Shown here: positions 1 to 57,376 of the stretch, piece after piece
Layout: each line of letters begins with the position of its first letter
Position numbering within the stretch: the first letter of the stretch is position 1
Source of the DNA: an uncultured Bacteroidales bacterium
GTDB taxonomy: Bacteria; Bacteroidota; Bacteroidia; Bacteroidales; UBA932
NCBI GenBank assembly: GCA_900318355.1
Contig: ONKE01000007.1
Coordinates: forward strand, 1 to 57,376
Direction: 5' to 3'
DNA: 57,376 nucleotides
The notes under the pieces: model-generated
Database searches by the model: none
Seen by the model: only the letters and a program-made list of their open reading frames with translations
Told to the model about the DNA's origin: nothing
Program-made: the position numbers and the translations under genes

Positions 1-127
1 TCTCAATGGCATTCACCTTTCCCTCAAGCTCTGCGATCCGCTTCTCGAGCGGAGAGAGATCGACGCTGTTGCAACCCGTCAGGAAGAGGGCCGCAGCGGC
101 GATCATCGGGAAAATCTGTTTTTTCAT
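1..127 (-). CDS. Lipoprotein, N-terminal part only (cut by window edge)
   Basis: Reading from 127 leftwards, 42 residues are visible before the window ends. They show a Lys-start signal peptide, a hydrophobic stretch and a lipobox (FLTGC), so the mature protein is lipid-anchored. After the Cys comes a short heptad-like stretch (PLEKRIAELEGKVNAIE) that looks like the beginning of a coiled coil. Several Bacteroidales surface lipoproteins begin this way (DUF4988-type), but too little is present to assign a family. It lies 55 bases downstream of the repeat lipoprotein on the same strand and may be the last gene of the SusCD operon. Confidence 0.7.
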   Translation of the reverse strand, partial: MKKQIFPMIAAAALFLTGCNSVDLSPLEKRIAELEGKVNAIE

Positions 128-182
128 AATAGTATTAGTTGATTAATAAGTGGATAATCAGGTGTTTACGTTGCCATTGACA

Positions 183-3110
183 TTAGAAGGCCACGCGATT
201 GCCGGCACCGTCGTAGCACTCGGCTTTCTCCTTTGCGAGTACGCCGTTCGCGATTAGTGTCGAAGCAATGCTGAAGTCGTTGAAGTCGGCATTGCCGCGG
301 ACGTAGAGGGCACCGAGCTTGGTCAGTGCGCCGAATCCGGCGAGGTTGACAATCTTCGAGTTGACGATGGAAAGCTTTCCGGCGATTTCCTTGATGGTCC
401 ACTGGTCGACGTTCCAGATACGGTTGCCGTTGAAGTCGGCCTGAGGACCGTCGATGGTCACGTCGCCGCCGACCTTCTGCAGGGTGGTGAAGCAGGTGTT
501 GTTGCCCATCATCGCGGTCTTGATGGTGAGGTTGCCGTCGATTTCGGTGACGAGGTTAAAGCCTGCATTGGCCCAGCCGTGGATGCCCACGTTTTCAATG
601 GTGAGGTTGCCATAGACGTGCTTGGGGAAGTCGTCGGAGTTGAAGTATTGACCAGCGCCGGTGCAGATGTTGCGCAAGGTGATATCGCCCTTGCACTGGA
701 CGTCCTTGAAGAAGAGGGTGCCCATGGTGAATGCGGCGTCTTCGGCGAGCATCGGTCCGTCGACTACTGCGATCTTGGTCTTGATGTTGGCCCAAACCTG
801 GTCGGTGACGCCGCTGCCGCGGACAATCAGGCCGGGGACGGTAAGGCCTTCGCCCTTGAGGGCGTCGATATCTTCCTGCGAAGTGATGGTGACGGTGCCT
901 TCCGGCCATTCCTGTACGGGCTCGGTGGACGAGAAGTCGACGCGGTTGCCGGCGCCGTCGTAGCATTCCACATTTCTTTCGCTAACGATATTGTTGTCGA
1001 TCCAGGATTTTACCTGGGTGAAGTCGTTGAAGTCGGGGTTGCCCTTGATGTAGACTCCGCCGATGGCCGTGATGTTGCTGAAACCGGCGAGGTTGACTAT
1101 CTTCGAGTTGAGGATGGACAGTTTGCCGCCGATCTGCTTGATGGTCCACTGGTCGACGTTCCAGATACGGTTGCCGCTGAAATCGGCCTGGGGGCCGTCG
1201 ATGGTCAGATCGCCGCCGACTCTCTGCAAGGCCGTGAAGCAGGTGTTGTTGCCCATCATCGCGGTCTTGATGTAGAGGCTGCCGTCGATTTCGGTGACGA
1301 GGTTGAAGCCTGCATTGGCCCAGCCGTGGATGTTGACGTTTTCAATGGTGAGGTTGCCGAAAACGTGGGCGGGGAACTTGTCGGAGTTGAAGTATTGACC
1401 CGCGCCGGTGCAGAGGTTGCGGAGGGTTATGTCGCCCTTGCACTGAACTTCTTCGAAGAAGAGGGAAGCCATGGTGAGGGCTGCGTCTTCCACGACCAGC
1501 GGCCCGCCAACTACGGCGATCTTGGTCTTGATGTTGGCCCACACGTCATTCGTGACGCCGCTGCCGCGGACGGTAAGGCTTCCGGCCGTGAGGCCTTCAC
1601 CCTGAATCGCGTCGATGTCGCCCTGGGAGGTGATGACATAGTCTTTGGGCTTTTCGGGCTCGGTGGCGGCGAACTCGACCTTGGAGCCGTCGAGGCGGTA
1701 GCATTCCACCTTGGCCATGTCTACGACGCCGTCCCATATCCACCTCTGGACAAGGTCCCAGCCGATGCCCGTTGCCGCTTCGATCTCGGCGATGCCGTCG
1801 CCCTTGCCTGCAGCCTGGCCGCCGAAGAAGTTGTTTTTGATGACGAGCTTGCCGCCTATCTTCTTGAGGTGGGTGAAACCTGTCAGGTCGATTACCCAGG
1901 GGTTGTCCAGGATCTGGAGGTCGCCGTCGATCTCTTCGAATCCGAAGTCGAAGTTCCAGGGACCTTCACCGGTTCCGGAAGAGTTGTAGCCGGGCTTGCA
2001 GCCCTGGATGGTCACGTTGCCGTGGACCTTCTTGGTGTCGTGGAAGAGGCAGTTGTTGTCGGTGTAAACATCTTTGACAGTGATGCTTCCGTTGACTTCG
2101 GTGATGCTGTTGAAGCCTGCGCCCGGCCAGCCGTGGAGCCACATCTGCTCGAGCACGAGGTCTCCGCCGACGACCGTGGGAACGTTGTCGGAGTTGAGGA
2201 AGCGGGTCTTGTCGTTGTCCTGGTAGGCCTTGAAGTTCTTGAAGGTGATACCGCCCTCCACGACTACTCCTTCGGCGTTTTTCTCAAAGAAATTGGAGCA
2301 CATGGTGAAGTTGCAGCCTTCGGCGTAGAGGTTGCCGTGGACGGTTTTGAGGCCCTTGAGCTTGATGTCGGCCCACACCTGGTCGTCGACGTCGGCGCCA
2401 AGCAGGGTCAGGTCCTGGCATTCCTCCTTTGTGATGGCCTCGAGGTCGGCCGCCGAGCGGATGGTGTAGGAAGGCATTCCGCTGCCCATCGAACCGATCA
2501 TGGTAGGGTCGGTGGCGGCGCCGGGATGGTTGTCGGTGAGGGTGATCTGGGAGGCCGTAATGACCTGGTCTTCCATGAGTTTTTTGATGACGTTGAAACC
2601 CCACTCTTCGCCTGCTTCCCCGTCGTCTTCGCCGAGCTTGGGGTTGCCCTGGACGACAAGTTTGCCTGTCATCTTCTTAAGGCCGAGGAGGCCGGCGATG
2701 GAAGTAAGTTCGGCATTGTCGGAGATGGTGATGTCGCCGGTGCAGAACTTAAGGCCTATCTTGCTGATTTCCGCGAGTTTGCTGTTGCCGGAAATCTCGA
2801 GCTTCTTGCTTATCGAGGAGAACGAGTCGGTGTCGATGCCGGTGATGGATGTCCCCTTGATAACGAGAGTCTCCAGGGTGGTCACGCTGATTTTGGAGAT
2901 ATCGGTGATGTCGTCGCCCTGGATGGTCAGCGAAGTCAGGGTCTTGGACGGAGCGAAAGCGTCGACGTCCGCCTGCTTTGTCAGGGTTACATCCCCGCTG
3001 GCCGGGGTAGTGTTGTCAGGCTGCTTCGGATCCTCAGTCTTGCAAGACCAGGCAAGTCCGAGCGTCATGATTCCAAGGGTCAGAAACTTGACCAGATAAT
3101 TGCTCTTCAT
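183..3110 (-). CDS. Large modular repeat lipoprotein (receptor-L/LRR-like modules) behind SusCD
   Basis: This is a 975-residue exported lipoprotein. The start was chosen at ATG 3110 because it gives a proper signal peptide ending in a lipobox (LAWSC); the open frame runs further upstream but encodes only basic low-complexity residues. The mature protein consists of one short N-terminal module (about residues 50-215) and three long modules. The last two are about 249 residues each and nearly identical in many stretches (for example NAGFNLVTEIDG and KTAMMGNNTCF in both). The short repeated beta-strand pattern (G-x-L-x-I/V, N-x-x-L/I) resembles receptor L-domain or leucine-rich beta-helix folds. 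It follows SusD by 16 bases, the position where surface glycan-binding proteins such as SusE/F usually lie. A glycan-binding or adhesin role is inferred; no catalytic motif is visible. Confidence 0.75.
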   Translation of the reverse strand: MKSNYLVKFLTLGIMTLGLAWSCKTEDPKQPDNTTPASGDVTLTKQADVDAFAPSKTLTSLTIQGDDITDISKISVTTLETLVIKGTSITGIDTDSFSSISKKLEISGNSKLAEISKIGLKFCTGDITISDNAELTSIAGLLGLKKMTGKLVVQGNPKLGEDDGEAGEEWGFNVIKKLMEDQVITASQITLTDNHPGAATDPTMIGSMGSGMPSYTIRSAADLEAITKEECQDLTLLGADVDDQVWADIKLKGLKTVHGNLYAEGCNFTMCSNFFEKNAEGVVVEGGITFKNFKAYQDNDKTRFLNSDNVPTVVGGDLVLEQMWLHGWPGAGFNSITEVNGSITVKDVYTDNNCLFHDTKKVHGNVTIQGCKPGYNSSGTGEGPWNFDFGFEEIDGDLQILDNPWVIDLTGFTHLKKIGGKLVIKNNFFGGQAAGKGDGIAEIEAATGIGWDLVQRWIWDGVVDMAKVECYRLDGSKVEFAATEPEKPKDYVITSQGDIDAIQGEGLTAGSLTVRGSGVTNDVWANIKTKIAVVGGPLVVEDAALTMASLFFEEVQCKGDITLRNLCTGAGQYFNSDKFPAHVFGNLTIENVNIHGWANAGFNLVTEIDGSLYIKTAMMGNNTCFTALQRVGGDLTIDGPQADFSGNRIWNVDQWTIKQIGGKLSILNSKIVNLAGFSNITAIGGVYIKGNPDFNDFTQVKSWIDNNIVSERNVECYDGAGNRVDFSSTEPVQEWPEGTVTITSQEDIDALKGEGLTVPGLIVRGSGVTDQVWANIKTKIAVVDGPMLAEDAAFTMGTLFFKDVQCKGDITLRNICTGAGQYFNSDDFPKHVYGNLTIENVGIHGWANAGFNLVTEIDGNLTIKTAMMGNNTCFTTLQKVGGDVTIDGPQADFNGNRIWNVDQWTIKEIAGKLSIVNSKIVNLAGFGALTKLGALYVRGNADFNDFSIASTLIANGVLAKEKAECYDGAGNRVAF
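186..1643 (-). repeat. Two tandem copies of a ~747-bp coding module
   Basis: Within the lipoprotein gene, roughly 186-896 and 933-1643 are copies offset by 747 bases (249 codons). For instance, the segment beginning GCCCATCATCGCGGTCTTGA occurs at 504 and again at 1251. A third, more diverged protein-level copy lies upstream in the gene (about 1650-2480). Boundaries are approximate, set where the TSQ-x-DIDA motif starts each module. Confidence 0.8.
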
Positions 3111-3126
3111 AGCATTAGGGTTATTT

Positions 3127-4689
3127 TTATTGGTTTGTCGGGTTGAGGTCCGTCTCCCTTTGGGGGAACGGGAAGAAGTATGCGGCGCTCTCCTTCGGAG
3201 GAGGCGACGTGATATGGTCGGAGTCGGCGCGGTGGAGCCGGCGGAGGTCGTAGAGGGCATGACCTTCGAAGCAGAGTTCGCGCTGGCGCTCCTTGATTAC
3301 TGCCTCGCGGAAACCGTCCCTTGACAGGCCAGCGGGCAGCGGGTCGAGACCGGCGCGCTTACGGATTTCGTTGACGCAGAAGTAGCCCTTTTCTGTCGGC
3401 CCTGCGGCTTCGGCGTAGTTGAGGTAGACTTCGCCCATGCGGATGAGATAAATATTTGAGCTGGAGCGCATTTCAAGGCTCTCGGGGTCGGAATATTTCC
3501 GGCAGAAGGGGAAGAAATACTTGTTGGTCAGGATGTCCGGGCTCTCGATGTTTTCCGGGGCGAAGGTGCGGAGCACGGTGCCGTCTTCGTTGTAGATGGT
3601 GGTGACCATCAGCTGCTTGCGCAGGTCGTTGTCGTCGAAGTTGTCTTCGCGCCACTTGTAGTTTACCCTCAGCGTCTCCCAGGCCGGGCGGTAGTTCATC
3701 ATCTTCATCACCTTCACGCTGCCCGTGGACGGGTCGGTCTCCGGCACAAGGCTCTCGGACACATAGATGTAGGCGTCGTTGTACTGGACCATCCAAAGCA
3801 GCGGCAGCTGGGCGTAAGTGCCCTCCATGCCGGAAGCCTTGCGGTTCATTCCGGTGATGAAAATATGTTCGGGGCAGTCGCTCTGATGGTAGACGCTGTA
3901 GATGTTTTCAAGGCGAGGCTCGAGGGAGTAAACCTTTTGTTCTTCAATTACTTTACCGGCATATTCGACGGCTTTGGCATAGAGAGCGTCGGCATCTTCA
4001 ACCCAGTCGTATCCGGGCGAACCGGTCTCTTTGTAGGAGGCCAGGTAGAGGTAGACCCTGCTGAGGAGGGCCTGGACTGCGACGCGGTCGACACGCCCCT
4101 GTATCTTCTTGACACCCAGAAGCTTCTCGGCTTCGAGCAGGTCTTTCTCTATCCTGTCCCACACCTGGTCGAGCGGGGCTTTGGGCGCAAGGGCGTCCTG
4201 GACCGTGTTGACGCTGGCGGTGCGGATGGGGACGCTGCCCCAGTTGACGGCCAGGTTGTAGTGGTGGAAGGCGCGCAGGAAGAGGGCTTCGCCGATGAAA
4301 CGGTCTTTCTTCTCCTGCGGGATGTCCATCTTCGGGACGTTTTCAAGCACGGAATTGGCCCTGCCGAGGGCTACGTAGATGTTTTTGAAATAGTAGAGGA
4401 TGGTCTCCGTGGTCTCGCGTATGTCCCAGTTCGACACGTCGGTGGAGCCTTTGCCGTAGTCGATGATTTCGTCGGTGGTCTGGTCGCCGAGGTAGAACAT
4501 GAAACGCTGTGCGTATTCTATGTAGTTGATGGGGATGTAGGCATAGAGCAGGGCGTTTTCAGCGTCCGCTTCGGTAAGGAAGAAGGTCTTGTTGGAATAG
4601 ACTCCGTAGGGGGTCTCGTCCAGCGAACATCCGACTGTCACCAGGAGGAGGACGGCCGCGGTGGAAAGCAATCTCGAAAGCTTGTTCAT
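3127..4689 (-). CDS. SusD/RagB-family outer-membrane lipoprotein
   Basis: This 520-residue protein is the lipid-anchored glycan-capturing partner of a SusC-type transporter. It has a signal peptide with lipobox (LVTVGC), the SusD N-terminal pattern after the Cys (LDETPYGVYSNKTFF), and TPR-like helices typical of the fold (for example EALFLRAFHHYNLAVNWGSVP). The C-terminal part carries the usual EVYLNYAEAA and INEIRKRAGL-like segments before the end. Length fits the family. It starts 21 bases after the SusC gene and is followed closely by the repeat lipoprotein, so the three form an operon. The substrate cannot be told from the sequence; no hydrolase is encoded in the visible part of this operon. 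Confidence 0.92.
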   Translation of the reverse strand: MNKLSRLLSTAAVLLLVTVGCSLDETPYGVYSNKTFFLTEADAENALLYAYIPINYIEYAQRFMFYLGDQTTDEIIDYGKGSTDVSNWDIRETTETILYYFKNIYVALGRANSVLENVPKMDIPQEKKDRFIGEALFLRAFHHYNLAVNWGSVPIRTASVNTVQDALAPKAPLDQVWDRIEKDLLEAEKLLGVKKIQGRVDRVAVQALLSRVYLYLASYKETGSPGYDWVEDADALYAKAVEYAGKVIEEQKVYSLEPRLENIYSVYHQSDCPEHIFITGMNRKASGMEGTYAQLPLLWMVQYNDAYIYVSESLVPETDPSTGSVKVMKMMNYRPAWETLRVNYKWREDNFDDNDLRKQLMVTTIYNEDGTVLRTFAPENIESPDILTNKYFFPFCRKYSDPESLEMRSSSNIYLIRMGEVYLNYAEAAGPTEKGYFCVNEIRKRAGLDPLPAGLSRDGFREAVIKERQRELCFEGHALYDLRRLHRADSDHITSPPPKESAAYFFPFPQRETDLNPTNQ

Positions 4690-4710
4690 ATATCCGTATC
4701 TCCTTTATTG

Positions 4711-7700
4711 TCAGAATTTAAACTCAAGTCCGGCAGTGATCGTACAGACCTTCGGGTAGGCGGGGGATGCGTTGCCGTTTTCCCCAACCTCGGGGTCGTA
4801 TTCCGAGCTGCGGAAGAAGGTGTAGGGGTTGCTGGCGCTCAGCCAGACGCGGAAGTTCTTTAGCCAGCTGACGGTGCCGGAAGGAATTGTGTAGCCGATG
4901 GTTACGTTGCTTATCCTGAGGTAGGAACCGTCTTCCACGCTCCAGGACGAGGCCTGGTAGGAACGGTTGTAGCGAAGCTTGGGATATTCGCTGCTCGGGC
5001 TTTCCGGCGTCCAGTAGTTGCCGTCTATCATCATGTCGTTCAGCTTGCGGTAGGAGAAGATGCTGTTGCCGTAGACGCCGTAGAGGAGCATGGAGAAGTC
5101 GAGGCCTATGCGGTGGGTCAGGCTCAGCGACAGGGAACCGGTCATTTTCGGGTTGGGGTCGCCGATTATCCTGCGGCGGTCGGGATCGAAGGAACCGTCG
5201 GGCAGAAGGCCGTCGTAGGCAAGCTCGCCGGCCTCGGTGTAGCGGGAGGAGCCGTCTCCGATTTCGTGTTCGAGGATGCCGTTTACGGCGTAACCGTAGA
5301 AGACGTCGACAGGGTAGCCGATGGCAAGGACGTTGAGAGTGGGGCTGTCGTAGACGCTTCCGCCGTGGGGAGTGTAGGAGATGCCGTTGGCGTCGGTGGT
5401 GAAGCCGGAGTTTTCATTGGTGCCCAGGCGGAGGACCTTGTTGCGGTTGACCGAGATGATACCGGTGGCGGAGAGGCTCCAGTCGCGGTTTTCCACGATG
5501 CGGCCGGTTACCGAGAATTCGAAGCCCTGGTTGAGGATTTCGCCGTCGTTGACCCACACGGTGTCAAAGCCCGAGGACGGTGCCAGATATTGCTGGCGCA
5601 GCAGGCCGGAGGTGTATTTATAATAGTAGTCGGCGGTGATTTCCAGGCGGTTTTTCCACAGCGCGATGTCGATGCCGGCATCGGCCTGGGCCGTCTTTTC
5701 CCAGGTCAGGTCGTGGTTGGCCATGCCCGCGTAGGTGACATAGGCGTTGCCGACGCCCTCGCGGCCGCTCTGGTAGCCGACGCCGTGGGCCGTGACCTCC
5801 TTGCCGGTGGAATAGTCCCAGATGTAGTCGTAGCCGAAGCGCTCGAAGGTCTGGTAGGGGGCGATGCCCTGATTGCCCGAGATGCCGTAGCTGGCGCGGA
5901 TTTTCAGCAGGTCGAACAGGCCAAGCGACGCGATCCAGGGCTCACGGTCGAGGCGCCAGCTCAGCGCGCCGGACGGGAAAAAGCCCCACTTGTGGCCGGG
6001 CGCGAACTTCGATGCGCCGTCGGCGCGGGCAGTGAAGGTGGCGAAATATTTTCCGGCCCAGTCGTAGGTGAGACGGGTAAATCCCGACGCAATGGACCAT
6101 TGGGAGCGTCCCGTGTAGACAAGTATCTTCTCGGCCGACGAGACGGCTTCGTATTTGAGACTGTTGTTGGTGAATCCGCGGCCGGTGATCGAGGAACTCT
6201 CATCCACCCTGTCTTCCCACGAGGCGCCGGCCATGACCGAAAGATTGTGGCGGCCGAAACTGCGGGTCCATGTCAGGAAGGCGTCGGTCTGGAGTTGCCG
6301 CCAAGTGGCCTCGGACACGCCGCCTTCGCCCTTGAAGGCGTCTCCGGCGTAGGTGTAGACCGGGGGATTGAAGAAGGCGCCGCGTCCCTGTCCCATCTTG
6401 CCGTTGCCGCTCACGCTCAGGACGAGACCGTCGGTGATGGTCCAGTCGAGGCGGGCGCTGATGAAACCGTAGAGGTCTTTGTTGAAGTTGGTCACCTCGC
6501 GGTTGATCATCGCCGGGTTGGAATAGTCGGTGCGCTTGGGGCGGAAGTAGGTCCCGTCGCCGTTGTAGACCGGCCAGAGAGGGTTGATGGCGTAGGAGGT
6601 GCCGCAGTTGTAGGTGCGGTCGCCGGCTACGAATCCGGCCTTGCCGGTAAATGACAGGCTCCGGGAGATGTCGTTGGTGTAGGACAGGTCGCCGGAGAAT
6701 TTGGAATAGTCGTCGTTATGCTGCATGCCCTGGCCGTTGTAGTAGCCCAGGGCGGCATAGTAGCGGCTTTTTTTCGACGCGCCTTCCACTCCGACGTTGT
6801 AGTCTTGCGTCACCGCGGTGCGGAAGACTTCCTTTGTCCAGTCGGTGTAGTAGGGCCAGATGCCGTCGCGGATTTCTTCGACCGACGGATAATAGACGCC
6901 GTCGCTGAACACCTTGCCCATGTAGGGGCCTTCGGCTCCGCCGTTCTGATATTGAAGGTTGGTGGTTTCGGCCATCCTCACCAGGTCGTCCTGCTTCCAC
7001 ACCTTGAGGGGACGCGAGAAAACGCCCACGCCGACCTTGCCGGAGAACCAGACATCGGTGTGGTCTTCGCGGCCGGTCTTGGTCGTGATCATGATGACGC
7101 CGTTGGCTCCGCGAGAACCGTAAATAGCTGTGGCTGAAGCGTCTTTGAGCACCTCGATGGACTCGATGACGTTAGGGTTGACAGCCGTCAGGTTGCCTGC
7201 GTCGCCGTAGGGCACGCCGTCGATGACCACGAGCGGGGAGTTGGAACCATTGATGGAACTTATACCGCGCACGCGCATGGTGACAGAGGCTTGCGGCGAG
7301 TCGTTGCTGGCGTCGATGACGGTGAGTCCGGCCACGCGGCCTTGCAGCATCTTGTCGATCGAAGCGCCCGGAGCCTTGACCACTTCTGTCGCCTTGACGG
7401 ACGCCACGGAACCTGTAAGGTCCGTTTTTTTGACTTTGCCGTAACCGACGGCGATGACCTCGTCGAGGACGAAGGAGTCGGTCTTGAGCACGGCGTCGAC
7501 GACGGTCCTTCTGCCCACGGCTTCTTCCTTGTCTACATAGCCGTAGCAGGAGAAGACGAGGGTTGCGCCGGGGGCTGCGGAAATGCGGTAAACACCTTTG
7601 CTGTCGGCCATTACGCCGGTACGCGTACCTTTGATGACAACGGTTGCGCCAGGTATGGGCTCACCCGTCGCCTCTTCCGTGATGGTGCCGGTTACGGCCG

Positions 7701-7770
7701 TGCCGGTCTGGGCCGCCAGCGGCAGCAGGCCGGCAATGATGCCGAGGAAAAGGAGAACAGACTTTTTCAT
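4711..7770 (-). CDS. SusC/RagA-family TonB-dependent transporter
   Basis: This is a 1019-residue outer-membrane beta-barrel for energised import of oligosaccharide or peptide. The start at ATG 7770 gives a clean signal peptide (MKKSVLLFLGIIAGLLPLAAQ); an upstream extension of the frame was rejected because the promoter lies in it. Domains in order are a carboxypeptidase-regulatory-like domain (about 25-100: TGTITEEATGEPIPGATVVI), a TonB-box-like stretch (VLDEVIAVGYG), the plug (about 115-230, with the family SusC signature around IESIEVLKDASATAIYGSRG), and the barrel ending in an aromatic residue (GLEFKF). It heads the minus-strand operon with SusD and the repeat lipoprotein and is divergent from the GH2 gene. 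Confidence 0.94.
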   Translation of the reverse strand: MKKSVLLFLGIIAGLLPLAAQTGTAVTGTITEEATGEPIPGATVVIKGTRTGVMADSKGVYRISAAPGATLVFSCYGYVDKEEAVGRRTVVDAVLKTDSFVLDEVIAVGYGKVKKTDLTGSVASVKATEVVKAPGASIDKMLQGRVAGLTVIDASNDSPQASVTMRVRGISSINGSNSPLVVIDGVPYGDAGNLTAVNPNVIESIEVLKDASATAIYGSRGANGVIMITTKTGREDHTDVWFSGKVGVGVFSRPLKVWKQDDLVRMAETTNLQYQNGGAEGPYMGKVFSDGVYYPSVEEIRDGIWPYYTDWTKEVFRTAVTQDYNVGVEGASKKSRYYAALGYYNGQGMQHNDDYSKFSGDLSYTNDISRSLSFTGKAGFVAGDRTYNCGTSYAINPLWPVYNGDGTYFRPKRTDYSNPAMINREVTNFNKDLYGFISARLDWTITDGLVLSVSGNGKMGQGRGAFFNPPVYTYAGDAFKGEGGVSEATWRQLQTDAFLTWTRSFGRHNLSVMAGASWEDRVDESSSITGRGFTNNSLKYEAVSSAEKILVYTGRSQWSIASGFTRLTYDWAGKYFATFTARADGASKFAPGHKWGFFPSGALSWRLDREPWIASLGLFDLLKIRASYGISGNQGIAPYQTFERFGYDYIWDYSTGKEVTAHGVGYQSGREGVGNAYVTYAGMANHDLTWEKTAQADAGIDIALWKNRLEITADYYYKYTSGLLRQQYLAPSSGFDTVWVNDGEILNQGFEFSVTGRIVENRDWSLSATGIISVNRNKVLRLGTNENSGFTTDANGISYTPHGGSVYDSPTLNVLAIGYPVDVFYGYAVNGILEHEIGDGSSRYTEAGELAYDGLLPDGSFDPDRRRIIGDPNPKMTGSLSLSLTHRIGLDFSMLLYGVYGNSIFSYRKLNDMMIDGNYWTPESPSSEYPKLRYNRSYQASSWSVEDGSYLRISNVTIGYTIPSGTVSWLKNFRVWLSASNPYTFFRSSEYDPEVGENGNASPAYPKVCTITAGLEFKF

Positions 7771-7776
7771 ACGATG

Positions 7777-7784
7777 CAAAGATA
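7777..7784 (-). promoter_or_regulatory. Bacteroidota -7 box (TATCTTTG) for susC operon
   Basis: On the minus strand TATCTTTG matches TAnnTTTG and is separated from the ATG at 7770 by only six bases, implying a very short or absent 5' leader. No convincing -33 TTTG was found. Confidence 0.55.
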
Positions 7785-7870
7785 GAAGATTGCACGAAGT
7801 AAAACTGACTGTATATTGACTTCTTTTAGCACAAAGTTGCATAGCCCCTCAAATTATGTCCAAAAAGGTA

Positions 7871-7878
7871 TATATTTG
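7871..7878 (+). promoter_or_regulatory. Bacteroidota -7 box (TATATTTG) for the GH2 gene
   Basis: TATATTTG matches TAnnTTTG and ends five bases before ATG 7884. It is divergent from the susC promoter about 90 bases away, so the intergenic stretch 7771-7883 probably serves both operons. A near-leaderless transcript is implied. Confidence 0.55.
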
Positions 7879-7883
7879 TAACC

Positions 7884-10094
7884 ATGAAAGCTAATGATCC
7901 CGAAGACCGGCAACTGCGAATTACTCCACGGTGGGAGGTTGCGTGCAGCACGGCCCCGGGCCGTTTAGTGGCGGCCGGGGTGCCTGGCGCCGCCCAGGCC
8001 GACATGGCCCGCGCCCAAGGATGGGACGACTGGCATTTTGCCGACAACTACCGCCGCTTCGCCCCGCTGGAAGACGTTGACTTCGTCTACAGGACGGCTT
8101 TCCGCGCCCCCGAACTGCGGCCCGGCGAGTCGCTGTGGCTATGCTCCAAAGGCATAGACTATCAGTGCGAAGTCTCGCTCAACGGTCGCTTCCTCGCAAG
8201 TCACGAGGGGGCTCTTTCACCGGTTGAGGTTCGCCTTGATCCCGCCATTTCCGAGGGAGAGAATATCCTTGAAATAAAGGTCCTGAAAGCGCCCAAGAAG
8301 GAAGGGGCGCCGGAAGGCCGCGAACAGGCCTCACACTGCTGCAAGCCGCCTGTTTCCTATGGCTGGGATTGGCATCCGCGCCTTATCCCGACGGGTATTT
8401 GCGACGACACCGCCATCGTGGTCCGCAGGGCCGCATGGCTTGGCGACGTAGCTTTCAAATATGTCCTTTCGCCTGATTTTTCCCGCGCCGACCTGCGCGT
8501 AAACAGCGAAGTCTGCGGCCGGGAAGATGGCGTTTTTTTGACATTTTCGCTTAAGGATTCTTCCGGGCGTGAAGTGCTCTCCCGCCGCGCCGAAGCCAAG
8601 GAAGATATCACGGCGGTCCTCAGCAATCCCCGCCTCTGGTGGACAAGGGACCATGGCGACCCGTATCTATATAATTATGAAGTAGTTCTGCACGGTCTGA
8701 ACGGCGAAGTGCTCGACGTTCGAAGCGGTGCTGCCGGCTTCCGCAGGGTACGCCTCGTGATGAACGAAGGGTCGTGGGACAAGCCCGAAGGCTCTCCCAA
8801 GAGCCGGTCGGACGCTCCGGCCCAGCTGGAGCTAAACGGCCGCCGCATATTCCTCAAAGGCGCCAACTGGGTGTGTCCCGACGTTTTCCCGGGTCTGGTG
8901 GACGAAGGACGCCTGCGCAGTTTGCTCGACCTTGCAGTCGGCGCCGGGTTCAACGTCCTGCGCTGCTGGGGCGGCTGCATGCCGGAGAAAGACGCTTTCT
9001 ACGACATGTGCGACGCGCTCGGCATCCTTGTGTGGCAGGAGTTTCCCCTTGCCTGCAACCGTTATCCCGACGACGAAAGCTACCTCGGTGTCCTTGCCCG
9101 GGAAGCCCGCGCCCTCGTCGCGCGTCTTCGCAACCATCCGTGCCTGGCGATATGGTGCGGCGGCAACGAGCTGTTCAATTCCTGGTCCGGCATGGACGAC
9201 CAGTCCCTGGCCCTGCGCCTTCTCGGCAGCATCTGCCTGGAGATGGACCCCCGCACTCCGTTCCTCCCCACGTCGCCCCTTACGGGCATGGCCCACGGCA
9301 ACTACCTCTTCCGCGACGGCGACAGCGAGGTGTACCAGTGGATGCCCGCGAGTTCGTTCACGGCCTATGTCGAGTTCGGCGTCCCCTCGCTTGCCCCTCT
9401 GCCTGTCCTAAAAGCGATAATCCCTGAAAATGAATTGTTTCCGGTGCGTCCCACTGCCGCCTGGGTCGCCCACCACGCCTTCGGCGCATGGGACGGCAAG
9501 CCCGGCACCTGGCTCGGCGAGGAAACGCTCCGTCACTATTTCGGCCCCGCATCGAGCCTGGAAGAGCTGATCGCCCAGAGTTCCCTGTTGCAAGGGGAGG
9601 GCTACAAGGCCATTTACGAAGAGGCCCGCCGCCAGAAACCTCATTGCTCCATGGCGCTTTGCTGGATGTTCAACGAGCCGTGGCCCGCGGCGGCCAACAA
9701 TTCCATAATCTCTTGGCCCGACCGTCCCAAGGCGGCATACTCCGACGTCTCCGCGGCCTGCCGTCCCCGTCTTGCAAGCGCCGCATTCAGCCGTTTCAGC
9801 TGGCGCGCCGGCGAAGAGTTCCCCCTTGCCCTCTGGCTCCTCGACGACACTTTCGGCCAGCCGTCCGAGTCCTTGGAAATCAAGGCCTTCATAAGCCCGG
9901 AAGGGGCTTCGTCCGGCGAAGTCCTCGTCGGCACCTGGCAGACGCCTCCGACGGCCGACAACACCAACCTCCGCGGCCCCATCGTGCGCGTGGAACTACC
10001 CTCGTGGCCCGGAGCCTCCCGCCTGCGGGTATCGCTTCGCGTAAGCGGCCGCCCCGAGCTTGACAGCACCTACATCCTCGCCTATAATCCTTAG
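7884..10094 (+). CDS. Cytoplasmic GH2 beta-mannosidase-like glycoside hydrolase
   Basis: The 736-residue protein is a family 2 glycoside hydrolase of the beta-mannosidase/exo-glucosaminidase type. The N-terminal jelly-roll shows the typical VPGAAQADM and ADNYRRF pattern (about 30-60), then an Ig-like domain, then the TIM barrel starting near LELNGRRIFLKGANW. The acid/base is likely Glu429 (IWCGGNE) and the nucleophile Glu497 (AYVEFG). WMFNEPWPAAANNSIISW sits near the barrel end. No signal peptide is present, so it should act in the cytoplasm on imported disaccharide or small oligosaccharide. The symporter gene follows by four bases. Exact specificity (beta-mannoside, Man-beta-1,4-GlcNAc, or glucosaminide) is not settled by sequence; mannose-rich surroundings favour beta-mannoside. 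Confidence 0.85.
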   Translation: MKANDPEDRQLRITPRWEVACSTAPGRLVAAGVPGAAQADMARAQGWDDWHFADNYRRFAPLEDVDFVYRTAFRAPELRPGESLWLCSKGIDYQCEVSLNGRFLASHEGALSPVEVRLDPAISEGENILEIKVLKAPKKEGAPEGREQASHCCKPPVSYGWDWHPRLIPTGICDDTAIVVRRAAWLGDVAFKYVLSPDFSRADLRVNSEVCGREDGVFLTFSLKDSSGREVLSRRAEAKEDITAVLSNPRLWWTRDHGDPYLYNYEVVLHGLNGEVLDVRSGAAGFRRVRLVMNEGSWDKPEGSPKSRSDAPAQLELNGRRIFLKGANWVCPDVFPGLVDEGRLRSLLDLAVGAGFNVLRCWGGCMPEKDAFYDMCDALGILVWQEFPLACNRYPDDESYLGVLAREARALVARLRNHPCLAIWCGGNELFNSWSGMDDQSLALRLLGSICLEMDPRTPFLPTSPLTGMAHGNYLFRDGDSEVYQWMPASSFTAYVEFGVPSLAPLPVLKAIIPENELFPVRPTAAWVAHHAFGAWDGKPGTWLGEETLRHYFGPASSLEELIAQSSLLQGEGYKAIYEEARRQKPHCSMALCWMFNEPWPAAANNSIISWPDRPKAAYSDVSAACRPRLASAAFSRFSWRAGEEFPLALWLLDDTFGQPSESLEIKAFISPEGASSGEVLVGTWQTPPTADNTNLRGPIVRVELPSWPGASRLRVSLRVSGRPELDSTYILAYNP

Positions 10095-10098
10095 TCCC

Positions 10099-11463
10099 AT
10101 GTCCGGTCTGCGTCTTCGCGAAAAGATAGGCTACGGCTTCGGCGACATGGCTTCGTCGATGTTCTGGAAGGTATTTTCCTACTATCTTCCCTTCTTCTAC
10201 AGCAACATTTTCGGCCTGCGGCTCGACCAGGTGGGCCTGCTCTTGGTGGTAACCCGCATCTGGGACGCCGTCAGCGACCCGATGATGGGCATAATCGCCG
10301 ACAGGACCCGCTCCCGTTGGGGCAAATACCGTCCCTACCTGCTGTGGATGGCCCTTCCGTTTGCCGTCTGCGGGGTGTTCCTGTTCACTGTCCCTCCGCT
10401 CGGGCCGACCGGCAGGCTGATATGGGCCTACGCGACCTACATCCTGATGATGACGGTCTACACCGGCATCAATGTGCCCTACGCGGCAATGCTGGGCGTC
10501 ATGACGGAGTCATCCTCCGAGAAGACGGTGCTCAGTTCCTTCCGCATGTTCTTCGCTTACGGCGGCAGTTTCCTCGCCGTACTGTGCTGGGAACCGTTCT
10601 GCCGCGCGCTCGGTGGCTACGACACTCCGGTCGGCTGGCAACACGCCATGATGGTGGTCGCCCTTATCGCGCTCGTGCTGTTTCTTGTCTGCTTCGCCCT
10701 TACGCGGGAGCGCCTCAATTCCGCCAGCACGGTGTCGGTCGGCAGCGACATCAAATCCCTGCTGCGCAACGGCCCTTGGTGGATTCTCATCGTCTGCGCC
10801 CTTTGTTCCAACCTGTTTTCGACAGTGCGCGGAAGCACGGTCGCCTACTATTTCCGGGACATTGTCGGGCCGGATGCGAAGGTGTTCGGGATGCTGTTCT
10901 ACGCCGGGCTGTTCCTTGGCGTCGGCGAGGTGAGCAACATGTTGGGCGTGGTGCTTGCCGTCCCGGCCTCGTCGCGCCTTGGAAAAAAGACCACATGGCA
11001 AGTCGCGTTTGTGGCCCTGGCGGTGCTCAGCGGGCTGTTTTTCTGGATTCCCGCAACGCCCTCCGGCTTTGTCTGGATGCTGGTCGCGCAGGTGCTCGTC
11101 AGCATTCTCACCGGCATAGTTTCGCCTCTGGTGTGGAGCATGTACGCCGATGTGAGCGACTATTCCGAAGAGCGCACCGGCTCCGCCTCCACCGGCCTCA
11201 TTTTCTCGTCATCTTCCATGGCCCAGAAGTTCGGAGGCGCGTTCGGCGGCGCGGCGGTCATGTGGCTCCTTGCCGCCTTCGGTTATCAGACCGCCGAAGG
11301 AGTGACGCAGACGGAAGAGGCCCTCACCGGGCTTCGCCTTCTGATGAGCTGGATTCCCGCGGCCATAGCCGTCTTCTCCGCCGCTGTCATGGTCATCTAC
11401 CCCCTGACCACCCGCCGCATCGCCGCCATCCACGAATCCCTCGCCGCCCGCGGGAGGGAATAG
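10099..11463 (+). CDS. GPH-family (MelB-like) sugar:cation symporter
   Basis: This 454-residue polytopic inner-membrane protein belongs to the glycoside-pentoside-hexuronide symporters. The family pattern is clear at the N-terminus (LREKIGYGFGDMASSMFW) and in the loop DPMMGIIADRTRSRWGKYRP. About twelve hydrophobic segments are present. Start at ATG 10099 aligns with that N-terminal pattern; an in-frame ATG at 10060 would overlap the GH2 gene and adds no family sequence. Four bases separate it from the GH2 stop, so the pair is co-transcribed: the symporter would import the glycoside that GH2 cleaves. Confidence 0.88.
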   Translation: MSGLRLREKIGYGFGDMASSMFWKVFSYYLPFFYSNIFGLRLDQVGLLLVVTRIWDAVSDPMMGIIADRTRSRWGKYRPYLLWMALPFAVCGVFLFTVPPLGPTGRLIWAYATYILMMTVYTGINVPYAAMLGVMTESSSEKTVLSSFRMFFAYGGSFLAVLCWEPFCRALGGYDTPVGWQHAMMVVALIALVLFLVCFALTRERLNSASTVSVGSDIKSLLRNGPWWILIVCALCSNLFSTVRGSTVAYYFRDIVGPDAKVFGMLFYAGLFLGVGEVSNMLGVVLAVPASSRLGKKTTWQVAFVALAVLSGLFFWIPATPSGFVWMLVAQVLVSILTGIVSPLVWSMYADVSDYSEERTGSASTGLIFSSSSMAQKFGGAFGGAAVMWLLAAFGYQTAEGVTQTEEALTGLRLLMSWIPAAIAVFSAAVMVIYPLTTRRIAAIHESLAARGRE

Positions 11464-11518
11464 GGGGTTAATTGCGGTAAAAAGACGGTAAATTTATCCT
11501 GCGAAAGAAAAAAAACGT

Positions 11519-11526
11519 TATATTTG
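11519..11526 (+). promoter_or_regulatory. Bacteroidota -7 box (TATATTTG) for the sugar-metabolism operon
   Basis: TATATTTG matches TAnnTTTG in an AT-rich stretch after the symporter gene. It sits 96 bases upstream of the permease ATG at 11623 and starts a transcription unit that may run to the GH92 genes at 22299. Confidence 0.6.
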
Positions 11527-11539
11527 TGTGACGATGCGG

Positions 11540-11574
11540 GCGTGCGCCCTCAACGTCGCTCATCCTGCGCATGC
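11540..11574 (+). other. Possible leader stem-loop upstream of permease
   Basis: In the predicted 5' leader, GCGTGCGC (11540-11547) can pair with GCGCATGC (11567-11574), eight pairs with one G-U wobble and a 19-base loop. The leader is much more GC-rich than other intergenic DNA here. It also holds a 25-codon frame from ATG 11533. Whether either matters is unknown. Confidence 0.3.
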
Positions 11575-11622
11575 GCGCGGGTGCCGGACACGAAAACGAA
11601 AACCAAATTAAACCAAACCGAT

Positions 11623-12798
11623 ATGGGTAAGAAAAACCAATTCTTCACCACCATCCTTCCCGTGATGCTGGGATTCTTTGTCATGGGGTTCGTCGACCTC
11701 GTAGGCATTTCTACCAACTATGTCAAGGCCGATCTCGGCATGAGCGACTCGGTCAGCAGCCTGATAAGCGTCTCCTGCTTCGTCTGGTTCTTCCTGCTGA
11801 GCATCCCCACCGGCTTCCTGATGAACAAGTACGGCCGCAAGAACGTCGTGCTCGTCAGCTTCATCCTCAGCATGGTGGCGCTCGTGATCCCGATCGTCCT
11901 GAAAGACAGCTTCGCAGGCTATCTTGTCGCCTTCGCCCTCCTGGGCATCGGCAACACGCTCCTGCAGGTGGCCATGAACCCGCTGGTCTCCGAAGTCGTC
12001 AGCGGCGACCGCCTTACCGGCACCATCACCCTCGGCCAGTTCGTCAAGGCCGTGTGCTCCTTCCTGGCCCCGATCATCGCCGCAGCCTGCGTCGGCACGG
12101 CATTCGGCTGGCGCCTGCTCTTCCCCATCTACGCCGCGGTAACCCTCCTCGCGACCCTGTGGCTGTGGCTCTCCCCGGTTAAGAACACCCCTATCGAGGG
12201 CGCCGAAAAGGTTTCATTCGCCCGCACGTTCTCGCTGCTGAAAGACAACACCATCCTCCTCTTCTTCATCGCCATCCTCGTGCTGGTGGGTGTCGACGTG
12301 GGCATGGGCGTTTCCTTCCCCAAACTCATCATGGAGCGCTTCGACCTTCCCGTCGAGAAGGCCAGCCTGGGCAACAGCATCTACTTCTTCGCCCGTACCG
12401 TCAGCGCATTCTGCGGCGGCATCATCCTGATGAAGATGAACGAGAAAAACTTCTATCTGGTCAGCATCATCGCGGCCGCGGCCGGCCTCGTCGGCATGCT
12501 CTGCGCCCATGTCCAGTGGCTCATGGTGGCGAGCGTCATCCTCTTCGGCCTCGGCTATGCCAACCTCTTCAGCATCATCTTCTCCCTGGCCATCAAGCAT
12601 GTTCCCGCCCGCGCCAACGAGGTGTCCTCGCTGCTTGTGACCGGCATCGCCGGCGGAGCCATCGTGACCCCTCTCCTCGGCATCGTGACCGACGCCACCG
12701 GCACCCAGACCGCCGCATTCGTGGCAATGCTCGTCATCTGGGTCTACATGTGCCTGATCTTCGGCAAAGTAAGCAAAACCGCAAACGAATCTGCATAA
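11623..12798 (+). CDS. MFS hexose permease, FucP/GluP-like
   Basis: This is a 391-residue major facilitator with about twelve membrane segments, of the fucose/glucose-galactose proton-symporter branch (VDLVGISTNYVKADLGMSDS at the N-terminus; GIGNTLLQVAMNPLVSEV; the A-motif-like loop GFLMNKYGRKNVV). It would import a free monosaccharide across the inner membrane. The start at ATG 11623 was chosen over an upstream extension that encodes only the leader. The PfkB kinase follows after four bases, then the isomerase and MtlD, so the imported sugar is probably one that these enzymes process, mannose or a related hexose by inference. Confidence 0.85.
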   Translation: MGKKNQFFTTILPVMLGFFVMGFVDLVGISTNYVKADLGMSDSVSSLISVSCFVWFFLLSIPTGFLMNKYGRKNVVLVSFILSMVALVIPIVLKDSFAGYLVAFALLGIGNTLLQVAMNPLVSEVVSGDRLTGTITLGQFVKAVCSFLAPIIAAACVGTAFGWRLLFPIYAAVTLLATLWLWLSPVKNTPIEGAEKVSFARTFSLLKDNTILLFFIAILVLVGVDVGMGVSFPKLIMERFDLPVEKASLGNSIYFFARTVSAFCGGIILMKMNEKNFYLVSIIAAAAGLVGMLCAHVQWLMVASVILFGLGYANLFSIIFSLAIKHVPARANEVSSLLVTGIAGGAIVTPLLGIVTDATGTQTAAFVAMLVIWVYMCLIFGKVSKTANESA

Positions 12799-12802
12799 CG
12801 AA

Positions 12803-13807
12803 ATGGAACGCAAAGGTATTATTTCCGTCGGCAACTGGATTGTCGACTCGGTAAAATTTATCGAAGTATTTCCCAAGAAAGGCAACCTGACCACCATCGT
12901 CGGTCAGGATGAAGGACTTGGCGGCTGCGCCCACAACGTGCTGGCCGACCTGGCGTCTCTCAAAAGCGGCCTTCCGCTTTACGCCGGCGGCTGCATCGGC
13001 GACGACGACCACGGCAAGATGTGCCTCGACGCCTGCGACCGCCTCGGTATCGACCGCAGCAACCTGAAGGTCCTCAAAGGCGAGTCCACGTCCTACACCG
13101 ACGTCATGTCGGAAGTCAGCGGCGACGCCTCCCGCACCTTCTTCCACTGCCGTGGCGCCAATGCCAAACTGACTGTGGAACAGGTACTTTCATGCAAATC
13201 CAACGCCCGCATCTTCCACCTTGGCTACCTCCTCCTCCTGGACGAGCTCGACAAGGAAGACCCGGAATACGGCGTGGCCGCAGCGCGTGCCCTCGACGGC
13301 CTGCAGAAGCAGGGCTACGAGACCTCCGTCGACGTGGTCTCCGAGGAAGGCGACCGCTACCGCAAGGTCATCCTCCCTTGCCTTAAATACACGGACTACC
13401 TGATTATCAACGAGGTTGAGGCCGAAAATTGCCTCGGCATCGCCCTCCGTAAAGACGGCAAGGTCCGTCTGACCGAGGCCGAAGAGGCAGCCCGCCAGCT
13501 GCTCGACCTGGGTGTCGGCAAGATGGTCGTCATCCACTTCCCCGAAGGCGGCGTGGTCGCAACCAAGGACGGCCGCAGCTGCAGCGCCCCTTCCTTCAGC
13601 CCGTCCCGCGAGGAAATTGTTTCCACGGTCGGTGCCGGCGACGCGTTCTGCGCAGGCGCCCTCTACGCCATCCACGAAGGCTATGACCTCGAAGACCTTC
13701 TGGACTTCGCCGCGGCATGCGCCCGTTTCAACCTCTTCAGCACCACCTCCACCGGCGGCGCCCCGACCCTCGAAGTAATCAAAGAATTCATCAAATCCAG
13801 AAAATAA
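12803..13807 (+). CDS. PfkB-family sugar kinase (fructokinase candidate)
   Basis: This 334-residue cytoplasmic kinase belongs to the ribokinase/PfkB family. Visible motifs are the N-terminal sugar-binding region (ISVGNWIVDS; GLGGCAHNVLADLASL), the Asn-Glu motif in LIINEVEAENCLGI, and the second signature STVGAGDAFCAGALYA, in which Asp280 is the expected catalytic base. It lies between the permease and the isomerase in a run of genes 2-4 bases apart. If the isomerase makes fructose from mannose, this enzyme would make fructose 6-phosphate, the substrate of the adjacent MtlD. Xylulokinase-like or other hexose/pentose kinase activity is the alternative. Confidence 0.82.
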   Translation: MERKGIISVGNWIVDSVKFIEVFPKKGNLTTIVGQDEGLGGCAHNVLADLASLKSGLPLYAGGCIGDDDHGKMCLDACDRLGIDRSNLKVLKGESTSYTDVMSEVSGDASRTFFHCRGANAKLTVEQVLSCKSNARIFHLGYLLLLDELDKEDPEYGVAAARALDGLQKQGYETSVDVVSEEGDRYRKVILPCLKYTDYLIINEVEAENCLGIALRKDGKVRLTEAEEAARQLLDLGVGKMVVIHFPEGGVVATKDGRSCSAPSFSPSREEIVSTVGAGDAFCAGALYAIHEGYDLEDLLDFAAACARFNLFSTTSTGGAPTLEVIKEFIKSRK

Positions 13808-13809
13808 CC

Positions 13810-14487
13810 ATGAAACGTTCTGAAATCAACGCGATTATCCGCGAGAACAAAGCTATCTGCAAGAAGTTCCTCTTCCATCTTCCCGCATGGGCTGAATGGA
13901 CCCCTGCCGACTGGGCGAAAAAGGGCGAGGAGTGCATCGAAATCAAGCGCAACTGCATGGGTTGGGACATCACCGACTTCGGCAGCGGCGATTTCGAGAA
14001 GGTGGGTCTTTCCCTCATCACGCTGCGCAACGGCAACCCCGAGTTCGACCGCAAGCCCTACTGCGAGAAGATCATGATCGTCCGCGACGGCCAGGTGACC
14101 CCCACCCACTTCCACTGGAACAAAATGGAAGACATCATCTTCCGTGAGGGCGAAGGCGAATTCTGCATGAAACTCTGGAACGCCGATCCCAAGACCGAGC
14201 AGCTCATCGAAGGCGGCATCGTCAAGCTGAAAGTCGACGGCGTCGTGACCGAATTCGAGGCCGGCAAGACCTACCGCATCAAGAAGGGCCAGAGCGTGTG
14301 CTACACCCCGTACATCTACCACACCTTCTGGGCTGAAGGCGGCACCTGCCTCATCGGCGAAGTCTCCATGGTCAACGACGACAGCGCCGACAACCGCTTC
14401 TGGGAGCCCATCGGCCGTTTCCCGAAGATCGAAGAAGACGTTCCGGCCGAAGCCGTCCTCTGCAACGAATATCCTGAGCTTGGGTAG
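13810..14487 (+). CDS. D-lyxose/D-mannose isomerase family (cupin)
   Basis: The 225-residue protein matches the D-lyxose ketol-isomerase cupin family (YdaE-type). The metal site is recognisable as THFHWNKMEDII (two His and one Glu) with the later His in YIYHTFW. Family members interconvert D-lyxose and D-xylulose and many also act on D-mannose and D-fructose. With a sugar kinase two bases upstream and mannitol-1-phosphate dehydrogenase three bases downstream, in a locus with four GH92 genes, mannose to fructose is the most economical role; this is inference. No mannose-6-phosphate isomerase is seen in the window, which agrees with isomerisation before phosphorylation. Confidence 0.85.
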   Translation: MKRSEINAIIRENKAICKKFLFHLPAWAEWTPADWAKKGEECIEIKRNCMGWDITDFGSGDFEKVGLSLITLRNGNPEFDRKPYCEKIMIVRDGQVTPTHFHWNKMEDIIFREGEGEFCMKLWNADPKTEQLIEGGIVKLKVDGVVTEFEAGKTYRIKKGQSVCYTPYIYHTFWAEGGTCLIGEVSMVNDDSADNRFWEPIGRFPKIEEDVPAEAVLCNEYPELG

Positions 14488-14490
14488 ATT

Positions 14491-15702
14491 ATGAATGCTG
14501 TAATGTATGGCGGCGGCAATATCGGCCGCGGCTTTGTGGGAGCGCTTATGAGCCTTTCCGGCTACAGGGTGACGTTTATCGACGTCGCCGCTGCGGTGGT
14601 GGATGAGCTCCAGGCCAAGCAGAGCTACCCTCTGCGTTTTGTCTCCAACGAAGGGAAGGAAGACATCACCATCACGAACGTTACCGCCGTCAACGGCAAT
14701 GACACCGAGGCTGCCTCCGACGTCATCGCCCGCTGCGACATCATGGCCACGGCCGTAGGTGCGCGCATCCTTAAATTCATCATTCCCAATATCGTAGCCG
14801 GCCTGCGCAAGCGTTGGGCTGCCGGCGGCGAGCCCCTCAACATCATCATCTGCGAAAACCTCAACGACGCCAACAAGGTCGTCGAGGGGATGATCAAGGA
14901 GCAGCTCACCGAGGAAGAACGCCGCATCTTCGACGAGAAGGTGGGACTGGTCGAGGCCTCCATCGGCCGCATGGTGCCGGTCCAGACCGACGAGATGAAG
15001 GACGGCGAGCCCCTGCGCGTGTGCGTGGAGCGCTACGGCTTCCTGCCCGTCGACAAGGCGGCTTTCAAGGGGGCGATCCCCCAGGTGCGCAACATGGTGC
15101 CCTTCGAGCCGTTCGACTTCTTCGTAAAGCGCAAGCTCTTCATCCACAACATGGGACACGCCACCACCGCCTACCTTGGCGGCCTGAAGGGCGTGGAATA
15201 CATCTGGCAGGCCATCGACGACCCGGAAATCCGCGTAATCGCCCAGAACGCCATGCTCGAAAGCGCCCTTGCGCTGAGCAAACGCTACGGGGTCGACCTC
15301 GGCGGCATCCAGCTTCATATTACCGACCTCCTCGGCCGTTTCACCAATGCGGCCCTCGGAGACACCGTCGCCCGCGTGGGCGGCGACCCGGCCCGCAAGC
15401 TGTCCCCCGCCGACAGGCTCATCGGCTCGTCCCTGCTCGCCTTTGAGGAAGGCATCACCCCGGCCTACATCGCCGTCGGTGCCGCCGCAGGCGTCAAGCG
15501 CTATCTCGACGAGGCTGGCACGCCCCAGGGCGAAGAAGCCGCCGCGAACGTGCTCGGCGAAGTCAGCCAGCTGCCCGCAGACAGCCCCCTGAGGACTCTC
15601 ATCCTGCATTTCTACAAGATGATAGCCGAAGGCGCCTCCCTGGCCGACCTGCGCCGCGCCGCTGATGGCTGCAAACAAAAGTCCCTCAAGGATATAATCT
15701 AA
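14491..15702 (+). CDS. mtlD: Mannitol-1-phosphate 5-dehydrogenase
   Basis: This 403-residue NAD-dependent enzyme interconverts fructose 6-phosphate and mannitol 1-phosphate. It shows the N-terminal nucleotide-binding loop (YGGGNIGRGFVG) and the family catalytic region with Lys and Asn/His (KRKLFIHNMGHATTAYLGG). ICENLNDANKVVEG and VGLVEASIGRMVP also match the long-chain mannitol dehydrogenase family. It is slightly longer than the E. coli enzyme. No mannitol PTS is nearby, so in this context it either feeds mannitol 1-phosphate into glycolysis or drains F6P into mannitol; direction is not evident. The last base of its stop is shared with the ATG of the regulator gene (TAATG). Confidence 0.88.
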   Translation: MNAVMYGGGNIGRGFVGALMSLSGYRVTFIDVAAAVVDELQAKQSYPLRFVSNEGKEDITITNVTAVNGNDTEAASDVIARCDIMATAVGARILKFIIPNIVAGLRKRWAAGGEPLNIIICENLNDANKVVEGMIKEQLTEEERRIFDEKVGLVEASIGRMVPVQTDEMKDGEPLRVCVERYGFLPVDKAAFKGAIPQVRNMVPFEPFDFFVKRKLFIHNMGHATTAYLGGLKGVEYIWQAIDDPEIRVIAQNAMLESALALSKRYGVDLGGIQLHITDLLGRFTNAALGDTVARVGGDPARKLSPADRLIGSSLLAFEEGITPAYIAVGAAAGVKRYLDEAGTPQGEEAAANVLGEVSQLPADSPLRTLILHFYKMIAEGASLADLRRAADGCKQKSLKDII

Positions 15703-18170
15703 TGCGTAAGTTCGTCGTCAGTCTGCTGCTCGGGATGTCGCTCCTGGTCCCGGCTTCCGCCCAGGGCCTGCGTTTCTACGGCCTCGAGCGGCAGATCGAC
15801 GAACGTACCTCTCTCAGCCTGTTCTCCCGCAGGCGCGTAGTCTTCCACGACAGGCTCGACGTTTCCTTCGACCTGCAGACCTACAGCGCCTCGAGATACG
15901 GCTACCTCCTCCGTTTCCAGGACAAGGCCGACCCTTCCCGGATATGGAACATCTCCTACGACGGCCGCCTCGGCCCCAAGGTGTTCCAGCTCAACGAGGA
16001 AGGCCGCCGCTGCATTATCCGCCTCGAATTCGAGGAAGAGGAACTGCCCGATTTCCGCTGGACGCCGCTGACGGTTTCCTTCGACGCGAAAAACGACTAC
16101 GCCACGCTCTCGATTGGCGGCAAAAGCGCCTCTGCGTCAGTTGATCTGCCCATCAGGAAGATAGTCCCGCGCATACATTTCGGCCTCAGCGGCCACATGG
16201 TCGACGTCCCGTCCTTCGCCATCCGCAACCTCAAGATCGGCGACAACAGGAAGATTTGCAGTTTCCCCCTCAACGAGGTGGGCGGCGTAAAGGTCCACGA
16301 CTCCCGCGGCCGTCCTCTCGGAAGGGTCAACAACCAGGAGTGGCTTCTGAACCGCTCCATGTACTGGTCGCATCTGGCCGGCATGCAGTCGGATGCGGCA
16401 TCGGGCTACAACTACGACCCGGACAAAAAGACCGTAGTGCTCTACAACAACACCCTTGTCAAGTCGTATAACGTCGCGACGGGAAACACTACGGAAACGA
16501 AGACGGCCCCGTGCCCCGTCCACCTGCTCCTCGGTTATAACTACATCGAAGGCAGGCAGTTGATCGCATACGAACCGGAAGACTGGACCACCAAGCAGGT
16601 CACCCCGTCGGTCGCCTCGCTGGACCTGGATTCGCTGCGCTGGACGCTCCTGAGCACCGACAGGCTGAGAAATCCCCTCCACCACCACGCCTCCTTCAAG
16701 GACGCCCGCGGCCGCTACACCATCTTCGGCGGCTTCGGCAACCAGACCTACAGCAGAAGTTTCCACTGCCTTGACGACGGTGGCCGCTCCTGGATCACGC
16801 CCGACATCGACAGCACCCGGATAAGCCCCCGCTTCTTCGCCTCGGCCGGACGCGACCCCGAAGGGAAATACGTCTACATCTTCGGCGGAATGGGCAACGA
16901 GAGCGGCGAGCAGGTGGTGGGCCGTCAATACTACTACGACCTCCACCGTATCGACCTTGCCACCGGCGAGTGCGAGTGCATGTGGAGCCTCGACTGGAAG
17001 GGGCAGAACGTCGTTCCGATCCGCAACCTGGTGGTCATGGACGACTGCTTCTACACCCTCTGCTACCCGGAATATTTCACCGAATCCAACCTCCATCTCT
17101 ACAAGTTCAGCCTCAAGGACGGCAGTTTCGAGCGCCTCGGCGACCCGGTGACCGTGGTCTCGGACAAGATATGGTCGTCGAGCTCCCTCTACTACGACCC
17201 TGAACTTGAAAGGTTTATCGTTGTCACCCACAATGTCGACAACGACCTCACGTCCATCCTGGACATCTACTCGCTGACCTTCCCGCCGGTGTGGAAGACC
17301 CCGAGTCCGCCTTACCGCGGCCGCATGCTCCGGCTGTGGATCCCCCTGGGGCTGCTGATCCTCGCCCTGGGCATCGCCGGGACATGGTACCTGCGCAAGC
17401 GCCGCCGTTTCTCCTCGCAGGAAGAAGGCTACCAGAGGTCCAAGACCGACCCGCGCCGCAAGCTGTTCCACGAGGACCCCCGCCCGAGTTCCATCTACCT
17501 TTTCGGCCCCCTGGCCGTTATCGACAGGGACGGCAACGACATCATCGACCAGTTCACCAACCAGATCCGCGCGGTGCTCCTTCTCCTTATTAAATATAGG
17601 GAGACGGGCATGACCACCCTCCGCTTCAGCAGCATCATGTGGCCTGACAAGGAGGCGACCAAGTCCAAGGCCAACCGCGGCGTGGCGATCAACCGCGTGC
17701 GCCAGCTCCTGTCGACCCTCGACGGCGTAACGCCGGTCTTCGAAAACGGCGTCTACAAGCTCAATTTCTCCGAAGGAAGCTTCTGCGACTACATTTCCCT
17801 GGACGACGACCTGACGGACAAATCCAAACGCGAGGAGATGCTGCGGATCCTCTCCCGCGGGCGTTTCCTCAGCGACGAATCCGACGAACTCTTCGACTCG
17901 TTCAAGGGCAACGTGGAATCGAAGGTGATACCCTTCCTTACCGACGAGCTTACGACCCGCTTCAACGCCAAGGAATATCAGGCGGCGATAGAAATCGCGG
18001 AAATGCTGTTCCGCTACGACCCGCTGGACGAAAACGCCCTTAAATATATCGTCAATTCCCTGCACGCGCTGCGCCGGCGCGAAGACGCCATGGTTCAGTA
18101 CACACGCTTCATAACGGAATATCAACGCATCAACGACGAATCGTACCCCATCCCCTTCGAGAAGATATGA
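15702..18170 (+). CDS. Transmembrane lectin/Kelch sensor fused to SARP-type (wHTH-BTAD) regulator
   Basis: This is an 822-residue single-polypeptide sensor-regulator candidate. A signal peptide (ending ASAQ) is followed by a beta-sandwich region resembling a concanavalin/LamG fold (about 22-190). Next comes a Kelch-like beta-propeller (about 230-530; repeats YTIFGGFGNQTYS and YVYIFGGMGNESGEQ). One membrane helix is at about 545-565 (LWIPLGLLILALGIAGTWYL), followed by a basic stop-transfer stretch. The cytoplasmic part starts near residue 598 with a winged helix of the SARP/OmpR type (IYLFGPLAVIDRDGND, then the R-x-LLLLIKY and IMWPD pattern). It ends in TPR-like helices of the bacterial transcriptional activator domain (about 693-822). 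It overlaps mtlD by one base and the next GH92 gene by four. The role as glycan-responsive activator of this locus is inference from architecture and position. Confidence 0.75.
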   Translation: MRKFVVSLLLGMSLLVPASAQGLRFYGLERQIDERTSLSLFSRRRVVFHDRLDVSFDLQTYSASRYGYLLRFQDKADPSRIWNISYDGRLGPKVFQLNEEGRRCIIRLEFEEEELPDFRWTPLTVSFDAKNDYATLSIGGKSASASVDLPIRKIVPRIHFGLSGHMVDVPSFAIRNLKIGDNRKICSFPLNEVGGVKVHDSRGRPLGRVNNQEWLLNRSMYWSHLAGMQSDAASGYNYDPDKKTVVLYNNTLVKSYNVATGNTTETKTAPCPVHLLLGYNYIEGRQLIAYEPEDWTTKQVTPSVASLDLDSLRWTLLSTDRLRNPLHHHASFKDARGRYTIFGGFGNQTYSRSFHCLDDGGRSWITPDIDSTRISPRFFASAGRDPEGKYVYIFGGMGNESGEQVVGRQYYYDLHRIDLATGECECMWSLDWKGQNVVPIRNLVVMDDCFYTLCYPEYFTESNLHLYKFSLKDGSFERLGDPVTVVSDKIWSSSSLYYDPELERFIVVTHNVDNDLTSILDIYSLTFPPVWKTPSPPYRGRMLRLWIPLGLLILALGIAGTWYLRKRRRFSSQEEGYQRSKTDPRRKLFHEDPRPSSIYLFGPLAVIDRDGNDIIDQFTNQIRAVLLLLIKYRETGMTTLRFSSIMWPDKEATKSKANRGVAINRVRQLLSTLDGVTPVFENGVYKLNFSEGSFCDYISLDDDLTDKSKREEMLRILSRGRFLSDESDELFDSFKGNVESKVIPFLTDELTTRFNAKEYQAAIEIAEMLFRYDPLDENALKYIVNSLHALRRREDAMVQYTRFITEYQRINDESYPIPFEKI

Positions 18171-20278
18171 AACGCTTGACAATCATTTCCTTGCTGATCC
18201 TTGCGGCTTGCTCCGGCCCCGACATGACGCGCTACGTCAACGTGTTCGCCGGCACGGACGGAGGAGGTCACTGCCACCCTTGCGCCACCACTCCCTTCGG
18301 GGCGATCCAGGTCGGGCCGCAGACCGGCAACTTCGGCTGGGCCTACTGCGGCGGCTACCAATGGGCCGACAGCCTCATCCAGGGTTTCACGCAAAACCGC
18401 ATCAGCGGCACGGGCAGCTCCGAACTCGGCGACCTTCTCATGATGCCACTTACCGGCGAGCCCCTGCGTGACGACTTCTCCAGCCGTTTCGACAAGGCTA
18501 CGGAACAGGGCACTCCGGGCTACTATTCCTGCAACCTTACCGACTACGGCATCCGCGCCGAAGTGACCTGCACCCCTCACGTGGCGTTCCACCGCTACAC
18601 CTCCGACGGCGCCCCGATCCGCCTGATGCTCGACCTCCAAAGCGCGCAGGTCGGCTCGCGCAAAAGGATGTACAGCCGCGTGCTGGACGCCTCTCAGGAC
18701 TGGTCCGACTCGCTCCGGGTGACCGGCTACACCCATTCCAGCGCGTGGAACAACCGCACGATATACTACACCATAGAATTCAACAGGCCATACACCGTGG
18801 CCCAGGTGCTGGAAAAGCGCGACACCGCCGAGCTCATCCCCAGGAGGGTGCTCGATTTCGGGCCGTCGGCCGAGCCGCTTATGGTCAAGGTCTCCATTTC
18901 GGTATCGAGTGTCGAAGGCGCCCGCGGCAATGTGGAGAAAGAACTGCCGGGCTGGGACTTCGAAAAGGTCCGGAAAGACGCCAAGGCCTTATGGAATAAG
19001 TATTTATCCCGTATCGAAGTGGAGGCCGACCCCGAACATCGGCGCATCTTCTACACGGCGATGTACCACCTGATGATACATCCCGGCAACATTGCCGACG
19101 TCGGTGAGGAACCATTCTATTCCACCCTCTCGCTGTGGGACACCTTCCGCGCCGCTCATCCGCTCTATACCATCCTCGCCCCGGAAATCGTTCCCGGCGT
19201 CGTCAACTCCTTCCTGCGTTACTACGACGCCCAGGGCTTCTTGCCGATATGGGCCCTCGGCGGCACCGACAACTTCGGCATGATCGGCAACCATTCCGTC
19301 CCGGTCATCGTCGACGCCTGGATGAAGGGTTTTGAGGGGCTCAGGACCGAAGAGCTTTACGCTGCGATCCACCGTTCCCTGACCGAAGACCACATCAAAT
19401 ACGACTGGGGCGCCTACGACCGCTGCGGTTATTTCCCGATGGACGTGACGACGGTCGAAAGCGTTTCGCGCACGCTGGAATGTGGTTTCGACGACTGGTG
19501 CGCGGCCCAGATGGCGCGCGGCCTCGGCCACGACGACGATGCGGCGTTCTTCGAAAAACGCTCCGGCTACTGGCGCAACGTCTTCGATCCGGACTACCGC
19601 CTGATGCGCGCAAGGGACTCCCGGGGCAACTGGGACACGCCTTTCGAGCCGTTCCGCGTCGGCCACTGGAAGACCGGCGGCGCCTTCACCGAGGGCAACT
19701 CCTGGCAATACACCTGGCACGTGCTTCAGGACCCTGAAGGTCTCATGGAGGCAATGGGCGGCCGGGAAGCCTTCGTCCGCAAGCTCGACTCGCTCTTCGT
19801 GCTGAAGGGCGACCTGGGTAGCGGCGAGACGGTGGACGTAAGCGGCCTCGTAGGGCAATACGCCCATGGCAACGAGCCCAGCCACCACGTCATCTACCTG
19901 TATTCCCTGGCCGGGGAGAGGGACAAGGCGGCCGACCGCATACGCCAGGTGTGGGAAAGCCAGTATCACGACGGTCCCGAAGGCCTGAGCGGCAACGACG
20001 ACTGCGGTCAGATGAGCGCATGGTACATCTTCTCGGCGCTCGGCTTCTATCCGGTCAACCCCTGCGGCGGAAACTATGTTTTCGGCGCTCCGCAGCTCCC
20101 TCGGATGAAGGTGAAACTTCCTGGAGGCAAGGTGCTTACGATAGTTGCAGAGGGCTTTTCACCGGAGCAGAGGAGAGTTGAAAGCGTAACCCTCAACGGC
20201 GAGCCCCTCGAGGGCCCGGTCATAACCCACGGACAAATCTTGCAGGGCGGAACCCTGAAATTCAAAATGAAGCGATGA
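18167..20278 (+). CDS. GH92 alpha-mannosidase, lipoprotein
   Basis: This 703-residue exo-alpha-mannosidase belongs to the calcium-dependent inverting family GH92. A lipobox (LILAACSG, Cys15) indicates a lipid anchor, so it works at the outer membrane or periplasm. Family motifs are RYVNVFAGTDGGGHCHP at the N-terminus, AFTEGNSWQYTWHV with the expected catalytic acid Glu509, AHGNEPSHHVIYLY, and SGNDDCGQMSAWYIFSALGF with the base Asp611/612 region. The ATG overlaps the regulator stop (ATGA) and its own stop overlaps the next GH92 start, so translation of the three is probably coupled. Linkage preference (alpha-1,2/1,3) cannot be assigned. Confidence 0.92.
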   Translation: MKRLTIISLLILAACSGPDMTRYVNVFAGTDGGGHCHPCATTPFGAIQVGPQTGNFGWAYCGGYQWADSLIQGFTQNRISGTGSSELGDLLMMPLTGEPLRDDFSSRFDKATEQGTPGYYSCNLTDYGIRAEVTCTPHVAFHRYTSDGAPIRLMLDLQSAQVGSRKRMYSRVLDASQDWSDSLRVTGYTHSSAWNNRTIYYTIEFNRPYTVAQVLEKRDTAELIPRRVLDFGPSAEPLMVKVSISVSSVEGARGNVEKELPGWDFEKVRKDAKALWNKYLSRIEVEADPEHRRIFYTAMYHLMIHPGNIADVGEEPFYSTLSLWDTFRAAHPLYTILAPEIVPGVVNSFLRYYDAQGFLPIWALGGTDNFGMIGNHSVPVIVDAWMKGFEGLRTEELYAAIHRSLTEDHIKYDWGAYDRCGYFPMDVTTVESVSRTLECGFDDWCAAQMARGLGHDDDAAFFEKRSGYWRNVFDPDYRLMRARDSRGNWDTPFEPFRVGHWKTGGAFTEGNSWQYTWHVLQDPEGLMEAMGGREAFVRKLDSLFVLKGDLGSGETVDVSGLVGQYAHGNEPSHHVIYLYSLAGERDKAADRIRQVWESQYHDGPEGLSGNDDCGQMSAWYIFSALGFYPVNPCGGNYVFGAPQLPRMKVKLPGGKVLTIVAEGFSPEQRRVESVTLNGEPLEGPVITHGQILQGGTLKFKMKR

Positions 20279-22299
20279 AAAGAATCATTACGTTCCTGAC
20301 ATCCATCTGCGTTGCCGCGGCAGCATCTGCCGACAACTCGCGCTATGTCAACCTTTTCATGGGTACGGCCGGCGACCACGGACAGGTCACCCCCGGCGCA
20401 CAGATGCCTATGGGCCTGACGTCGGTCTGCCCCGACAGCCGTCCCGGCCAGCATGCAGGCTACGACTACGAGGTGCCTGAAATCTCCGGCATTTCCGTCA
20501 ACCGCATGAGCGGGACCGGCGGCGCCGGCGGTGGCGGCAACGTCCGCATCCTGCCCGCAACCCCCGGCACCAAAGTATGTATCGTAAAGGGCACCGAAAA
20601 GGCAGTTCCGGGCTACTACGAGACCGCTCTCGACAATGGCGTGAAGGTGTTCCTCACCGCGTCGAAACACTGCGCGATCGAGCGTTACGTGTTCCCGAAA
20701 GACGGCGACAAGGTGCTTTTCGTGGATTTCGACTCCGCCATCGACCACCGTCGCAACGAGTGCAGCAGCAAGCAGCTGAGCGACAGGACTTTCGAAGGAT
20801 GGGTCAAGAGTTCGACCGTGTGCAATTTCGGTGTCTACAAAAACTACTGGCGCCTGTGGACCAGCGTCCCCTTCTCGGCCGAGGTGGCCGAAGACGGCAA
20901 GACCGCCGTCCTTCGTTTCGACCCCTCCGTCCGCGAAGTTGAGGTACGCGTCGGGCTGTCTTCCATAGACGAAGACTCCGCCGGAGCCGAGCTTTCCGCC
21001 ATTGCCGGGAAATCCTTCAGCACCCTGCGCAAAGAGGCCGCCAAGGCGTGGTCGCGGGTGCTCGGCCTGGTCGACGTGAAAGGAAGCACCCTCGAGCAGC
21101 GCAAGCTCTTCTATACCAGTCTTTACCGCGTCTATCTCAGCCCCTTCGACGCCACCTTCTCCGGCATGTACCGCGGCACCGACGGCCTGGTCCGCACCGC
21201 CTCCGACTGGACGTTCATGAGCGGATGGAGCATGTGGGACACCTACAGGGCCAAATTCCCCATCATCACGCTTCTCGACCCCGATGCCGCCAGCGACATC
21301 TGCCGTTCGCTGGTGAGCCTCTACAAGACCGGCAAACTCAACTGGGCCACGATGAACGAGCCCACCCTTACCGTCCGCACCGAGCATTCGCAGATTACCC
21401 TCCTGGACGCATGGGTCAAGGGAGTCCGCGGCTTCGACATGGCCGAGGCGTTCCCCGCGATGGAAGCCGAAGCCGACGAAGGACACAAGCCCGGCGCCCG
21501 CAACGGCCTGACCCGCAACGCTCCTGACCAGAAGATGGAAACCATCTACGACCTCTGGGCGATGGGTCAGATCGCAGGGATAATCGGCAACAAGGAGGCC
21601 GCAAAGCGCTACGGCGAGGAAGCGGAAACCTTCTTCGAGCAGGTCTGGAAGAAGGAATTCATGACCATAACCCCCGACTTCGTCCGCATGCGCGGCAACG
21701 GCATGTACCAGGGCACGCGCTGGCAGTATCGCTGGGCCATGCCCGTCTTCGCCGACAAGATGAAAGAGTGGGTCGGCGAGGAGGAACTTGCCTCCCAGCT
21801 GAGCGAATTCTTCGACCGTCACCTTTTCAATCAGGGCAACGAGCCCGATATCCAGACCCCCTTCATGTTCAACCTTTTCGGCCATCCCGAGCGCACCGAT
21901 TCGCTGGTCCACGCCCTCCTGACCGACGAGAAGATGATCCATCTCTACGGCGGCAACGCCGAATATCCCGAGCCTTTCGTCGGCAGGGCGTTCCGCGACC
22001 GTCTTGACGGCTATGCACCCGAGATGGACGAGGACGACGGCACGATGAGCGGCTGGTACATGTTCTGCCAGATGGGACTTTACCCCGTGTGCCTGGGCAC
22101 CGACCGCTACGAGTTGTTCACGCCCCTTTTCAAGAAGATTGTCCTGCACCTGAAGGACCACGACGTCACGATAGTCCGCAAGTGCGATCCGGCATCGGCA
22201 GGGGGAGTGGAGGTGGACGGCCGCAGGCTTCCCGGCTTCTCCATATCTCACAAAGAGTTGACTGGCGCCAAAAAAATTGTGTACGTACAACAAAAATAA
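20275..22299 (+). CDS. GH92 family enzyme lacking the catalytic acid Glu (Gln479)
   Basis: This 674-residue GH92 protein has a type I signal peptide (ending AAASA), so it should be periplasmic. The N-terminal family motif is present (RYVNLFMGTAGDHGQVTPGAQMP) and the C-terminal base region is intact (MDEDDGTMSGWYMF, Asp585-Asp588), as is FNQGNEP. The motif that carries the general acid in the other three copies (T-E-G-N or T-E-N-N) reads MYQGTRWQYRW here, placing Gln479 at the acid position. In a characterised GH92 enzyme that removes mannose from mannose-1-phospho-6-mannose, a Gln also sits there, as I recall, because a phosphate leaving group needs no acid. The likely role is therefore mannosyl-phosphate uncapping; loss of activity is the alternative. 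Confidence 0.88.
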   Translation: MKRIITFLTSICVAAAASADNSRYVNLFMGTAGDHGQVTPGAQMPMGLTSVCPDSRPGQHAGYDYEVPEISGISVNRMSGTGGAGGGGNVRILPATPGTKVCIVKGTEKAVPGYYETALDNGVKVFLTASKHCAIERYVFPKDGDKVLFVDFDSAIDHRRNECSSKQLSDRTFEGWVKSSTVCNFGVYKNYWRLWTSVPFSAEVAEDGKTAVLRFDPSVREVEVRVGLSSIDEDSAGAELSAIAGKSFSTLRKEAAKAWSRVLGLVDVKGSTLEQRKLFYTSLYRVYLSPFDATFSGMYRGTDGLVRTASDWTFMSGWSMWDTYRAKFPIITLLDPDAASDICRSLVSLYKTGKLNWATMNEPTLTVRTEHSQITLLDAWVKGVRGFDMAEAFPAMEAEADEGHKPGARNGLTRNAPDQKMETIYDLWAMGQIAGIIGNKEAAKRYGEEAETFFEQVWKKEFMTITPDFVRMRGNGMYQGTRWQYRWAMPVFADKMKEWVGEEELASQLSEFFDRHLFNQGNEPDIQTPFMFNLFGHPERTDSLVHALLTDEKMIHLYGGNAEYPEPFVGRAFRDRLDGYAPEMDEDDGTMSGWYMFCQMGLYPVCLGTDRYELFTPLFKKIVLHLKDHDVTIVRKCDPASAGGVEVDGRRLPGFSISHKELTGAKKIVYVQQK

Positions 22300-22332
22300 G
22301 TCTAAAAGGGCTGATTTTTGAAAATAATGCTG

Positions 22333-22340
22333 TATATTTG
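22333..22340 (+). promoter_or_regulatory. Bacteroidota -7 box (TATATTTG) for GH92-SusCD unit
   Basis: TATATTTG lies in the 67-base AT-rich gap after the second GH92 gene, 26 bases before ATG 22367. It gives the third GH92 and the SusCD genes a promoter of their own. Confidence 0.6.
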
Positions 22341-22366
22341 AGGATTATTAAACGTTATAAGAGCGC

Positions 22367-24616
22367 ATGAAGAATATTCTGACCTGCCTGGCAGTGACTG
22401 TTATGGCGCTGGGACTCCAAGCCCCGGCGGCCCTTGGTGCTCCCACACCGGTCGATCAGGTCAGCACACTGGTCGGCACACTGTCAAAACACAGCCTTTC
22501 GACAGGTAACACTTATCCTGCGGTCGCGCGCCCCTGGGGCACCCACTTCTGGACCCCCCAGACCGGCGCCAACAACGACACCTGGACTTATGTATATACC
22601 GCCGATAAACTTCGCGGTATCAAGATGATACATCAGCCCAGCCCGTGGATAGGCGACTATGGCCAATTCAGCATAATGCCCGTTGCAAACGGCGATGCGG
22701 TCGACGAGGAAGCCCGCGCGAGCTGGTTCTCCCACAAGGCTGAAACCGCAACTCCATATTTCTACAGCGTCTATCTCGCCGACCACGACACCTTCCTGGA
22801 GATGACTCCGACCGAGCGTGCCGCGGCGTTCCGCATCACCTATCCGGAGCGCGAGAAATCCTATCTCGCGGTAGACGGCTTCGACGGCGGCTCCAAGATC
22901 CGCATCGAAGGCAACAGGATCCTGGGCGAGACGGTCAAGAACCGCGGCGGCGTGGCCCCCGGATTCAAGCTGTGGTTCGTCGTCGAGAGCGACACTCCGT
23001 TCGAAAGCGCCGACGTGTTGCAGCCCAAGGCAGGCAATGCCGTCGCCCGCGTCGGTTTCAAGACCTCCCGCGGCCAGCAGGTCGGCCTGAGGGTAGCCGC
23101 ATCCTTCGTCAGCGAAGAGCAGGCAATCCACAACCTTAATGAACTGGGCGATAAGGACTTCGACGCTCTCAAGGAAGAAGGTCGCAAGGTCTGGAACGAA
23201 ACCCTCGGCCGTATAGCCATCGAGGGCGGCACCCCGGACGAGCAGAAGACATTCTACTCCTGCCTCTACCGCAGCGTCCTCTTCCCGCGCGACCTCTCGG
23301 AGGTGACCCCCGACGGGCGCAGGGTCCACCGCAGCCCTCACGACGGTCAGGTCCACGACGGCTACTTCTTCACCGACACCGGCTTCTGGGACACTTTCCG
23401 CAGCCTTTTCGCCCTGCTGGACCTGGTATGGCCCGAGCAGGCGGCAAAGGTTCAGGAAGGACTTGTAAACCACTATCTTGAAAGCGGATTCCTGCCCGAA
23501 TGGGCAAGTCCGGGCCACCGCGGCTGCATGGTCGGCAACAACAGCGCCTCCGTTGTCGCGGAAGCCTACGTCAAAGGCCTGCGCGGCTATGATATCAACA
23601 CCCTCTGGGAGGCCGTCCTCCATGGCGCCCACGCCGTCCATCCTTCGGTCACGTCAACGGGCCGCGTAGGTTGGCAGCAATACGACGCCCTGGGCTACGT
23701 CCCTTGCGACATCGGCGTCAACGAAAGCGCCGCCCGCACCCTCGAATACGCCTACAACGACTGGTGCATCTGGCGTCTGGGCAAGGAACTCGGCAAGAGC
23801 GACGAAGAGCTCGCCCCCTACGCCAAGGCCGCCATGAACTACCGCAACCTCTACCGTGCCTCCGAAGGCCTGATGAGCGGCCGCAAGTCCGACGGCTCGT
23901 GGCCCGAGCCTTTCAACCCCTTCAAGTGGGGAGGCGACTTCACCGAAGGCAACGCCTTCCAATACAGCTGGTCCGTCTTCCACGACCCGGCCGGACTCAT
24001 CTCCCTCATGGGCGGAAATGATGCCTTCGGCGCCGCCCTGGACCGTCTTTTCGAGGTCCCTCCCATCTTCGACGAGTCCTACTACGGCTTCGTGATCCAC
24101 GAAATCCGCGAAATGCAGATAATGAACACCGGCAACTACGCCCACGGCAACCAGCCCGTCCAGCATGTGCTCTATCTCTATGACTGGTGCGGCCAGCCCT
24201 GGAAGGCGCAGGCGCGTATCCGCGAGGTCATGAAGAAGTTCTACAATGCCGGCCCCGACGGCTACTGCGGCGACGAGGACAACGGCCAGACTTCCGCCTG
24301 GTACGTTTTCTCGGCTCTGGGCTTCTATCCGGTCAACCCCGCTTCCGGCGAATATGCCATCGGCTCCCCGCTCTTCACAAGAGCGACCGTGTCGCTTCCT
24401 TCCGGGAAGAAGATCATCATCGACGCGCGCGGCAACCGCGCTGAAAACGTCTACGTCGGCAAGCTCTCCCTCAACGGACGCAAACACACCCGCAACTACC
24501 TGACCCACAAGCAACTCACCAGCGGTGCGAAGCTCCGTTTCAACATGACCTCCACTCCCGATACCGCCCGTGGAACGGCTCCGGAAGATGCGCCGTATTC
24601 CTTCAGCAAACTATAA
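22367..24616 (+). CDS. GH92 alpha-mannosidase, periplasmic
   Basis: This 749-residue GH92 enzyme has a cleavable signal peptide (ending AALGA). It keeps the catalytic acid Glu527 in DFTEGNAFQYSW and the base region GDEDNGQTSAWYVFSALGF (Asp636-Asp638). A family site that reads GNEP in the other three copies is GNQP here (AHGNQPVQHVLYLYDW), which suggests a different linkage preference. The N-terminal pattern (VDQVSTLVGTLSKHSLSTGN) also differs from the other copies. It is the first gene of the promoter-22333 unit, 20 bases ahead of SusC, so it is tied to whatever that transporter imports. Confidence 0.9.
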   Translation: MKNILTCLAVTVMALGLQAPAALGAPTPVDQVSTLVGTLSKHSLSTGNTYPAVARPWGTHFWTPQTGANNDTWTYVYTADKLRGIKMIHQPSPWIGDYGQFSIMPVANGDAVDEEARASWFSHKAETATPYFYSVYLADHDTFLEMTPTERAAAFRITYPEREKSYLAVDGFDGGSKIRIEGNRILGETVKNRGGVAPGFKLWFVVESDTPFESADVLQPKAGNAVARVGFKTSRGQQVGLRVAASFVSEEQAIHNLNELGDKDFDALKEEGRKVWNETLGRIAIEGGTPDEQKTFYSCLYRSVLFPRDLSEVTPDGRRVHRSPHDGQVHDGYFFTDTGFWDTFRSLFALLDLVWPEQAAKVQEGLVNHYLESGFLPEWASPGHRGCMVGNNSASVVAEAYVKGLRGYDINTLWEAVLHGAHAVHPSVTSTGRVGWQQYDALGYVPCDIGVNESAARTLEYAYNDWCIWRLGKELGKSDEELAPYAKAAMNYRNLYRASEGLMSGRKSDGSWPEPFNPFKWGGDFTEGNAFQYSWSVFHDPAGLISLMGGNDAFGAALDRLFEVPPIFDESYYGFVIHEIREMQIMNTGNYAHGNQPVQHVLYLYDWCGQPWKAQARIREVMKKFYNAGPDGYCGDEDNGQTSAWYVFSALGFYPVNPASGEYAIGSPLFTRATVSLPSGKKIIIDARGNRAENVYVGKLSLNGRKHTRNYLTHKQLTSGAKLRFNMTSTPDTARGTAPEDAPYSFSKL

Positions 24617-24636
24617 TTCTCAACCCATACCAACGT

Positions 24637-27600
24637 ATGAAAACGCCTAAAAAAACCTTGCTATTCATCCTGACGCTCCTGCTTGGCGTCCTGCCGGTCT
24701 TCGGCCAGGCCGTCAGGCTGGAAGGAACGGTGATCGACAGCAAGGGCGAACCTATTCCCGGCGTTGTCCTGCTCGGTCCGGGCAACACCAACGCCATTAC
24801 CGACATCGACGGCAAGTTCTCCATCAGCACCCGTCAGGGCGATGAAATCCAGGTGAGCTGCCTCGGCTACAAGACCTACTCATTCAAGGTAGGAAGCCGT
24901 GCGAAGATGACCGTCACCCTCGAAGAGGACAGCCAGAGCCTCGAAGAGTCCGTGGTCATCGGTTACGGTACACAGAAAAAGGCCGTCATCACGGGCTCGG
25001 TGACCAACATCACCAGCAAGACCATTGCCACGACCACTTCCAACGACCTGGTCAACAAGCTCCAGGGCAAGGTCTCCGGCCTTAACATCCGTAACAACAC
25101 CGCCACCCCGGGTGCCTATGACAACAACATCAACATCCGCGGTTTCGGTACGCCTCTCTACATCATCGACGGCATCAACCGCGATGCGACCGACTTCAAC
25201 AAGCTCAACGCCGAGGATATCGAGAGCATCACGGTCCTGAAAGACGCCTCCGCAGCCATCTACGGTCTCAATGCGGGTAACGGCGTACTCATCGTCACCA
25301 CGAAGACCGGCAACACGCACGGCGTGGCGCGCTTCCAGTTCAACGCCAACGTCGGTTTCTCCTCCCCTACCGACAGGGTCCGGATGTCCGACGGCTATGA
25401 ATATTACTGGCTTAGAAACGCCGCCAACATCAACGCCGGCGACGAACGTTACATCTCTCCGGAGGAGCTCGAGGCCTGGCGCACCGGAATCGACACCATC
25501 GACGAAAACGGCGACGTGGTCCGCCACGTTTCCACCAACTGGTACGACGCGACCTGCAAGCCGTTCTCCGTCCGCCAGGAATATTCCCTGTCGGCCGACG
25601 GCGGCGTGAAGGGCGTGAAATACTATTTCAACGTCAACTACTCCAACGACGACGGTCTGCTCCGTTCGGGTGACATCAACTACAGCAAGTGGAGCTTCCG
25701 CAGCGTGGTGACGGCCGACCTGGCCCGCGACCTCCAGCTCTCGGCCAACGTCTCCGGCTACATGGACGACCGCTGGGACCCCGCCGCCGACATGTTCAAC
25801 GTCTTCCGCGGCACCATCTGCTCCCTGCCTATCAAGCCTGTCTATGCTACCCTTGACGTGCCCCCGTTCAATGCCTGGCCCTATTTCAACGGCGTCAAGG
25901 ACGGTCAGTCCTACAACCCGGTGGCGCAGTCCTATGTTTCGCAGGGCGGCTACCACCACTACGTCAACAACGCCATCCAGTCGGTGTTTACCCTCAGCTA
26001 CAAGCCGTCCTGGCTGGAAGGCCTCGAGTTCAAGGGTACGGTCTCGTTCGACAAGCGCTTCGCCCAGACCAAGATCCTGAGGCGCAACTGGAAGATGTAC
26101 ACCTACAACACCATCACCCGCGACGTTGCCGACGAAGACTGGAACCCCAACGTCCAGATCAAGAACAACAACGACTACCGTCACTACTACAACTACCTGG
26201 GCCAGATTAATTTCAACCGCGAGTTCGGCAAACACCACGTCGGCGCTTCCGCCATCGTCGAGGCCTTTGTCTACGACCGCAACTGGACCGACATCAACAA
26301 ATACTTCGACTTCTACACCAACGACCAGATCGACTACGCGGGCGACAAGGACGCCAGCTCCGGCGGTAACGAAGACCACCAGAGGCGTATAGGCTTCATC
26401 GGCCGTATCAACTACGACTATGCCGGCCGCTACCTGCTCGAAGCCGCCGTCCGCAGGGATGGATCATACCGCTACCATCCTGATGTCCGCTGGGGTACCT
26501 TCCCGGTGTTCTCCGCCGGTTGGCGCATCTCCGAGGAGAAATTCCTCAAGGACAAGACCAAATGGCTGAGCAACCTCAAGCTGCGTGCCTCCTGGGGTAT
26601 TCTCGGCGAAGATGCCGGCGACGCTTTCCAATTCATCGAGGGCTATGGCCTGAGCCACGGCTCCGGCGGCTGGTGGGAATACAACCCCTCTGCCATCACC
26701 TACGGCGTGACATTCCCGGGCATCATCAACCCTCATCTGTCGTGGCTTAAATCCTACATGGCAGATATCGGCCTTGACATCGGTCTGTTCGGCAACAATC
26801 TCAACCTGAGTTTCGACGTCTTCCGGAAAGACAAGACCGGCCTCCTGGCCCGCAAGAATTCCGAGCTCCCCAACACCTACGGCGCCTCTTTGCCTCAGGA
26901 AAACCTCAACTCCAACCGTACTCTCGGTCTCGAGTTCTCCTTCGAGTGGAAACACCGTTTCGGCGACTTCTTCTACTCGGTTTCCGGCAACACGACCATC
27001 GCCCGCACCATGAACATGTATGTCGAGCGCGGCGCCTATTCCAGCTCCTGGGAACGTTACCGTGGCGGCACCGACTACCGCTGGACCGGCCTGGCCTGGG
27101 TCTATAATCTCGTAGGGCAGTTCCAGCCCGGTGAAACCGATCCTTACCAGTATATCAACGATCCCGATACCCCGATCTACAGCGGAGGCATAGGCAACAA
27201 GTACATCCAGCCGGGCGACTGGATTTTCGAAGATGTCAACGGCGACGGCCGCATTACCGGCGACGACTACCGCCCGATCACCTTCACCCCAAGCTCGCAG
27301 CCTATCATCAACTACGGCCTTACCCTTTCCGGCAGCTGGCGCGGCCTTGATTTCAACATCCTTTTCCAGGGTGCAGCGGGCTTTACGGCCTACTACAGCG
27401 GCCCTTACGCCGAACCGTTCTGGCTTGGTGCCAACGTTCCGGCCTACCTGATGGACTCCTGGCATCATGAGGATATCTTCGACTCCAAAAGCGCCTGGGT
27501 TCCCGGCACTTTCCCCGCCATCCGCTCCATGGACAAGGCTCCGTACACCAACGCGGCGAGCAGCTTCACCTACAAGGACTGCTCCTACGTCCGTCTGAAG

Positions 27601-27813
27601 AACATCGAGCTCGGCTACACCTTCAACCAGCGCTTCCTCAGGAAGGCCCACATCGAAAAGCTTCGCCTGTTCGTAAGCGCCAACAACGTGGTGACATTCT
27701 GCGACAAGTTCATCAAGGCCTTCGACCCGGAAAAAGTCGCCGGACAGCAGAGCCTCGGATGGAACTATCCGCTGATGATGACCATCAACACCGGTATTAA
27801 CCTTAACTTCTAG
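24637..27813 (+). CDS. SusC/RagA-family TonB-dependent transporter (mannose locus)
   Basis: This is a 1058-residue outer-membrane transporter. A signal peptide ends near VFGQ; a carboxypeptidase-regulatory-like domain follows (about 25-100: LEGTVIDSKGEPIPGVVLL), then a TonB-box-like segment (ESVVIGYGTQKK), the plug with IESITVLKDASAAIYGLNAGNG, and a long barrel ending in Phe (GINLNF). It sits between the third GH92 gene and its SusD partner, spaced by 20 and about 10 bases. In this context it should import mannose-containing oligosaccharides; the exact glycan is unknown. Confidence 0.94.
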   Translation: MKTPKKTLLFILTLLLGVLPVFGQAVRLEGTVIDSKGEPIPGVVLLGPGNTNAITDIDGKFSISTRQGDEIQVSCLGYKTYSFKVGSRAKMTVTLEEDSQSLEESVVIGYGTQKKAVITGSVTNITSKTIATTTSNDLVNKLQGKVSGLNIRNNTATPGAYDNNINIRGFGTPLYIIDGINRDATDFNKLNAEDIESITVLKDASAAIYGLNAGNGVLIVTTKTGNTHGVARFQFNANVGFSSPTDRVRMSDGYEYYWLRNAANINAGDERYISPEELEAWRTGIDTIDENGDVVRHVSTNWYDATCKPFSVRQEYSLSADGGVKGVKYYFNVNYSNDDGLLRSGDINYSKWSFRSVVTADLARDLQLSANVSGYMDDRWDPAADMFNVFRGTICSLPIKPVYATLDVPPFNAWPYFNGVKDGQSYNPVAQSYVSQGGYHHYVNNAIQSVFTLSYKPSWLEGLEFKGTVSFDKRFAQTKILRRNWKMYTYNTITRDVADEDWNPNVQIKNNNDYRHYYNYLGQINFNREFGKHHVGASAIVEAFVYDRNWTDINKYFDFYTNDQIDYAGDKDASSGGNEDHQRRIGFIGRINYDYAGRYLLEAAVRRDGSYRYHPDVRWGTFPVFSAGWRISEEKFLKDKTKWLSNLKLRASWGILGEDAGDAFQFIEGYGLSHGSGGWWEYNPSAITYGVTFPGIINPHLSWLKSYMADIGLDIGLFGNNLNLSFDVFRKDKTGLLARKNSELPNTYGASLPQENLNSNRTLGLEFSFEWKHRFGDFFYSVSGNTTIARTMNMYVERGAYSSSWERYRGGTDYRWTGLAWVYNLVGQFQPGETDPYQYINDPDTPIYSGGIGNKYIQPGDWIFEDVNGDGRITGDDYRPITFTPSSQPIINYGLTLSGSWRGLDFNILFQGAAGFTAYYSGPYAEPFWLGANVPAYLMDSWHHEDIFDSKSAWVPGTFPAIRSMDKAPYTNAASSFTYKDCSYVRLKNIELGYTFNQRFLRKAHIEKLRLFVSANNVVTFCDKFIKAFDPEKVAGQQSLGWNYPLMMTINTGINLNF

Positions 27814-27823
27814 GAGCATGGCT

Positions 27824-29761
27824 ATGAAAACGACAAAAGTAATATTCATACTGGCGGCCCTCCTCGCCGCGCCGGCTTGCAACAAATTCCTGGACGTCCA
27901 GCCGACCAGCAAAGTTTCGGCAGAAGCCATAGTTTCCTCGCCTGCAGGTATCCAGGCGTTTCTCGCCAATCTTTACTACAGGATGCCTATCGAGGGATTC
28001 GATTTCACGGTGGAAAGCAGACCCTGCCCCGACCAGGGTTATAAGGACGGATTCCATTTCAACGACGGTGCTCCAAACAACAGCGGTCGTTACACGTGGG
28101 TTCTGACCGACGACTGTATCGGCACCGAACTTAACGAGTGCCCTAACGGCGACCATTACATGTATTGGGATACGGCCTTTGCCACCCTGCACGACGTCAA
28201 CTCCTTCAACTCGCTTATTCCGTCTTTTGATTCGGTGAGTGAAGAAACGCGTCAGGAACTTCAGGGCCAGGTGTGGTTCATCCGCGGGCAGATCTACTTT
28301 GCGTTGGCGCGCCGCTACGGCGGTGTCCCTATCATCGAGACCGTTGAAGACATCCATGACACCAAAAAGATAAACGTTCCCCGCAGCACCGAGGTCGAGA
28401 CCTGGGACTATGTGATAGATTGTTTCGACAAGGCTGCCGGGCTTCTTTCCGAAGTGGACAACGGCTACCATACGATGGCTACCAAATGGACGGCCCTGGC
28501 CTATAAGTCCCGTGCCTCCCTCCATGCAGCCTCCCTGGCCAAATATTGGGATAGGGCCGATCTTTCGGGAGATGCCGTGAAGGAAAAGCTCGTCGGCGGA
28601 TTCACCCAGGAAGACCAGGACCGCTGGTATGCAGCCTGCCTCGATGCAAGCGAAAAGGTCATCAACAGCGGCCAGTTCTCCCTCTATATGCCCAGCCCTT
28701 CATCTCCGGAAGAAGCGACTGAAAACTACATACACCTTTTCCAGAAGCCCGAGGATGCCCTGTGCGAGTCCATCTTCGTGCGCGGCTTCAACAAGAAGGG
28801 GCGTAAATTCGGCACCAACCAGGACGTGTGGGGACAGCCTGCCCAGACCGGCGGTGCATGGCCTCATCCGGGCCGTATGAACCCGACCCTCTACTTCGTC
28901 GAGAACTTCGAATCCTACGACAATCCGGGCCATAGCACCATGCTTTCCACTTATGTGGGTGACAACGGTGACTTCGACGGCTATCAGGCCAGCCGGGTCT
29001 ACCATAAATTCACCGACCCCCAGGATATGTTCAAGGGTATGGATGCGCGCCTTTTCGCCATCACTATCGTTCCTTTCTCGAAGTGGAGGAACACCACGAT
29101 AGTCATCCAGGGTGGAGTCGTGGACATGAACGGCAAGATCCACCACGACAACAACGGTGACATGAAAGCCCAATACGAGGGCTGGGACGGTCAGGTCCAC
29201 TATCAGTTCGGAGCCGCCGACAACAAGTTCTTCTCGGGCTTCTCGAGAAATCTCGGCAACAACACCCGTACCGGTTTCAGCTTCAAGAAATACATGAATC
29301 CGGAGTTCGTATCGTCCGGTTCCGTCTGGAACGAATCCACCACGGACTGGATAGACATCCGGCTTGCCGAAATCCTTCTTAACTATGCTGAAGCACAGAT
29401 TGAAAGCGGGCAGGGCGATGCAGGCCTCGCGGCCGAGTGTCTCAACCGTACCCGCAGGCGCGCCGGCCACACCGTGGACATCCCGCTCACGCTGGAAAAC
29501 CTCCGCCGCGAACGCCGCGCCGAACTCGGCATGGAAAACGCCCGCAACTGGGACCTTGTCCGCTGGAGAGAATACCATACCATTTTCGACAGCTACCGCC
29601 CCGGCTCACTTGCCCCTATCCTCGACTTGCGCGACGGCAAGTTCTTCTTTATCAGGGAATATGTCCAGCAGACTGCTCCCTTGATTTTCAACAAGAAGTT
29701 CTACTATAGAGGCATCCCGGGCCGCAATGTCAATCATCTTGTCAATAACCCTGAGTACTAG
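27824..29761 (+). CDS. SusD/RagB-family lipoprotein (mannose locus)
   Basis: This 645-residue surface lipoprotein is the partner of the preceding SusC. Lipobox LLAAPAC is followed by NKFLDVQPTSKVSAEAI, a classic SusD mature N-terminus. The family pattern continues with GQVWFIRGQIYFALARRYGGVPI and the late LNYAEAQIESGQGD and LNRTRRRAGHTVD segments. ATG 27824 was preferred because AGGAG at 27812-27816 is seven bases upstream; ATG 27818, two codons earlier, is possible. It is longer than the SusD of the first locus. Confidence 0.93.
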   Translation: MKTTKVIFILAALLAAPACNKFLDVQPTSKVSAEAIVSSPAGIQAFLANLYYRMPIEGFDFTVESRPCPDQGYKDGFHFNDGAPNNSGRYTWVLTDDCIGTELNECPNGDHYMYWDTAFATLHDVNSFNSLIPSFDSVSEETRQELQGQVWFIRGQIYFALARRYGGVPIIETVEDIHDTKKINVPRSTEVETWDYVIDCFDKAAGLLSEVDNGYHTMATKWTALAYKSRASLHAASLAKYWDRADLSGDAVKEKLVGGFTQEDQDRWYAACLDASEKVINSGQFSLYMPSPSSPEEATENYIHLFQKPEDALCESIFVRGFNKKGRKFGTNQDVWGQPAQTGGAWPHPGRMNPTLYFVENFESYDNPGHSTMLSTYVGDNGDFDGYQASRVYHKFTDPQDMFKGMDARLFAITIVPFSKWRNTTIVIQGGVVDMNGKIHHDNNGDMKAQYEGWDGQVHYQFGAADNKFFSGFSRNLGNNTRTGFSFKKYMNPEFVSSGSVWNESTTDWIDIRLAEILLNYAEAQIESGQGDAGLAAECLNRTRRRAGHTVDIPLTLENLRRERRAELGMENARNWDLVRWREYHTIFDSYRPGSLAPILDLRDGKFFFIREYVQQTAPLIFNKKFYYRGIPGRNVNHLVNNPEY

Positions 29762-29769
29762 AAGCACCT

Positions 29770-31683
29770 ATGAGACAGCAATATAAATTGATTTTCGCGG
29801 CGGGGCTCGCCCTACTGGCAGTCTCATCTTGCCAGCTGGACAACTATGAGCAGCCCGACGCCGCCTTATTCGGAACGGTGACGGATGCGCAGACAGGTGA
29901 AATCATCCCGCAGGATATCGGTGACCAAGGCTCCCACATCTGCCTGTGGGAGATTGCGGATGAATATCCCACTCCGGGCCGCCGTACTATCCTGTTCAAG
30001 ACCAACGGCACCTACATGGACAAAAACTACTTCTCGGGAAAGTATAAGATCAAACTCAACGAGACCAACTTCAATGCAGAGACGGCCGTTGTCAGGTATG
30101 CAGACGGCACCGAAGTTCCCGCGGAGGTGGATTACACCGATAAGAAAGAAGAAAACGGTCTGAAATGGGTTGTCGACGTCAACGGACACACCCAGGTCGA
30201 CATCGAAGCCGAGCCGTGGTGCCGCGTTATCGTCAAGGACATTACTTTCGACCAGGCCAAGCAGCGCGTCGTCGCCCAGTTCGAGGTGGAATGCACCTCC
30301 AACGACAAACTTGCCGAAATCGGCATGTTCTGCGACCTGAACCCCCATGTTTCATACAGTATCAACAATTTCGGCGACGCCTCGGTCAAGAAAAAGGCTG
30401 TCGACCGCGTCCTCGGAGAGCCTGAAACCTTTACCCTGAAAATGCCCCTTTCTTCTTTTGATAAGGATAAGGACAGCGACAAAGACTACTGGATCCGCGT
30501 AGGCGCCCGTTCCGACGCCAAGGATGCAAGGTGGAACTTCGCCCCGGCGGTAAAGGTCCATCTTGTGAAGGAAGAGATCCAGAGTCGCAAGCTCGGCATC
30601 CGCTGGGACCTCTTCGACGGCTGCAACGACGAAGGAGTTCAGGACGCCGCCAAGTTCGCCGTCTACAAGGCCATGTGGGAGAGAGGTCAGCACCGTACCA
30701 TGCCGCTGCTGTATTTCGACACCAAGGACAAGAAGTCCGGTGCCGGGTGCTGGGTGGCGGTATCCAACCCGATTCCTGCAGGGGATAAGTATCCTTCCGA
30801 TCCCGTCCTGTTCATCTCTCCGGGCTATGGCCACCCGATCGTCCCCTCATTCGACGCAAGCGCCATCCCCGACGAAGGCAACCATATGCTCCTGACCATC
30901 TATGTCTCGGATGCGACTCACTTTGAAAGGGATGCAAACGGACAGATCGAGATCGGCTCAGGCGGCGACGCTGATAATGAAGAGGCCTGCTGGACCTTCG
31001 GCCAGTTCGAGCTGCGCAACGGCTGGCAGACCCTCGACCTGGGGCTTCCCGATGCCAACAAGCTGGGAGACTTCTATTCGGGCGCCATCAACTGGTTCCG
31101 TTTCTATCACGGGCATGAAATGGTCGGCAACACCACCGTCAAATTCGACGAGATCCGCTTCTACTACAAGACCATCGTCGATGCCTGCGAAGACAACCGT
31201 CCGTGGTCTTCCAACGGCGCCGCGGTCACCCTCGACGAGGCCGACTGCAAGGAAGGAGAGAGCAGCATAAGCACGACCAACGGCCCCCAGGGCATCCGTC
31301 TCTCGCGCACCTACAGCCCCGTGATCAAGACTCCGGCCAAGTTGGCGAAGGGTCATTTCCAGTTCTGGCTCTATGTCTCGGATGCCGCCAAGTTCAACGC
31401 CGTGGACACCCAGGTCGAGATCACATCTTCCGGCAAGGCCGACGTAAACGAGCTCCACTGGCTGCTGCCCAAGGATCTCGAAGACGGCTGGAACCTCATC
31501 GATTTCAAGCTCAGTGACGGCGTAGCCACCGGCGGCGAAATCGACCTTCGCTCGGTCAATTTCTTCCGTATCCACAACGCCGTCTCCGGCGCCGAGGGCT
31601 CCATCACCATGAAGATCGACCGCCTCCGTTTCTTTAACGAGGGAGTGGACATGAAGCTCTCCGACGTTCCCGACGAGGCCTGA
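29770..31683 (+). CDS. Modular surface lipoprotein (DUF3823-like N-terminus plus two jelly-roll-like modules)
   Basis: This 637-residue lipoprotein (lipobox AVSSC) follows SusD by eight bases, where a surface glycan-binding protein is expected. The N-terminal part (about 20-130) resembles the DUF3823 prealbumin-like domain often found next to SusD (ALFGTVTDAQTGEIIPQD, then GTYMDKNYFSGKYKIK). An Ig-like stretch follows, then two related modules of about 150 residues, each with a pattern F/LTIYVSDAxxF, W-Q/N-T/L-L-I/D-L, FFRIHN/WFRFYH, and a closing F-D-E-I-R-F-like strand. The same pattern recurs in the next gene. A carbohydrate-binding role is inferred; no catalytic residues are recognisable. 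Confidence 0.78.
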   Translation: MRQQYKLIFAAGLALLAVSSCQLDNYEQPDAALFGTVTDAQTGEIIPQDIGDQGSHICLWEIADEYPTPGRRTILFKTNGTYMDKNYFSGKYKIKLNETNFNAETAVVRYADGTEVPAEVDYTDKKEENGLKWVVDVNGHTQVDIEAEPWCRVIVKDITFDQAKQRVVAQFEVECTSNDKLAEIGMFCDLNPHVSYSINNFGDASVKKKAVDRVLGEPETFTLKMPLSSFDKDKDSDKDYWIRVGARSDAKDARWNFAPAVKVHLVKEEIQSRKLGIRWDLFDGCNDEGVQDAAKFAVYKAMWERGQHRTMPLLYFDTKDKKSGAGCWVAVSNPIPAGDKYPSDPVLFISPGYGHPIVPSFDASAIPDEGNHMLLTIYVSDATHFERDANGQIEIGSGGDADNEEACWTFGQFELRNGWQTLDLGLPDANKLGDFYSGAINWFRFYHGHEMVGNTTVKFDEIRFYYKTIVDACEDNRPWSSNGAAVTLDEADCKEGESSISTTNGPQGIRLSRTYSPVIKTPAKLAKGHFQFWLYVSDAAKFNAVDTQVEITSSGKADVNELHWLLPKDLEDGWNLIDFKLSDGVATGGEIDLRSVNFFRIHNAVSGAEGSITMKIDRLRFFNEGVDMKLSDVPDEA

Positions 31684-31733
31684 AAATAGTAACTAAAACC
31701 AAACAAATAATTATTAACTAAATCTTTATCCAA

Positions 31734-33770
31734 ATGAAAAAGGTTTTCAGCATCATCCTTGCCGCAGCCGCCGTGCTGGCAGGATGCCAGAAGGCACCCG
31801 AGGTCGTTCTGGTCAAGGCGATCCAGTTCGCCTCCAAGACCGTGAGCGTCGAGGTCGGCAAGACTGTCACCGTCAGTGCAGTCGTCGCCCCGAGTGAGGC
31901 CGCCAACAAGACCATCGCCTGGTCGATCGATCCTACGTCGGTCGCCACGATCTCCGATGCCGGTGTCGTGACCGGTGTCGCCCCCGGCGAAGCTACCGTC
32001 ACCGCCAAGGCTACCGACGGCAGCAACGTGTCCGCTTCCATCAAGGTTGTTGTCACGGCCAAGCCTGTTCCCATTACCTCTATCGAGGTCTCGGAGGACG
32101 AGGTTTCAATCAAGGCCGGAGAGACCAGCGCAAAGATCGACGTCCTCATCACTCCTGAAGATGCCACGAACAAGAATCTCGAGGTGTCCTACTCCAAAAC
32201 CGGCGTAGCCACCTGGGAAGATGGTGTCATCACCGCAATTGCCGCAGGAAGCACCGTGATCACCCTCAAGGCTACCGACGGCAGCAACCAGCAGGCTTCC
32301 ATCAACGTGACGGTAATTGACACCCAGAACATGTTTGTCATGTATCCGTACAGCCTGCTCCGCACCGGTGGCAAGCTCACCCAGACGGTATGGTACGGCA
32401 ATGTCAACGACTATGGCAACAGGGATCCCCGCGCCGGCATCGACCCCAAGAGCCTGACTCTCGAGTCTGACAACCCCGCTGTTGCAACAGTCGAGGTGGT
32501 CTTAGACCCCGACACCAAGAAGAACCAGATTGTCGTTACGGCCGTTGCTCCCGGCAAGGCCAATATCAATGTGACCGACGCCGCCGGATCTACCGTCAGC
32601 TTCGAGGTCAATGTCGAAGACAAGACGGAACACACCTACGACGACTATCTGCCCGGCGTTTCGCTCTACGACTGCCACAGCGAGGCTGGAAAATGGTACG
32701 GCAACTATAAGGACGGCCTGTCCCTCGTGGAGGGTTATGTGCCCGGAACGCAGTGTCTGGGAGCTACCGTGAACGGTTACAAGATTGCCGAAGTGTACCT
32801 TAGGGATTTCATCGACGTCAGCAAGATCGAGAACCCTGCCCTCTTCCTGAGGATCTACATCAGCGATCCTTCCAAGATGACTACTGCGGTACGTGGCGAG
32901 GAGCCTTATATCGAAATTCGCACCACTTCAGAGCTTGGCAAATATGAAGAAGTGGAGACCAAGTACTTGTGGCATCTCAACGACCACTTCACCAACATGG
33001 ACGACGCCACCCCTCACGCCAAGCAGACGCTCAAGGCCGGCTGGAACAACATTGTCCTCCCGTTCGATGCGACCTATAACGGCAGGACGGCCAACAAGAA
33101 GGAAATTACCTATTTCCGTATGTTCCAGATGCATGGTCAGTCGTCCTACAACGAGGTAGAGTACCGCTTCGACCAGATCCGCGTCATCGACTGGACCGAG
33201 TTCGAAAAGTGCGACAACTTCGCCATGTGGCGTGACCGTCCCGCACAGCAGAACCAGTACAGCTACTTCAACGACACCGTCGGCATGGCCGAAGGCACAG
33301 GCTGCGTTGCCTGCATCGACCATCTCTTCACCGCCGTTGCATGCTATCGTCTTGAGATGTGGCCCGGTCTGAACTATGCCTTCCCGGCTACCTACGACCT
33401 GGACGACCTCAAGCTCCAGCTCAAGTTCTACGTTGACCAGTACGATGTCGAGTGGTTCAACAAGTTCGTCCACTTCCGTGTCGAGCTTGGCAATTCGGCC
33501 TTCACTCCCAACGGATTCACTCCTGACAACAATGCCATCGAGATGTCCATCGGCGCCACAACCGACGATCCTCTCAACCTTGTTGCCGGGTGGAACACCC
33601 TTACCTTCAACTTCTCCGATTTCGCCGCCAATCCGAGCAACATCAAGGGCGACTTTGATATCCGCAACCTTGGCTATTTCAGGGTGATCCTCACTCCTCT
33701 CGACGCCACGGCTGAAGATTACGGCTATCGCACCTACAAACTCGACGATATCCGTATCCTGAAGAAGTAA
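31734..33770 (+). CDS. Surface lipoprotein with two Big_2 Ig-like domains and jelly-roll-like modules
   Basis: This is a 678-residue lipoprotein (lipobox AVLAGC). Residues about 25-200 form two bacterial Ig-like group 2 repeats (TVSVEVGKTVTVSAVVAPSE; GVVTGVAPGEATVTAKATDG, then a second copy with GSTVITLKATDGS). A third Ig-like segment may follow near 220-300. The C-terminal half holds two modules with the same strand pattern as the preceding protein (LFLRIYISDPSKM then GWNNIVLPFDATY; later LQLKFYVDQYDV then GWNTLTFNFSDF and a closing YKLDDIRIL). It is probably a rod-like presenter of glycan-binding heads on the cell surface. It lies 50 bases after the previous gene and ends the SusCD unit before a terminator. 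Confidence 0.78.
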   Translation: MKKVFSIILAAAAVLAGCQKAPEVVLVKAIQFASKTVSVEVGKTVTVSAVVAPSEAANKTIAWSIDPTSVATISDAGVVTGVAPGEATVTAKATDGSNVSASIKVVVTAKPVPITSIEVSEDEVSIKAGETSAKIDVLITPEDATNKNLEVSYSKTGVATWEDGVITAIAAGSTVITLKATDGSNQQASINVTVIDTQNMFVMYPYSLLRTGGKLTQTVWYGNVNDYGNRDPRAGIDPKSLTLESDNPAVATVEVVLDPDTKKNQIVVTAVAPGKANINVTDAAGSTVSFEVNVEDKTEHTYDDYLPGVSLYDCHSEAGKWYGNYKDGLSLVEGYVPGTQCLGATVNGYKIAEVYLRDFIDVSKIENPALFLRIYISDPSKMTTAVRGEEPYIEIRTTSELGKYEEVETKYLWHLNDHFTNMDDATPHAKQTLKAGWNNIVLPFDATYNGRTANKKEITYFRMFQMHGQSSYNEVEYRFDQIRVIDWTEFEKCDNFAMWRDRPAQQNQYSYFNDTVGMAEGTGCVACIDHLFTAVACYRLEMWPGLNYAFPATYDLDDLKLQLKFYVDQYDVEWFNKFVHFRVELGNSAFTPNGFTPDNNAIEMSIGATTDDPLNLVAGWNTLTFNFSDFAANPSNIKGDFDIRNLGYFRVILTPLDATAEDYGYRTYKLDDIRILKK

Positions 33771-33792
33771 TTACAGTTACGATTATTTATTT

Positions 33793-33820
33793 GCCGGCCC
33801 GCTTTAACGGGCCGGCATTT
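33793..33820 (+). terminator. Intrinsic terminator after SusCD unit
   Basis: A perfect nine-pair stem GCCGGCCCG/CGGGCCGGC (33793-33801 with 33808-33816) with a six-base loop is followed by ATTTT. It lies 22 bases past the stop of the Big_2 lipoprotein and should end most transcripts from the 22333 promoter. No clear TAnnTTTG box was seen between it and the next ATG, so the following genes may depend on readthrough. Confidence 0.75.
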
Positions 33821-33842
33821 TCCCTGAAAGTACGCTACCGCC

Positions 33843-35243
33843 ATGAAGTACAAACTGATACTGCTCCTTTCGGCCGCGCTGTGCTTCTCGTGTACCAAGA
33901 TCATCCGGCAGACGGTCTACGAATATCTGCCCCAGGAAGTGGACCCGGCAGACATTCCCGACCCCGGTACGTCGGATGACGATGGTGACGACGGCCTTGC
34001 CGGCCGCCTGATTTACTCCGTGCAGTCTTTCGGCGTGCTCCCGACCAATACTCCGGGAGTGAACAAGATAAAGCTCCAAAACGCCATCGACTGGGCCTCG
34101 GAGCAGGGTGCGGCCATATATATCGACCCGGTGAAGGGCGGTTATCCGGTGGGTAGCGGAATTATCCTCAAACAAAATGTTTCCCTTATCGGGGTCCACG
34201 GCCCCACCGGCCGCGGTACGGCCGTGACCCTCGATGACGGGAAGCGTTCCCCGACGGGTTCCCTGTTCGTCATCTCCGACAACAGCCACCCCTTCATCAC
34301 CGTGGAATCGGCCACGCAGATACGCGGCATCCAGTTCTACTATCCCGAGCAGGCATTTGACGACCCCTCCAAAATCATCGAATACCCGCCCACCATACAG
34401 GTGAGTCAAACACGTGGCGTGCAGGGAGTTACCCTCAGCTGCCTGACCTTCTACGGCGCCACTTTCGCCATGGACTTCCAGGCAAACGCCCAATACAATG
34501 CCTCCGGCGGCTTCACGGGAGGGACGCCATGCGAACAGATTCTCTTCGAACATTGCTACGGCTACCCGCTCAGCGGCCAGTTCATCGCCGTGAGCAGCTG
34601 CTTCGACATTCCGCGCATCCTCCATTGCCATGTCAATCCGGCGGTGATGCGCGAGTTCAAAGGCGACTACAACAAAGCCATGCTCGACTACGTTGTTAGC
34701 CGGAAAAACTACACTTACCGGATCGAGCACACCGACAATGCCCAGATAATGGATATATTCACCTACGGCAACTACGGTGGCATTTTCCTGGGCCCTTACA
34801 CCTACGGCCAGCTGACCAACTTCAATTTCGACTGCGTCCACACCGGCGTTTTCAAAGACGGCAACAGCGCCTTCAACCGCGTGTGGGAAGTGGCCCAGGG
34901 CTCGATTATCGCCAATGTCCCGTCGGGAAGCGAGGGCATCCACCCCTTCCTGGTCCAGGGCAACGGCCACCTGTCGATAACCAATGTCGACTGCTTCGGG
35001 ACCTCGGTTCCGCAGCTTACGTCGGTACGCGAGGCGACCGACTATATCCGCGTACAGGGCAGTTCGTATGTCACCGTGACCGGTGTCAACTGCCGCATGC
35101 GCAACTATTCATCGTCATCTCCGATTACGATAGCCAACGACAAAGCCGAAGTCAAGTTCGTAAACGCCGTCGACAAGAACAGCGAGGTCTTCGACTACTG
35201 GTACAAGAACGGAAAGACCGTGACAGATTTTGGAAACAATTAG
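33843..35243 (+). CDS. Right-handed beta-helix (pectate-lyase-3-like) lipoprotein
   Basis: This 466-residue lipoprotein (lipobox ALCFSC) has an acidic, Asp/Gly-rich linker at about 40-60. After that comes a pectate-lyase-superfamily beta-helix N-terminus (SVQSFGVLPTNTPGVNKIKLQNAIDWASEQGAAIYI, read in parts), followed by repeated short strands (GVQGVTLSCLTFYG; ILFEHCYGYPL). Such folds occur in polysaccharide lyases, GH28 and similar enzymes, and in non-catalytic binding proteins. I see no certain catalytic set. It lies 26 bases behind the terminator hairpin and 19 bases before the last GH92 gene, so it belongs to the mannose locus by position only. Confidence 0.7.
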   Translation: MKYKLILLLSAALCFSCTKIIRQTVYEYLPQEVDPADIPDPGTSDDDGDDGLAGRLIYSVQSFGVLPTNTPGVNKIKLQNAIDWASEQGAAIYIDPVKGGYPVGSGIILKQNVSLIGVHGPTGRGTAVTLDDGKRSPTGSLFVISDNSHPFITVESATQIRGIQFYYPEQAFDDPSKIIEYPPTIQVSQTRGVQGVTLSCLTFYGATFAMDFQANAQYNASGGFTGGTPCEQILFEHCYGYPLSGQFIAVSSCFDIPRILHCHVNPAVMREFKGDYNKAMLDYVVSRKNYTYRIEHTDNAQIMDIFTYGNYGGIFLGPYTYGQLTNFNFDCVHTGVFKDGNSAFNRVWEVAQGSIIANVPSGSEGIHPFLVQGNGHLSITNVDCFGTSVPQLTSVREATDYIRVQGSSYVTVTGVNCRMRNYSSSSPITIANDKAEVKFVNAVDKNSEVFDYWYKNGKTVTDFGNN

Positions 35244-35262
35244 CTGAAATTTGCGAAAAGAT

Positions 35263-37458
35263 ATGAAACTCAGAATGTTATTGCCGGCCGTCCTGGCCAC
35301 CGTCGCCGCCGTCTCCTGCGGCCGCGGCGTACCTTCTCCCGTTGACAGCGTCGATACCCATATCGGCGGAGTAGGCGTTCTGCTCCAGCCGACGCGCCCC
35401 ACCGTCCAGCTGCCCAATCAGCTGGTGCGCTGGTCGCCTCTGCGGGCCGACCTTCTCGACGACCAGGTGGCCGACTATCCGCTGACCCTTACCACGCACC
35501 GCCTGCAGAGCGTTTTCGGCTTCCTGCCGCTCCCCGTCGGAAGTGAGGAAGGGGCATGGTGGAGCCGTCGCCAGGTCTATGACAACGAAAAGACGACCCC
35601 GTACAGCTACACCTCGCTGCTTGAGGGCTGCAACATCCGTTTCAGCGCAGCCGCCCGCAGCGGTATCGCCGAGGTGAACTTCGACGGCGACAAGGGCGGA
35701 CTTCTCCGTTTCAATATCATTAACGGCCCCGACGGCAAATGGACCCTCGGCGAAGACGGCATCCTCCGCGGCGAGGAGTCGTTTGCGGGCATAAAGGCCT
35801 ATACCTGCGTGCTTTTCGACAGCCCGGTGGAGAAGGCCGCCGAGACCCCTGCGGGCCGCAATATCCTGCTTAAGACCGCAGCCAAGACCGTCCGCGTCCG
35901 CTACGCCATTTCCTATATCGACTGCGACCAGGCACTCGCCAACCTCGAAAAGGAGATTCCCGCATGGGATATCGACAAGGTGTGCGCCGACGCCCGTTCG
36001 GCATGGGAAGGCGCCCTGGGCCAGATCCAGGTCAAGGGCGGCACTCCGGAGCAGCGCAGGCTCTTCTACACCAGCCTGTGGCGCTGCCGCGAGCGCATGA
36101 TCGACATCAGCGAATACGGCCGCTACTACAGCGCCTTCGACCATGCGGTCCACGAGGCCGACCGTCCGTTCTACACCGACAACTGGCTCTGGGACACCCA
36201 CGTGTGCCTTGAGCCGCTGATCACCATCCTCGACCCGAAGATGGAGGAAGACAAGCTCTGGTCCTATATCGAGATGTACAAGCAGGCGGGCGTCGTGCCG
36301 TCGTTCGCCGTGATCTGGGGCGACTGGCCGGCCATGACCGGAAACTACGCCGCTGTCTGGATGGCGGATTCCCGCGCCAAGGGCCTGGAATTCGACCTGG
36401 AAACCGGCTATGAAGGCGTTAAGGAAAATTCCCTGAAAGAGACCCTGCTGCCTTGGAGAAACGGCCCCAGGTGCCCTCTGGACGACTTTTACGATGAACA
36501 CGGCTGGTATCCGGCCCTTCATCCCGGCGAGGCCGAGACAGAACCTCTGGTGAGCCTGCCGTGGGAGCGCCGTCAGGCCGTGGCCCTTTCCACCGCATTC
36601 TCCTATGCCGACTGGGCCGCAGCGCAGCTTGCAAGGGAGCTCGGCAAGACCGACGACGAATCCGTCTTCCTGCGCCGTGCGGCATTCTACCGCAACGTCT
36701 ATCGTCCCGACAAGGGCCTCTTCTGGCCCAAGGACAAGGATGGCAACTGGATCGAAGGCGTCGACCCCCGCTATATGGACCGCGCCTATTTCACCGAAAA
36801 CAACGCCTACACCTTCCAGTGGGACGTCAAGCACGACCTCGACGGCCTCTTCGATCTGATGGGCGGCCGCGCCGAGGCTGAAAAGAAGCTCGACGCCCTG
36901 TTCCGCATCCCGCTATCGATGCCCAAGTTCGAATTCTTCAAGATACTCCCCGACGCTACCGGCATGGTCGGCCAGTTCGCCATGGGCAACGAGCCCAGCT
37001 TCCACATCCCGTACATCTACAACTACCTCGGAAGCCCCTGGAAGACCCAGAAGCGCATCCATCACCTCATCGACAACCTCTTCTCGGCCACTGTGAGCGG
37101 CATCCCCGGCGACGAAGACGGCGGCGGCATGAGCTCCTTCGTGGTGTTCTCCATGATGGGATTCTTCCCCGTCACGCCCGGTATCCCGGTCTATGCCATA
37201 GGCAGTCCGTTCTTCGAGGAGGCGAGCATCGCTCTTCCTGGAGGCAAACACTTCACCGTCAAGGCTATAGGCCAGTCGGCGGACAATAAGTACATCCGCA
37301 GCGCCAAGCTTAACGGCAAACCTCTCGACAGGTCGTGGTTCACCCACGAAGAACTCATGGCCGGCGGCGTGCTCGAGCTTCAGATGGACAGCGTGCCCAA
37401 CAAGGACTGGGGCAAGGACAATCTCCCTCCGTCCAACATCAACTACCGCGGCCTATGA
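35263..37458 (+). CDS. GH92 family alpha-mannosidase-like lipoprotein (divergent)
   Basis: This is a 731-residue GH92 lipoprotein (lipobox AAVSC, Cys19). ATG 35263 was chosen because it gives a full signal peptide; a TTG 12 bases earlier is less likely. The N-terminal motif is changed (VDTHIGGVGVLLQPTRPTVQL in place of the usual xxFxGTxxxGHxxPGA pattern), which suggests another substrate. The acid is kept (FTENNAYTFQW, Glu512), GNEPSFHIPYIYNYLG is intact, and the base region is GDEDGGGMSSFVVFSMMGF (Asp617-Asp619) with SSF where others have SAW. It is the final gene of the plus-strand locus, followed by a strong hairpin. Confidence 0.88.
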   Translation: MKLRMLLPAVLATVAAVSCGRGVPSPVDSVDTHIGGVGVLLQPTRPTVQLPNQLVRWSPLRADLLDDQVADYPLTLTTHRLQSVFGFLPLPVGSEEGAWWSRRQVYDNEKTTPYSYTSLLEGCNIRFSAAARSGIAEVNFDGDKGGLLRFNIINGPDGKWTLGEDGILRGEESFAGIKAYTCVLFDSPVEKAAETPAGRNILLKTAAKTVRVRYAISYIDCDQALANLEKEIPAWDIDKVCADARSAWEGALGQIQVKGGTPEQRRLFYTSLWRCRERMIDISEYGRYYSAFDHAVHEADRPFYTDNWLWDTHVCLEPLITILDPKMEEDKLWSYIEMYKQAGVVPSFAVIWGDWPAMTGNYAAVWMADSRAKGLEFDLETGYEGVKENSLKETLLPWRNGPRCPLDDFYDEHGWYPALHPGEAETEPLVSLPWERRQAVALSTAFSYADWAAAQLARELGKTDDESVFLRRAAFYRNVYRPDKGLFWPKDKDGNWIEGVDPRYMDRAYFTENNAYTFQWDVKHDLDGLFDLMGGRAEAEKKLDALFRIPLSMPKFEFFKILPDATGMVGQFAMGNEPSFHIPYIYNYLGSPWKTQKRIHHLIDNLFSATVSGIPGDEDGGGMSSFVVFSMMGFFPVTPGIPVYAIGSPFFEEASIALPGGKHFTVKAIGQSADNKYIRSAKLNGKPLDRSWFTHEELMAGGVLELQMDSVPNKDWGKDNLPPSNINYRGL

Positions 37459-37480
37459 GAAATATCGGGCAGCAATAAAG

Positions 37481-37508
37481 ATTATGGCCGGGTTCTCCCG
37501 GCCATAAT
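37481..37508. terminator. Bidirectional terminator hairpin between convergent genes
   Basis: ATTATGGCCGGG (37481-37492) pairs perfectly with CCCGGCCATAAT (37497-37508) around a four-base loop. It ends the plus-strand locus. Its right arm touches the stop codon of the convergent 130-residue gene, so it can serve both strands; the tails are only moderately U-rich. Confidence 0.7.
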
Positions 37509-37900
37509 TATTTCCTTTTGCGCTTGTCGCGGGCTTTTTGGGCGCGTGCGGCGCCGCTTTTGAGGTAGCGGGACCATTGGTCCGGGCGGAAAATGCGCTC
37601 GTAGGTGCGGTCGATCTGTTCGGCCCACTTGTCGCTAACGGCGATGAACAGGTCCTGGCTTTCCACCTTGGCCTTCTGCAGCTCCTTGAACTCGGCCTCG
37701 AGGGCGGCCAGGTCGTGCTGTAGCGTGGAATCGACGTAAAACACCTGGGCCGGATCGAGCTTCAGGAGCTCTTCCAGACGGTTGGCTTCCTTGGCGGCGC
37801 GCTCCTCGACGGTGAGGGGCTTGGCGGGCTGCTGGGACTGGGCCGACGCTGCGCAGATGCTTACAAAAACGGCAACTATGGTGAAAAACGTGTGTTTCAT
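37508..37900 (-). CDS. Small exported alpha-helical protein, function unknown
   Basis: This 130-residue protein has a cleavable signal peptide (ending AASAQ). The mature part is almost entirely charged and helical: KPLTVEERAAKEANRLEELLKLDP, a middle region with VFYVDSTLQHDLAALEAEFKELQKAK, then YERIFRPDQWSRYLKSG and a very basic tail (RDKRKRK). The overall shape (short, helical, E/K-rich, an L-T-x-E start and a DPAQ repeat-like pattern) recalls periplasmic Spy/CpxP-type or DUF4890-type proteins common in Bacteroidales, but I cannot assign a family firmly. It has its own promoter, divergent from the dipeptidase gene. Confidence 0.75.
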   Translation of the reverse strand: MKHTFFTIVAVFVSICAASAQSQQPAKPLTVEERAAKEANRLEELLKLDPAQVFYVDSTLQHDLAALEAEFKELQKAKVESQDLFIAVSDKWAEQIDRTYERIFRPDQWSRYLKSGAARAQKARDKRKRK

Positions 37901-37914
37901 AGCGAAAAAATCCT

Positions 37915-37922
37915 TAGATTTG
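37915..37922 (+). promoter_or_regulatory. Bacteroidota -7 box (TAGATTTG) for dipeptidase gene
   Basis: TAGATTTG matches TAnnTTTG 28 bases before ATG 37951. It is face to face with the minus-strand box at 37936-37943. Confidence 0.55.
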
Positions 37923-37935
37923 TAGTCTTAACTCG

Positions 37936-37943
37936 CAAAAGTA
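37936..37943 (-). promoter_or_regulatory. Bacteroidota -7 box (TACTTTTG) for small exported protein
   Basis: On the minus strand TACTTTTG matches TAnnTTTG and lies 35 bases before ATG 37900. Its transcript would run through the opposing plus-strand promoter. Confidence 0.5.
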
Positions 37944-37950
37944 CACATTT

Positions 37951-39750
37951 ATGGACGGAAAAACAATAATCGGCGGAATTCTTGTCGCGGCGGCCCTGCT
38001 GCTGCCGGCATCCTCGTCCGAGGCCTGCACCAACGTTATAATCACTCCCGGCGCCAGCGCCGACGGTTCCGTGCTCGTCTCATACGCCGCCGATTCCCAC
38101 TGGCTCTTCGGAGAGCTTTACTACGCACCCGCAGCCGACTGGAAGCCCGGCAGTATGCGCAAGATATTCGATTGGGATTCAGGTCGTTATCTCGGTGAAA
38201 TCGAGCAGGTCCCCCACACCTACCAGCGCGTGGGCAACATGAACGAACACCAGCTCATCATAGCCGAGACCACATTCGGCGGCCGCCACGAGCTTGCCGA
38301 CCGTCATGGCATCCTCGACTACGGCAGCCTGATCTACATCGCCCTCGAGCGCTGCAAGACCGCCCGCGATGCTATCAAATGCATGACCGACCTCGTGGAA
38401 CAATATGGCTACTGCTCTGAAGGCGAGACGTTTACCATTGCCGACAAGAACGAGGTCTGGATTATGGAGATGGTCGGAAAGGGCGTTATCATGAAGAACG
38501 GCCGCAATCTCAACAAGGGTGCCGTGTGGGTGGCCCGCCGCGTTCCCGACGGCTATATCTGCGCCCATGCCAACCAGGCCCGCATCCGCACGTTCCCTCT
38601 TCACGATCCCGACAACTGCCTCTATTCCAAGGATGTAATCTCCTTCGCACGCAAGAAGGAATGGTTCGAGGGCGAGGACGACCAGTTCAGTTTTGCCGAC
38701 ACTTACTGTCCTCTCGACTTCGGCGCCATGCGCGGCTGCGAGGCCCGTGTCTGGAGTGCATTCAACATTCTCAGCAACGGCTGGTTCAGCTACGAAGACG
38801 AAACCGGCCGCATCGTCACCAAAGACGCCTCGTCATGGCTCGACCATGCCCTGGGCCACAATGCCGACAATCGCCTCCCGCTGTTTATCCAGCCGGCCAA
38901 GAAAATGACTGTCAAGGATATAGCCGACGTCATGCGTGACCATTACGAAGGCACTCCGCTGGACATGACCCAGGATATCGGTGCGGGCGGCAATGCCCTT
39001 CCTTACCGCTGGCGCCCGATGGAGTTCGAGTTCGACGGCAAGACCTATGTCAATGAAAGGGCTATCGCCACGCAGCAGACCGGCTTCTGGTTCGTCGGCC
39101 AGGCCCGCGGCGCCTTCCCCGATGTCATCGGCGGTATAATCTGGTTTGGCACCGACGATGCCGCAACATCTTATCTGACACCTATTTACACCAACACAAC
39201 CAAGGTGCCCAAGTGCTTCGAAGTCGGCAACGGCAACATGCTCACCTATTCGCCGACGGCCTCATTCTGGATTAACAACCGCGTCAGCAACGCGTGCTAC
39301 CGCATGTACAACCAGATGGCTCCGTTCGTGCGCAAGGAAATCGACGCCTTCGAGAAAGATCAGCTCGAGAAGGTCCACGAGGCCGACAACCGCGCCCTCG
39401 ACCTCTATAAGGCCGCCGCTGAAAAGGCCGTCGCAAAGGCCCAGAAGAAAGGTTACGACTACGACCCCAAGACCGACACCGGCTCAGACATGATGTCCGT
39501 CAAGAGGCATCTTACCGATTATTCGGTAACTACGGCCCAGAACCAGTTCAAGGCCTGGAGCAAGCTGGAAGAGACCCTGCTTGTGAAGTTTATCGACGGC
39601 AACGTCAAGCCCCAGAATCCCGACGGCACCTTCGTCCACAGCGAATTCTCCAAGAACCAGCCCGGCAAGATCGACTGGCCCGGCTACACCGAAATCTGGA
39701 AGGAAACCGTCGCCACCGAGCACGGCGCCATCCTCGAGGTGAAGGAATAA
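37951..39750 (+). CDS. C69-family dipeptidase (PepD-like), exported
   Basis: This 599-residue protein is a peptidase of family C69 (formerly U34). These are N-terminal-nucleophile hydrolases whose new N-terminal Cys is the catalytic residue. Here a signal-like stretch ends at SSSEA and Cys26 follows (ACTNVIITPGASADGSVLVS), matching the family start. Further family patterns are GELYYAPAADW, the loop NEHQLIIAETTFGGR, and GWFSYEDETGRIV. Length is normal for the Bacteroidota branch. It likely degrades dipeptides in the periplasm. It converges on the esterase gene with only four bases between stops. Confidence 0.87.
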   Translation: MDGKTIIGGILVAAALLLPASSSEACTNVIITPGASADGSVLVSYAADSHWLFGELYYAPAADWKPGSMRKIFDWDSGRYLGEIEQVPHTYQRVGNMNEHQLIIAETTFGGRHELADRHGILDYGSLIYIALERCKTARDAIKCMTDLVEQYGYCSEGETFTIADKNEVWIMEMVGKGVIMKNGRNLNKGAVWVARRVPDGYICAHANQARIRTFPLHDPDNCLYSKDVISFARKKEWFEGEDDQFSFADTYCPLDFGAMRGCEARVWSAFNILSNGWFSYEDETGRIVTKDASSWLDHALGHNADNRLPLFIQPAKKMTVKDIADVMRDHYEGTPLDMTQDIGAGGNALPYRWRPMEFEFDGKTYVNERAIATQQTGFWFVGQARGAFPDVIGGIIWFGTDDAATSYLTPIYTNTTKVPKCFEVGNGNMLTYSPTASFWINNRVSNACYRMYNQMAPFVRKEIDAFEKDQLEKVHEADNRALDLYKAAAEKAVAKAQKKGYDYDPKTDTGSDMMSVKRHLTDYSVTTAQNQFKAWSKLEETLLVKFIDGNVKPQNPDGTFVHSEFSKNQPGKIDWPGYTEIWKETVATEHGAILEVKE

Positions 39751-39754
39751 CGGC

Positions 39755-40594
39755 TCAGCGGCCGTCGCCGAGGGGGGAGCCATCGATTTTTTCGCCGAAC
39801 CAGCGGAGATGGAGCCAGACCACCCAGGTCCAGTAGGTCCAGGTGTGGCGGCCGGGGGAGAGCATGGCTATGTGACGGAGTCCGAGCTCGCGGCAGCGGC
39901 CGGAGAAGTCTTCTGTGGCGCCGACAAAGGTCTTGTCTTCCGTGCCGCAGGTGACTACCAGCAGCTTGTCAGCCCAGTCCGGGCAGCGCTCCTGGATGCG
40001 CTCCAAGCGGTTTATCGCGCTCTCGGGGGCGCAGTCTTCGATTGTCTCGACGCCGAGGAGTTTGGGAAGCAGGAATTTCGATCCGCCGGTGTATTTGAGG
40101 TCCACGACTCCGCTCATGGAGCCGGCTCCGCGGAAACGCTCAGGATAGTCCAGGAATATGTTCATTGCGCCGTGACCGCCCATCGACAGCCCGCTGATGA
40201 AGGTCTTGTCGGCGGCCAGGCCGTAGTGTGAATCGATCTGCGGCCAGAATTCCTCCCAGAAGAACTTCCTCCACTGCATCGTGCCCTCGCCGGCCTGGTT
40301 GAGGTACCAGCTGGCGTAGAAGCCGTCCGGGGTGATGATGCGGAAGCCTGTGCCGTCGCTGAGTTCCTGCAGGTCCATGTGGCTCTGCCAGTCGCGATAG
40401 CAGCCGCTGTAGCCGTGGAGAAGGATGAGGGTCGGGATGTTCTTCTCTCCGGCGAGCACCTTTGGCGTATATACCAGTACGGTGTCATTGCACCCGAGGT
40501 TGCGGGGCGACTCTATCACATGGAGGTTAAAAGCCCTGGCCGGAAGAATCGCGGCCACAAACAGCAGAACGCAGATAATTCTTGTTTTCATCAT
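39755..40594 (-). CDS. Secreted alpha/beta-hydrolase esterase (esterase D-like)
   Basis: This is a 279-residue exported hydrolase. The start is ATG 40594 (or 40591), giving a signal peptide MMKTRIICVLLFVAAILPARA. The alpha/beta-hydrolase fold is shown by the oxyanion strand LILLHGYSGCYRDW, the nucleophile elbow GLSMGGHGAMN, and a late His in PGRHTWTYW. The closest group is the esterase D/putative acetyl- or feruloyl-esterase set found attached to xylanases. It could deacylate glycans, but its neighbours are peptidase and ATPase genes, so no pathway can be named. It has a promoter divergent from the AAA gene. Confidence 0.85.
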   Translation of the reverse strand: MMKTRIICVLLFVAAILPARAFNLHVIESPRNLGCNDTVLVYTPKVLAGEKNIPTLILLHGYSGCYRDWQSHMDLQELSDGTGFRIITPDGFYASWYLNQAGEGTMQWRKFFWEEFWPQIDSHYGLAADKTFISGLSMGGHGAMNIFLDYPERFRGAGSMSGVVDLKYTGGSKFLLPKLLGVETIEDCAPESAINRLERIQERCPDWADKLLVVTCGTEDKTFVGATEDFSGRCRELGLRHIAMLSPGRHTWTYWTWVVWLHLRWFGEKIDGSPLGDGR

Positions 40595-40665
40595 CTTTGG
40601 TTTTATGAAAAACATGAGGCCATGGGCGGCCACAGGTTTTGGAACGAGGCAACTTATTTTTTCTG

Positions 40666-40673
40666 CAAAAATA
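40666..40673 (-). promoter_or_regulatory. Bacteroidota -7 box (TATTTTTG) for esterase gene
   Basis: On the minus strand TATTTTTG matches TAnnTTTG about 70 bases ahead of ATG 40594, in an AT-rich patch shared with the divergent AAA gene promoter. Confidence 0.5.
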
Positions 40674-40694
40674 GAAAATATAATTGGGAATTGC

Positions 40695-40702
40695 TATCTT
40701 TG
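40695..40702 (+). promoter_or_regulatory. Bacteroidota -7 box (TATCTTTG) for AAA/DUF234 gene
   Basis: TATCTTTG lies 33 bases before ATG 40736, back to back with the esterase promoter 21 bases away. Confidence 0.6.
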
Positions 40703-40735
40703 TGAGGATTGTTTAACAATTGTTAATTTAACAAA

Positions 40736-42130
40736 ATGGATAATTACGGACGGGAAAGTGAAAGCAAACTGCTTCAGAGGCAGCAATGGCTATCGAAAGA
40801 GCAGCGTGCGAGGATGAGTTTGATTACGGGCTCCGAGGGCGTGGGCAAGCGGAGTCTGGTCGTTGGCGCCCTCCGGGAGGAGACGATTATATGGTGCCGT
40901 TTCTGCGACAAGGCCGAGCCTTTGCTGCTGGAGGAGATATGCCAGCAGATCCGCTCACGACTAGGTCTGTATATTCCGCGCACGGTGCTGACGCTCCAGC
41001 TGCTTTTCGACTGGCTCTTCGACATCGGGGACAAGGCGCAGTTCGTGCTGGTGTTCGAGTCCTTCGACGACCTCGTGAGAAAGGACCCGGAACTGGTCCG
41101 CTTCATTGCGACCCGCTGGAAGGCCGGCAGGCGCACGCTGCGCATCCATCTTGTCATCCTGTCCACCAACATGGCGCAGACCCGCGCCGCGTTCGAGGCT
41201 GAGGGTGCCCCCATGCTCGGTTTTCCGGACCAGCGCATCGATCTGATGCCGTTCACCGCGCAGGAACTCCGTTCCATCCTCGAGTCGGCGAATCCGCAGG
41301 CGACGGGGGAAGACCTGCTGGCCTTTTTCATGGCTACGGGTGGCATGCCGGAGGCGGTGTCGATGCTCCTGCGCGACGATATATGCACCAAAGACGCCAT
41401 CTTGCGCGCCCTCGTGACCCGCACATCTTCGATTTATCGCCGCGCCGAACATCTCTGCTCGGTGGTGAGAGGCCGTAATTCCGAAGTGTACCTGTCAATC
41501 CTCCAGCTGATTGCCCAGGGCGCGAAATCGCAGGCCGAAATCGAGACGCGGCTCGGCGGAATGGTGGTAGGAGGCCATCTGGCCAAGCTGGAAAACGAAT
41601 TCCAGGTGCTCACGAAAATGCGCCCCGTGCTGGCCGAGCCGGGCAGCCGCAACGTCGTCCGCTACCAGATAAACGACCTGTCGCTCGATTTCTGGTTCCG
41701 CTACATCGAGGCCAACCGCCCGATGGTCGTACTCGGCCACGAAGATGCCCTCTACGATATCGTGGAGGCCGATTTTGCCGTCTACGGCACGGAGATCATG
41801 CGCCGCTGGTTCCTGCGCCGCTTCGCCGAGGAAAACCGCTTCGACTCCCTTGGCGGCGACTGGCGTTTCAGCGTGCAGACGGCCCAGTCCAACCGCCAGA
41901 ACGTCTTCGTCCACAAGGCCCATGCCCGCACGACAAAGATCACGACGGTCTACGAACTCGACATCGTCGCCATCGACAACAAACACAAAAAGGCCCTCAT
42001 CGCCGATGTGGAAATGACGCCGGAAAACTTTGAAAAAGGCCCCTTCCTCGACCGCGTCTCCGCGCTGAAAAAAGGGCCCCTGAAGGGTTACACTATAGAT
42101 TCCCGCCTGTTTACGCTGGCGGACATGTGA
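40736..42130 (+). CDS. AAA ATPase/DUF234-type protein with degenerate active sites
   Basis: This 464-residue cytoplasmic protein has the layout of the common Bacteroidota/archaeal ATPase-DUF234 family: an N-terminal AAA domain (about 1-215), a winged-helix region (about 255-330; LSILQLIAQGAKSQAEIETRLG), and a C-terminal nuclease-like domain (about 335-464; YQINDLSLDFWFRYI onward). All key sites are altered. Walker A reads G32-SEGVGK38-R39-S40, with Arg where Ser/Thr should follow Lys. Walker B reads FVLVFESF with Glu108-Ser109 in place of Asp-Glu. In the PD-(D/E)xK-like site, ELDIVAID is present (Asp409) but the usual E-x-K strand is D424-V-E426. Function of the family is unclear; this copy may not hydrolyse ATP or cut DNA. 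Confidence 0.82.
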   Translation: MDNYGRESESKLLQRQQWLSKEQRARMSLITGSEGVGKRSLVVGALREETIIWCRFCDKAEPLLLEEICQQIRSRLGLYIPRTVLTLQLLFDWLFDIGDKAQFVLVFESFDDLVRKDPELVRFIATRWKAGRRTLRIHLVILSTNMAQTRAAFEAEGAPMLGFPDQRIDLMPFTAQELRSILESANPQATGEDLLAFFMATGGMPEAVSMLLRDDICTKDAILRALVTRTSSIYRRAEHLCSVVRGRNSEVYLSILQLIAQGAKSQAEIETRLGGMVVGGHLAKLENEFQVLTKMRPVLAEPGSRNVVRYQINDLSLDFWFRYIEANRPMVVLGHEDALYDIVEADFAVYGTEIMRRWFLRRFAEENRFDSLGGDWRFSVQTAQSNRQNVFVHKAHARTTKITTVYELDIVAIDNKHKKALIADVEMTPENFEKGPFLDRVSALKKGPLKGYTIDSRLFTLADM

Positions 42131-43474
42131 TTATTTCTTGACCAGATTGTTTACTACCACCGTGCTGTCGGCAAGGCGGATTTGCAGCCAATTCTGAAGC
42201 TCGACAACCTCGCTGCGGCGCATCTCCTTGCCTGTCGTAGCGAGGACCTGGGTGTAGTTGCGGACCTTGAGGCTGTCGGTCGAGACTGACGCTCCGCGCG
42301 AAATGGTGATGTCCTTGATGGCGGGGAACTGGTATTTGACTTCCCGGGCAATCTGGGCGTAGGGGATTTCCTCGCCGCGCAGGGCGTCGATCTGGCGCTC
42401 CAGGCGCTTGATTTCGCCGTCTTTGCGCACTATCTCAGCCTCGGCCCTCTCGTTGAGGGTGCGCAGCACCTGCTCGGAAGTCTCACGGTCGGTGCCGAAG
42501 GAATGTTCCTTGATCTTGATTTGATCGCGCTGCAGGCCGTGACGCTCGGCGGAAGCCATCAGAAGTTCCTCGGTCTCAGGGTCGAGGGCCGCTCCGACTA
42601 CGAAGATTTCGGCCGAGAGGCCGTCGATGTTGTAGTCGTAGATGTAGCCTTTGCTGAAGGTCTTGTTCGACGCGACGAAACTCTTGACGCTGCGCTCGAA
42701 GTTGTTTTCCCTGATGACGTGGATGGCGCTGAGGACGCTCGGGACGATGACGGCGATGGTCAGCGCGACCATAAGGGCGCGACGGCGGTTGTCCTGGCGC
42801 GAGTCGGTATATTCAACCTTGTGGAACCCAAGTACTTGCACCATGATATAGGTGGCAAGGATGATGAATATGCCGTTGATAACGAAGAGGAAAGTCGCCC
42901 CGACGAAAAACCGCCAGTTGCCGTTGGCGAGGCCGTAGCCCGCGGTGCAGAGCGGAGGCATGAGGGCCGTGGCGATCGCCACTCCGGAGAGGACGGTGCC
43001 CTTTTCCTTGCGGGTGCTTTCCAGAATGCCGGCCAGACCGCCGAAAAACGCGATCAGAACATCGTAGATAGTCGGATGGGTGCGGGCGGCGAGCTCGGTT
43101 GGATTGGCCAGCTCGAGCGGGGAGATAAGGAAATAAAGGGAAGATGCCAACAAACTGATAAGCACCATCACGATGAGGTTGAGGGCCGACTGCCGGAGAG
43201 TTTCCGTGTCGTTGGTGCCCAGAGCCAGGCCGACGCCGATGATAGGCCCCATCAGCGGGGAAATGAGCATGGCGCCGATGATGACGGCCGTCGAATTGAC
43301 GTTCAGGCCGACGGAAGCGATGATGATGGAAAACGCGAGGATCCACACATTGGGCCCGCGGAACCAGATGTTGGATTTGATGCGGGCTGCCGCTTCCACC
43401 GTGTCGATCTGGTCGGCCAGATAACCGATGGAGCGCAGCAGCCCCTTCAAATCATTTCCCAGTTTGGAAGCCAT
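42131..43474 (-). CDS. DUF389 multipass membrane protein
   Basis: This is a 447-residue inner-membrane protein of the DUF389 family. The N-terminal half has the conserved membrane segments (STAVIIGAMLISPLMGPIIGVGLALG; GVAIATALMPPLCTAGYGLANG), and further hydrophobic helices follow to about residue 250. The C-terminal 190 residues are soluble, with a coiled-coil stretch (ERAEAEIVRKDGEIKRLERQIDAL) and a small alpha/beta domain. Transport function is suspected for the family but not known. The ATG shares its first base with the TAA of the OmpA/TPR lipoprotein gene, so the two are translationally coupled. Its stop directly abuts that of the convergent AAA gene. Confidence 0.85.
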   Translation of the reverse strand: MASKLGNDLKGLLRSIGYLADQIDTVEAAARIKSNIWFRGPNVWILAFSIIIASVGLNVNSTAVIIGAMLISPLMGPIIGVGLALGTNDTETLRQSALNLIVMVLISLLASSLYFLISPLELANPTELAARTHPTIYDVLIAFFGGLAGILESTRKEKGTVLSGVAIATALMPPLCTAGYGLANGNWRFFVGATFLFVINGIFIILATYIMVQVLGFHKVEYTDSRQDNRRRALMVALTIAVIVPSVLSAIHVIRENNFERSVKSFVASNKTFSKGYIYDYNIDGLSAEIFVVGAALDPETEELLMASAERHGLQRDQIKIKEHSFGTDRETSEQVLRTLNERAEAEIVRKDGEIKRLERQIDALRGEEIPYAQIAREVKYQFPAIKDITISRGASVSTDSLKVRNYTQVLATTGKEMRRSEVVELQNWLQIRLADSTVVVNNLVKK

Positions 43475-45108
43475 TAGCGATACTGGGCGAACTCGACATC
43501 CTTTTCAGCACGGGCGGCGAGTTTGGCGTTCTTCTTGGCTTTCTCAAGGTACTTGGCCACACCTTCGGCGTCACCCTGACGGGCGGCGATGATGGCGCGC
43601 AGGTAGTTGGACTTCGGGCACTGGCAGGTCAGGGCCTCGGAAGCCTTCTGAGGATTGTCGTTGAGGATCTGGGCGAGAGCGGCGTTGAAGCCCTTTTCAC
43701 CGGAGAGTTCCTGGGCAGCCTTGGCATAGTCGCCGGAGAGGATGTCGAGGACGGCCTGGTTGGCCTGGGAGTCGGAACCGGCCTGCTTGAAGTACTTGGC
43801 GGCCTCTTCGGACTTGCCTTCCTTCATGGCGACGACACCGAGGGCGCCTGCCAGGTCGGCATCCTGCTCCTTGACGGACTTGAAGGCCTTCTTCGCGGCG
43901 GCGAGGTCGCCCTTCTCAAGGTTGGCTACGCCGAGGTTGAAGCGGGCGCGGTCGCTGTCGTATTCGACGATGGCGCGGTTGTAGATGGCGATCTTCTTGG
44001 CGGGATCCTTGACCAGGGAAGCGGCACGCAGGAGGGCTTCCTCATCGAGGGCGCGGATGTTGTCGTCGACAAGCTTGAGGAGCTCTTCCTCAGTGTAGTT
44101 CTTGTATTCGACGTTGGCGATGAAGCGGGCGCGGCGGAGTTCGGGGAGAACATTGCTCTTGAGGGAGGTGTAGACCTCGGACATGTTCTTGATTTCGCTT
44201 TCGCGGACGGCCGGGTCGCTGTACATCGAGAGGACGCGGAGAATGAGGTCCTTATCCTGGATGTCGCTCTTGGCGACGAGCTCCTGGAAGCCTTCCCAGT
44301 CCTGACCTACGCTCTTGACGGAGGGGTCGGCGACGTTCTTGCCCTTGACCACCTTGTCGAAAGCCTTGTCGGCGCTCTTGGAACGCTTGTCGGAGAGCTT
44401 GGCGTTGAGGTCTTTACCACCGTCGGGGGAGGCGTAGGCGACAACCTCGGTGCCTACGAGGGTCTTGCGCTCGTTGGCCTTGATCTCGTCAAGGGCGGCC
44501 TGGAAGTTCTGGATGGAAGTGCTCTTGAGCTCCTTGCCCTGGACGTCGGCGCTGCCGATGTTGTAGAGGATCTGGCCCTCGGCGGTCTCCTTGATGACTT
44601 CCTGGTAGTTGTCGGCCTTGTAGGCGACCTTGCCGTCCTGCTCGACGAGCATGTAGGTGGTGTTGCAGCCGTCGGCGACCTTCTTCACAGGAAGGGTCCA
44701 CTTCTTGTCCTTGTGCTTTACGACACCGCGGAGCTCCAGGTGGGAAGCCTCCATGCCCTCTTCGTAGTCGAAGTGGACTTTCTCGGTGACGGTCTGGCCG
44801 TCGGAGGAGACGACTTTATAGTTGTCCTTTACTTTCTCGCCCTGATAGATGAAGGCGGGCATTGTGGCCTCACCGCCTTCGAAAACGATGACGGGGGTCA
44901 CTTCGAGGATGGCCTGCGGATGGAAATAGTCGGCCGGGTAGGTCACGGAGACGACGGCGTCGATCTGTCCGCCGACAACCTCAAGAACCTCGGGGTCGCA
45001 TGTAACCTTCACGTTTTCAGCCATCTCCGCCATCTTCGCGGGCGAGGAGCAGGCAACGGCGCCGGCCATGAGGGCGGCTGCCGTAAGGATTCTGTTGACT
45101 TTTTTCAT
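43474..45108 (-). CDS. Lipoprotein with OmpA-like motif and TPR repeats
   Basis: This 544-residue lipoprotein (lipobox AGAVAC) has a beta-rich N-terminal region (about 30-170). A stretch resembling the OmpA C-terminal peptidoglycan-binding core follows (VVAYASPDGGKDLNAKLSDKRSKSA, about 220-255, read in parts). The C-terminal half is TPR-like (AIYNRAIVEYDSDRARFNLGVANLEKGDLAAAKKAF, in parts; EAAKYFKQAGSD). It probably links the outer membrane to peptidoglycan and scaffolds other envelope proteins; this is inferred. It is co-transcribed with DUF389. Confidence 0.75.
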   Translation of the reverse strand: MKKVNRILTAAALMAGAVACSSPAKMAEMAENVKVTCDPEVLEVVGGQIDAVVSVTYPADYFHPQAILEVTPVIVFEGGEATMPAFIYQGEKVKDNYKVVSSDGQTVTEKVHFDYEEGMEASHLELRGVVKHKDKKWTLPVKKVADGCNTTYMLVEQDGKVAYKADNYQEVIKETAEGQILYNIGSADVQGKELKSTSIQNFQAALDEIKANERKTLVGTEVVAYASPDGGKDLNAKLSDKRSKSADKAFDKVVKGKNVADPSVKSVGQDWEGFQELVAKSDIQDKDLILRVLSMYSDPAVRESEIKNMSEVYTSLKSNVLPELRRARFIANVEYKNYTEEELLKLVDDNIRALDEEALLRAASLVKDPAKKIAIYNRAIVEYDSDRARFNLGVANLEKGDLAAAKKAFKSVKEQDADLAGALGVVAMKEGKSEEAAKYFKQAGSDSQANQAVLDILSGDYAKAAQELSGEKGFNAALAQILNDNPQKASEALTCQCPKSNYLRAIIAARQGDAEGVAKYLEKAKKNAKLAARAEKDVEFAQYR

Positions 45109-45151
45109 TGTTTGTATTTTTATACGGTTCAGTTCTTAGTCACTATCTCTG

Positions 45152-45159
45152 CAAATATA
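45152..45159 (-). promoter_or_regulatory. Bacteroidota -7 box (TATATTTG) for OmpA/TPR-DUF389 operon
   Basis: On the minus strand TATATTTG lies 43 bases before ATG 45108, in the 69-base gap behind the glycosyltransferase operon. I saw no terminator hairpin in that gap. Confidence 0.6.
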
Positions 45160-45177
45160 ATCAAATCCGAAGGAAAA

Positions 45178-46872
45178 TCATATATTATTTTCACTTCTTT
45201 CAGGGGCGGCCCCAACCTCGGTCTCCGGAACATCTCGCCGGAAGAAGCGGAAGCCGGACCTTTGGTAGAGGAATTCGGCCTCAGGAGCATCCTGGGCGAA
45301 ATGTCCCACGCTCCACGGCTCGTCCTTGACAACGAAATAGACGGGCTTGTCGATCGGACCGCGGCACAGCCATTCGAAGTCTTCGCAGGCGTTTTCGGGC
45401 TTACGGTCGGTGTAGAAATAATGGGCGTAGCTCTTGAAATAGGCCGGCTGCACGTAGCAGTCTTCGCCCTGGCGCTCGACGTAGAAATCCACCGCCGAGG
45501 CCTGGCTGTATTTTTCAATCTCCGGCACCGCGCAGAGTATCGCCGTCATTGCAAACAGCAGGTTGGCGCAGGCGAGCGCGATGAAATCCTGCCACTTGCG
45601 GTCCTTGCCGAAACGGACGCAGAACCATATCGTGGCCGCGATCAGGATGAGGCCGACGAAAGGCTCGAAGCCGCGCCACTGGCTGGAAGCCTCCATGCAG
45701 CTGACCGCGAAGGGGTCGTGGACCAGCGGAATGATAAGATGCTTGAAATGGTCGAAGAGCGTCAGCGCCGTAAACAGCAGGCCGAAAGCCACGGACGTAC
45801 CGATGAGAAGGCCTTTCTGCCACCCGGCGAAACGCTGCTTGCCGTCCATCATCCTCGTTGCGGAGTAAGCCGCCAGGAAGGTCATCGGGAAATAGCAGAA
45901 GGAGGAATAATGGACGATCTTGGTGCGGACGATGGTAAAGAGGATCAGCACCACCCAGAACGAAATCATCATCCAGCGGAAGAGCACGGCGATGCGGCTT
46001 TCCCCTTCATTCTCAAGTGCTTTCTTCCGGAATGACGACAGGGCGAAGAACGACGCCGGGGTGACTCCGAAGAGCAGGATGACGAAATGGTAGAGGAGGA
46101 AACCTCCATGGCCGGCGTCCTTGGTCTCGAAGAGCCTTATCTGGTAGGTGATAAAGTCTTGGATGACATCGAAATGGCCCGTTGCCGCGAGGGTGATGAA
46201 CCATGATCCGCCGACAAGCGCGAGCACGAGGGCGTACACTCCGACATCCTTCCAGCGGAAATCCATGCGGAAACGCCTCACTATCAGCCACACGATGAAA
46301 CTCAGCCCGAAAATCAGGAAGGCGACGGGGCCCTTGGTGTTGATCGCCAGGCCCATGAACAGGGCGCTGAGGGCCGCGTGGCGCATCCTCTTGTCGGCCA
46401 CGCCGGGGTCGGTGTAGAGGGCGAAGAAATAGATGCTCAGGAAAATGAAAATGTTGTACCAGGGATCGATGATGCCCGACTTGAAATACAGGAAGGGCAG
46501 GAAGGAGATGGCGTACATCAGGGTCCACATCAGGCCGAAACGCTCGTCTTCCGCCTTGCGGCCGATGTTGAACAGGATCAGCAGCGTGATGATGCCGATA
46601 AGCGCGTTGGGGAAACGGGCGGCGAACTCGCCGACACCGAACACCTTCATGCTGAGGGCCTGCATCCAGATGAACAGCGGCGGCTTCTCCCAGAACGATT
46701 CGAAGTTGATGCGGACGTTGAGCCAGTCGCCGGTGACCAGCATTTCCCTTGCCGATTCCGCGAAATTGATTTCGTCCCAGTCGAAAAGACGGACGCTGCC
46801 AATGCCCGGGACAAAGAGCAGGGCGGCCGCGACGGCAATGAGGACGTTGATAACTAAAGTCTTGTTTTTCAT
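45178..46872 (-). CDS. GT39/ArnT-like membrane glycosyltransferase
   Basis: This 564-residue polytopic enzyme transfers a sugar from polyprenyl phosphate to a periplasmic acceptor. The first periplasmic loop has the catalytic acidic motif DWDEINFAESAREML (Asp31, Asp33, Glu34) and GDWLNVRINFESFWEKPPL, typical of the PMT/ArnT superfamily. About eleven to twelve membrane helices follow, then a soluble C-terminal domain of about 100 residues. The ATG overlaps the stop of the GtrA gene by four bases. The donor is presumably made by the GT2 and flipped by GtrA in the same operon. The acceptor (lipid A, protein or a capsule/teichoic-like glycan) cannot be told. Confidence 0.88.
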   Translation of the reverse strand: MKNKTLVINVLIAVAAALLFVPGIGSVRLFDWDEINFAESAREMLVTGDWLNVRINFESFWEKPPLFIWMQALSMKVFGVGEFAARFPNALIGIITLLILFNIGRKAEDERFGLMWTLMYAISFLPFLYFKSGIIDPWYNIFIFLSIYFFALYTDPGVADKRMRHAALSALFMGLAINTKGPVAFLIFGLSFIVWLIVRRFRMDFRWKDVGVYALVLALVGGSWFITLAATGHFDVIQDFITYQIRLFETKDAGHGGFLLYHFVILLFGVTPASFFALSSFRKKALENEGESRIAVLFRWMMISFWVVLILFTIVRTKIVHYSSFCYFPMTFLAAYSATRMMDGKQRFAGWQKGLLIGTSVAFGLLFTALTLFDHFKHLIIPLVHDPFAVSCMEASSQWRGFEPFVGLILIAATIWFCVRFGKDRKWQDFIALACANLLFAMTAILCAVPEIEKYSQASAVDFYVERQGEDCYVQPAYFKSYAHYFYTDRKPENACEDFEWLCRGPIDKPVYFVVKDEPWSVGHFAQDAPEAEFLYQRSGFRFFRRDVPETEVGAAPERSENNI

Positions 46873-47291
46873 TTACTTCTGAAGAGGATGAGTTTCTTTG
46901 CCGAGAAATTCCAGACAAAAACGATGACGGTCGTAATGACCTTGGCGACAAGGTAGTGGATCCCGGCCTTGCCGGTCAACAGCCACATCAGCAACTCCGT
47001 GAGCCCGAGGCCGACGATGCCGATGCCGACGAAAATGGCGACTTCGGCCGTGCGGCTCCGCATGCTGCGGTTGTCGAAGACCCAGGCGATGCTGAAAAGG
47101 TAGGTGGTAAGGAGCCCGGCGCCAAAGGCGATGGCCGTCCACAGTAGCAGCAGATGCTGACCGAAGCACTCGGTCAGGAGCGCCAGCAGGCCCGCGTCGA
47201 CCAGGAAAGCGACCCCTCCGGACACCAGGTAGCGGAAAACCTGTATCCACAGATTTCCGTTTTTGCCCAGAGCCAGGTCCTTCAGATTCAT
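46869..47291 (-). CDS. GtrA-family small membrane protein (flippase-like)
   Basis: This 140-residue protein has four membrane helices, as in GtrA. Family sequence is visible in FRYLVSGGVAFLVDAGLLALL, TYLFSIAWVFDN and VITTVIVFVWNFSAKKLILF. GtrA proteins are thought to move polyprenyl-phosphate sugar across the inner membrane. ATG 47291 is chosen because it overlaps the GT2 stop (ATGA), as do all joints in this operon; an upstream in-frame Met would lie inside the GT2 gene. Confidence 0.88.
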   Translation of the reverse strand: MNLKDLALGKNGNLWIQVFRYLVSGGVAFLVDAGLLALLTECFGQHLLLLWTAIAFGAGLLTTYLFSIAWVFDNRSMRSRTAEVAIFVGIGIVGLGLTELLMWLLTGKAGIHYLVAKVITTVIVFVWNFSAKKLILFRSK

Positions 47292-48034
47292 TTGGCCGGG
47301 AAGAGCTTCGATTTGCACAGGTGCCACTTGCACAGCCTGTACACCAGCGAGACCCTCAGGACTCCGAGGCCGTAGACGGTGCTGCGGCGCAGGTTGATCG
47401 ACGACGCATCGTCGAAATATTTGGTCGGGCAGGTGACTTCGCCTATCTCATATCCGGCCCAGAATATCTGTGCGGCCATTTCGTTGTCGAGGATGAAGTC
47501 GTCGGAGCATACGTGGTAGTCGACATTGCGCAGGACCTCGGCGCTGAATGCCCTATAGCCGGTGTGGTATTCGGAGAGCTTCTGGTTTATGAGGACGTTT
47601 TGCGTGAAGGTCAGGAAGCGGTTGGCGATGTATTTGATGATGGGCATGCCGCCCCTCAGGGCGCCTTTGCCGAGGATTCGCGAACCGAAGACGACGGGAT
47701 ACACGCCGTTGGCGATGATGTAGGCCATGGCCTCAATGAGCTTCGGGGTGTATTGGTAGTCGGGGTGGAGCATGATGACGATGTCGGCGCCAAGCTCCAG
47801 GGCCCTGTCGTAGCAGGTTTTCTGGTTGCCGCCGTAGCCGCGGTTCTTCGGATGGATAAGTACTTCTTTTATACCGAGTTCGCGTGCCTTTTCCACCGTG
47901 CCGTCCCGGCTGCAGTCGTCGGTCAGGATGACTTCGTCCACTATGTCGCGGGGAATTTCGGCGTAGGTCTTTTCAAGTGTCTTTTCTGCGTTGTAGGCCG
48001 GCATTACGACCACAACTTTCTTTCCATGTATCAT
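47288..48034 (-). CDS. GT2 glycosyltransferase (polyprenyl-phosphate sugar synthase type)
   Basis: This is a 248-residue GT-A fold enzyme related to dolichyl-phosphate mannose synthase. It has the nucleotide-sugar pocket VVVVMPAYNAEKTL, the TDDCSRDGT motif (Asp39-Asp40), the metal-binding region IVIMLHPDYQYTP, and TGYRAFSAEVL. There are no C-terminal membrane helices. It should load a sugar onto undecaprenyl phosphate at the cytoplasmic face. ATG 48034 was chosen because it overlaps the upstream stop by four bases and begins directly before the fold; a longer frame upstream is basic shadow sequence. Confidence 0.88.
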   Translation of the reverse strand: MIHGKKVVVVMPAYNAEKTLEKTYAEIPRDIVDEVILTDDCSRDGTVEKARELGIKEVLIHPKNRGYGGNQKTCYDRALELGADIVIMLHPDYQYTPKLIEAMAYIIANGVYPVVFGSRILGKGALRGGMPIIKYIANRFLTFTQNVLINQKLSEYHTGYRAFSAEVLRNVDYHVCSDDFILDNEMAAQIFWAGYEIGEVTCPTKYFDDASSINLRRSTVYGLGVLRVSLVYRLCKWHLCKSKLFPAK

Positions 48035-49245
48035 TTTCTTGTCAGTATTTTCAGCAGAGCCGGCACGCAGGCGGCCACGGCGGCGGCCAGGAGCAGGTTG
48101 TAGAGTATGGTCAGGAACCAGTTTATCCGCTGCGGAGTCTCGTCGAAGGGGCTGTCGGCCACCGATGCGTCGTAGCGAGCGAACGGGTTGGAATATATCG
48201 CCTCCCCGTCGGGAAAAACGGCCGTGAGGCGGGCGTAGGCGTCGCCGGGCTGCATGGCATATTCGAGGCAATCGCTGTCGCGGACCTCGAGGAGCGTGGC
48301 GTGGTCGGTGCCGATGACGCGGATATATTCGGCCGGGGCGGAAAGGCGGATGAAGATGGTGCTGTCGCGCAGGCCGATGTCCTTGACCGACGGCAGACAG
48401 CGGTTGCGGGCGTATTTCTCCTCCCAGTCGCCGCCTCCGTAGTCCGGCACGCGCATGGCGTAGTAGCAGCCGCCCAGCAGGGTGTTCTTGATATCTTCAT
48501 AGCGCCCGGAAGGGCAGCAGACGAAGTTGCAGCGCACGCCGATGCACCAGCTGCGGTCGGGGTAGTGGAGGTCGTCGTTGGCAAGACCGAAACTGTAGTG
48601 GCCGGCGCTGAGTGCCCAGTCCCAGTATTCGTTTTCCGTGCTCACTCCGGTGTCGAGTTCCATGATTTCGTAGCCGGAAAGAGCCTCCATATGGCTTTTG
48701 GACATACCTACGGTGCGGTAGGGATGGTTGATCTGGATGAAATCGGCGCTCTTGCCCAGGTAGTCGAGCTGGAACTGCTTCTGGGAGGCCAGCAGCGGCA
48801 GCATGGGGTCGTAGTGGATGACGCGGTCGCTGCCGAACACCAGCTTGTGGAACTTGAACGGGCTGTAGCCCTGTTCGTAGACGTTGACCTGGAGGGCGGT
48901 GTCGAAGGGATGGGTCGTTATCTCGTTGTGGTTGGAGAAGGTGACGATGTCGTAGCCGAGCTTTTCAAGGGCGGCGTAGGTCTCGTCCGGCCAGAATTCG
49001 CATTCGTTGTAGGGAAGGGGGCCCTTGACCCGGGTGTGGACATGGAAAACGGCTCTCTTCCAGCCCTGTACGGTGTCGAGTCCGGCGTAGGGGTTGAAGA
49101 TGTCGGGGCCGCTGAATGGCGCCGGTGCGCGGAACTTGTATATGGGGCTGAACCCGGTGACAAGGATGGCCAGGATAAGGACGCCAATGATGCAGGCCAG
49201 AGTCTTGTACAGGATTTTCAGCGACGTTTTTGCGAAGTTTTTCAC
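48031..49245 (-). CDS. Membrane-anchored PHP-domain phosphoesterase-like protein
   Basis: This protein of about 404 residues has one N-terminal membrane helix (about 12-32, LACIIGVLILAILVTGF) and another at the C-terminus (LTILYNLLLAAAVAACVPALL). Between them lies a PHP-type metal-dependent phosphoesterase domain: FHVHT (His68, His70), the strand IVTFSNHNE, INHPYR, and ANDDLHYPD. These match the His/Asp metal ligands of the family in order. Topology would put the domain in the periplasm. The start is uncertain: GTG 49245 is preferred because a -7 box lies just upstream; TTG 49296 would place that box inside the gene. It is the first gene of the GT operon and may act on a phosphorylated lipid-linked intermediate. 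Confidence 0.72.
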   Translation of the reverse strand: MKNFAKTSLKILYKTLACIIGVLILAILVTGFSPIYKFRAPAPFSGPDIFNPYAGLDTVQGWKRAVFHVHTRVKGPLPYNECEFWPDETYAALEKLGYDIVTFSNHNEITTHPFDTALQVNVYEQGYSPFKFHKLVFGSDRVIHYDPMLPLLASQKQFQLDYLGKSADFIQINHPYRTVGMSKSHMEALSGYEIMELDTGVSTENEYWDWALSAGHYSFGLANDDLHYPDRSWCIGVRCNFVCCPSGRYEDIKNTLLGGCYYAMRVPDYGGGDWEEKYARNRCLPSVKDIGLRDSTIFIRLSAPAEYIRVIGTDHATLLEVRDSDCLEYAMQPGDAYARLTAVFPDGEAIYSNPFARYDASVADSPFDETPQRINWFLTILYNLLLAAAVAACVPALLKILTRK

Positions 49246-49265
49246 AACGTATGCACAAATTTCTG

Positions 49266-49273
49266 CAAAATTA
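49266..49273 (-). promoter_or_regulatory. Bacteroidota -7 box (TAATTTTG) for PHP-GT operon
   Basis: On the minus strand TAATTTTG matches TAnnTTTG 20 bases before the GTG at 49245. It is divergent from the peptidase promoter at 49328. Confidence 0.5.
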
Positions 49274-49327
49274 GGAAAAACGGCTGCATTAATCAAAAAA
49301 TCCTTTGGTTTTCCGGATGGAAAAGCT

Positions 49328-49335
49328 TATTTTTG
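49328..49335 (+). promoter_or_regulatory. Bacteroidota -7 box (TATTTTTG) for S9 peptidase gene
   Basis: TATTTTTG matches TAnnTTTG and ends six bases before ATG 49342 (nine before ATG 49345), again implying an extremely short leader. Confidence 0.55.
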
Positions 49336-49341
49336 ATATTG

Positions 49342-51786
49342 ATGATGAAAAAGTTAATACTCCTCTCCCTGCTTCCGGTCGCATGCATGGTTGCGTCGGT
49401 CGGAAGCCCCGTCGCCGCCCAGCCTTCCCGCGAGGGCGACAAGGTCGTCAAGGCCAACTACGAACTCGCCGCGCGGTTCTCCGCCAAAAAGGTCGGCCAG
49501 ATGGTCCACAGCACCCGCATCCAGCCCTGCTGGTTCAAGGAAAGCGACCGCTTCTGGTACGAATGGAAGACCGGCGAAGGCTCCCGCTGGTGGATGGTCG
49601 ACCCGGCCTCCGGCAGGAAGACCGAGCTCTTCGACCGCGACCGCATGGCCATGCGCCTGACCGAAATCGTCCGCGACCCCTTCGACGCCCGCCACCTCCC
49701 GCTGCAAGGCCTCGAGCTGCAGGACGATAAATACTTGGTATTCAATGTGACAAGCACGGCCGACACCCGCGACGAAGACGACTCCACCAAGACCGTCAAG
49801 AAGGTCTTCCGCTTCCGTTACGACTTCGCCGCCGACCGCCTCGAGGAAGTGCCGAAGGAGAAGAAGCAATATCCCGATTGGGCCAACGTCTCGCCCGACG
49901 GCACCATGGGCGTCTACGTCAAGAACCACAACCTTTTCGTGATGGACTCCACCTCGTTGCGCAAGGCCGCCAAGGACGGGAAGGATTCCACCATCGTGGA
50001 GCGCCAGCTGACCTTCGACGGCACGGCCGATTCTGCCTGGGGATCAGATAATTACATGGGCGACACGGAGCGCGACTCCACCGTCCGCCATTTCACCTGG
50101 AACGCCGTCTGGTCGCCCGATTCTCGCCGCGTCGCGACCGTTCGCTGGGACATGTCCAAGATCGGAGACCTCTGGGTGATCGACTCCCGCAACATGCCCC
50201 GCCCGAAGCTCGAAACCTATAAATACCAGATGCCCGGAGAGCCCGGCCCGACCGGCGACCTGTGGGTGATAGAGGTTGACGGCGGAGCGAAAAGGCTCAT
50301 CCCCACCCACGCCTTCAAAGACCAGGACCTGGAGTTCCTCACGGCTCCCCGCACGGCCGCCGATGCGTATGAAAAAGGCATCAGGATCAAGTGGTTGGGC
50401 GATTCCGACGGCTTCTGGATGCTGCGCCGCAGCCGCGACCTAAAACGCACCGACCTCATCTACGCCGGCGTCGCTGCCGATTCGGTGCACACCGTCGTCC
50501 GCGAGCAGATGAACACCTATGTCGAAGTCCGCAACCCCCGTTTCCTGCCCGACGGCCGCTTCGTCTGGTGGTCCGAGCGCAACGGCTGGGCCAATCTCTA
50601 TCTCTATGAGGCCGACGGCACCCTGGTCCGCAACATTACCGAAGGCGCCTTCCACGTCGAAGACGTCCTGGCGGTTGGCAGCGGCTATGTCCTCGCGAGC
50701 GCATGCGGCGTGGAGCCCGGCGAAAATCCTTACCAGATGCACACCTACAGGGTCAGCCTCGCCGGCGGCGCGATGCAGCGTCTCGATATGCCCGACATGG
50801 ATGTGCTCTCGGTAGCGAGCGACGACGCCAAATACTTCGTAGCCAACTATTCCCGCGTCGACGCCAAGCCCGCCGTCGCCCTTTACGGAGCCGCCGGCAA
50901 GAAGATCCTCGACCTTGAAGAGGCCGACTTCTCCCAGCTTTTCGCCGCGGGCTACCGTTTCCCCGAACGCTTCACGGTCAAGGCCGCAGACGGCGTCACC
51001 GACCTCTACGGCGCCATGTACAAGCCCTTCGACTTCGACTCCACGAAGGTCTACCCCATCTGCGACTACGTCTATCCCGGTCCGCAGGTCGAGGCCAACA
51101 ACATCTCCTGGAGCAGGGGCTTCACCCGCACCGACCGGCTGGCCCAGATCGGCGTCATCGTCATCACCGTGGGCAACCGCGGCGGCCATCCCAACCGTTC
51201 GAAGTGGTACCACAACTACGGCTACGGCAACCTCCGCGACTACGGCCTCGAAGACCAGAAATACGCCATACAACAGCTTCAGGCGCGTCACAGCTACATC
51301 GACCCCGAGCGTGTCGGCATCCACGGCCATTCCGGCGGCGGCTTCATGAGCACGGCCGCCATCCTCAAATATCCCGACTTCTTCAAGGCCGCCGTGTCCT
51401 GCGCCGGCAACCACGACAACTCCATCTACAACCGCTGGTGGAGCGAGCAGCACCACGGCATCCTCGAGAAAATCGACAAGGGCGACACGACCTTCGTCTA
51501 CCATATCGATACCAACCAGGAGCTCGCCTCGCGCCTGAAGGGCCACCTGATGCTCGTGACCGGCGACATGGACAACAACGTCAACCCCGCCGGCACCATC
51601 CGCGTCGCCAACGCCCTCATCAAGGCCAACAAGCGTTTCGAATATGTAGTCCTGCCCGGCCAGCGCCACGGTTTCGGCGACATGAACGAATACTTCTTCT
51701 GGAAGATGGCCGACTGGTACGGCCGCTGGCTCATTGGTGACGACAGGGGGGCGGAAGTCGACATAAAAGAGCTGAACAATGACTGA
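49342..51786 (+). CDS. Exported S9-family dipeptidyl peptidase (DPP IV-like)
   Basis: This 814-residue serine peptidase has a signal peptide (MMKKLILLSLLPVACMVAS, cleavage near PVAAQ). The N-terminal part is the DPP IV beta-propeller (RFWYEWKTGEGSRWWMVD; VWSPDSRRVATVRWDMSK). The C-terminal alpha/beta-hydrolase carries the triad: Ser664 in HGHSGGGFM, Asp742 in VTGDMDNNV and His776 in GQRHGFGD. It probably cleaves dipeptides from peptide N-termini in the periplasm. ATG 49345 is an equally good start. It overlaps the Ogt gene by eight bases, an unexplained pairing of a peptidase with a DNA-repair enzyme. Confidence 0.92.
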   Translation: MMKKLILLSLLPVACMVASVGSPVAAQPSREGDKVVKANYELAARFSAKKVGQMVHSTRIQPCWFKESDRFWYEWKTGEGSRWWMVDPASGRKTELFDRDRMAMRLTEIVRDPFDARHLPLQGLELQDDKYLVFNVTSTADTRDEDDSTKTVKKVFRFRYDFAADRLEEVPKEKKQYPDWANVSPDGTMGVYVKNHNLFVMDSTSLRKAAKDGKDSTIVERQLTFDGTADSAWGSDNYMGDTERDSTVRHFTWNAVWSPDSRRVATVRWDMSKIGDLWVIDSRNMPRPKLETYKYQMPGEPGPTGDLWVIEVDGGAKRLIPTHAFKDQDLEFLTAPRTAADAYEKGIRIKWLGDSDGFWMLRRSRDLKRTDLIYAGVAADSVHTVVREQMNTYVEVRNPRFLPDGRFVWWSERNGWANLYLYEADGTLVRNITEGAFHVEDVLAVGSGYVLASACGVEPGENPYQMHTYRVSLAGGAMQRLDMPDMDVLSVASDDAKYFVANYSRVDAKPAVALYGAAGKKILDLEEADFSQLFAAGYRFPERFTVKAADGVTDLYGAMYKPFDFDSTKVYPICDYVYPGPQVEANNISWSRGFTRTDRLAQIGVIVITVGNRGGHPNRSKWYHNYGYGNLRDYGLEDQKYAIQQLQARHSYIDPERVGIHGHSGGGFMSTAAILKYPDFFKAAVSCAGNHDNSIYNRWWSEQHHGILEKIDKGDTTFVYHIDTNQELASRLKGHLMLVTGDMDNNVNPAGTIRVANALIKANKRFEYVVLPGQRHGFGDMNEYFFWKMADWYGRWLIGDDRGAEVDIKELNND

Positions 51787-52333
51787 CAAGGCAATCCAAT
51801 GGGCCGTGACCCGCGTCGACGGGCTCATAGCCTCGGTGTCGCCCGGCCTCGGCGGGGCCGAGCGCACGCTCTCCCAGCTGTGCCGCCGTCCGTTCGACCA
51901 AATAGGCGAAATCTCCGTAAGGAAAATGGACACTGACGCCCTTCTGGCCCTTGCCGGGACGCTCCGCGAGGAAGATCTGCTCCTTATGGGCAGCGAATTC
52001 CAGATTATGGTGTGGAAAGCCCTTCTCGGCCTGCGCCGGGGCGAGGAAACCCGCCTGTGGAGCTATAGCGAATTCGCCGAAAGCATAGGCCGCGGGTCCG
52101 CCGTGCGCAACGTCGCCCATGCGATAGCGCAAAACCCTTTGCCCGTCATCATCCCCTGCCACCTGGTCATCCCCAAGGAAAGCCTGGAGCGCCTCAGGGA
52201 GCTGGAAGACGAAAACGGCCTATTCCGCCGCAAGGCCCTCCACGTCATCGACCGCCACATCGACTATGGCGAATATGCCTACGGGCCCCAGCTGAAGCGG
52301 AGCCTGATACTTAGGCAGTTGGGTGTGGATTAG
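51779..52333 (+). CDS. ogt: Methylated-DNA-[protein]-cysteine S-methyltransferase
   Basis: This 184-residue suicide repair enzyme removes O6-alkyl groups from guanine. The acceptor is Cys127 in VIIPCHLVIP; the usual form is PCHRV, so the Arg is replaced by Leu here. Other family sequence is FQIMVWKALLGLRRGEETRLWSYSEFAESIG (in parts) and AVRNVAHAIAQNPLPV with the helix-turn-helix. The N-terminal domain is short and divergent and there is no Ada domain. Start at ATG 51779 lies inside the peptidase gene. It converges on the SPOR protein gene, the stops overlapping by four bases. Confidence 0.87.
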   Translation: MTDKAIQWAVTRVDGLIASVSPGLGGAERTLSQLCRRPFDQIGEISVRKMDTDALLALAGTLREEDLLLMGSEFQIMVWKALLGLRRGEETRLWSYSEFAESIGRGSAVRNVAHAIAQNPLPVIIPCHLVIPKESLERLRELEDENGLFRRKALHVIDRHIDYGEYAYGPQLKRSLILRQLGVD

Positions 52334-53982
52334 CGCCGTCCTTCCAACTCACGCGCCCTCGAAACGCTGACGGACTCTCCGTCCATCCACGCCACGATGA
52401 AGGCGTTGCGGAAGCCGGCTTTCTTGACTTTGTTGAGGTTGGACAGCACGTCGGCGTAGCTGCGGAAAATGCCCACCGAGTAGGTGTAGCGCTGATTTTG
52501 CGCCAGGCGCTCGAACACCGGGCTCAACCCCTTGAGCTGCCGGACGGTAATCTTCGAGGTCGAACTCAGTATCTGTATCTGGTACACCAGCCCCTCCGGC
52601 AGGGTGTTGTCCTGGGCGAAGCGGCCTTCTGGAAGAATCATGAACGAGTAGTCGAACACCGGCTTGGGCCTGAGCACTTTCATGCGCAGGGCCGGGCCCA
52701 TGCTGGCGCGAGTGAACCGGTAGGCGGGCGCGGGGGCTTCTTCCACCTTGTCGGCCTCCTGCTCGACCTGCTGCGGGTCGATCACCACGCCGCTGAGGAG
52801 AAACTCCATCTCTATGGCCTGCAGGGCGCTGACCGCCACGGAAAGCGAGTCCTGAAGGGCCGGAAGCGCCGCCTCGCGCTGGAGAATCGCCGCTGCGATA
52901 TCGTTGCGGGAAGACTCCGGAGCCTGCGCCATTTTCGTGCGCAGGGCGTCGAGCGAAGTGCCATAGGCCTGGATGGAATCCCGCAGGGAACGCACCGCCG
53001 ACATCTTGTCCATGTAGCGGCGGATGTCCTGGTTGACGGGAATGTCGGCCTTGGAGCCGGCCGGAGGGAGATTAACGTCCGGACGCAGCCTTGCGAGCCT
53101 GCGGACTTCTGCGGGGTCGCTGGCTGCCTTGCGCACGGGCATGCTGTCGTATTCGAGGACATAGACCCACACGCTGTCGGCGCTGCACTCGCGGTTGGAC
53201 GCGAAAATGGTATGGCGGCCGTCCGGGGTGTTTACCAGCAGGAAGTCGTCGTAGGGCGAGGAGTAGGGGAAGCCGAGGTTGACCGGCACGTCCCATTCCT
53301 TTGCGGATTCATTCCACTTCGACACGTAGAGGTCGTAGCCACCCATGCCGTAGAGCCCTTCAGAGGCGAAATAGAGGCTTTTCCCGTCGGGCGAGAGCAT
53401 GGGGAGGATTTCGTTGTCGGAGGAGGTCATATGCTCGCCGAGCAGGGCCGGGACCGTCCAGACGGAGTCGCTCCAGCTCGTGCGGTAGAGGTTGCTGATG
53501 CCGTCGGGGTCGACGGCCGAGAAGTAGAGCTCCGATGCGGCTTCGGGGATGTACATTGCGCCGGGAAAGCCGCTTGCCAGGGAGTCGAGCGCATTGGGAA
53601 GCGGGTGCCATGCGCGGTCTTCCAGGGGATAGTAGAGAAAGAAGTCTTCCTTGGAAAAACGCTTGCGGGCGACCACGCCCGGATGGCTGCAGTAGCCGAG
53701 CATGTTCTGGCCGTTCTGGGCATGCATAAGCGCCTCGTCCAGAGATTGTTCCGTCAGGGAGTCGGGGCGCATGGCAAGGCCCTGGCGGCACGCCTCGGCA
53801 GCGCCTGCGAAGTCGTAGCTGCGGCGGAGCGAGTCGGCCTTTGCAAGCATCTCGGCGGGAGTCGGCGACTGTACGGAGACGGAGTCCGTCCTTACGGCGA
53901 GACTGTCGGCGCTCCGGGCGGATGCGGCCGCTCCCGGGAGCAGCAGCGAAAGGATTGCAGAATATGCGGCGGCTTTGTTCAT
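52330..53982 (-). CDS. Exported PD40 beta-propeller protein with C-terminal SPOR domain
   Basis: This is a 550-residue exported protein. A signal peptide (ending ASARS) is followed by a TPR-like stretch (about 40-95: AEMLAKADSLRRSYDFAGAAEACRQGL). Next is a WD40-like/PD40 propeller region (about 120-290, with ILPMLSPDGKSLYFASEGLYGMGGYDLYVSKW), the OmpA-family scaffold type common in Bacteroidota. A coiled-coil-rich middle follows, then a SPOR domain at the end (about 470-540: LVYQIQILSSTSKI; YTYSVGIFRSYADVLSNLNKVKKAGFRNAFIVAW, in parts), which binds denuded peptidoglycan at division or growth sites. A cell-envelope role is inferred. Confidence 0.82.
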   Translation of the reverse strand: MNKAAAYSAILSLLLPGAAASARSADSLAVRTDSVSVQSPTPAEMLAKADSLRRSYDFAGAAEACRQGLAMRPDSLTEQSLDEALMHAQNGQNMLGYCSHPGVVARKRFSKEDFFLYYPLEDRAWHPLPNALDSLASGFPGAMYIPEAASELYFSAVDPDGISNLYRTSWSDSVWTVPALLGEHMTSSDNEILPMLSPDGKSLYFASEGLYGMGGYDLYVSKWNESAKEWDVPVNLGFPYSSPYDDFLLVNTPDGRHTIFASNRECSADSVWVYVLEYDSMPVRKAASDPAEVRRLARLRPDVNLPPAGSKADIPVNQDIRRYMDKMSAVRSLRDSIQAYGTSLDALRTKMAQAPESSRNDIAAAILQREAALPALQDSLSVAVSALQAIEMEFLLSGVVIDPQQVEQEADKVEEAPAPAYRFTRASMGPALRMKVLRPKPVFDYSFMILPEGRFAQDNTLPEGLVYQIQILSSTSKITVRQLKGLSPVFERLAQNQRYTYSVGIFRSYADVLSNLNKVKKAGFRNAFIVAWMDGESVSVSRARELEGRR

Positions 53983-53990
53983 TGGTCCTG

Positions 53991-53998
53991 CAAATTTA
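53991..53998 (-). promoter_or_regulatory. Bacteroidota -7 box (TAAATTTG) for PD40-SPOR gene
   Basis: On the minus strand TAAATTTG ends eight bases before ATG 53982, another case of a very short predicted leader. Confidence 0.55.
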
Positions 53999-54040
53999 CG
54001 AAATAACTCTAAGAAAGTTTACTTTACCAAAAAAATATAG

Positions 54041-54048
54041 TAAATTTG
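54041..54048 (+). promoter_or_regulatory. Bacteroidota -7 box (TAAATTTG) for secDF
   Basis: TAAATTTG lies 76 bases before ATG 54125, giving secDF a leader of roughly 70 bases, in contrast with the divergent gene. The remainder of 53983-54124 shows nothing else I can name. Confidence 0.55.
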
Positions 54049-54124
54049 CAGTCTATTTGCCGTCATGGCCACAATTGTGCCCTGGCGGCGGCAAAACCGA
54101 AATTTTTAAACAAAATCAATAGTT

Positions 54125-57100
54125 ATGCAAAGTAAAGGTGCAATCCGTCTTGTGGCGATCCTGCTCGCAATTGCCTGCATCTGGCAGCTCTCCTTCACGG
54201 CCGTATCGAGCCTCCAGGAGAAGAAAGCCGCCCAATACGCCGAGAAGGCGGTCCAGGCTTTCCAGCAGACCCCCGCATTCGAAAAAGTCGCCGATGTGGA
54301 CCGGGCTTTCGTGCTCGATTCCATCAGCAAGGACCGCAGCCGCTTCTGGCTCGATTCGGTCTCAAACGAGAAAGTTTATTTCGGCTACAAGTACAAAGAC
54401 GTCAAGGCTAAGGAGATCAACCTCGGTCTGGACCTCAAGGGCGGTATGAACGTCATGCTGCAGGTCCAGCTCGAAGATCTGGTCCGCGCCCTTGCCGGTG
54501 AGAACAAGACCCCTGCCTTCGAGCAGGCCCTCGCCCTGGCCAAGGAGCGCAGCGTCGCTTCCCGCAACGACTTCATCACCCTTTTCGCCGACGCCTGGAA
54601 GGAAGTCGGACAGGGTGAGCGCCTCGCCACCATCTTCGGTACCTACGAGATGCGCAACCGCATCAAGCCCGAATCCACCGACGAGCAGGTCATCGCCGTC
54701 ATCCGCGAAGACGCCGAGAGTGCCGTGAGCAACTCCTTCAACGTCCTGCGCAACCGTATCGACCGTTTCGGCGTCACCCAGCCTTCGATCCAGAAGCTCG
54801 GCAACAGCGGCCGTATCCTCGTCGAACTCCCTGGCGTAAAGGAGCCTGAGCGTGTCCGCAAGCTGCTCCAAGGCACCGCCTCCCTCGAGTTCTGGACGAC
54901 CTACGACGCAGCCGAGATCGAGCCTTTCCTCATCGAGGCCAACGCCCTTCTCGCACAGACTGTCGGTGAAGAGGAAGTGGCCGAGACCGTAGCCGAGGAG
55001 CCCGTGGCCGCCGGCGATTCCCTCCTTACCGAGGAGATCGCCCAGAATGCCGACGACGCCAAGGCTCTCGCCGAATATCGCCGCAGGAACCCCCTGTTTG
55101 CCGTTCTCCAGCCTTCCCAGGCCCGTGGCAACGCCTGCATCGGTTACGCCCAGGGCGTCGACACCGCAGCGGTCAACCGCTACCTTGCCATGCCCAAGGT
55201 CCGTGAGCTGTTCCCGGCCGAGTTCCGTCCCATGTGGTCGGTCAAGCCTTCCCAGTTCATCCAGGGCGGCAACGTCTATGAACTCGTAGCCATCAAGGCC
55301 GCCTCCCGCGACGGCAAGGCCCCTCTGGACGGCGGTGCCGTTACCGACGCCAGCGTCTCCTACGACGGCGGCAGCGGTCGCAACCAGGGCACTCCCACCG
55401 TTTCCATGGTCATGAACGCCGAAGGCGCCAACGTCTGGGCCCGTCTGACCAAAGACAACATCGGCAAGCAGATCGCCATCGTTCTCGACGGCCTGGTATA
55501 TTCCTATCCTACCGTCCAGAGCGAAATCACCGGCGGCAACTCCCAGATTTCCGGCAACTTCACTGTCGAGGAAGCCACCGACCTTACCAACGTCCTCAAG
55601 TCCGGTAAGCTTCCCGCCCCTGCAAAGATCATCCAGGAGCAGGTGGTCGGCCCGTCCCTCGGTGCCCGTTCCATCAAGGCCGGTATGATTTCCTTCATCA
55701 TCGCCTTCCTCCTGGTGCTCGTCTACATGGCGTTCTTCTATCAGGGTGCCGGTCTGGTGGCCGATATCGCCCTGCTCTGCAACGTGCTCTTCCTCTTCGG
55801 AACCCTCGTGAGCTTCGGCGCCGTGCTTACCCTTCCCGGTATCGCCGGTCTCGTCCTTACCCTGGGTATGGCGGTTGACGCCAACGTTATCATCTACGAG
55901 CGTATCAAGGAAGAACTGGCCGCAGGAAAGGGTCTGGGCAAGGCAGTGGCCGACGGCTACCGCAACGCCTACTCCGCCATCATCGACGGCCAGGTGACCA
56001 CCCTCCTTACCGGTATCGTCCTCTTCATCTTCGGTTCCGGTCCTGTCCAGGGCTTCGCCACCACCCTCATCATCGGTATCATCACCTCGGTGCTGACTTC
56101 CATCTTCATCACCCGCATCATCATCGACGACCGTCTGGCCAGGGGCAAGAACATCACCTTCGAGAATAACATCACGAAGAACTTCCTCAAAAACACCAAG
56201 GCCGACTTCCTCGGTGCCCGCAAGTGGTCCTACCTGGCGTCCGGCATCGTGATTGTCATCGCCCTCGGCTCCATCTTCATCAAGGGCTTCACCTACGGTG
56301 TCGATTTCCAGGGCGGCCGCACCTACGTGGTCCGTTTCGACCAGCCTCAAACCGCTGAAGCTGTCCGCTCCGCCGTTGAAGATGTCTTCACGGGCGACAA
56401 CTCCTCCGTCGAGGTCAAGCAGTTCGGTGGTCCCACCCAGATGAAGATCACCACCACCTACAAGGTTGCCGACGAATCCAGCGAGGTTGACGCCGAAGTC
56501 GAGCACATGCTCTTCGACGCCCTCAAGGGCTTCTTCGCCCAGGCCGACATGCAGTTCTCCGACTTCGTGTCCACCCTCGACAACCCCAACGGTATCATCT
56601 CCTCCGACAAGGTCGGTCCGACCATCGCCAACGACATGAAGCGCGACGCCATCATCGCCGTCATCATCGCCCTGCTGGTTATTTTCGCCTACATCGCCCT
56701 CCGCTTCCGTGGTTGGACGTGGGGTCTGGGCGGTGTCGTTTCGCTGGCCCACACGGCCATTATCGTCATCGGCTTCTTCTCCCTGTTCTCCGGCATCCTG
56801 CCGTTCAACCTGGACGTTGACCAGACGTTTATCGCCGCTATCCTGACCATCATCGGTTACGCCATCAACGACAACGTGGTTATCTTCGACCGTATCCGCG
56901 AGTTCAAGACGCTCCATCCCAACGCCGACTTCAAGACCAACGTCAACACGGCTCTCAACGCCACCCTGACCCGAACGGTCAATACGTCGGTCTCCACGCT
57001 CCTCCCGATGCTCGCCATCGCGTTCTTCGGTGGTGAAAGCATCCGCGGTCTGTCCGTGGCCCTCTGCCTCGGTATCATCATCGGTACCTACGCCTCCATC

Positions 57101-57169
57101 ATGATCGGTACCCCGATTATGTACGACGCCACCATCTCCCGCGAGAAGAAAGCCGCTGAGAAGAAATAA
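54125..57169 (+). CDS. secDF: Fused protein-export membrane protein SecDF
   Basis: This 1014-residue fusion of SecD and SecF uses the proton gradient to help pull exported proteins across the inner membrane. The SecD half starts with one membrane helix, then the P1 region (INLGLDLKGGMNVMLQV; VLRNRIDRFGVTQPSIQKLG), a large periplasmic domain with an acidic linker (EEEVAETVAEEPVAA), and the helix bundle with LTLGMAVDANVIIYERIKEEL. The SecF half follows from about residue 690 (YGVDFQGGRTYVVRFDQP) with the matching GYAINDNVVIFDRIREF. The fusion and length are typical of Bacteroidota. Codon use matches highly expressed neighbours. A terminator follows. Confidence 0.96.
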   Translation: MQSKGAIRLVAILLAIACIWQLSFTAVSSLQEKKAAQYAEKAVQAFQQTPAFEKVADVDRAFVLDSISKDRSRFWLDSVSNEKVYFGYKYKDVKAKEINLGLDLKGGMNVMLQVQLEDLVRALAGENKTPAFEQALALAKERSVASRNDFITLFADAWKEVGQGERLATIFGTYEMRNRIKPESTDEQVIAVIREDAESAVSNSFNVLRNRIDRFGVTQPSIQKLGNSGRILVELPGVKEPERVRKLLQGTASLEFWTTYDAAEIEPFLIEANALLAQTVGEEEVAETVAEEPVAAGDSLLTEEIAQNADDAKALAEYRRRNPLFAVLQPSQARGNACIGYAQGVDTAAVNRYLAMPKVRELFPAEFRPMWSVKPSQFIQGGNVYELVAIKAASRDGKAPLDGGAVTDASVSYDGGSGRNQGTPTVSMVMNAEGANVWARLTKDNIGKQIAIVLDGLVYSYPTVQSEITGGNSQISGNFTVEEATDLTNVLKSGKLPAPAKIIQEQVVGPSLGARSIKAGMISFIIAFLLVLVYMAFFYQGAGLVADIALLCNVLFLFGTLVSFGAVLTLPGIAGLVLTLGMAVDANVIIYERIKEELAAGKGLGKAVADGYRNAYSAIIDGQVTTLLTGIVLFIFGSGPVQGFATTLIIGIITSVLTSIFITRIIIDDRLARGKNITFENNITKNFLKNTKADFLGARKWSYLASGIVIVIALGSIFIKGFTYGVDFQGGRTYVVRFDQPQTAEAVRSAVEDVFTGDNSSVEVKQFGGPTQMKITTTYKVADESSEVDAEVEHMLFDALKGFFAQADMQFSDFVSTLDNPNGIISSDKVGPTIANDMKRDAIIAVIIALLVIFAYIALRFRGWTWGLGGVVSLAHTAIIVIGFFSLFSGILPFNLDVDQTFIAAILTIIGYAINDNVVIFDRIREFKTLHPNADFKTNVNTALNATLTRTVNTSVSTLLPMLAIAFFGGESIRGLSVALCLGIIIGTYASIMIGTPIMYDATISREKKAAEKK

Positions 57170-57208
57170 TTTCCCGTCAGTCCCGGGCCTTCCCGGCTGA
57201 CATCAAAG

Positions 57209-57239
57209 AAAAGCCGGCCTCAATTCGAGGTCGGCTTTT
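57209..57239 (+). terminator. Intrinsic terminator after secDF
   Basis: AAAAGCCGGCCTC (57209-57221) pairs with GAGGTCGGCTTTT (57227-57239) with one G-U wobble and a five-base loop, ending in a T-run. A weaker imperfect hairpin lies just before it (about 57176-57201). Confidence 0.85.
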
Positions 57240-57376
57240 CGTTTGCGTCCAAGCATATTATCCCACTGCTTGTAGGGGTACATCGCCGTGAGGGCACTGA
57301 AAAAGGGGTCAGTTTATAAGGCCTCTGAGAGTGGCGTATTCAAGCAACTTTGTGAGAAGTTCGACTTTTCTTCAGA
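57240..57376 (+). other. Unassigned end of window, possible start of another element
   Basis: The last 137 bases are lower in GC than the neighbouring genes. The stretch AAAAAGGGGTCAGTTTATAA (57300-57319) resembles the edge of some insertion sequences. A frame from GTG 57332 (beginning AYSSNFVRSSTFLQ) runs off the window. I cannot assign either; no inverted repeat partner is in view. Confidence 0.25.

Follow-up and report, generated by a model that had tools for sequence, protein, structure and literature searches.

A membrane-anchored SARP-type protein as a candidate one-component activator of alpha-mannoside loci in Bacteroidota

SARPs are best known from actinomycetes, as soluble regulators of antibiotics. 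In the one-component proteins ToxR and CadC, a cytoplasmic OmpR-type winged helix (wHTH) at the N-terminus is connected through one membrane helix to a C-terminal periplasmic sensor domain. According to parts of PMC10936776 and PMC4393881, the repeats bound by SARPs lie 11 bp apart, with 8 bp between the 3′ repeat and the -10 element. For Bacteroides, parts of PMC3878776 describe SusR as a one-component PUL activator that spans the membrane and carries its sensor in the periplasm; its DNA-binding domain has no significant similarity to any known one, and the sites predicted for it are direct repeats whose centres lie 67 or 77 bp from each other. The same source, again in part, presents the HTCS as chimeric two-component proteins with an AraC-like output and names two of them, BT2628 and BT3786, as regulators of loci activated by alpha-mannan (PMC3878776). 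In the open-access literature, a scope outside which most subscription papers fall, no description was found of BTAD, SARP or Kelch regulators in Bacteroides, Bacteroidetes or Bacteroidota, and regulator words are absent from the text of PMC9213526 (alpha-mannan/PUL).

The window, by which we mean the whole 57,376-nt stretch of uncultured Bacteroidales DNA that was analysed, carries on its + strand an intact ORF with an ATG start for a transmembrane SARP-type regulator of 822 aa (15702..18170). The initial annotation had proposed that an exported sensor part, one membrane helix and a cytoplasmic winged helix with BTAD are joined in this one protein, and Pfam, AlphaFold2 and Foldseek bear this out. 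A signal peptide occupies residues 1-20 (15702..15761; helix 2-20 in the model), with an ASA-Q cleavage site read by eye from the sequence. It is followed by a beta-sandwich of residues ~22-210 (15765..16331; strands 23-210 in the model), possibly LamG/ConA-like, and a Kelch-type beta-propeller of residues ~223-526 (16368..17279). Hydropathy gives two hydrophobic segments, 4-23 and 540-561; the latter, a single transmembrane helix (17319..17384) close to the residues ~545-565 proposed earlier, is followed by LRKRRRF. The OmpR-type winged helix spans residues ~596-692 (17487..17777), with 652-670 as the presumed recognition helix, and the BTAD (TPR-like) domain residues ~695-811 (17784..18134). 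In the full-length AlphaFold2 model (pLDDT 88.9, pTM 0.64), strands at ~23-210 and the propeller at ~223-526 precede a helix at 540-571, the winged helix at ~597-689 and helices at 696-811.

The C-terminus, modeled separately, reached pLDDT 94.5, and all six PDB matches of this model at E<=0.001 in Foldseek were EmbR or AfsR (~240 aligned columns, TMq 0.61-0.64). Pfam places BTAD at 719-803 of the full-length protein under its cut-off (E 0.0014, 19.5 bits; cut-off 22.1) and in the C-terminus alone barely over it (22.2 bits, E 2e-4). The order of an OmpR-type winged helix and then BTAD, which is that of SARPs and which the initial annotation had made the touchstone of its proposal, is present. 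Moreover, the Kelch assignment draws on Pfam (E 6.2e-13 at 301-441, 49 bits against a cut-off of 50, with a second Kelch model above its own cut-off), on PDB profile matches and on Foldseek matches of the full-length model to the Kelch domains of KLHDC3 and LZTR1. The lectin-like part expected beside it fared less well: LamG-bearing NanB and neurexin are among the Foldseek matches of the full-length model, but at an alignment rmsd near 20, and the Pfam search of the regulator returned no LamG, such that a LamG/ConA-like sandwich is only suggested.

Compared with AfsR and EmbR of the Actinomycetota, the protein has the OmpR-type winged helix and BTAD in common; however, it carries its SARP module at the C-terminus, anchored in the membrane and fused to an exported sensor with a Kelch part, and its phylum, the promoter type (-7 TAnnTTTG) and the repeat seen in relatives (TTAACCC) are different. 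It had also been likened to ToxR and CadC. The likeness appears to hold in so far as a single membrane helix separates an extracytoplasmic sensor from an OmpR-type wHTH, but it does not extend to the order, which is reversed: the predicted topology is type I, with the sensor N-terminal and the wHTH C-terminal behind a signal peptide, BTAD is added and the sensor is a different one. With SusR, as far as it is described in parts of PMC3878776, the membrane-spanning one-component layout is shared. This layout is therefore not new for PULs, and what stands of the suggested different class of locus regulator is an output of SARP type and a sensor with a Kelch propeller, both of which are new. The regulation of alpha-mannan loci would be shared with BT2628 and BT3786 (PMC3878776, in part); Pfam detects in the regulator neither HTCS domains (histidine kinase, receiver, AraC) nor those of ECF sigma/anti-sigma pairs (sigma-70 region 2/4, FecR-type).

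The gene is translationally coupled on both sides and lies between sugar-metabolism and GH92 genes, as read initially. It begins with the final base of the stop codon of a mannitol-1-phosphate 5-dehydrogenase-like ORF (14491..15702; NCBIfam E 1.3e-80), and at its 3′ end the TGA and the ATG of a GH92 alpha-mannosidase-like gene (18167..20278) overlap, the two genes sharing 4 bp (ATGA at 18167). All genes of this run are on the + strand and were assigned with NCBIfam. Upstream, the dehydrogenase-like gene is preceded by genes for a D-lyxose/D-mannose isomerase-like protein (13717..14487; E 1.1e-72), a PfkB-type sugar kinase (12803..13807) and a GluP-like MFS sugar transporter (11524..12798), all four under the curated cut-offs. 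Downstream, two further GH92-like genes (20275..22299 and 22367..24616) are followed by SusC/RagA (24637..27813) and a SusD-like gene (27818..29761; E 3e-7, under the curated cut-off). In this run, a D-mannose isomerase-like gene accompanies the three GH92 genes, and the substrate class of the regulator loci is probably alpha-mannoside. The candidate -7 element TATATTTG occurs on the + strand at 11519..11526, for an operon that possibly holds the regulator, and as TATATTTG again at 22333..22340, 5′ of GH92-SusC-SusD; since the listed TTG start of the MFS gene overlaps the former, its true start is probably downstream.

A single-protein search of genome contigs gave zero matches, but an alignment-based search succeeded, placing relatives in Bacteroidales, Cytophagales, Chitinophaga and Sphingobacterium; no homologue with >42% identity across the full length was found, the window's genus included. 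The structure alignment omits seven of the 80 homologues (L028, L030, L041, L060, L061, L065 and L091) because of near-duplication, unusual starts, an open end or an X, and in one case by oversight. Hydropathy gives exactly one hydrophobic segment past residue 60 in 74/74 aligned proteins; of their C-termini, 30 match BTAD and 12 match Trans_reg_C in Pfam (E<=0.1). In the L153 genome, a 259-aa C-terminal-only form without the membrane helix adjoins the membrane form. The linkage of homologues to glycan loci, which had been predicted, is evident for the nearest ones: alpha-mannan enzymes (GH76-, GH92- or GH125-like) are found near the regulator in the fetched flanks of 73/80 loci, with GtaA-type glutaminase genes as frequent neighbours (24/80). 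The labels GH76, GH125, GtaA, DUF3823 and CPreg derive from one representative each, and gene starts and operon heads are approximate because the gene caller was a simple script that takes the longest ORF. For SusC/D, the wider family shows weak linkage (16/24 loci vs 7/16 arbitrary stretches of the same genomes, from 26 homologues minus L022, on a tiny contig, and the window itself), hence the glycan-locus linkage is not based on SusC/D. GH92-like genes, counted by hand, occur in 7/24 wider-family loci and 0/16 arbitrary stretches.

At the relatives' operons, a conserved site, TTAACCC-N4-TTAACCC-N5-TTAAyC, lies ~8-9 bp from the Bacteroidota -7 element (-7 at 9-10 nt past the last TAAyC) in 29 of the 43 promoters, out of 53, that entered this count. 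Direct repeats at 11 bp were the best of 82 spacings tried: 18 regions out of 40 have them, where 7.9 would be expected. These 40 derive from the 66 of 80 loci whose upstream neighbour is divergent, by way of a length filter (57 left) and near-duplicate removal. Under other limits (46 regions), GRTTA pairs with periods of 12, 11 and 23 occur in 29, 26 and 24 regions, respectively (0.1-0.2 expected), nearly all on one strand. The site is 5′ of CPreg/GH76/GH92/GH125 operon heads in 53/65 cases vs 3/276 other heads (37/49 vs 3/246 with near-duplicates removed), and most SusC, U729 and GtaA heads are without it (present in 8/56). Its orientation relative to the operon is identical in 47/47 strict intergenic sites, and it remains at the operon head even with the regulator >10 kb distant. 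In seven replication loci (L202-L208), it is situated between the regulator and the divergent neighbour. Several loci sharing the common recognition helix have no site within the fetched DNA, and in the wider family, repeats were detected in just 3/17 upstream regions. By sequence, the relatives' repeats, 11 (or 22) bp apart and the last ~8 bp from -10/-7, appear to follow the SARP geometry. With their direct repeats 11-12 bp apart and 8-9 bp between the last one and the promoter element downstream of it, they resemble the AfsR/EmbR family in this respect too (PMC10936776, in part). The TTAACCC repeats are likely the DNA target of the regulator family in these relatives.

The same site was not found at the window's own promoters: a sequence search of the operon heads (-7 at 11519 and 22333) detected none at the spacing expected of SARPs. 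The repeats at 11464-11500 (GGGTTAATTGC GGTAAAAAGAC GGTAAAT) were rejected as a SARP site: their orientation is wrong, the distance is off and triple 11-bp repeats are not unusual in the window. The recognition helix of the window protein is unlike that of most site-positive relatives, and some of its nearest relatives, namely the paralogue of its own genome on C6 together with L033, L069 and L201, are likewise without canonical repeats. The single GH76-like match in the window's genome is on a contig carrying none of the regulator copies. We infer that the window protein controls its own operon.

With a probability of roughly 0.8, we consider the protein to be a membrane-anchored, one-component SARP activator of alpha-mannoside loci, unlike HTCS and ECF/anti-sigma systems and set apart from SusR by the description of the latter. 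Several observations speak against this reading: the site-free operon heads of the window and its deviating recognition helix, the missing canonical repeats in some nearest relatives, the GH76-like match on a contig apart from all regulator copies, the absence of homologues with >42% identity among those found, the site-free loci with the common recognition helix, and, in the wider family, the weak SusC/D linkage and the rarity of the repeats. The sequence data show the domain architecture, the SARP fold, the GH76/GH92/GH125/SusCD linkage of the nearest relatives and the promoter site of SARP geometry in relatives. For the ligand, activation (not repression), signal passage across the membrane and site binding by the family, we infer the following scenario. 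The exported sandwich-Kelch part would reside in the periplasm, where it most likely binds alpha-mannoside oligosaccharides, and one helix would span the inner membrane. Ligand binding would switch on or gather SARP modules, side by side on the 11-bp repeats. The cytoplasmic module (winged helix and BTAD) would bind the direct repeats that replace the -33 element, ~8 bp from -7, and recruit RNA polymerase to the mannan-utilisation operon.

The signal might instead pass by regulated proteolysis: ligand would cause the protein to be cut close to the membrane, and its SARP domain, now soluble, would diffuse to the promoter. This route is unlikely, since the site adjoins the regulator gene in many loci, as fits membrane-tethered binding, although the juxtamembrane linker between the helix and the SARP module is of low confidence (pLDDT <50 at 567-582) and the 259-aa form in L153 indicates that the module can stand alone. 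That the protein acts as a repressor, keeping the promoter blocked as long as no ligand is bound, is highly improbable: the sites do overlap with the -33 region, and a protein sitting there might also block polymerase, but the repeats replace the -33 element at 8-9 bp from -7 in 29/43 promoters, as for an activator, and AfsR, according to parts of PMC10936776, acts via contact with sigma and polymerase.

The repeats could also belong to another mannan-locus regulator, with the transmembrane SARP controlling something else. The window's operon heads lacking the site, the loci with the common recognition helix and no site in the fetched DNA, and the identification of the repeats by statistics rather than binding are all compatible with this explanation. 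However, the repeat geometry equals that published for SARPs and, in L202-L208, the site lies between the regulator and its divergent neighbour, which renders a second regulator quite improbable. As to the ligand, the closest Kelch structures, KLHDC2 and KLHDC3, bind peptides (structure titles), GtaA-type glutaminase genes are neighbours in 24/80 loci and support for LamG in the sandwich is weak, all of which would suit cell-envelope or protein ligands. The strong link of the nearest relatives to alpha-mannan enzymes nevertheless makes ligands other than glycans rather unlikely.

The membrane-anchored SARP activator is probably one member of a further class of Bacteroidota PUL regulators: inner-membrane SARPs with interchangeable exported sensors, whether sandwich-Kelch, LamG behind other N-termini or short forms, and with a TTAACCC code 8-9 bp from -7 that would predict alpha-mannan operons across several orders. 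If this is true, there are PUL regulators that need neither a phosphorelay nor their own sigma factor and come with a readable promoter code. Here, the SARP module is found in a different phylum, linked to a sensor that is exported and to carbohydrate loci, with the DNA geometry apparently kept despite the different promoter type. For many alpha-mannan loci, this yields candidates for both the regulator and the promoter site, and the latter is usable for regulon prediction.

Genome-wide, three extra matches to the strict pattern were set aside, one in a called gene and two without a labelled mannan-enzyme neighbour; a control pattern likewise gave three matches. The many matches in G999 stem from an 11-bp tandem repeat judged unrelated. 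The pattern also matches in G996 and G685, and second matches occur in G997 and G688, that of G688 being consistent with the one that L055 shows within its U729 gene.

The regulator gene under study (15702-18170, + strand) is intact, encodes 822 aa and lies within a codirectional gene run in the window sequence. The initial annotation described it as translationally coupled on both sides, and this is borne out: its start codon has one base in common with the preceding stop codon, and at the other end the stop codon and the ATG of a GH92 gene overlap. NCBIfam assigns the genes on the 5′ side as an MFS transporter, a PfkB-type kinase, a D-lyxose/D-mannose isomerase-like and a mannitol-1-phosphate dehydrogenase-like gene, all four scoring under the curated cut-offs, and those on the 3′ side as three GH92 genes, SusC and SusD; a fourth GH92 gene occupies 35251-37458. 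This gene set suggests that mannose would be released from alpha-mannosides, taken up, and catabolized. The GH92 locus also encodes a 466-aa protein (33843-35240, +), for which Pfam (E ≤ 1e-5) and NCBIfam (E ≤ 0.01) searches returned no match. A second SusC/SusD pair, together with a 1025-aa Recep_L-domain protein, is found at 183-7842 (−); the divergently transcribed neighbor at 7884 is GH2-like.

Pfam detects Kelch repeats and a sub-threshold BTAD domain in the full-length regulator. The AlphaFold2 model is confident (pLDDT 88.9; 74 sequences in the alignment) and has, in order, a signal helix, a beta-sandwich, a propeller, one membrane helix, a winged helix, and TPR-like helices. Foldseek matches for the whole protein include Kelch propellers. 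For the proposed lectin-like plus Kelch exterior, the Kelch part holds by both Foldseek and Pfam; the LamG part stays at the level of a suggestion, as its Foldseek matches, the LamG-bearing NanB and neurexin, have an rmsd near 20. The C-terminal 233 residues, modeled separately (pLDDT 94.5, pTM 0.87), have EmbR and AfsR as their only PDB fold matches at E ≤ 0.001 (approximately 240 columns), in agreement with the predicted winged helix and BTAD. Sequence searches with the family C-termini at E ≤ 0.1 give BTAD in 30/74 and Trans_reg_C in 12/74. A profile of these C-termini also reaches ordinary BTAD proteins; six of six weak matches given to Pfam were BTAD proteins (E 1.7e-6 to 2.1e-25), and against PDB sequences the profile finds only weak TPR-like, saposin, and other matches (best E 0.0036). 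Beyond residue 60, each of the 74 aligned proteins has a single hydrophobic segment; its C-terminal flank is the more positive in 58, and an N-terminal hydrophobic segment is above threshold in 50.

An alignment-based scan of genome contigs yielded 134 relatives, the best 80 of which were retained as the locus set. The anticipated linkage of homologues to glycan loci is evident here: at least one of GH76, GH92, and GH125 is present in 73 of these best 80 loci, and several of the other seven are short contigs. With family identities taken from one representative per family or from window queries, the 80 loci carry SusC in 59, a GH76-like family in 58, SusD in 56, DUF3823 in 49, the 729-aa family U729 (without Pfam match) in 39, the carboxypeptidase-regulatory-like protein CPreg in 31, GtaA glutaminase in 24, GH92 in 22, and GH125 in 10. 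In the wider family, co-occurrence with SusC/SusD is not clearly above arbitrary stretches (16/24 vs 7/16). The GH76-like protein has matches among solved GH76 structures too, and ten genomes examined have 3-6 GH76 matches each, some being pieces of one gene. At locus L027, the regulator-linked GH76-like protein (6514-7968, −; ~485 aa) belongs to GH76 but is divergent and longer, its match falling into two pieces; adjacent CPreg (7971-9836, −; ~608 aa) has carboxypeptidase-regulatory-like repeats and is the first gene in many of these operons. The U729 representative (L032:7565-9751, −; 38 further loci carry the family) is matched by neither Pfam nor NCBIfam, and its PDB sequence matches do not rise above chance level; this is possibly an undescribed enzyme family.

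Direct-repeat spacings of 8-89 bp were tested in 40 dereplicated upstream regions with no preset motif. The top spacing was 11 bp (18 regions vs 7.9 expected, z 4.15), followed by 21, 23, and 12, and at 11 and 12 most of the repeats share one sequence, GGGTTAA or GGATTAA viewed from the regulator side. The word GRTTA recurs at periods 12, 11, and 23 in 29, 26, and 24 of 46 regions, where 0.1-0.2 would be expected; on the opposite strand, its biggest excess is at period 19 (five regions), and period 23 occurs in one. Related loci are not independent, and these enrichment scores therefore look more significant than they are. The 1.617 Mb of locus DNA contains 53 matches to the strict TTAACCC-type pattern, 47 of them inside the 7.8% called intergenic. 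In all 47, TTAACCC reads towards the adjacent operon, whose first codon is 60-245 bp away (median 100), and 46 of the operon heads carry a mannan-locus label, that of L081 being an unlabeled small ORF. Sites occur at 20/25 CPreg, 23/27 GH76, 6/9 GH92, 4/4 GH125, 6/29 U729, 2/18 SusC, 0/9 GtaA, and 3/276 other heads, and at 0/76 regulator heads in the regulator's own orientation; with near-duplicates removed, CPreg, GH76, GH92, and GH125 heads give 37/49 vs 3/246 for other heads. Locus L085 has 22-bp-spaced repeats of type GTGCGCACGTTT, unlike the TTAACCC site, ~248-295 bp before the regulator.

Aligned in the operon direction, the promoters read T-tract, TTAACCC, N4, TTAACCC, N5, TTAAyC, and then the Bacteroidota -7 element, TAnnTTTG. 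A -7 match (scored at ≥5 of 6) begins 9-10 nt past the final TAAyC (8-9 nt past the heptamer) in 29/43 promoters (25/32 with three repeats, 3/9 with two, and 1/2 with four); shuffles gave 0.49 per position, at most 5. The SARP rule, as given in excerpts of two sources, calls for direct repeats spaced by 11 or 22 bp, the 3′ one lying 8 bp from the -10 (PMC10936776; PMC4393881); the first also describes the AfsR SARP domain as a side-by-side dimer on DNA that engages sigma region 4 (PMC10936776). We take this agreement in geometry, read from promoter sequence, as the strongest evidence that the predicted C-terminal module works as a SARP.

Eight replication loci outside the first set (L201-L208) were picked from the family-level search by regulator homology. 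Repeats are present in seven (L202-L208), L208 having one pair only and L205 a regulator split into two ORFs; they were not found in L201, in L199 (contig of L069), in L200 (contig of L033), or at the own-genome paralogues L107/L108. Genome-wide, GGGTTAW-N4-GGGTTAW has 16 matches in 12 of 14 genomes, and in each of the 12 the regulator locus holds at least one (13 in total, three elsewhere); the reversed control pattern gave three. In most Cytophagales loci, regulator and operon are not divergent. Among 10 genomes searched with the pattern for loci of this kind (one of them Alistipes), G682, G688, G995, G997, and G999 have a match upstream of a CPreg-GH76-SusC-SusD operon, that of G995 ~140 bp upstream of CPreg but within a small called ORF; three genomes have no match, and two have matches elsewhere or uninspected. 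A sixth stretch, L246, fetched for its GH76 gene, has a weaker repeat pair at the same place. Since five of the six stretches were chosen by a pattern match there, the fair count is 5/10 genomes. G999 additionally carries dispersed 11-bp tandem repeats of type GGGTTATCTAC on several contigs (among loci L215 and L221-L240).

In the window itself, the strict pattern has no match even when one mismatch is allowed, intergenic DNA holds no GRTTA pairs, and none of four operon heads examined has a repeat of the right geometry. Most site-positive relatives have a recognition helix of the KVKNSRGVTINHLRK type, whereas the putative one of the window protein is KSKANRGVAINRVRQ. Because its own heads are without a site and this helix differs, it is plausible that the window protein recognizes a changed site. 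However, no site appears in the DNA fetched for several loci with a KVKNSRGVTINHLRK-type helix; many of these are Cytophagales with the operon head beyond that stretch. The own-genome paralogue on contig C6 has TAAGCGC/TAATTGT/TAAGCGT at 11 and 12 bp, 7 bp before TAAATTTG, preceding its divergent SusC gene; 3/300 shuffles do as well, and this head scored best among eight tried alongside two positive controls, so the case is weak. The genome has a single GH76-like match, and its contig carries no regulator copy.

Most likely, periplasmic mannooligosaccharides would bind the exported part of the regulator, a signal across the membrane would bring the SARP modules together or free them from an inactive state, and these would then activate the mannan operon. 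This putative mode of working is that of a ToxR/CadC-like transmembrane activator, here with a SARP output; the topology, however, is not that of ToxR, and by fold the regulator belongs with the SARPs. An excerpt of a 2013 account lists SusR-like, HTCS, and ECF/anti-sigma regulators as the three Bacteroidetes-specific PUL regulator classes (PMC3878776). Within the phylum, SusR, as described there, is the closest precedent in function. The family belongs to neither the HTCS nor the ECF/anti-sigma class; it appears to be a further PUL regulator class unless SusR proves related.

The window's genome has three regulator copies. Matches occur in 16/294 genomes of the order-level and 19/299 of the family-level sample; neither the latter nor the alignment-based scan gave a match above 42% identity over the protein length, and one partial match reaches 45%. 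In the phylum sample, the C-terminal profile matches 30/392 genomes at E ≤ 1e-8, including weak matches to general BTAD proteins. The best 80 of the 134 relatives include Bacteroides, Dysgonomonas, Paludibacter, Alistipes, several Cytophagales, Chitinophaga, and Sphingobacterium. The SARP module also stands behind other exported N-termini: LamG in L156, and LamG plus an unassigned extension in L016 and L017, where the region before LamG, which we take to resemble PI-PLC, has no Pfam match to it. Short forms in L018, L023, L196, and L197 have no informative Pfam match. In L153 (2-1087 and 1426-2202, +), a 259-aa C-terminal-only form without a membrane helix adjoins a membrane form.
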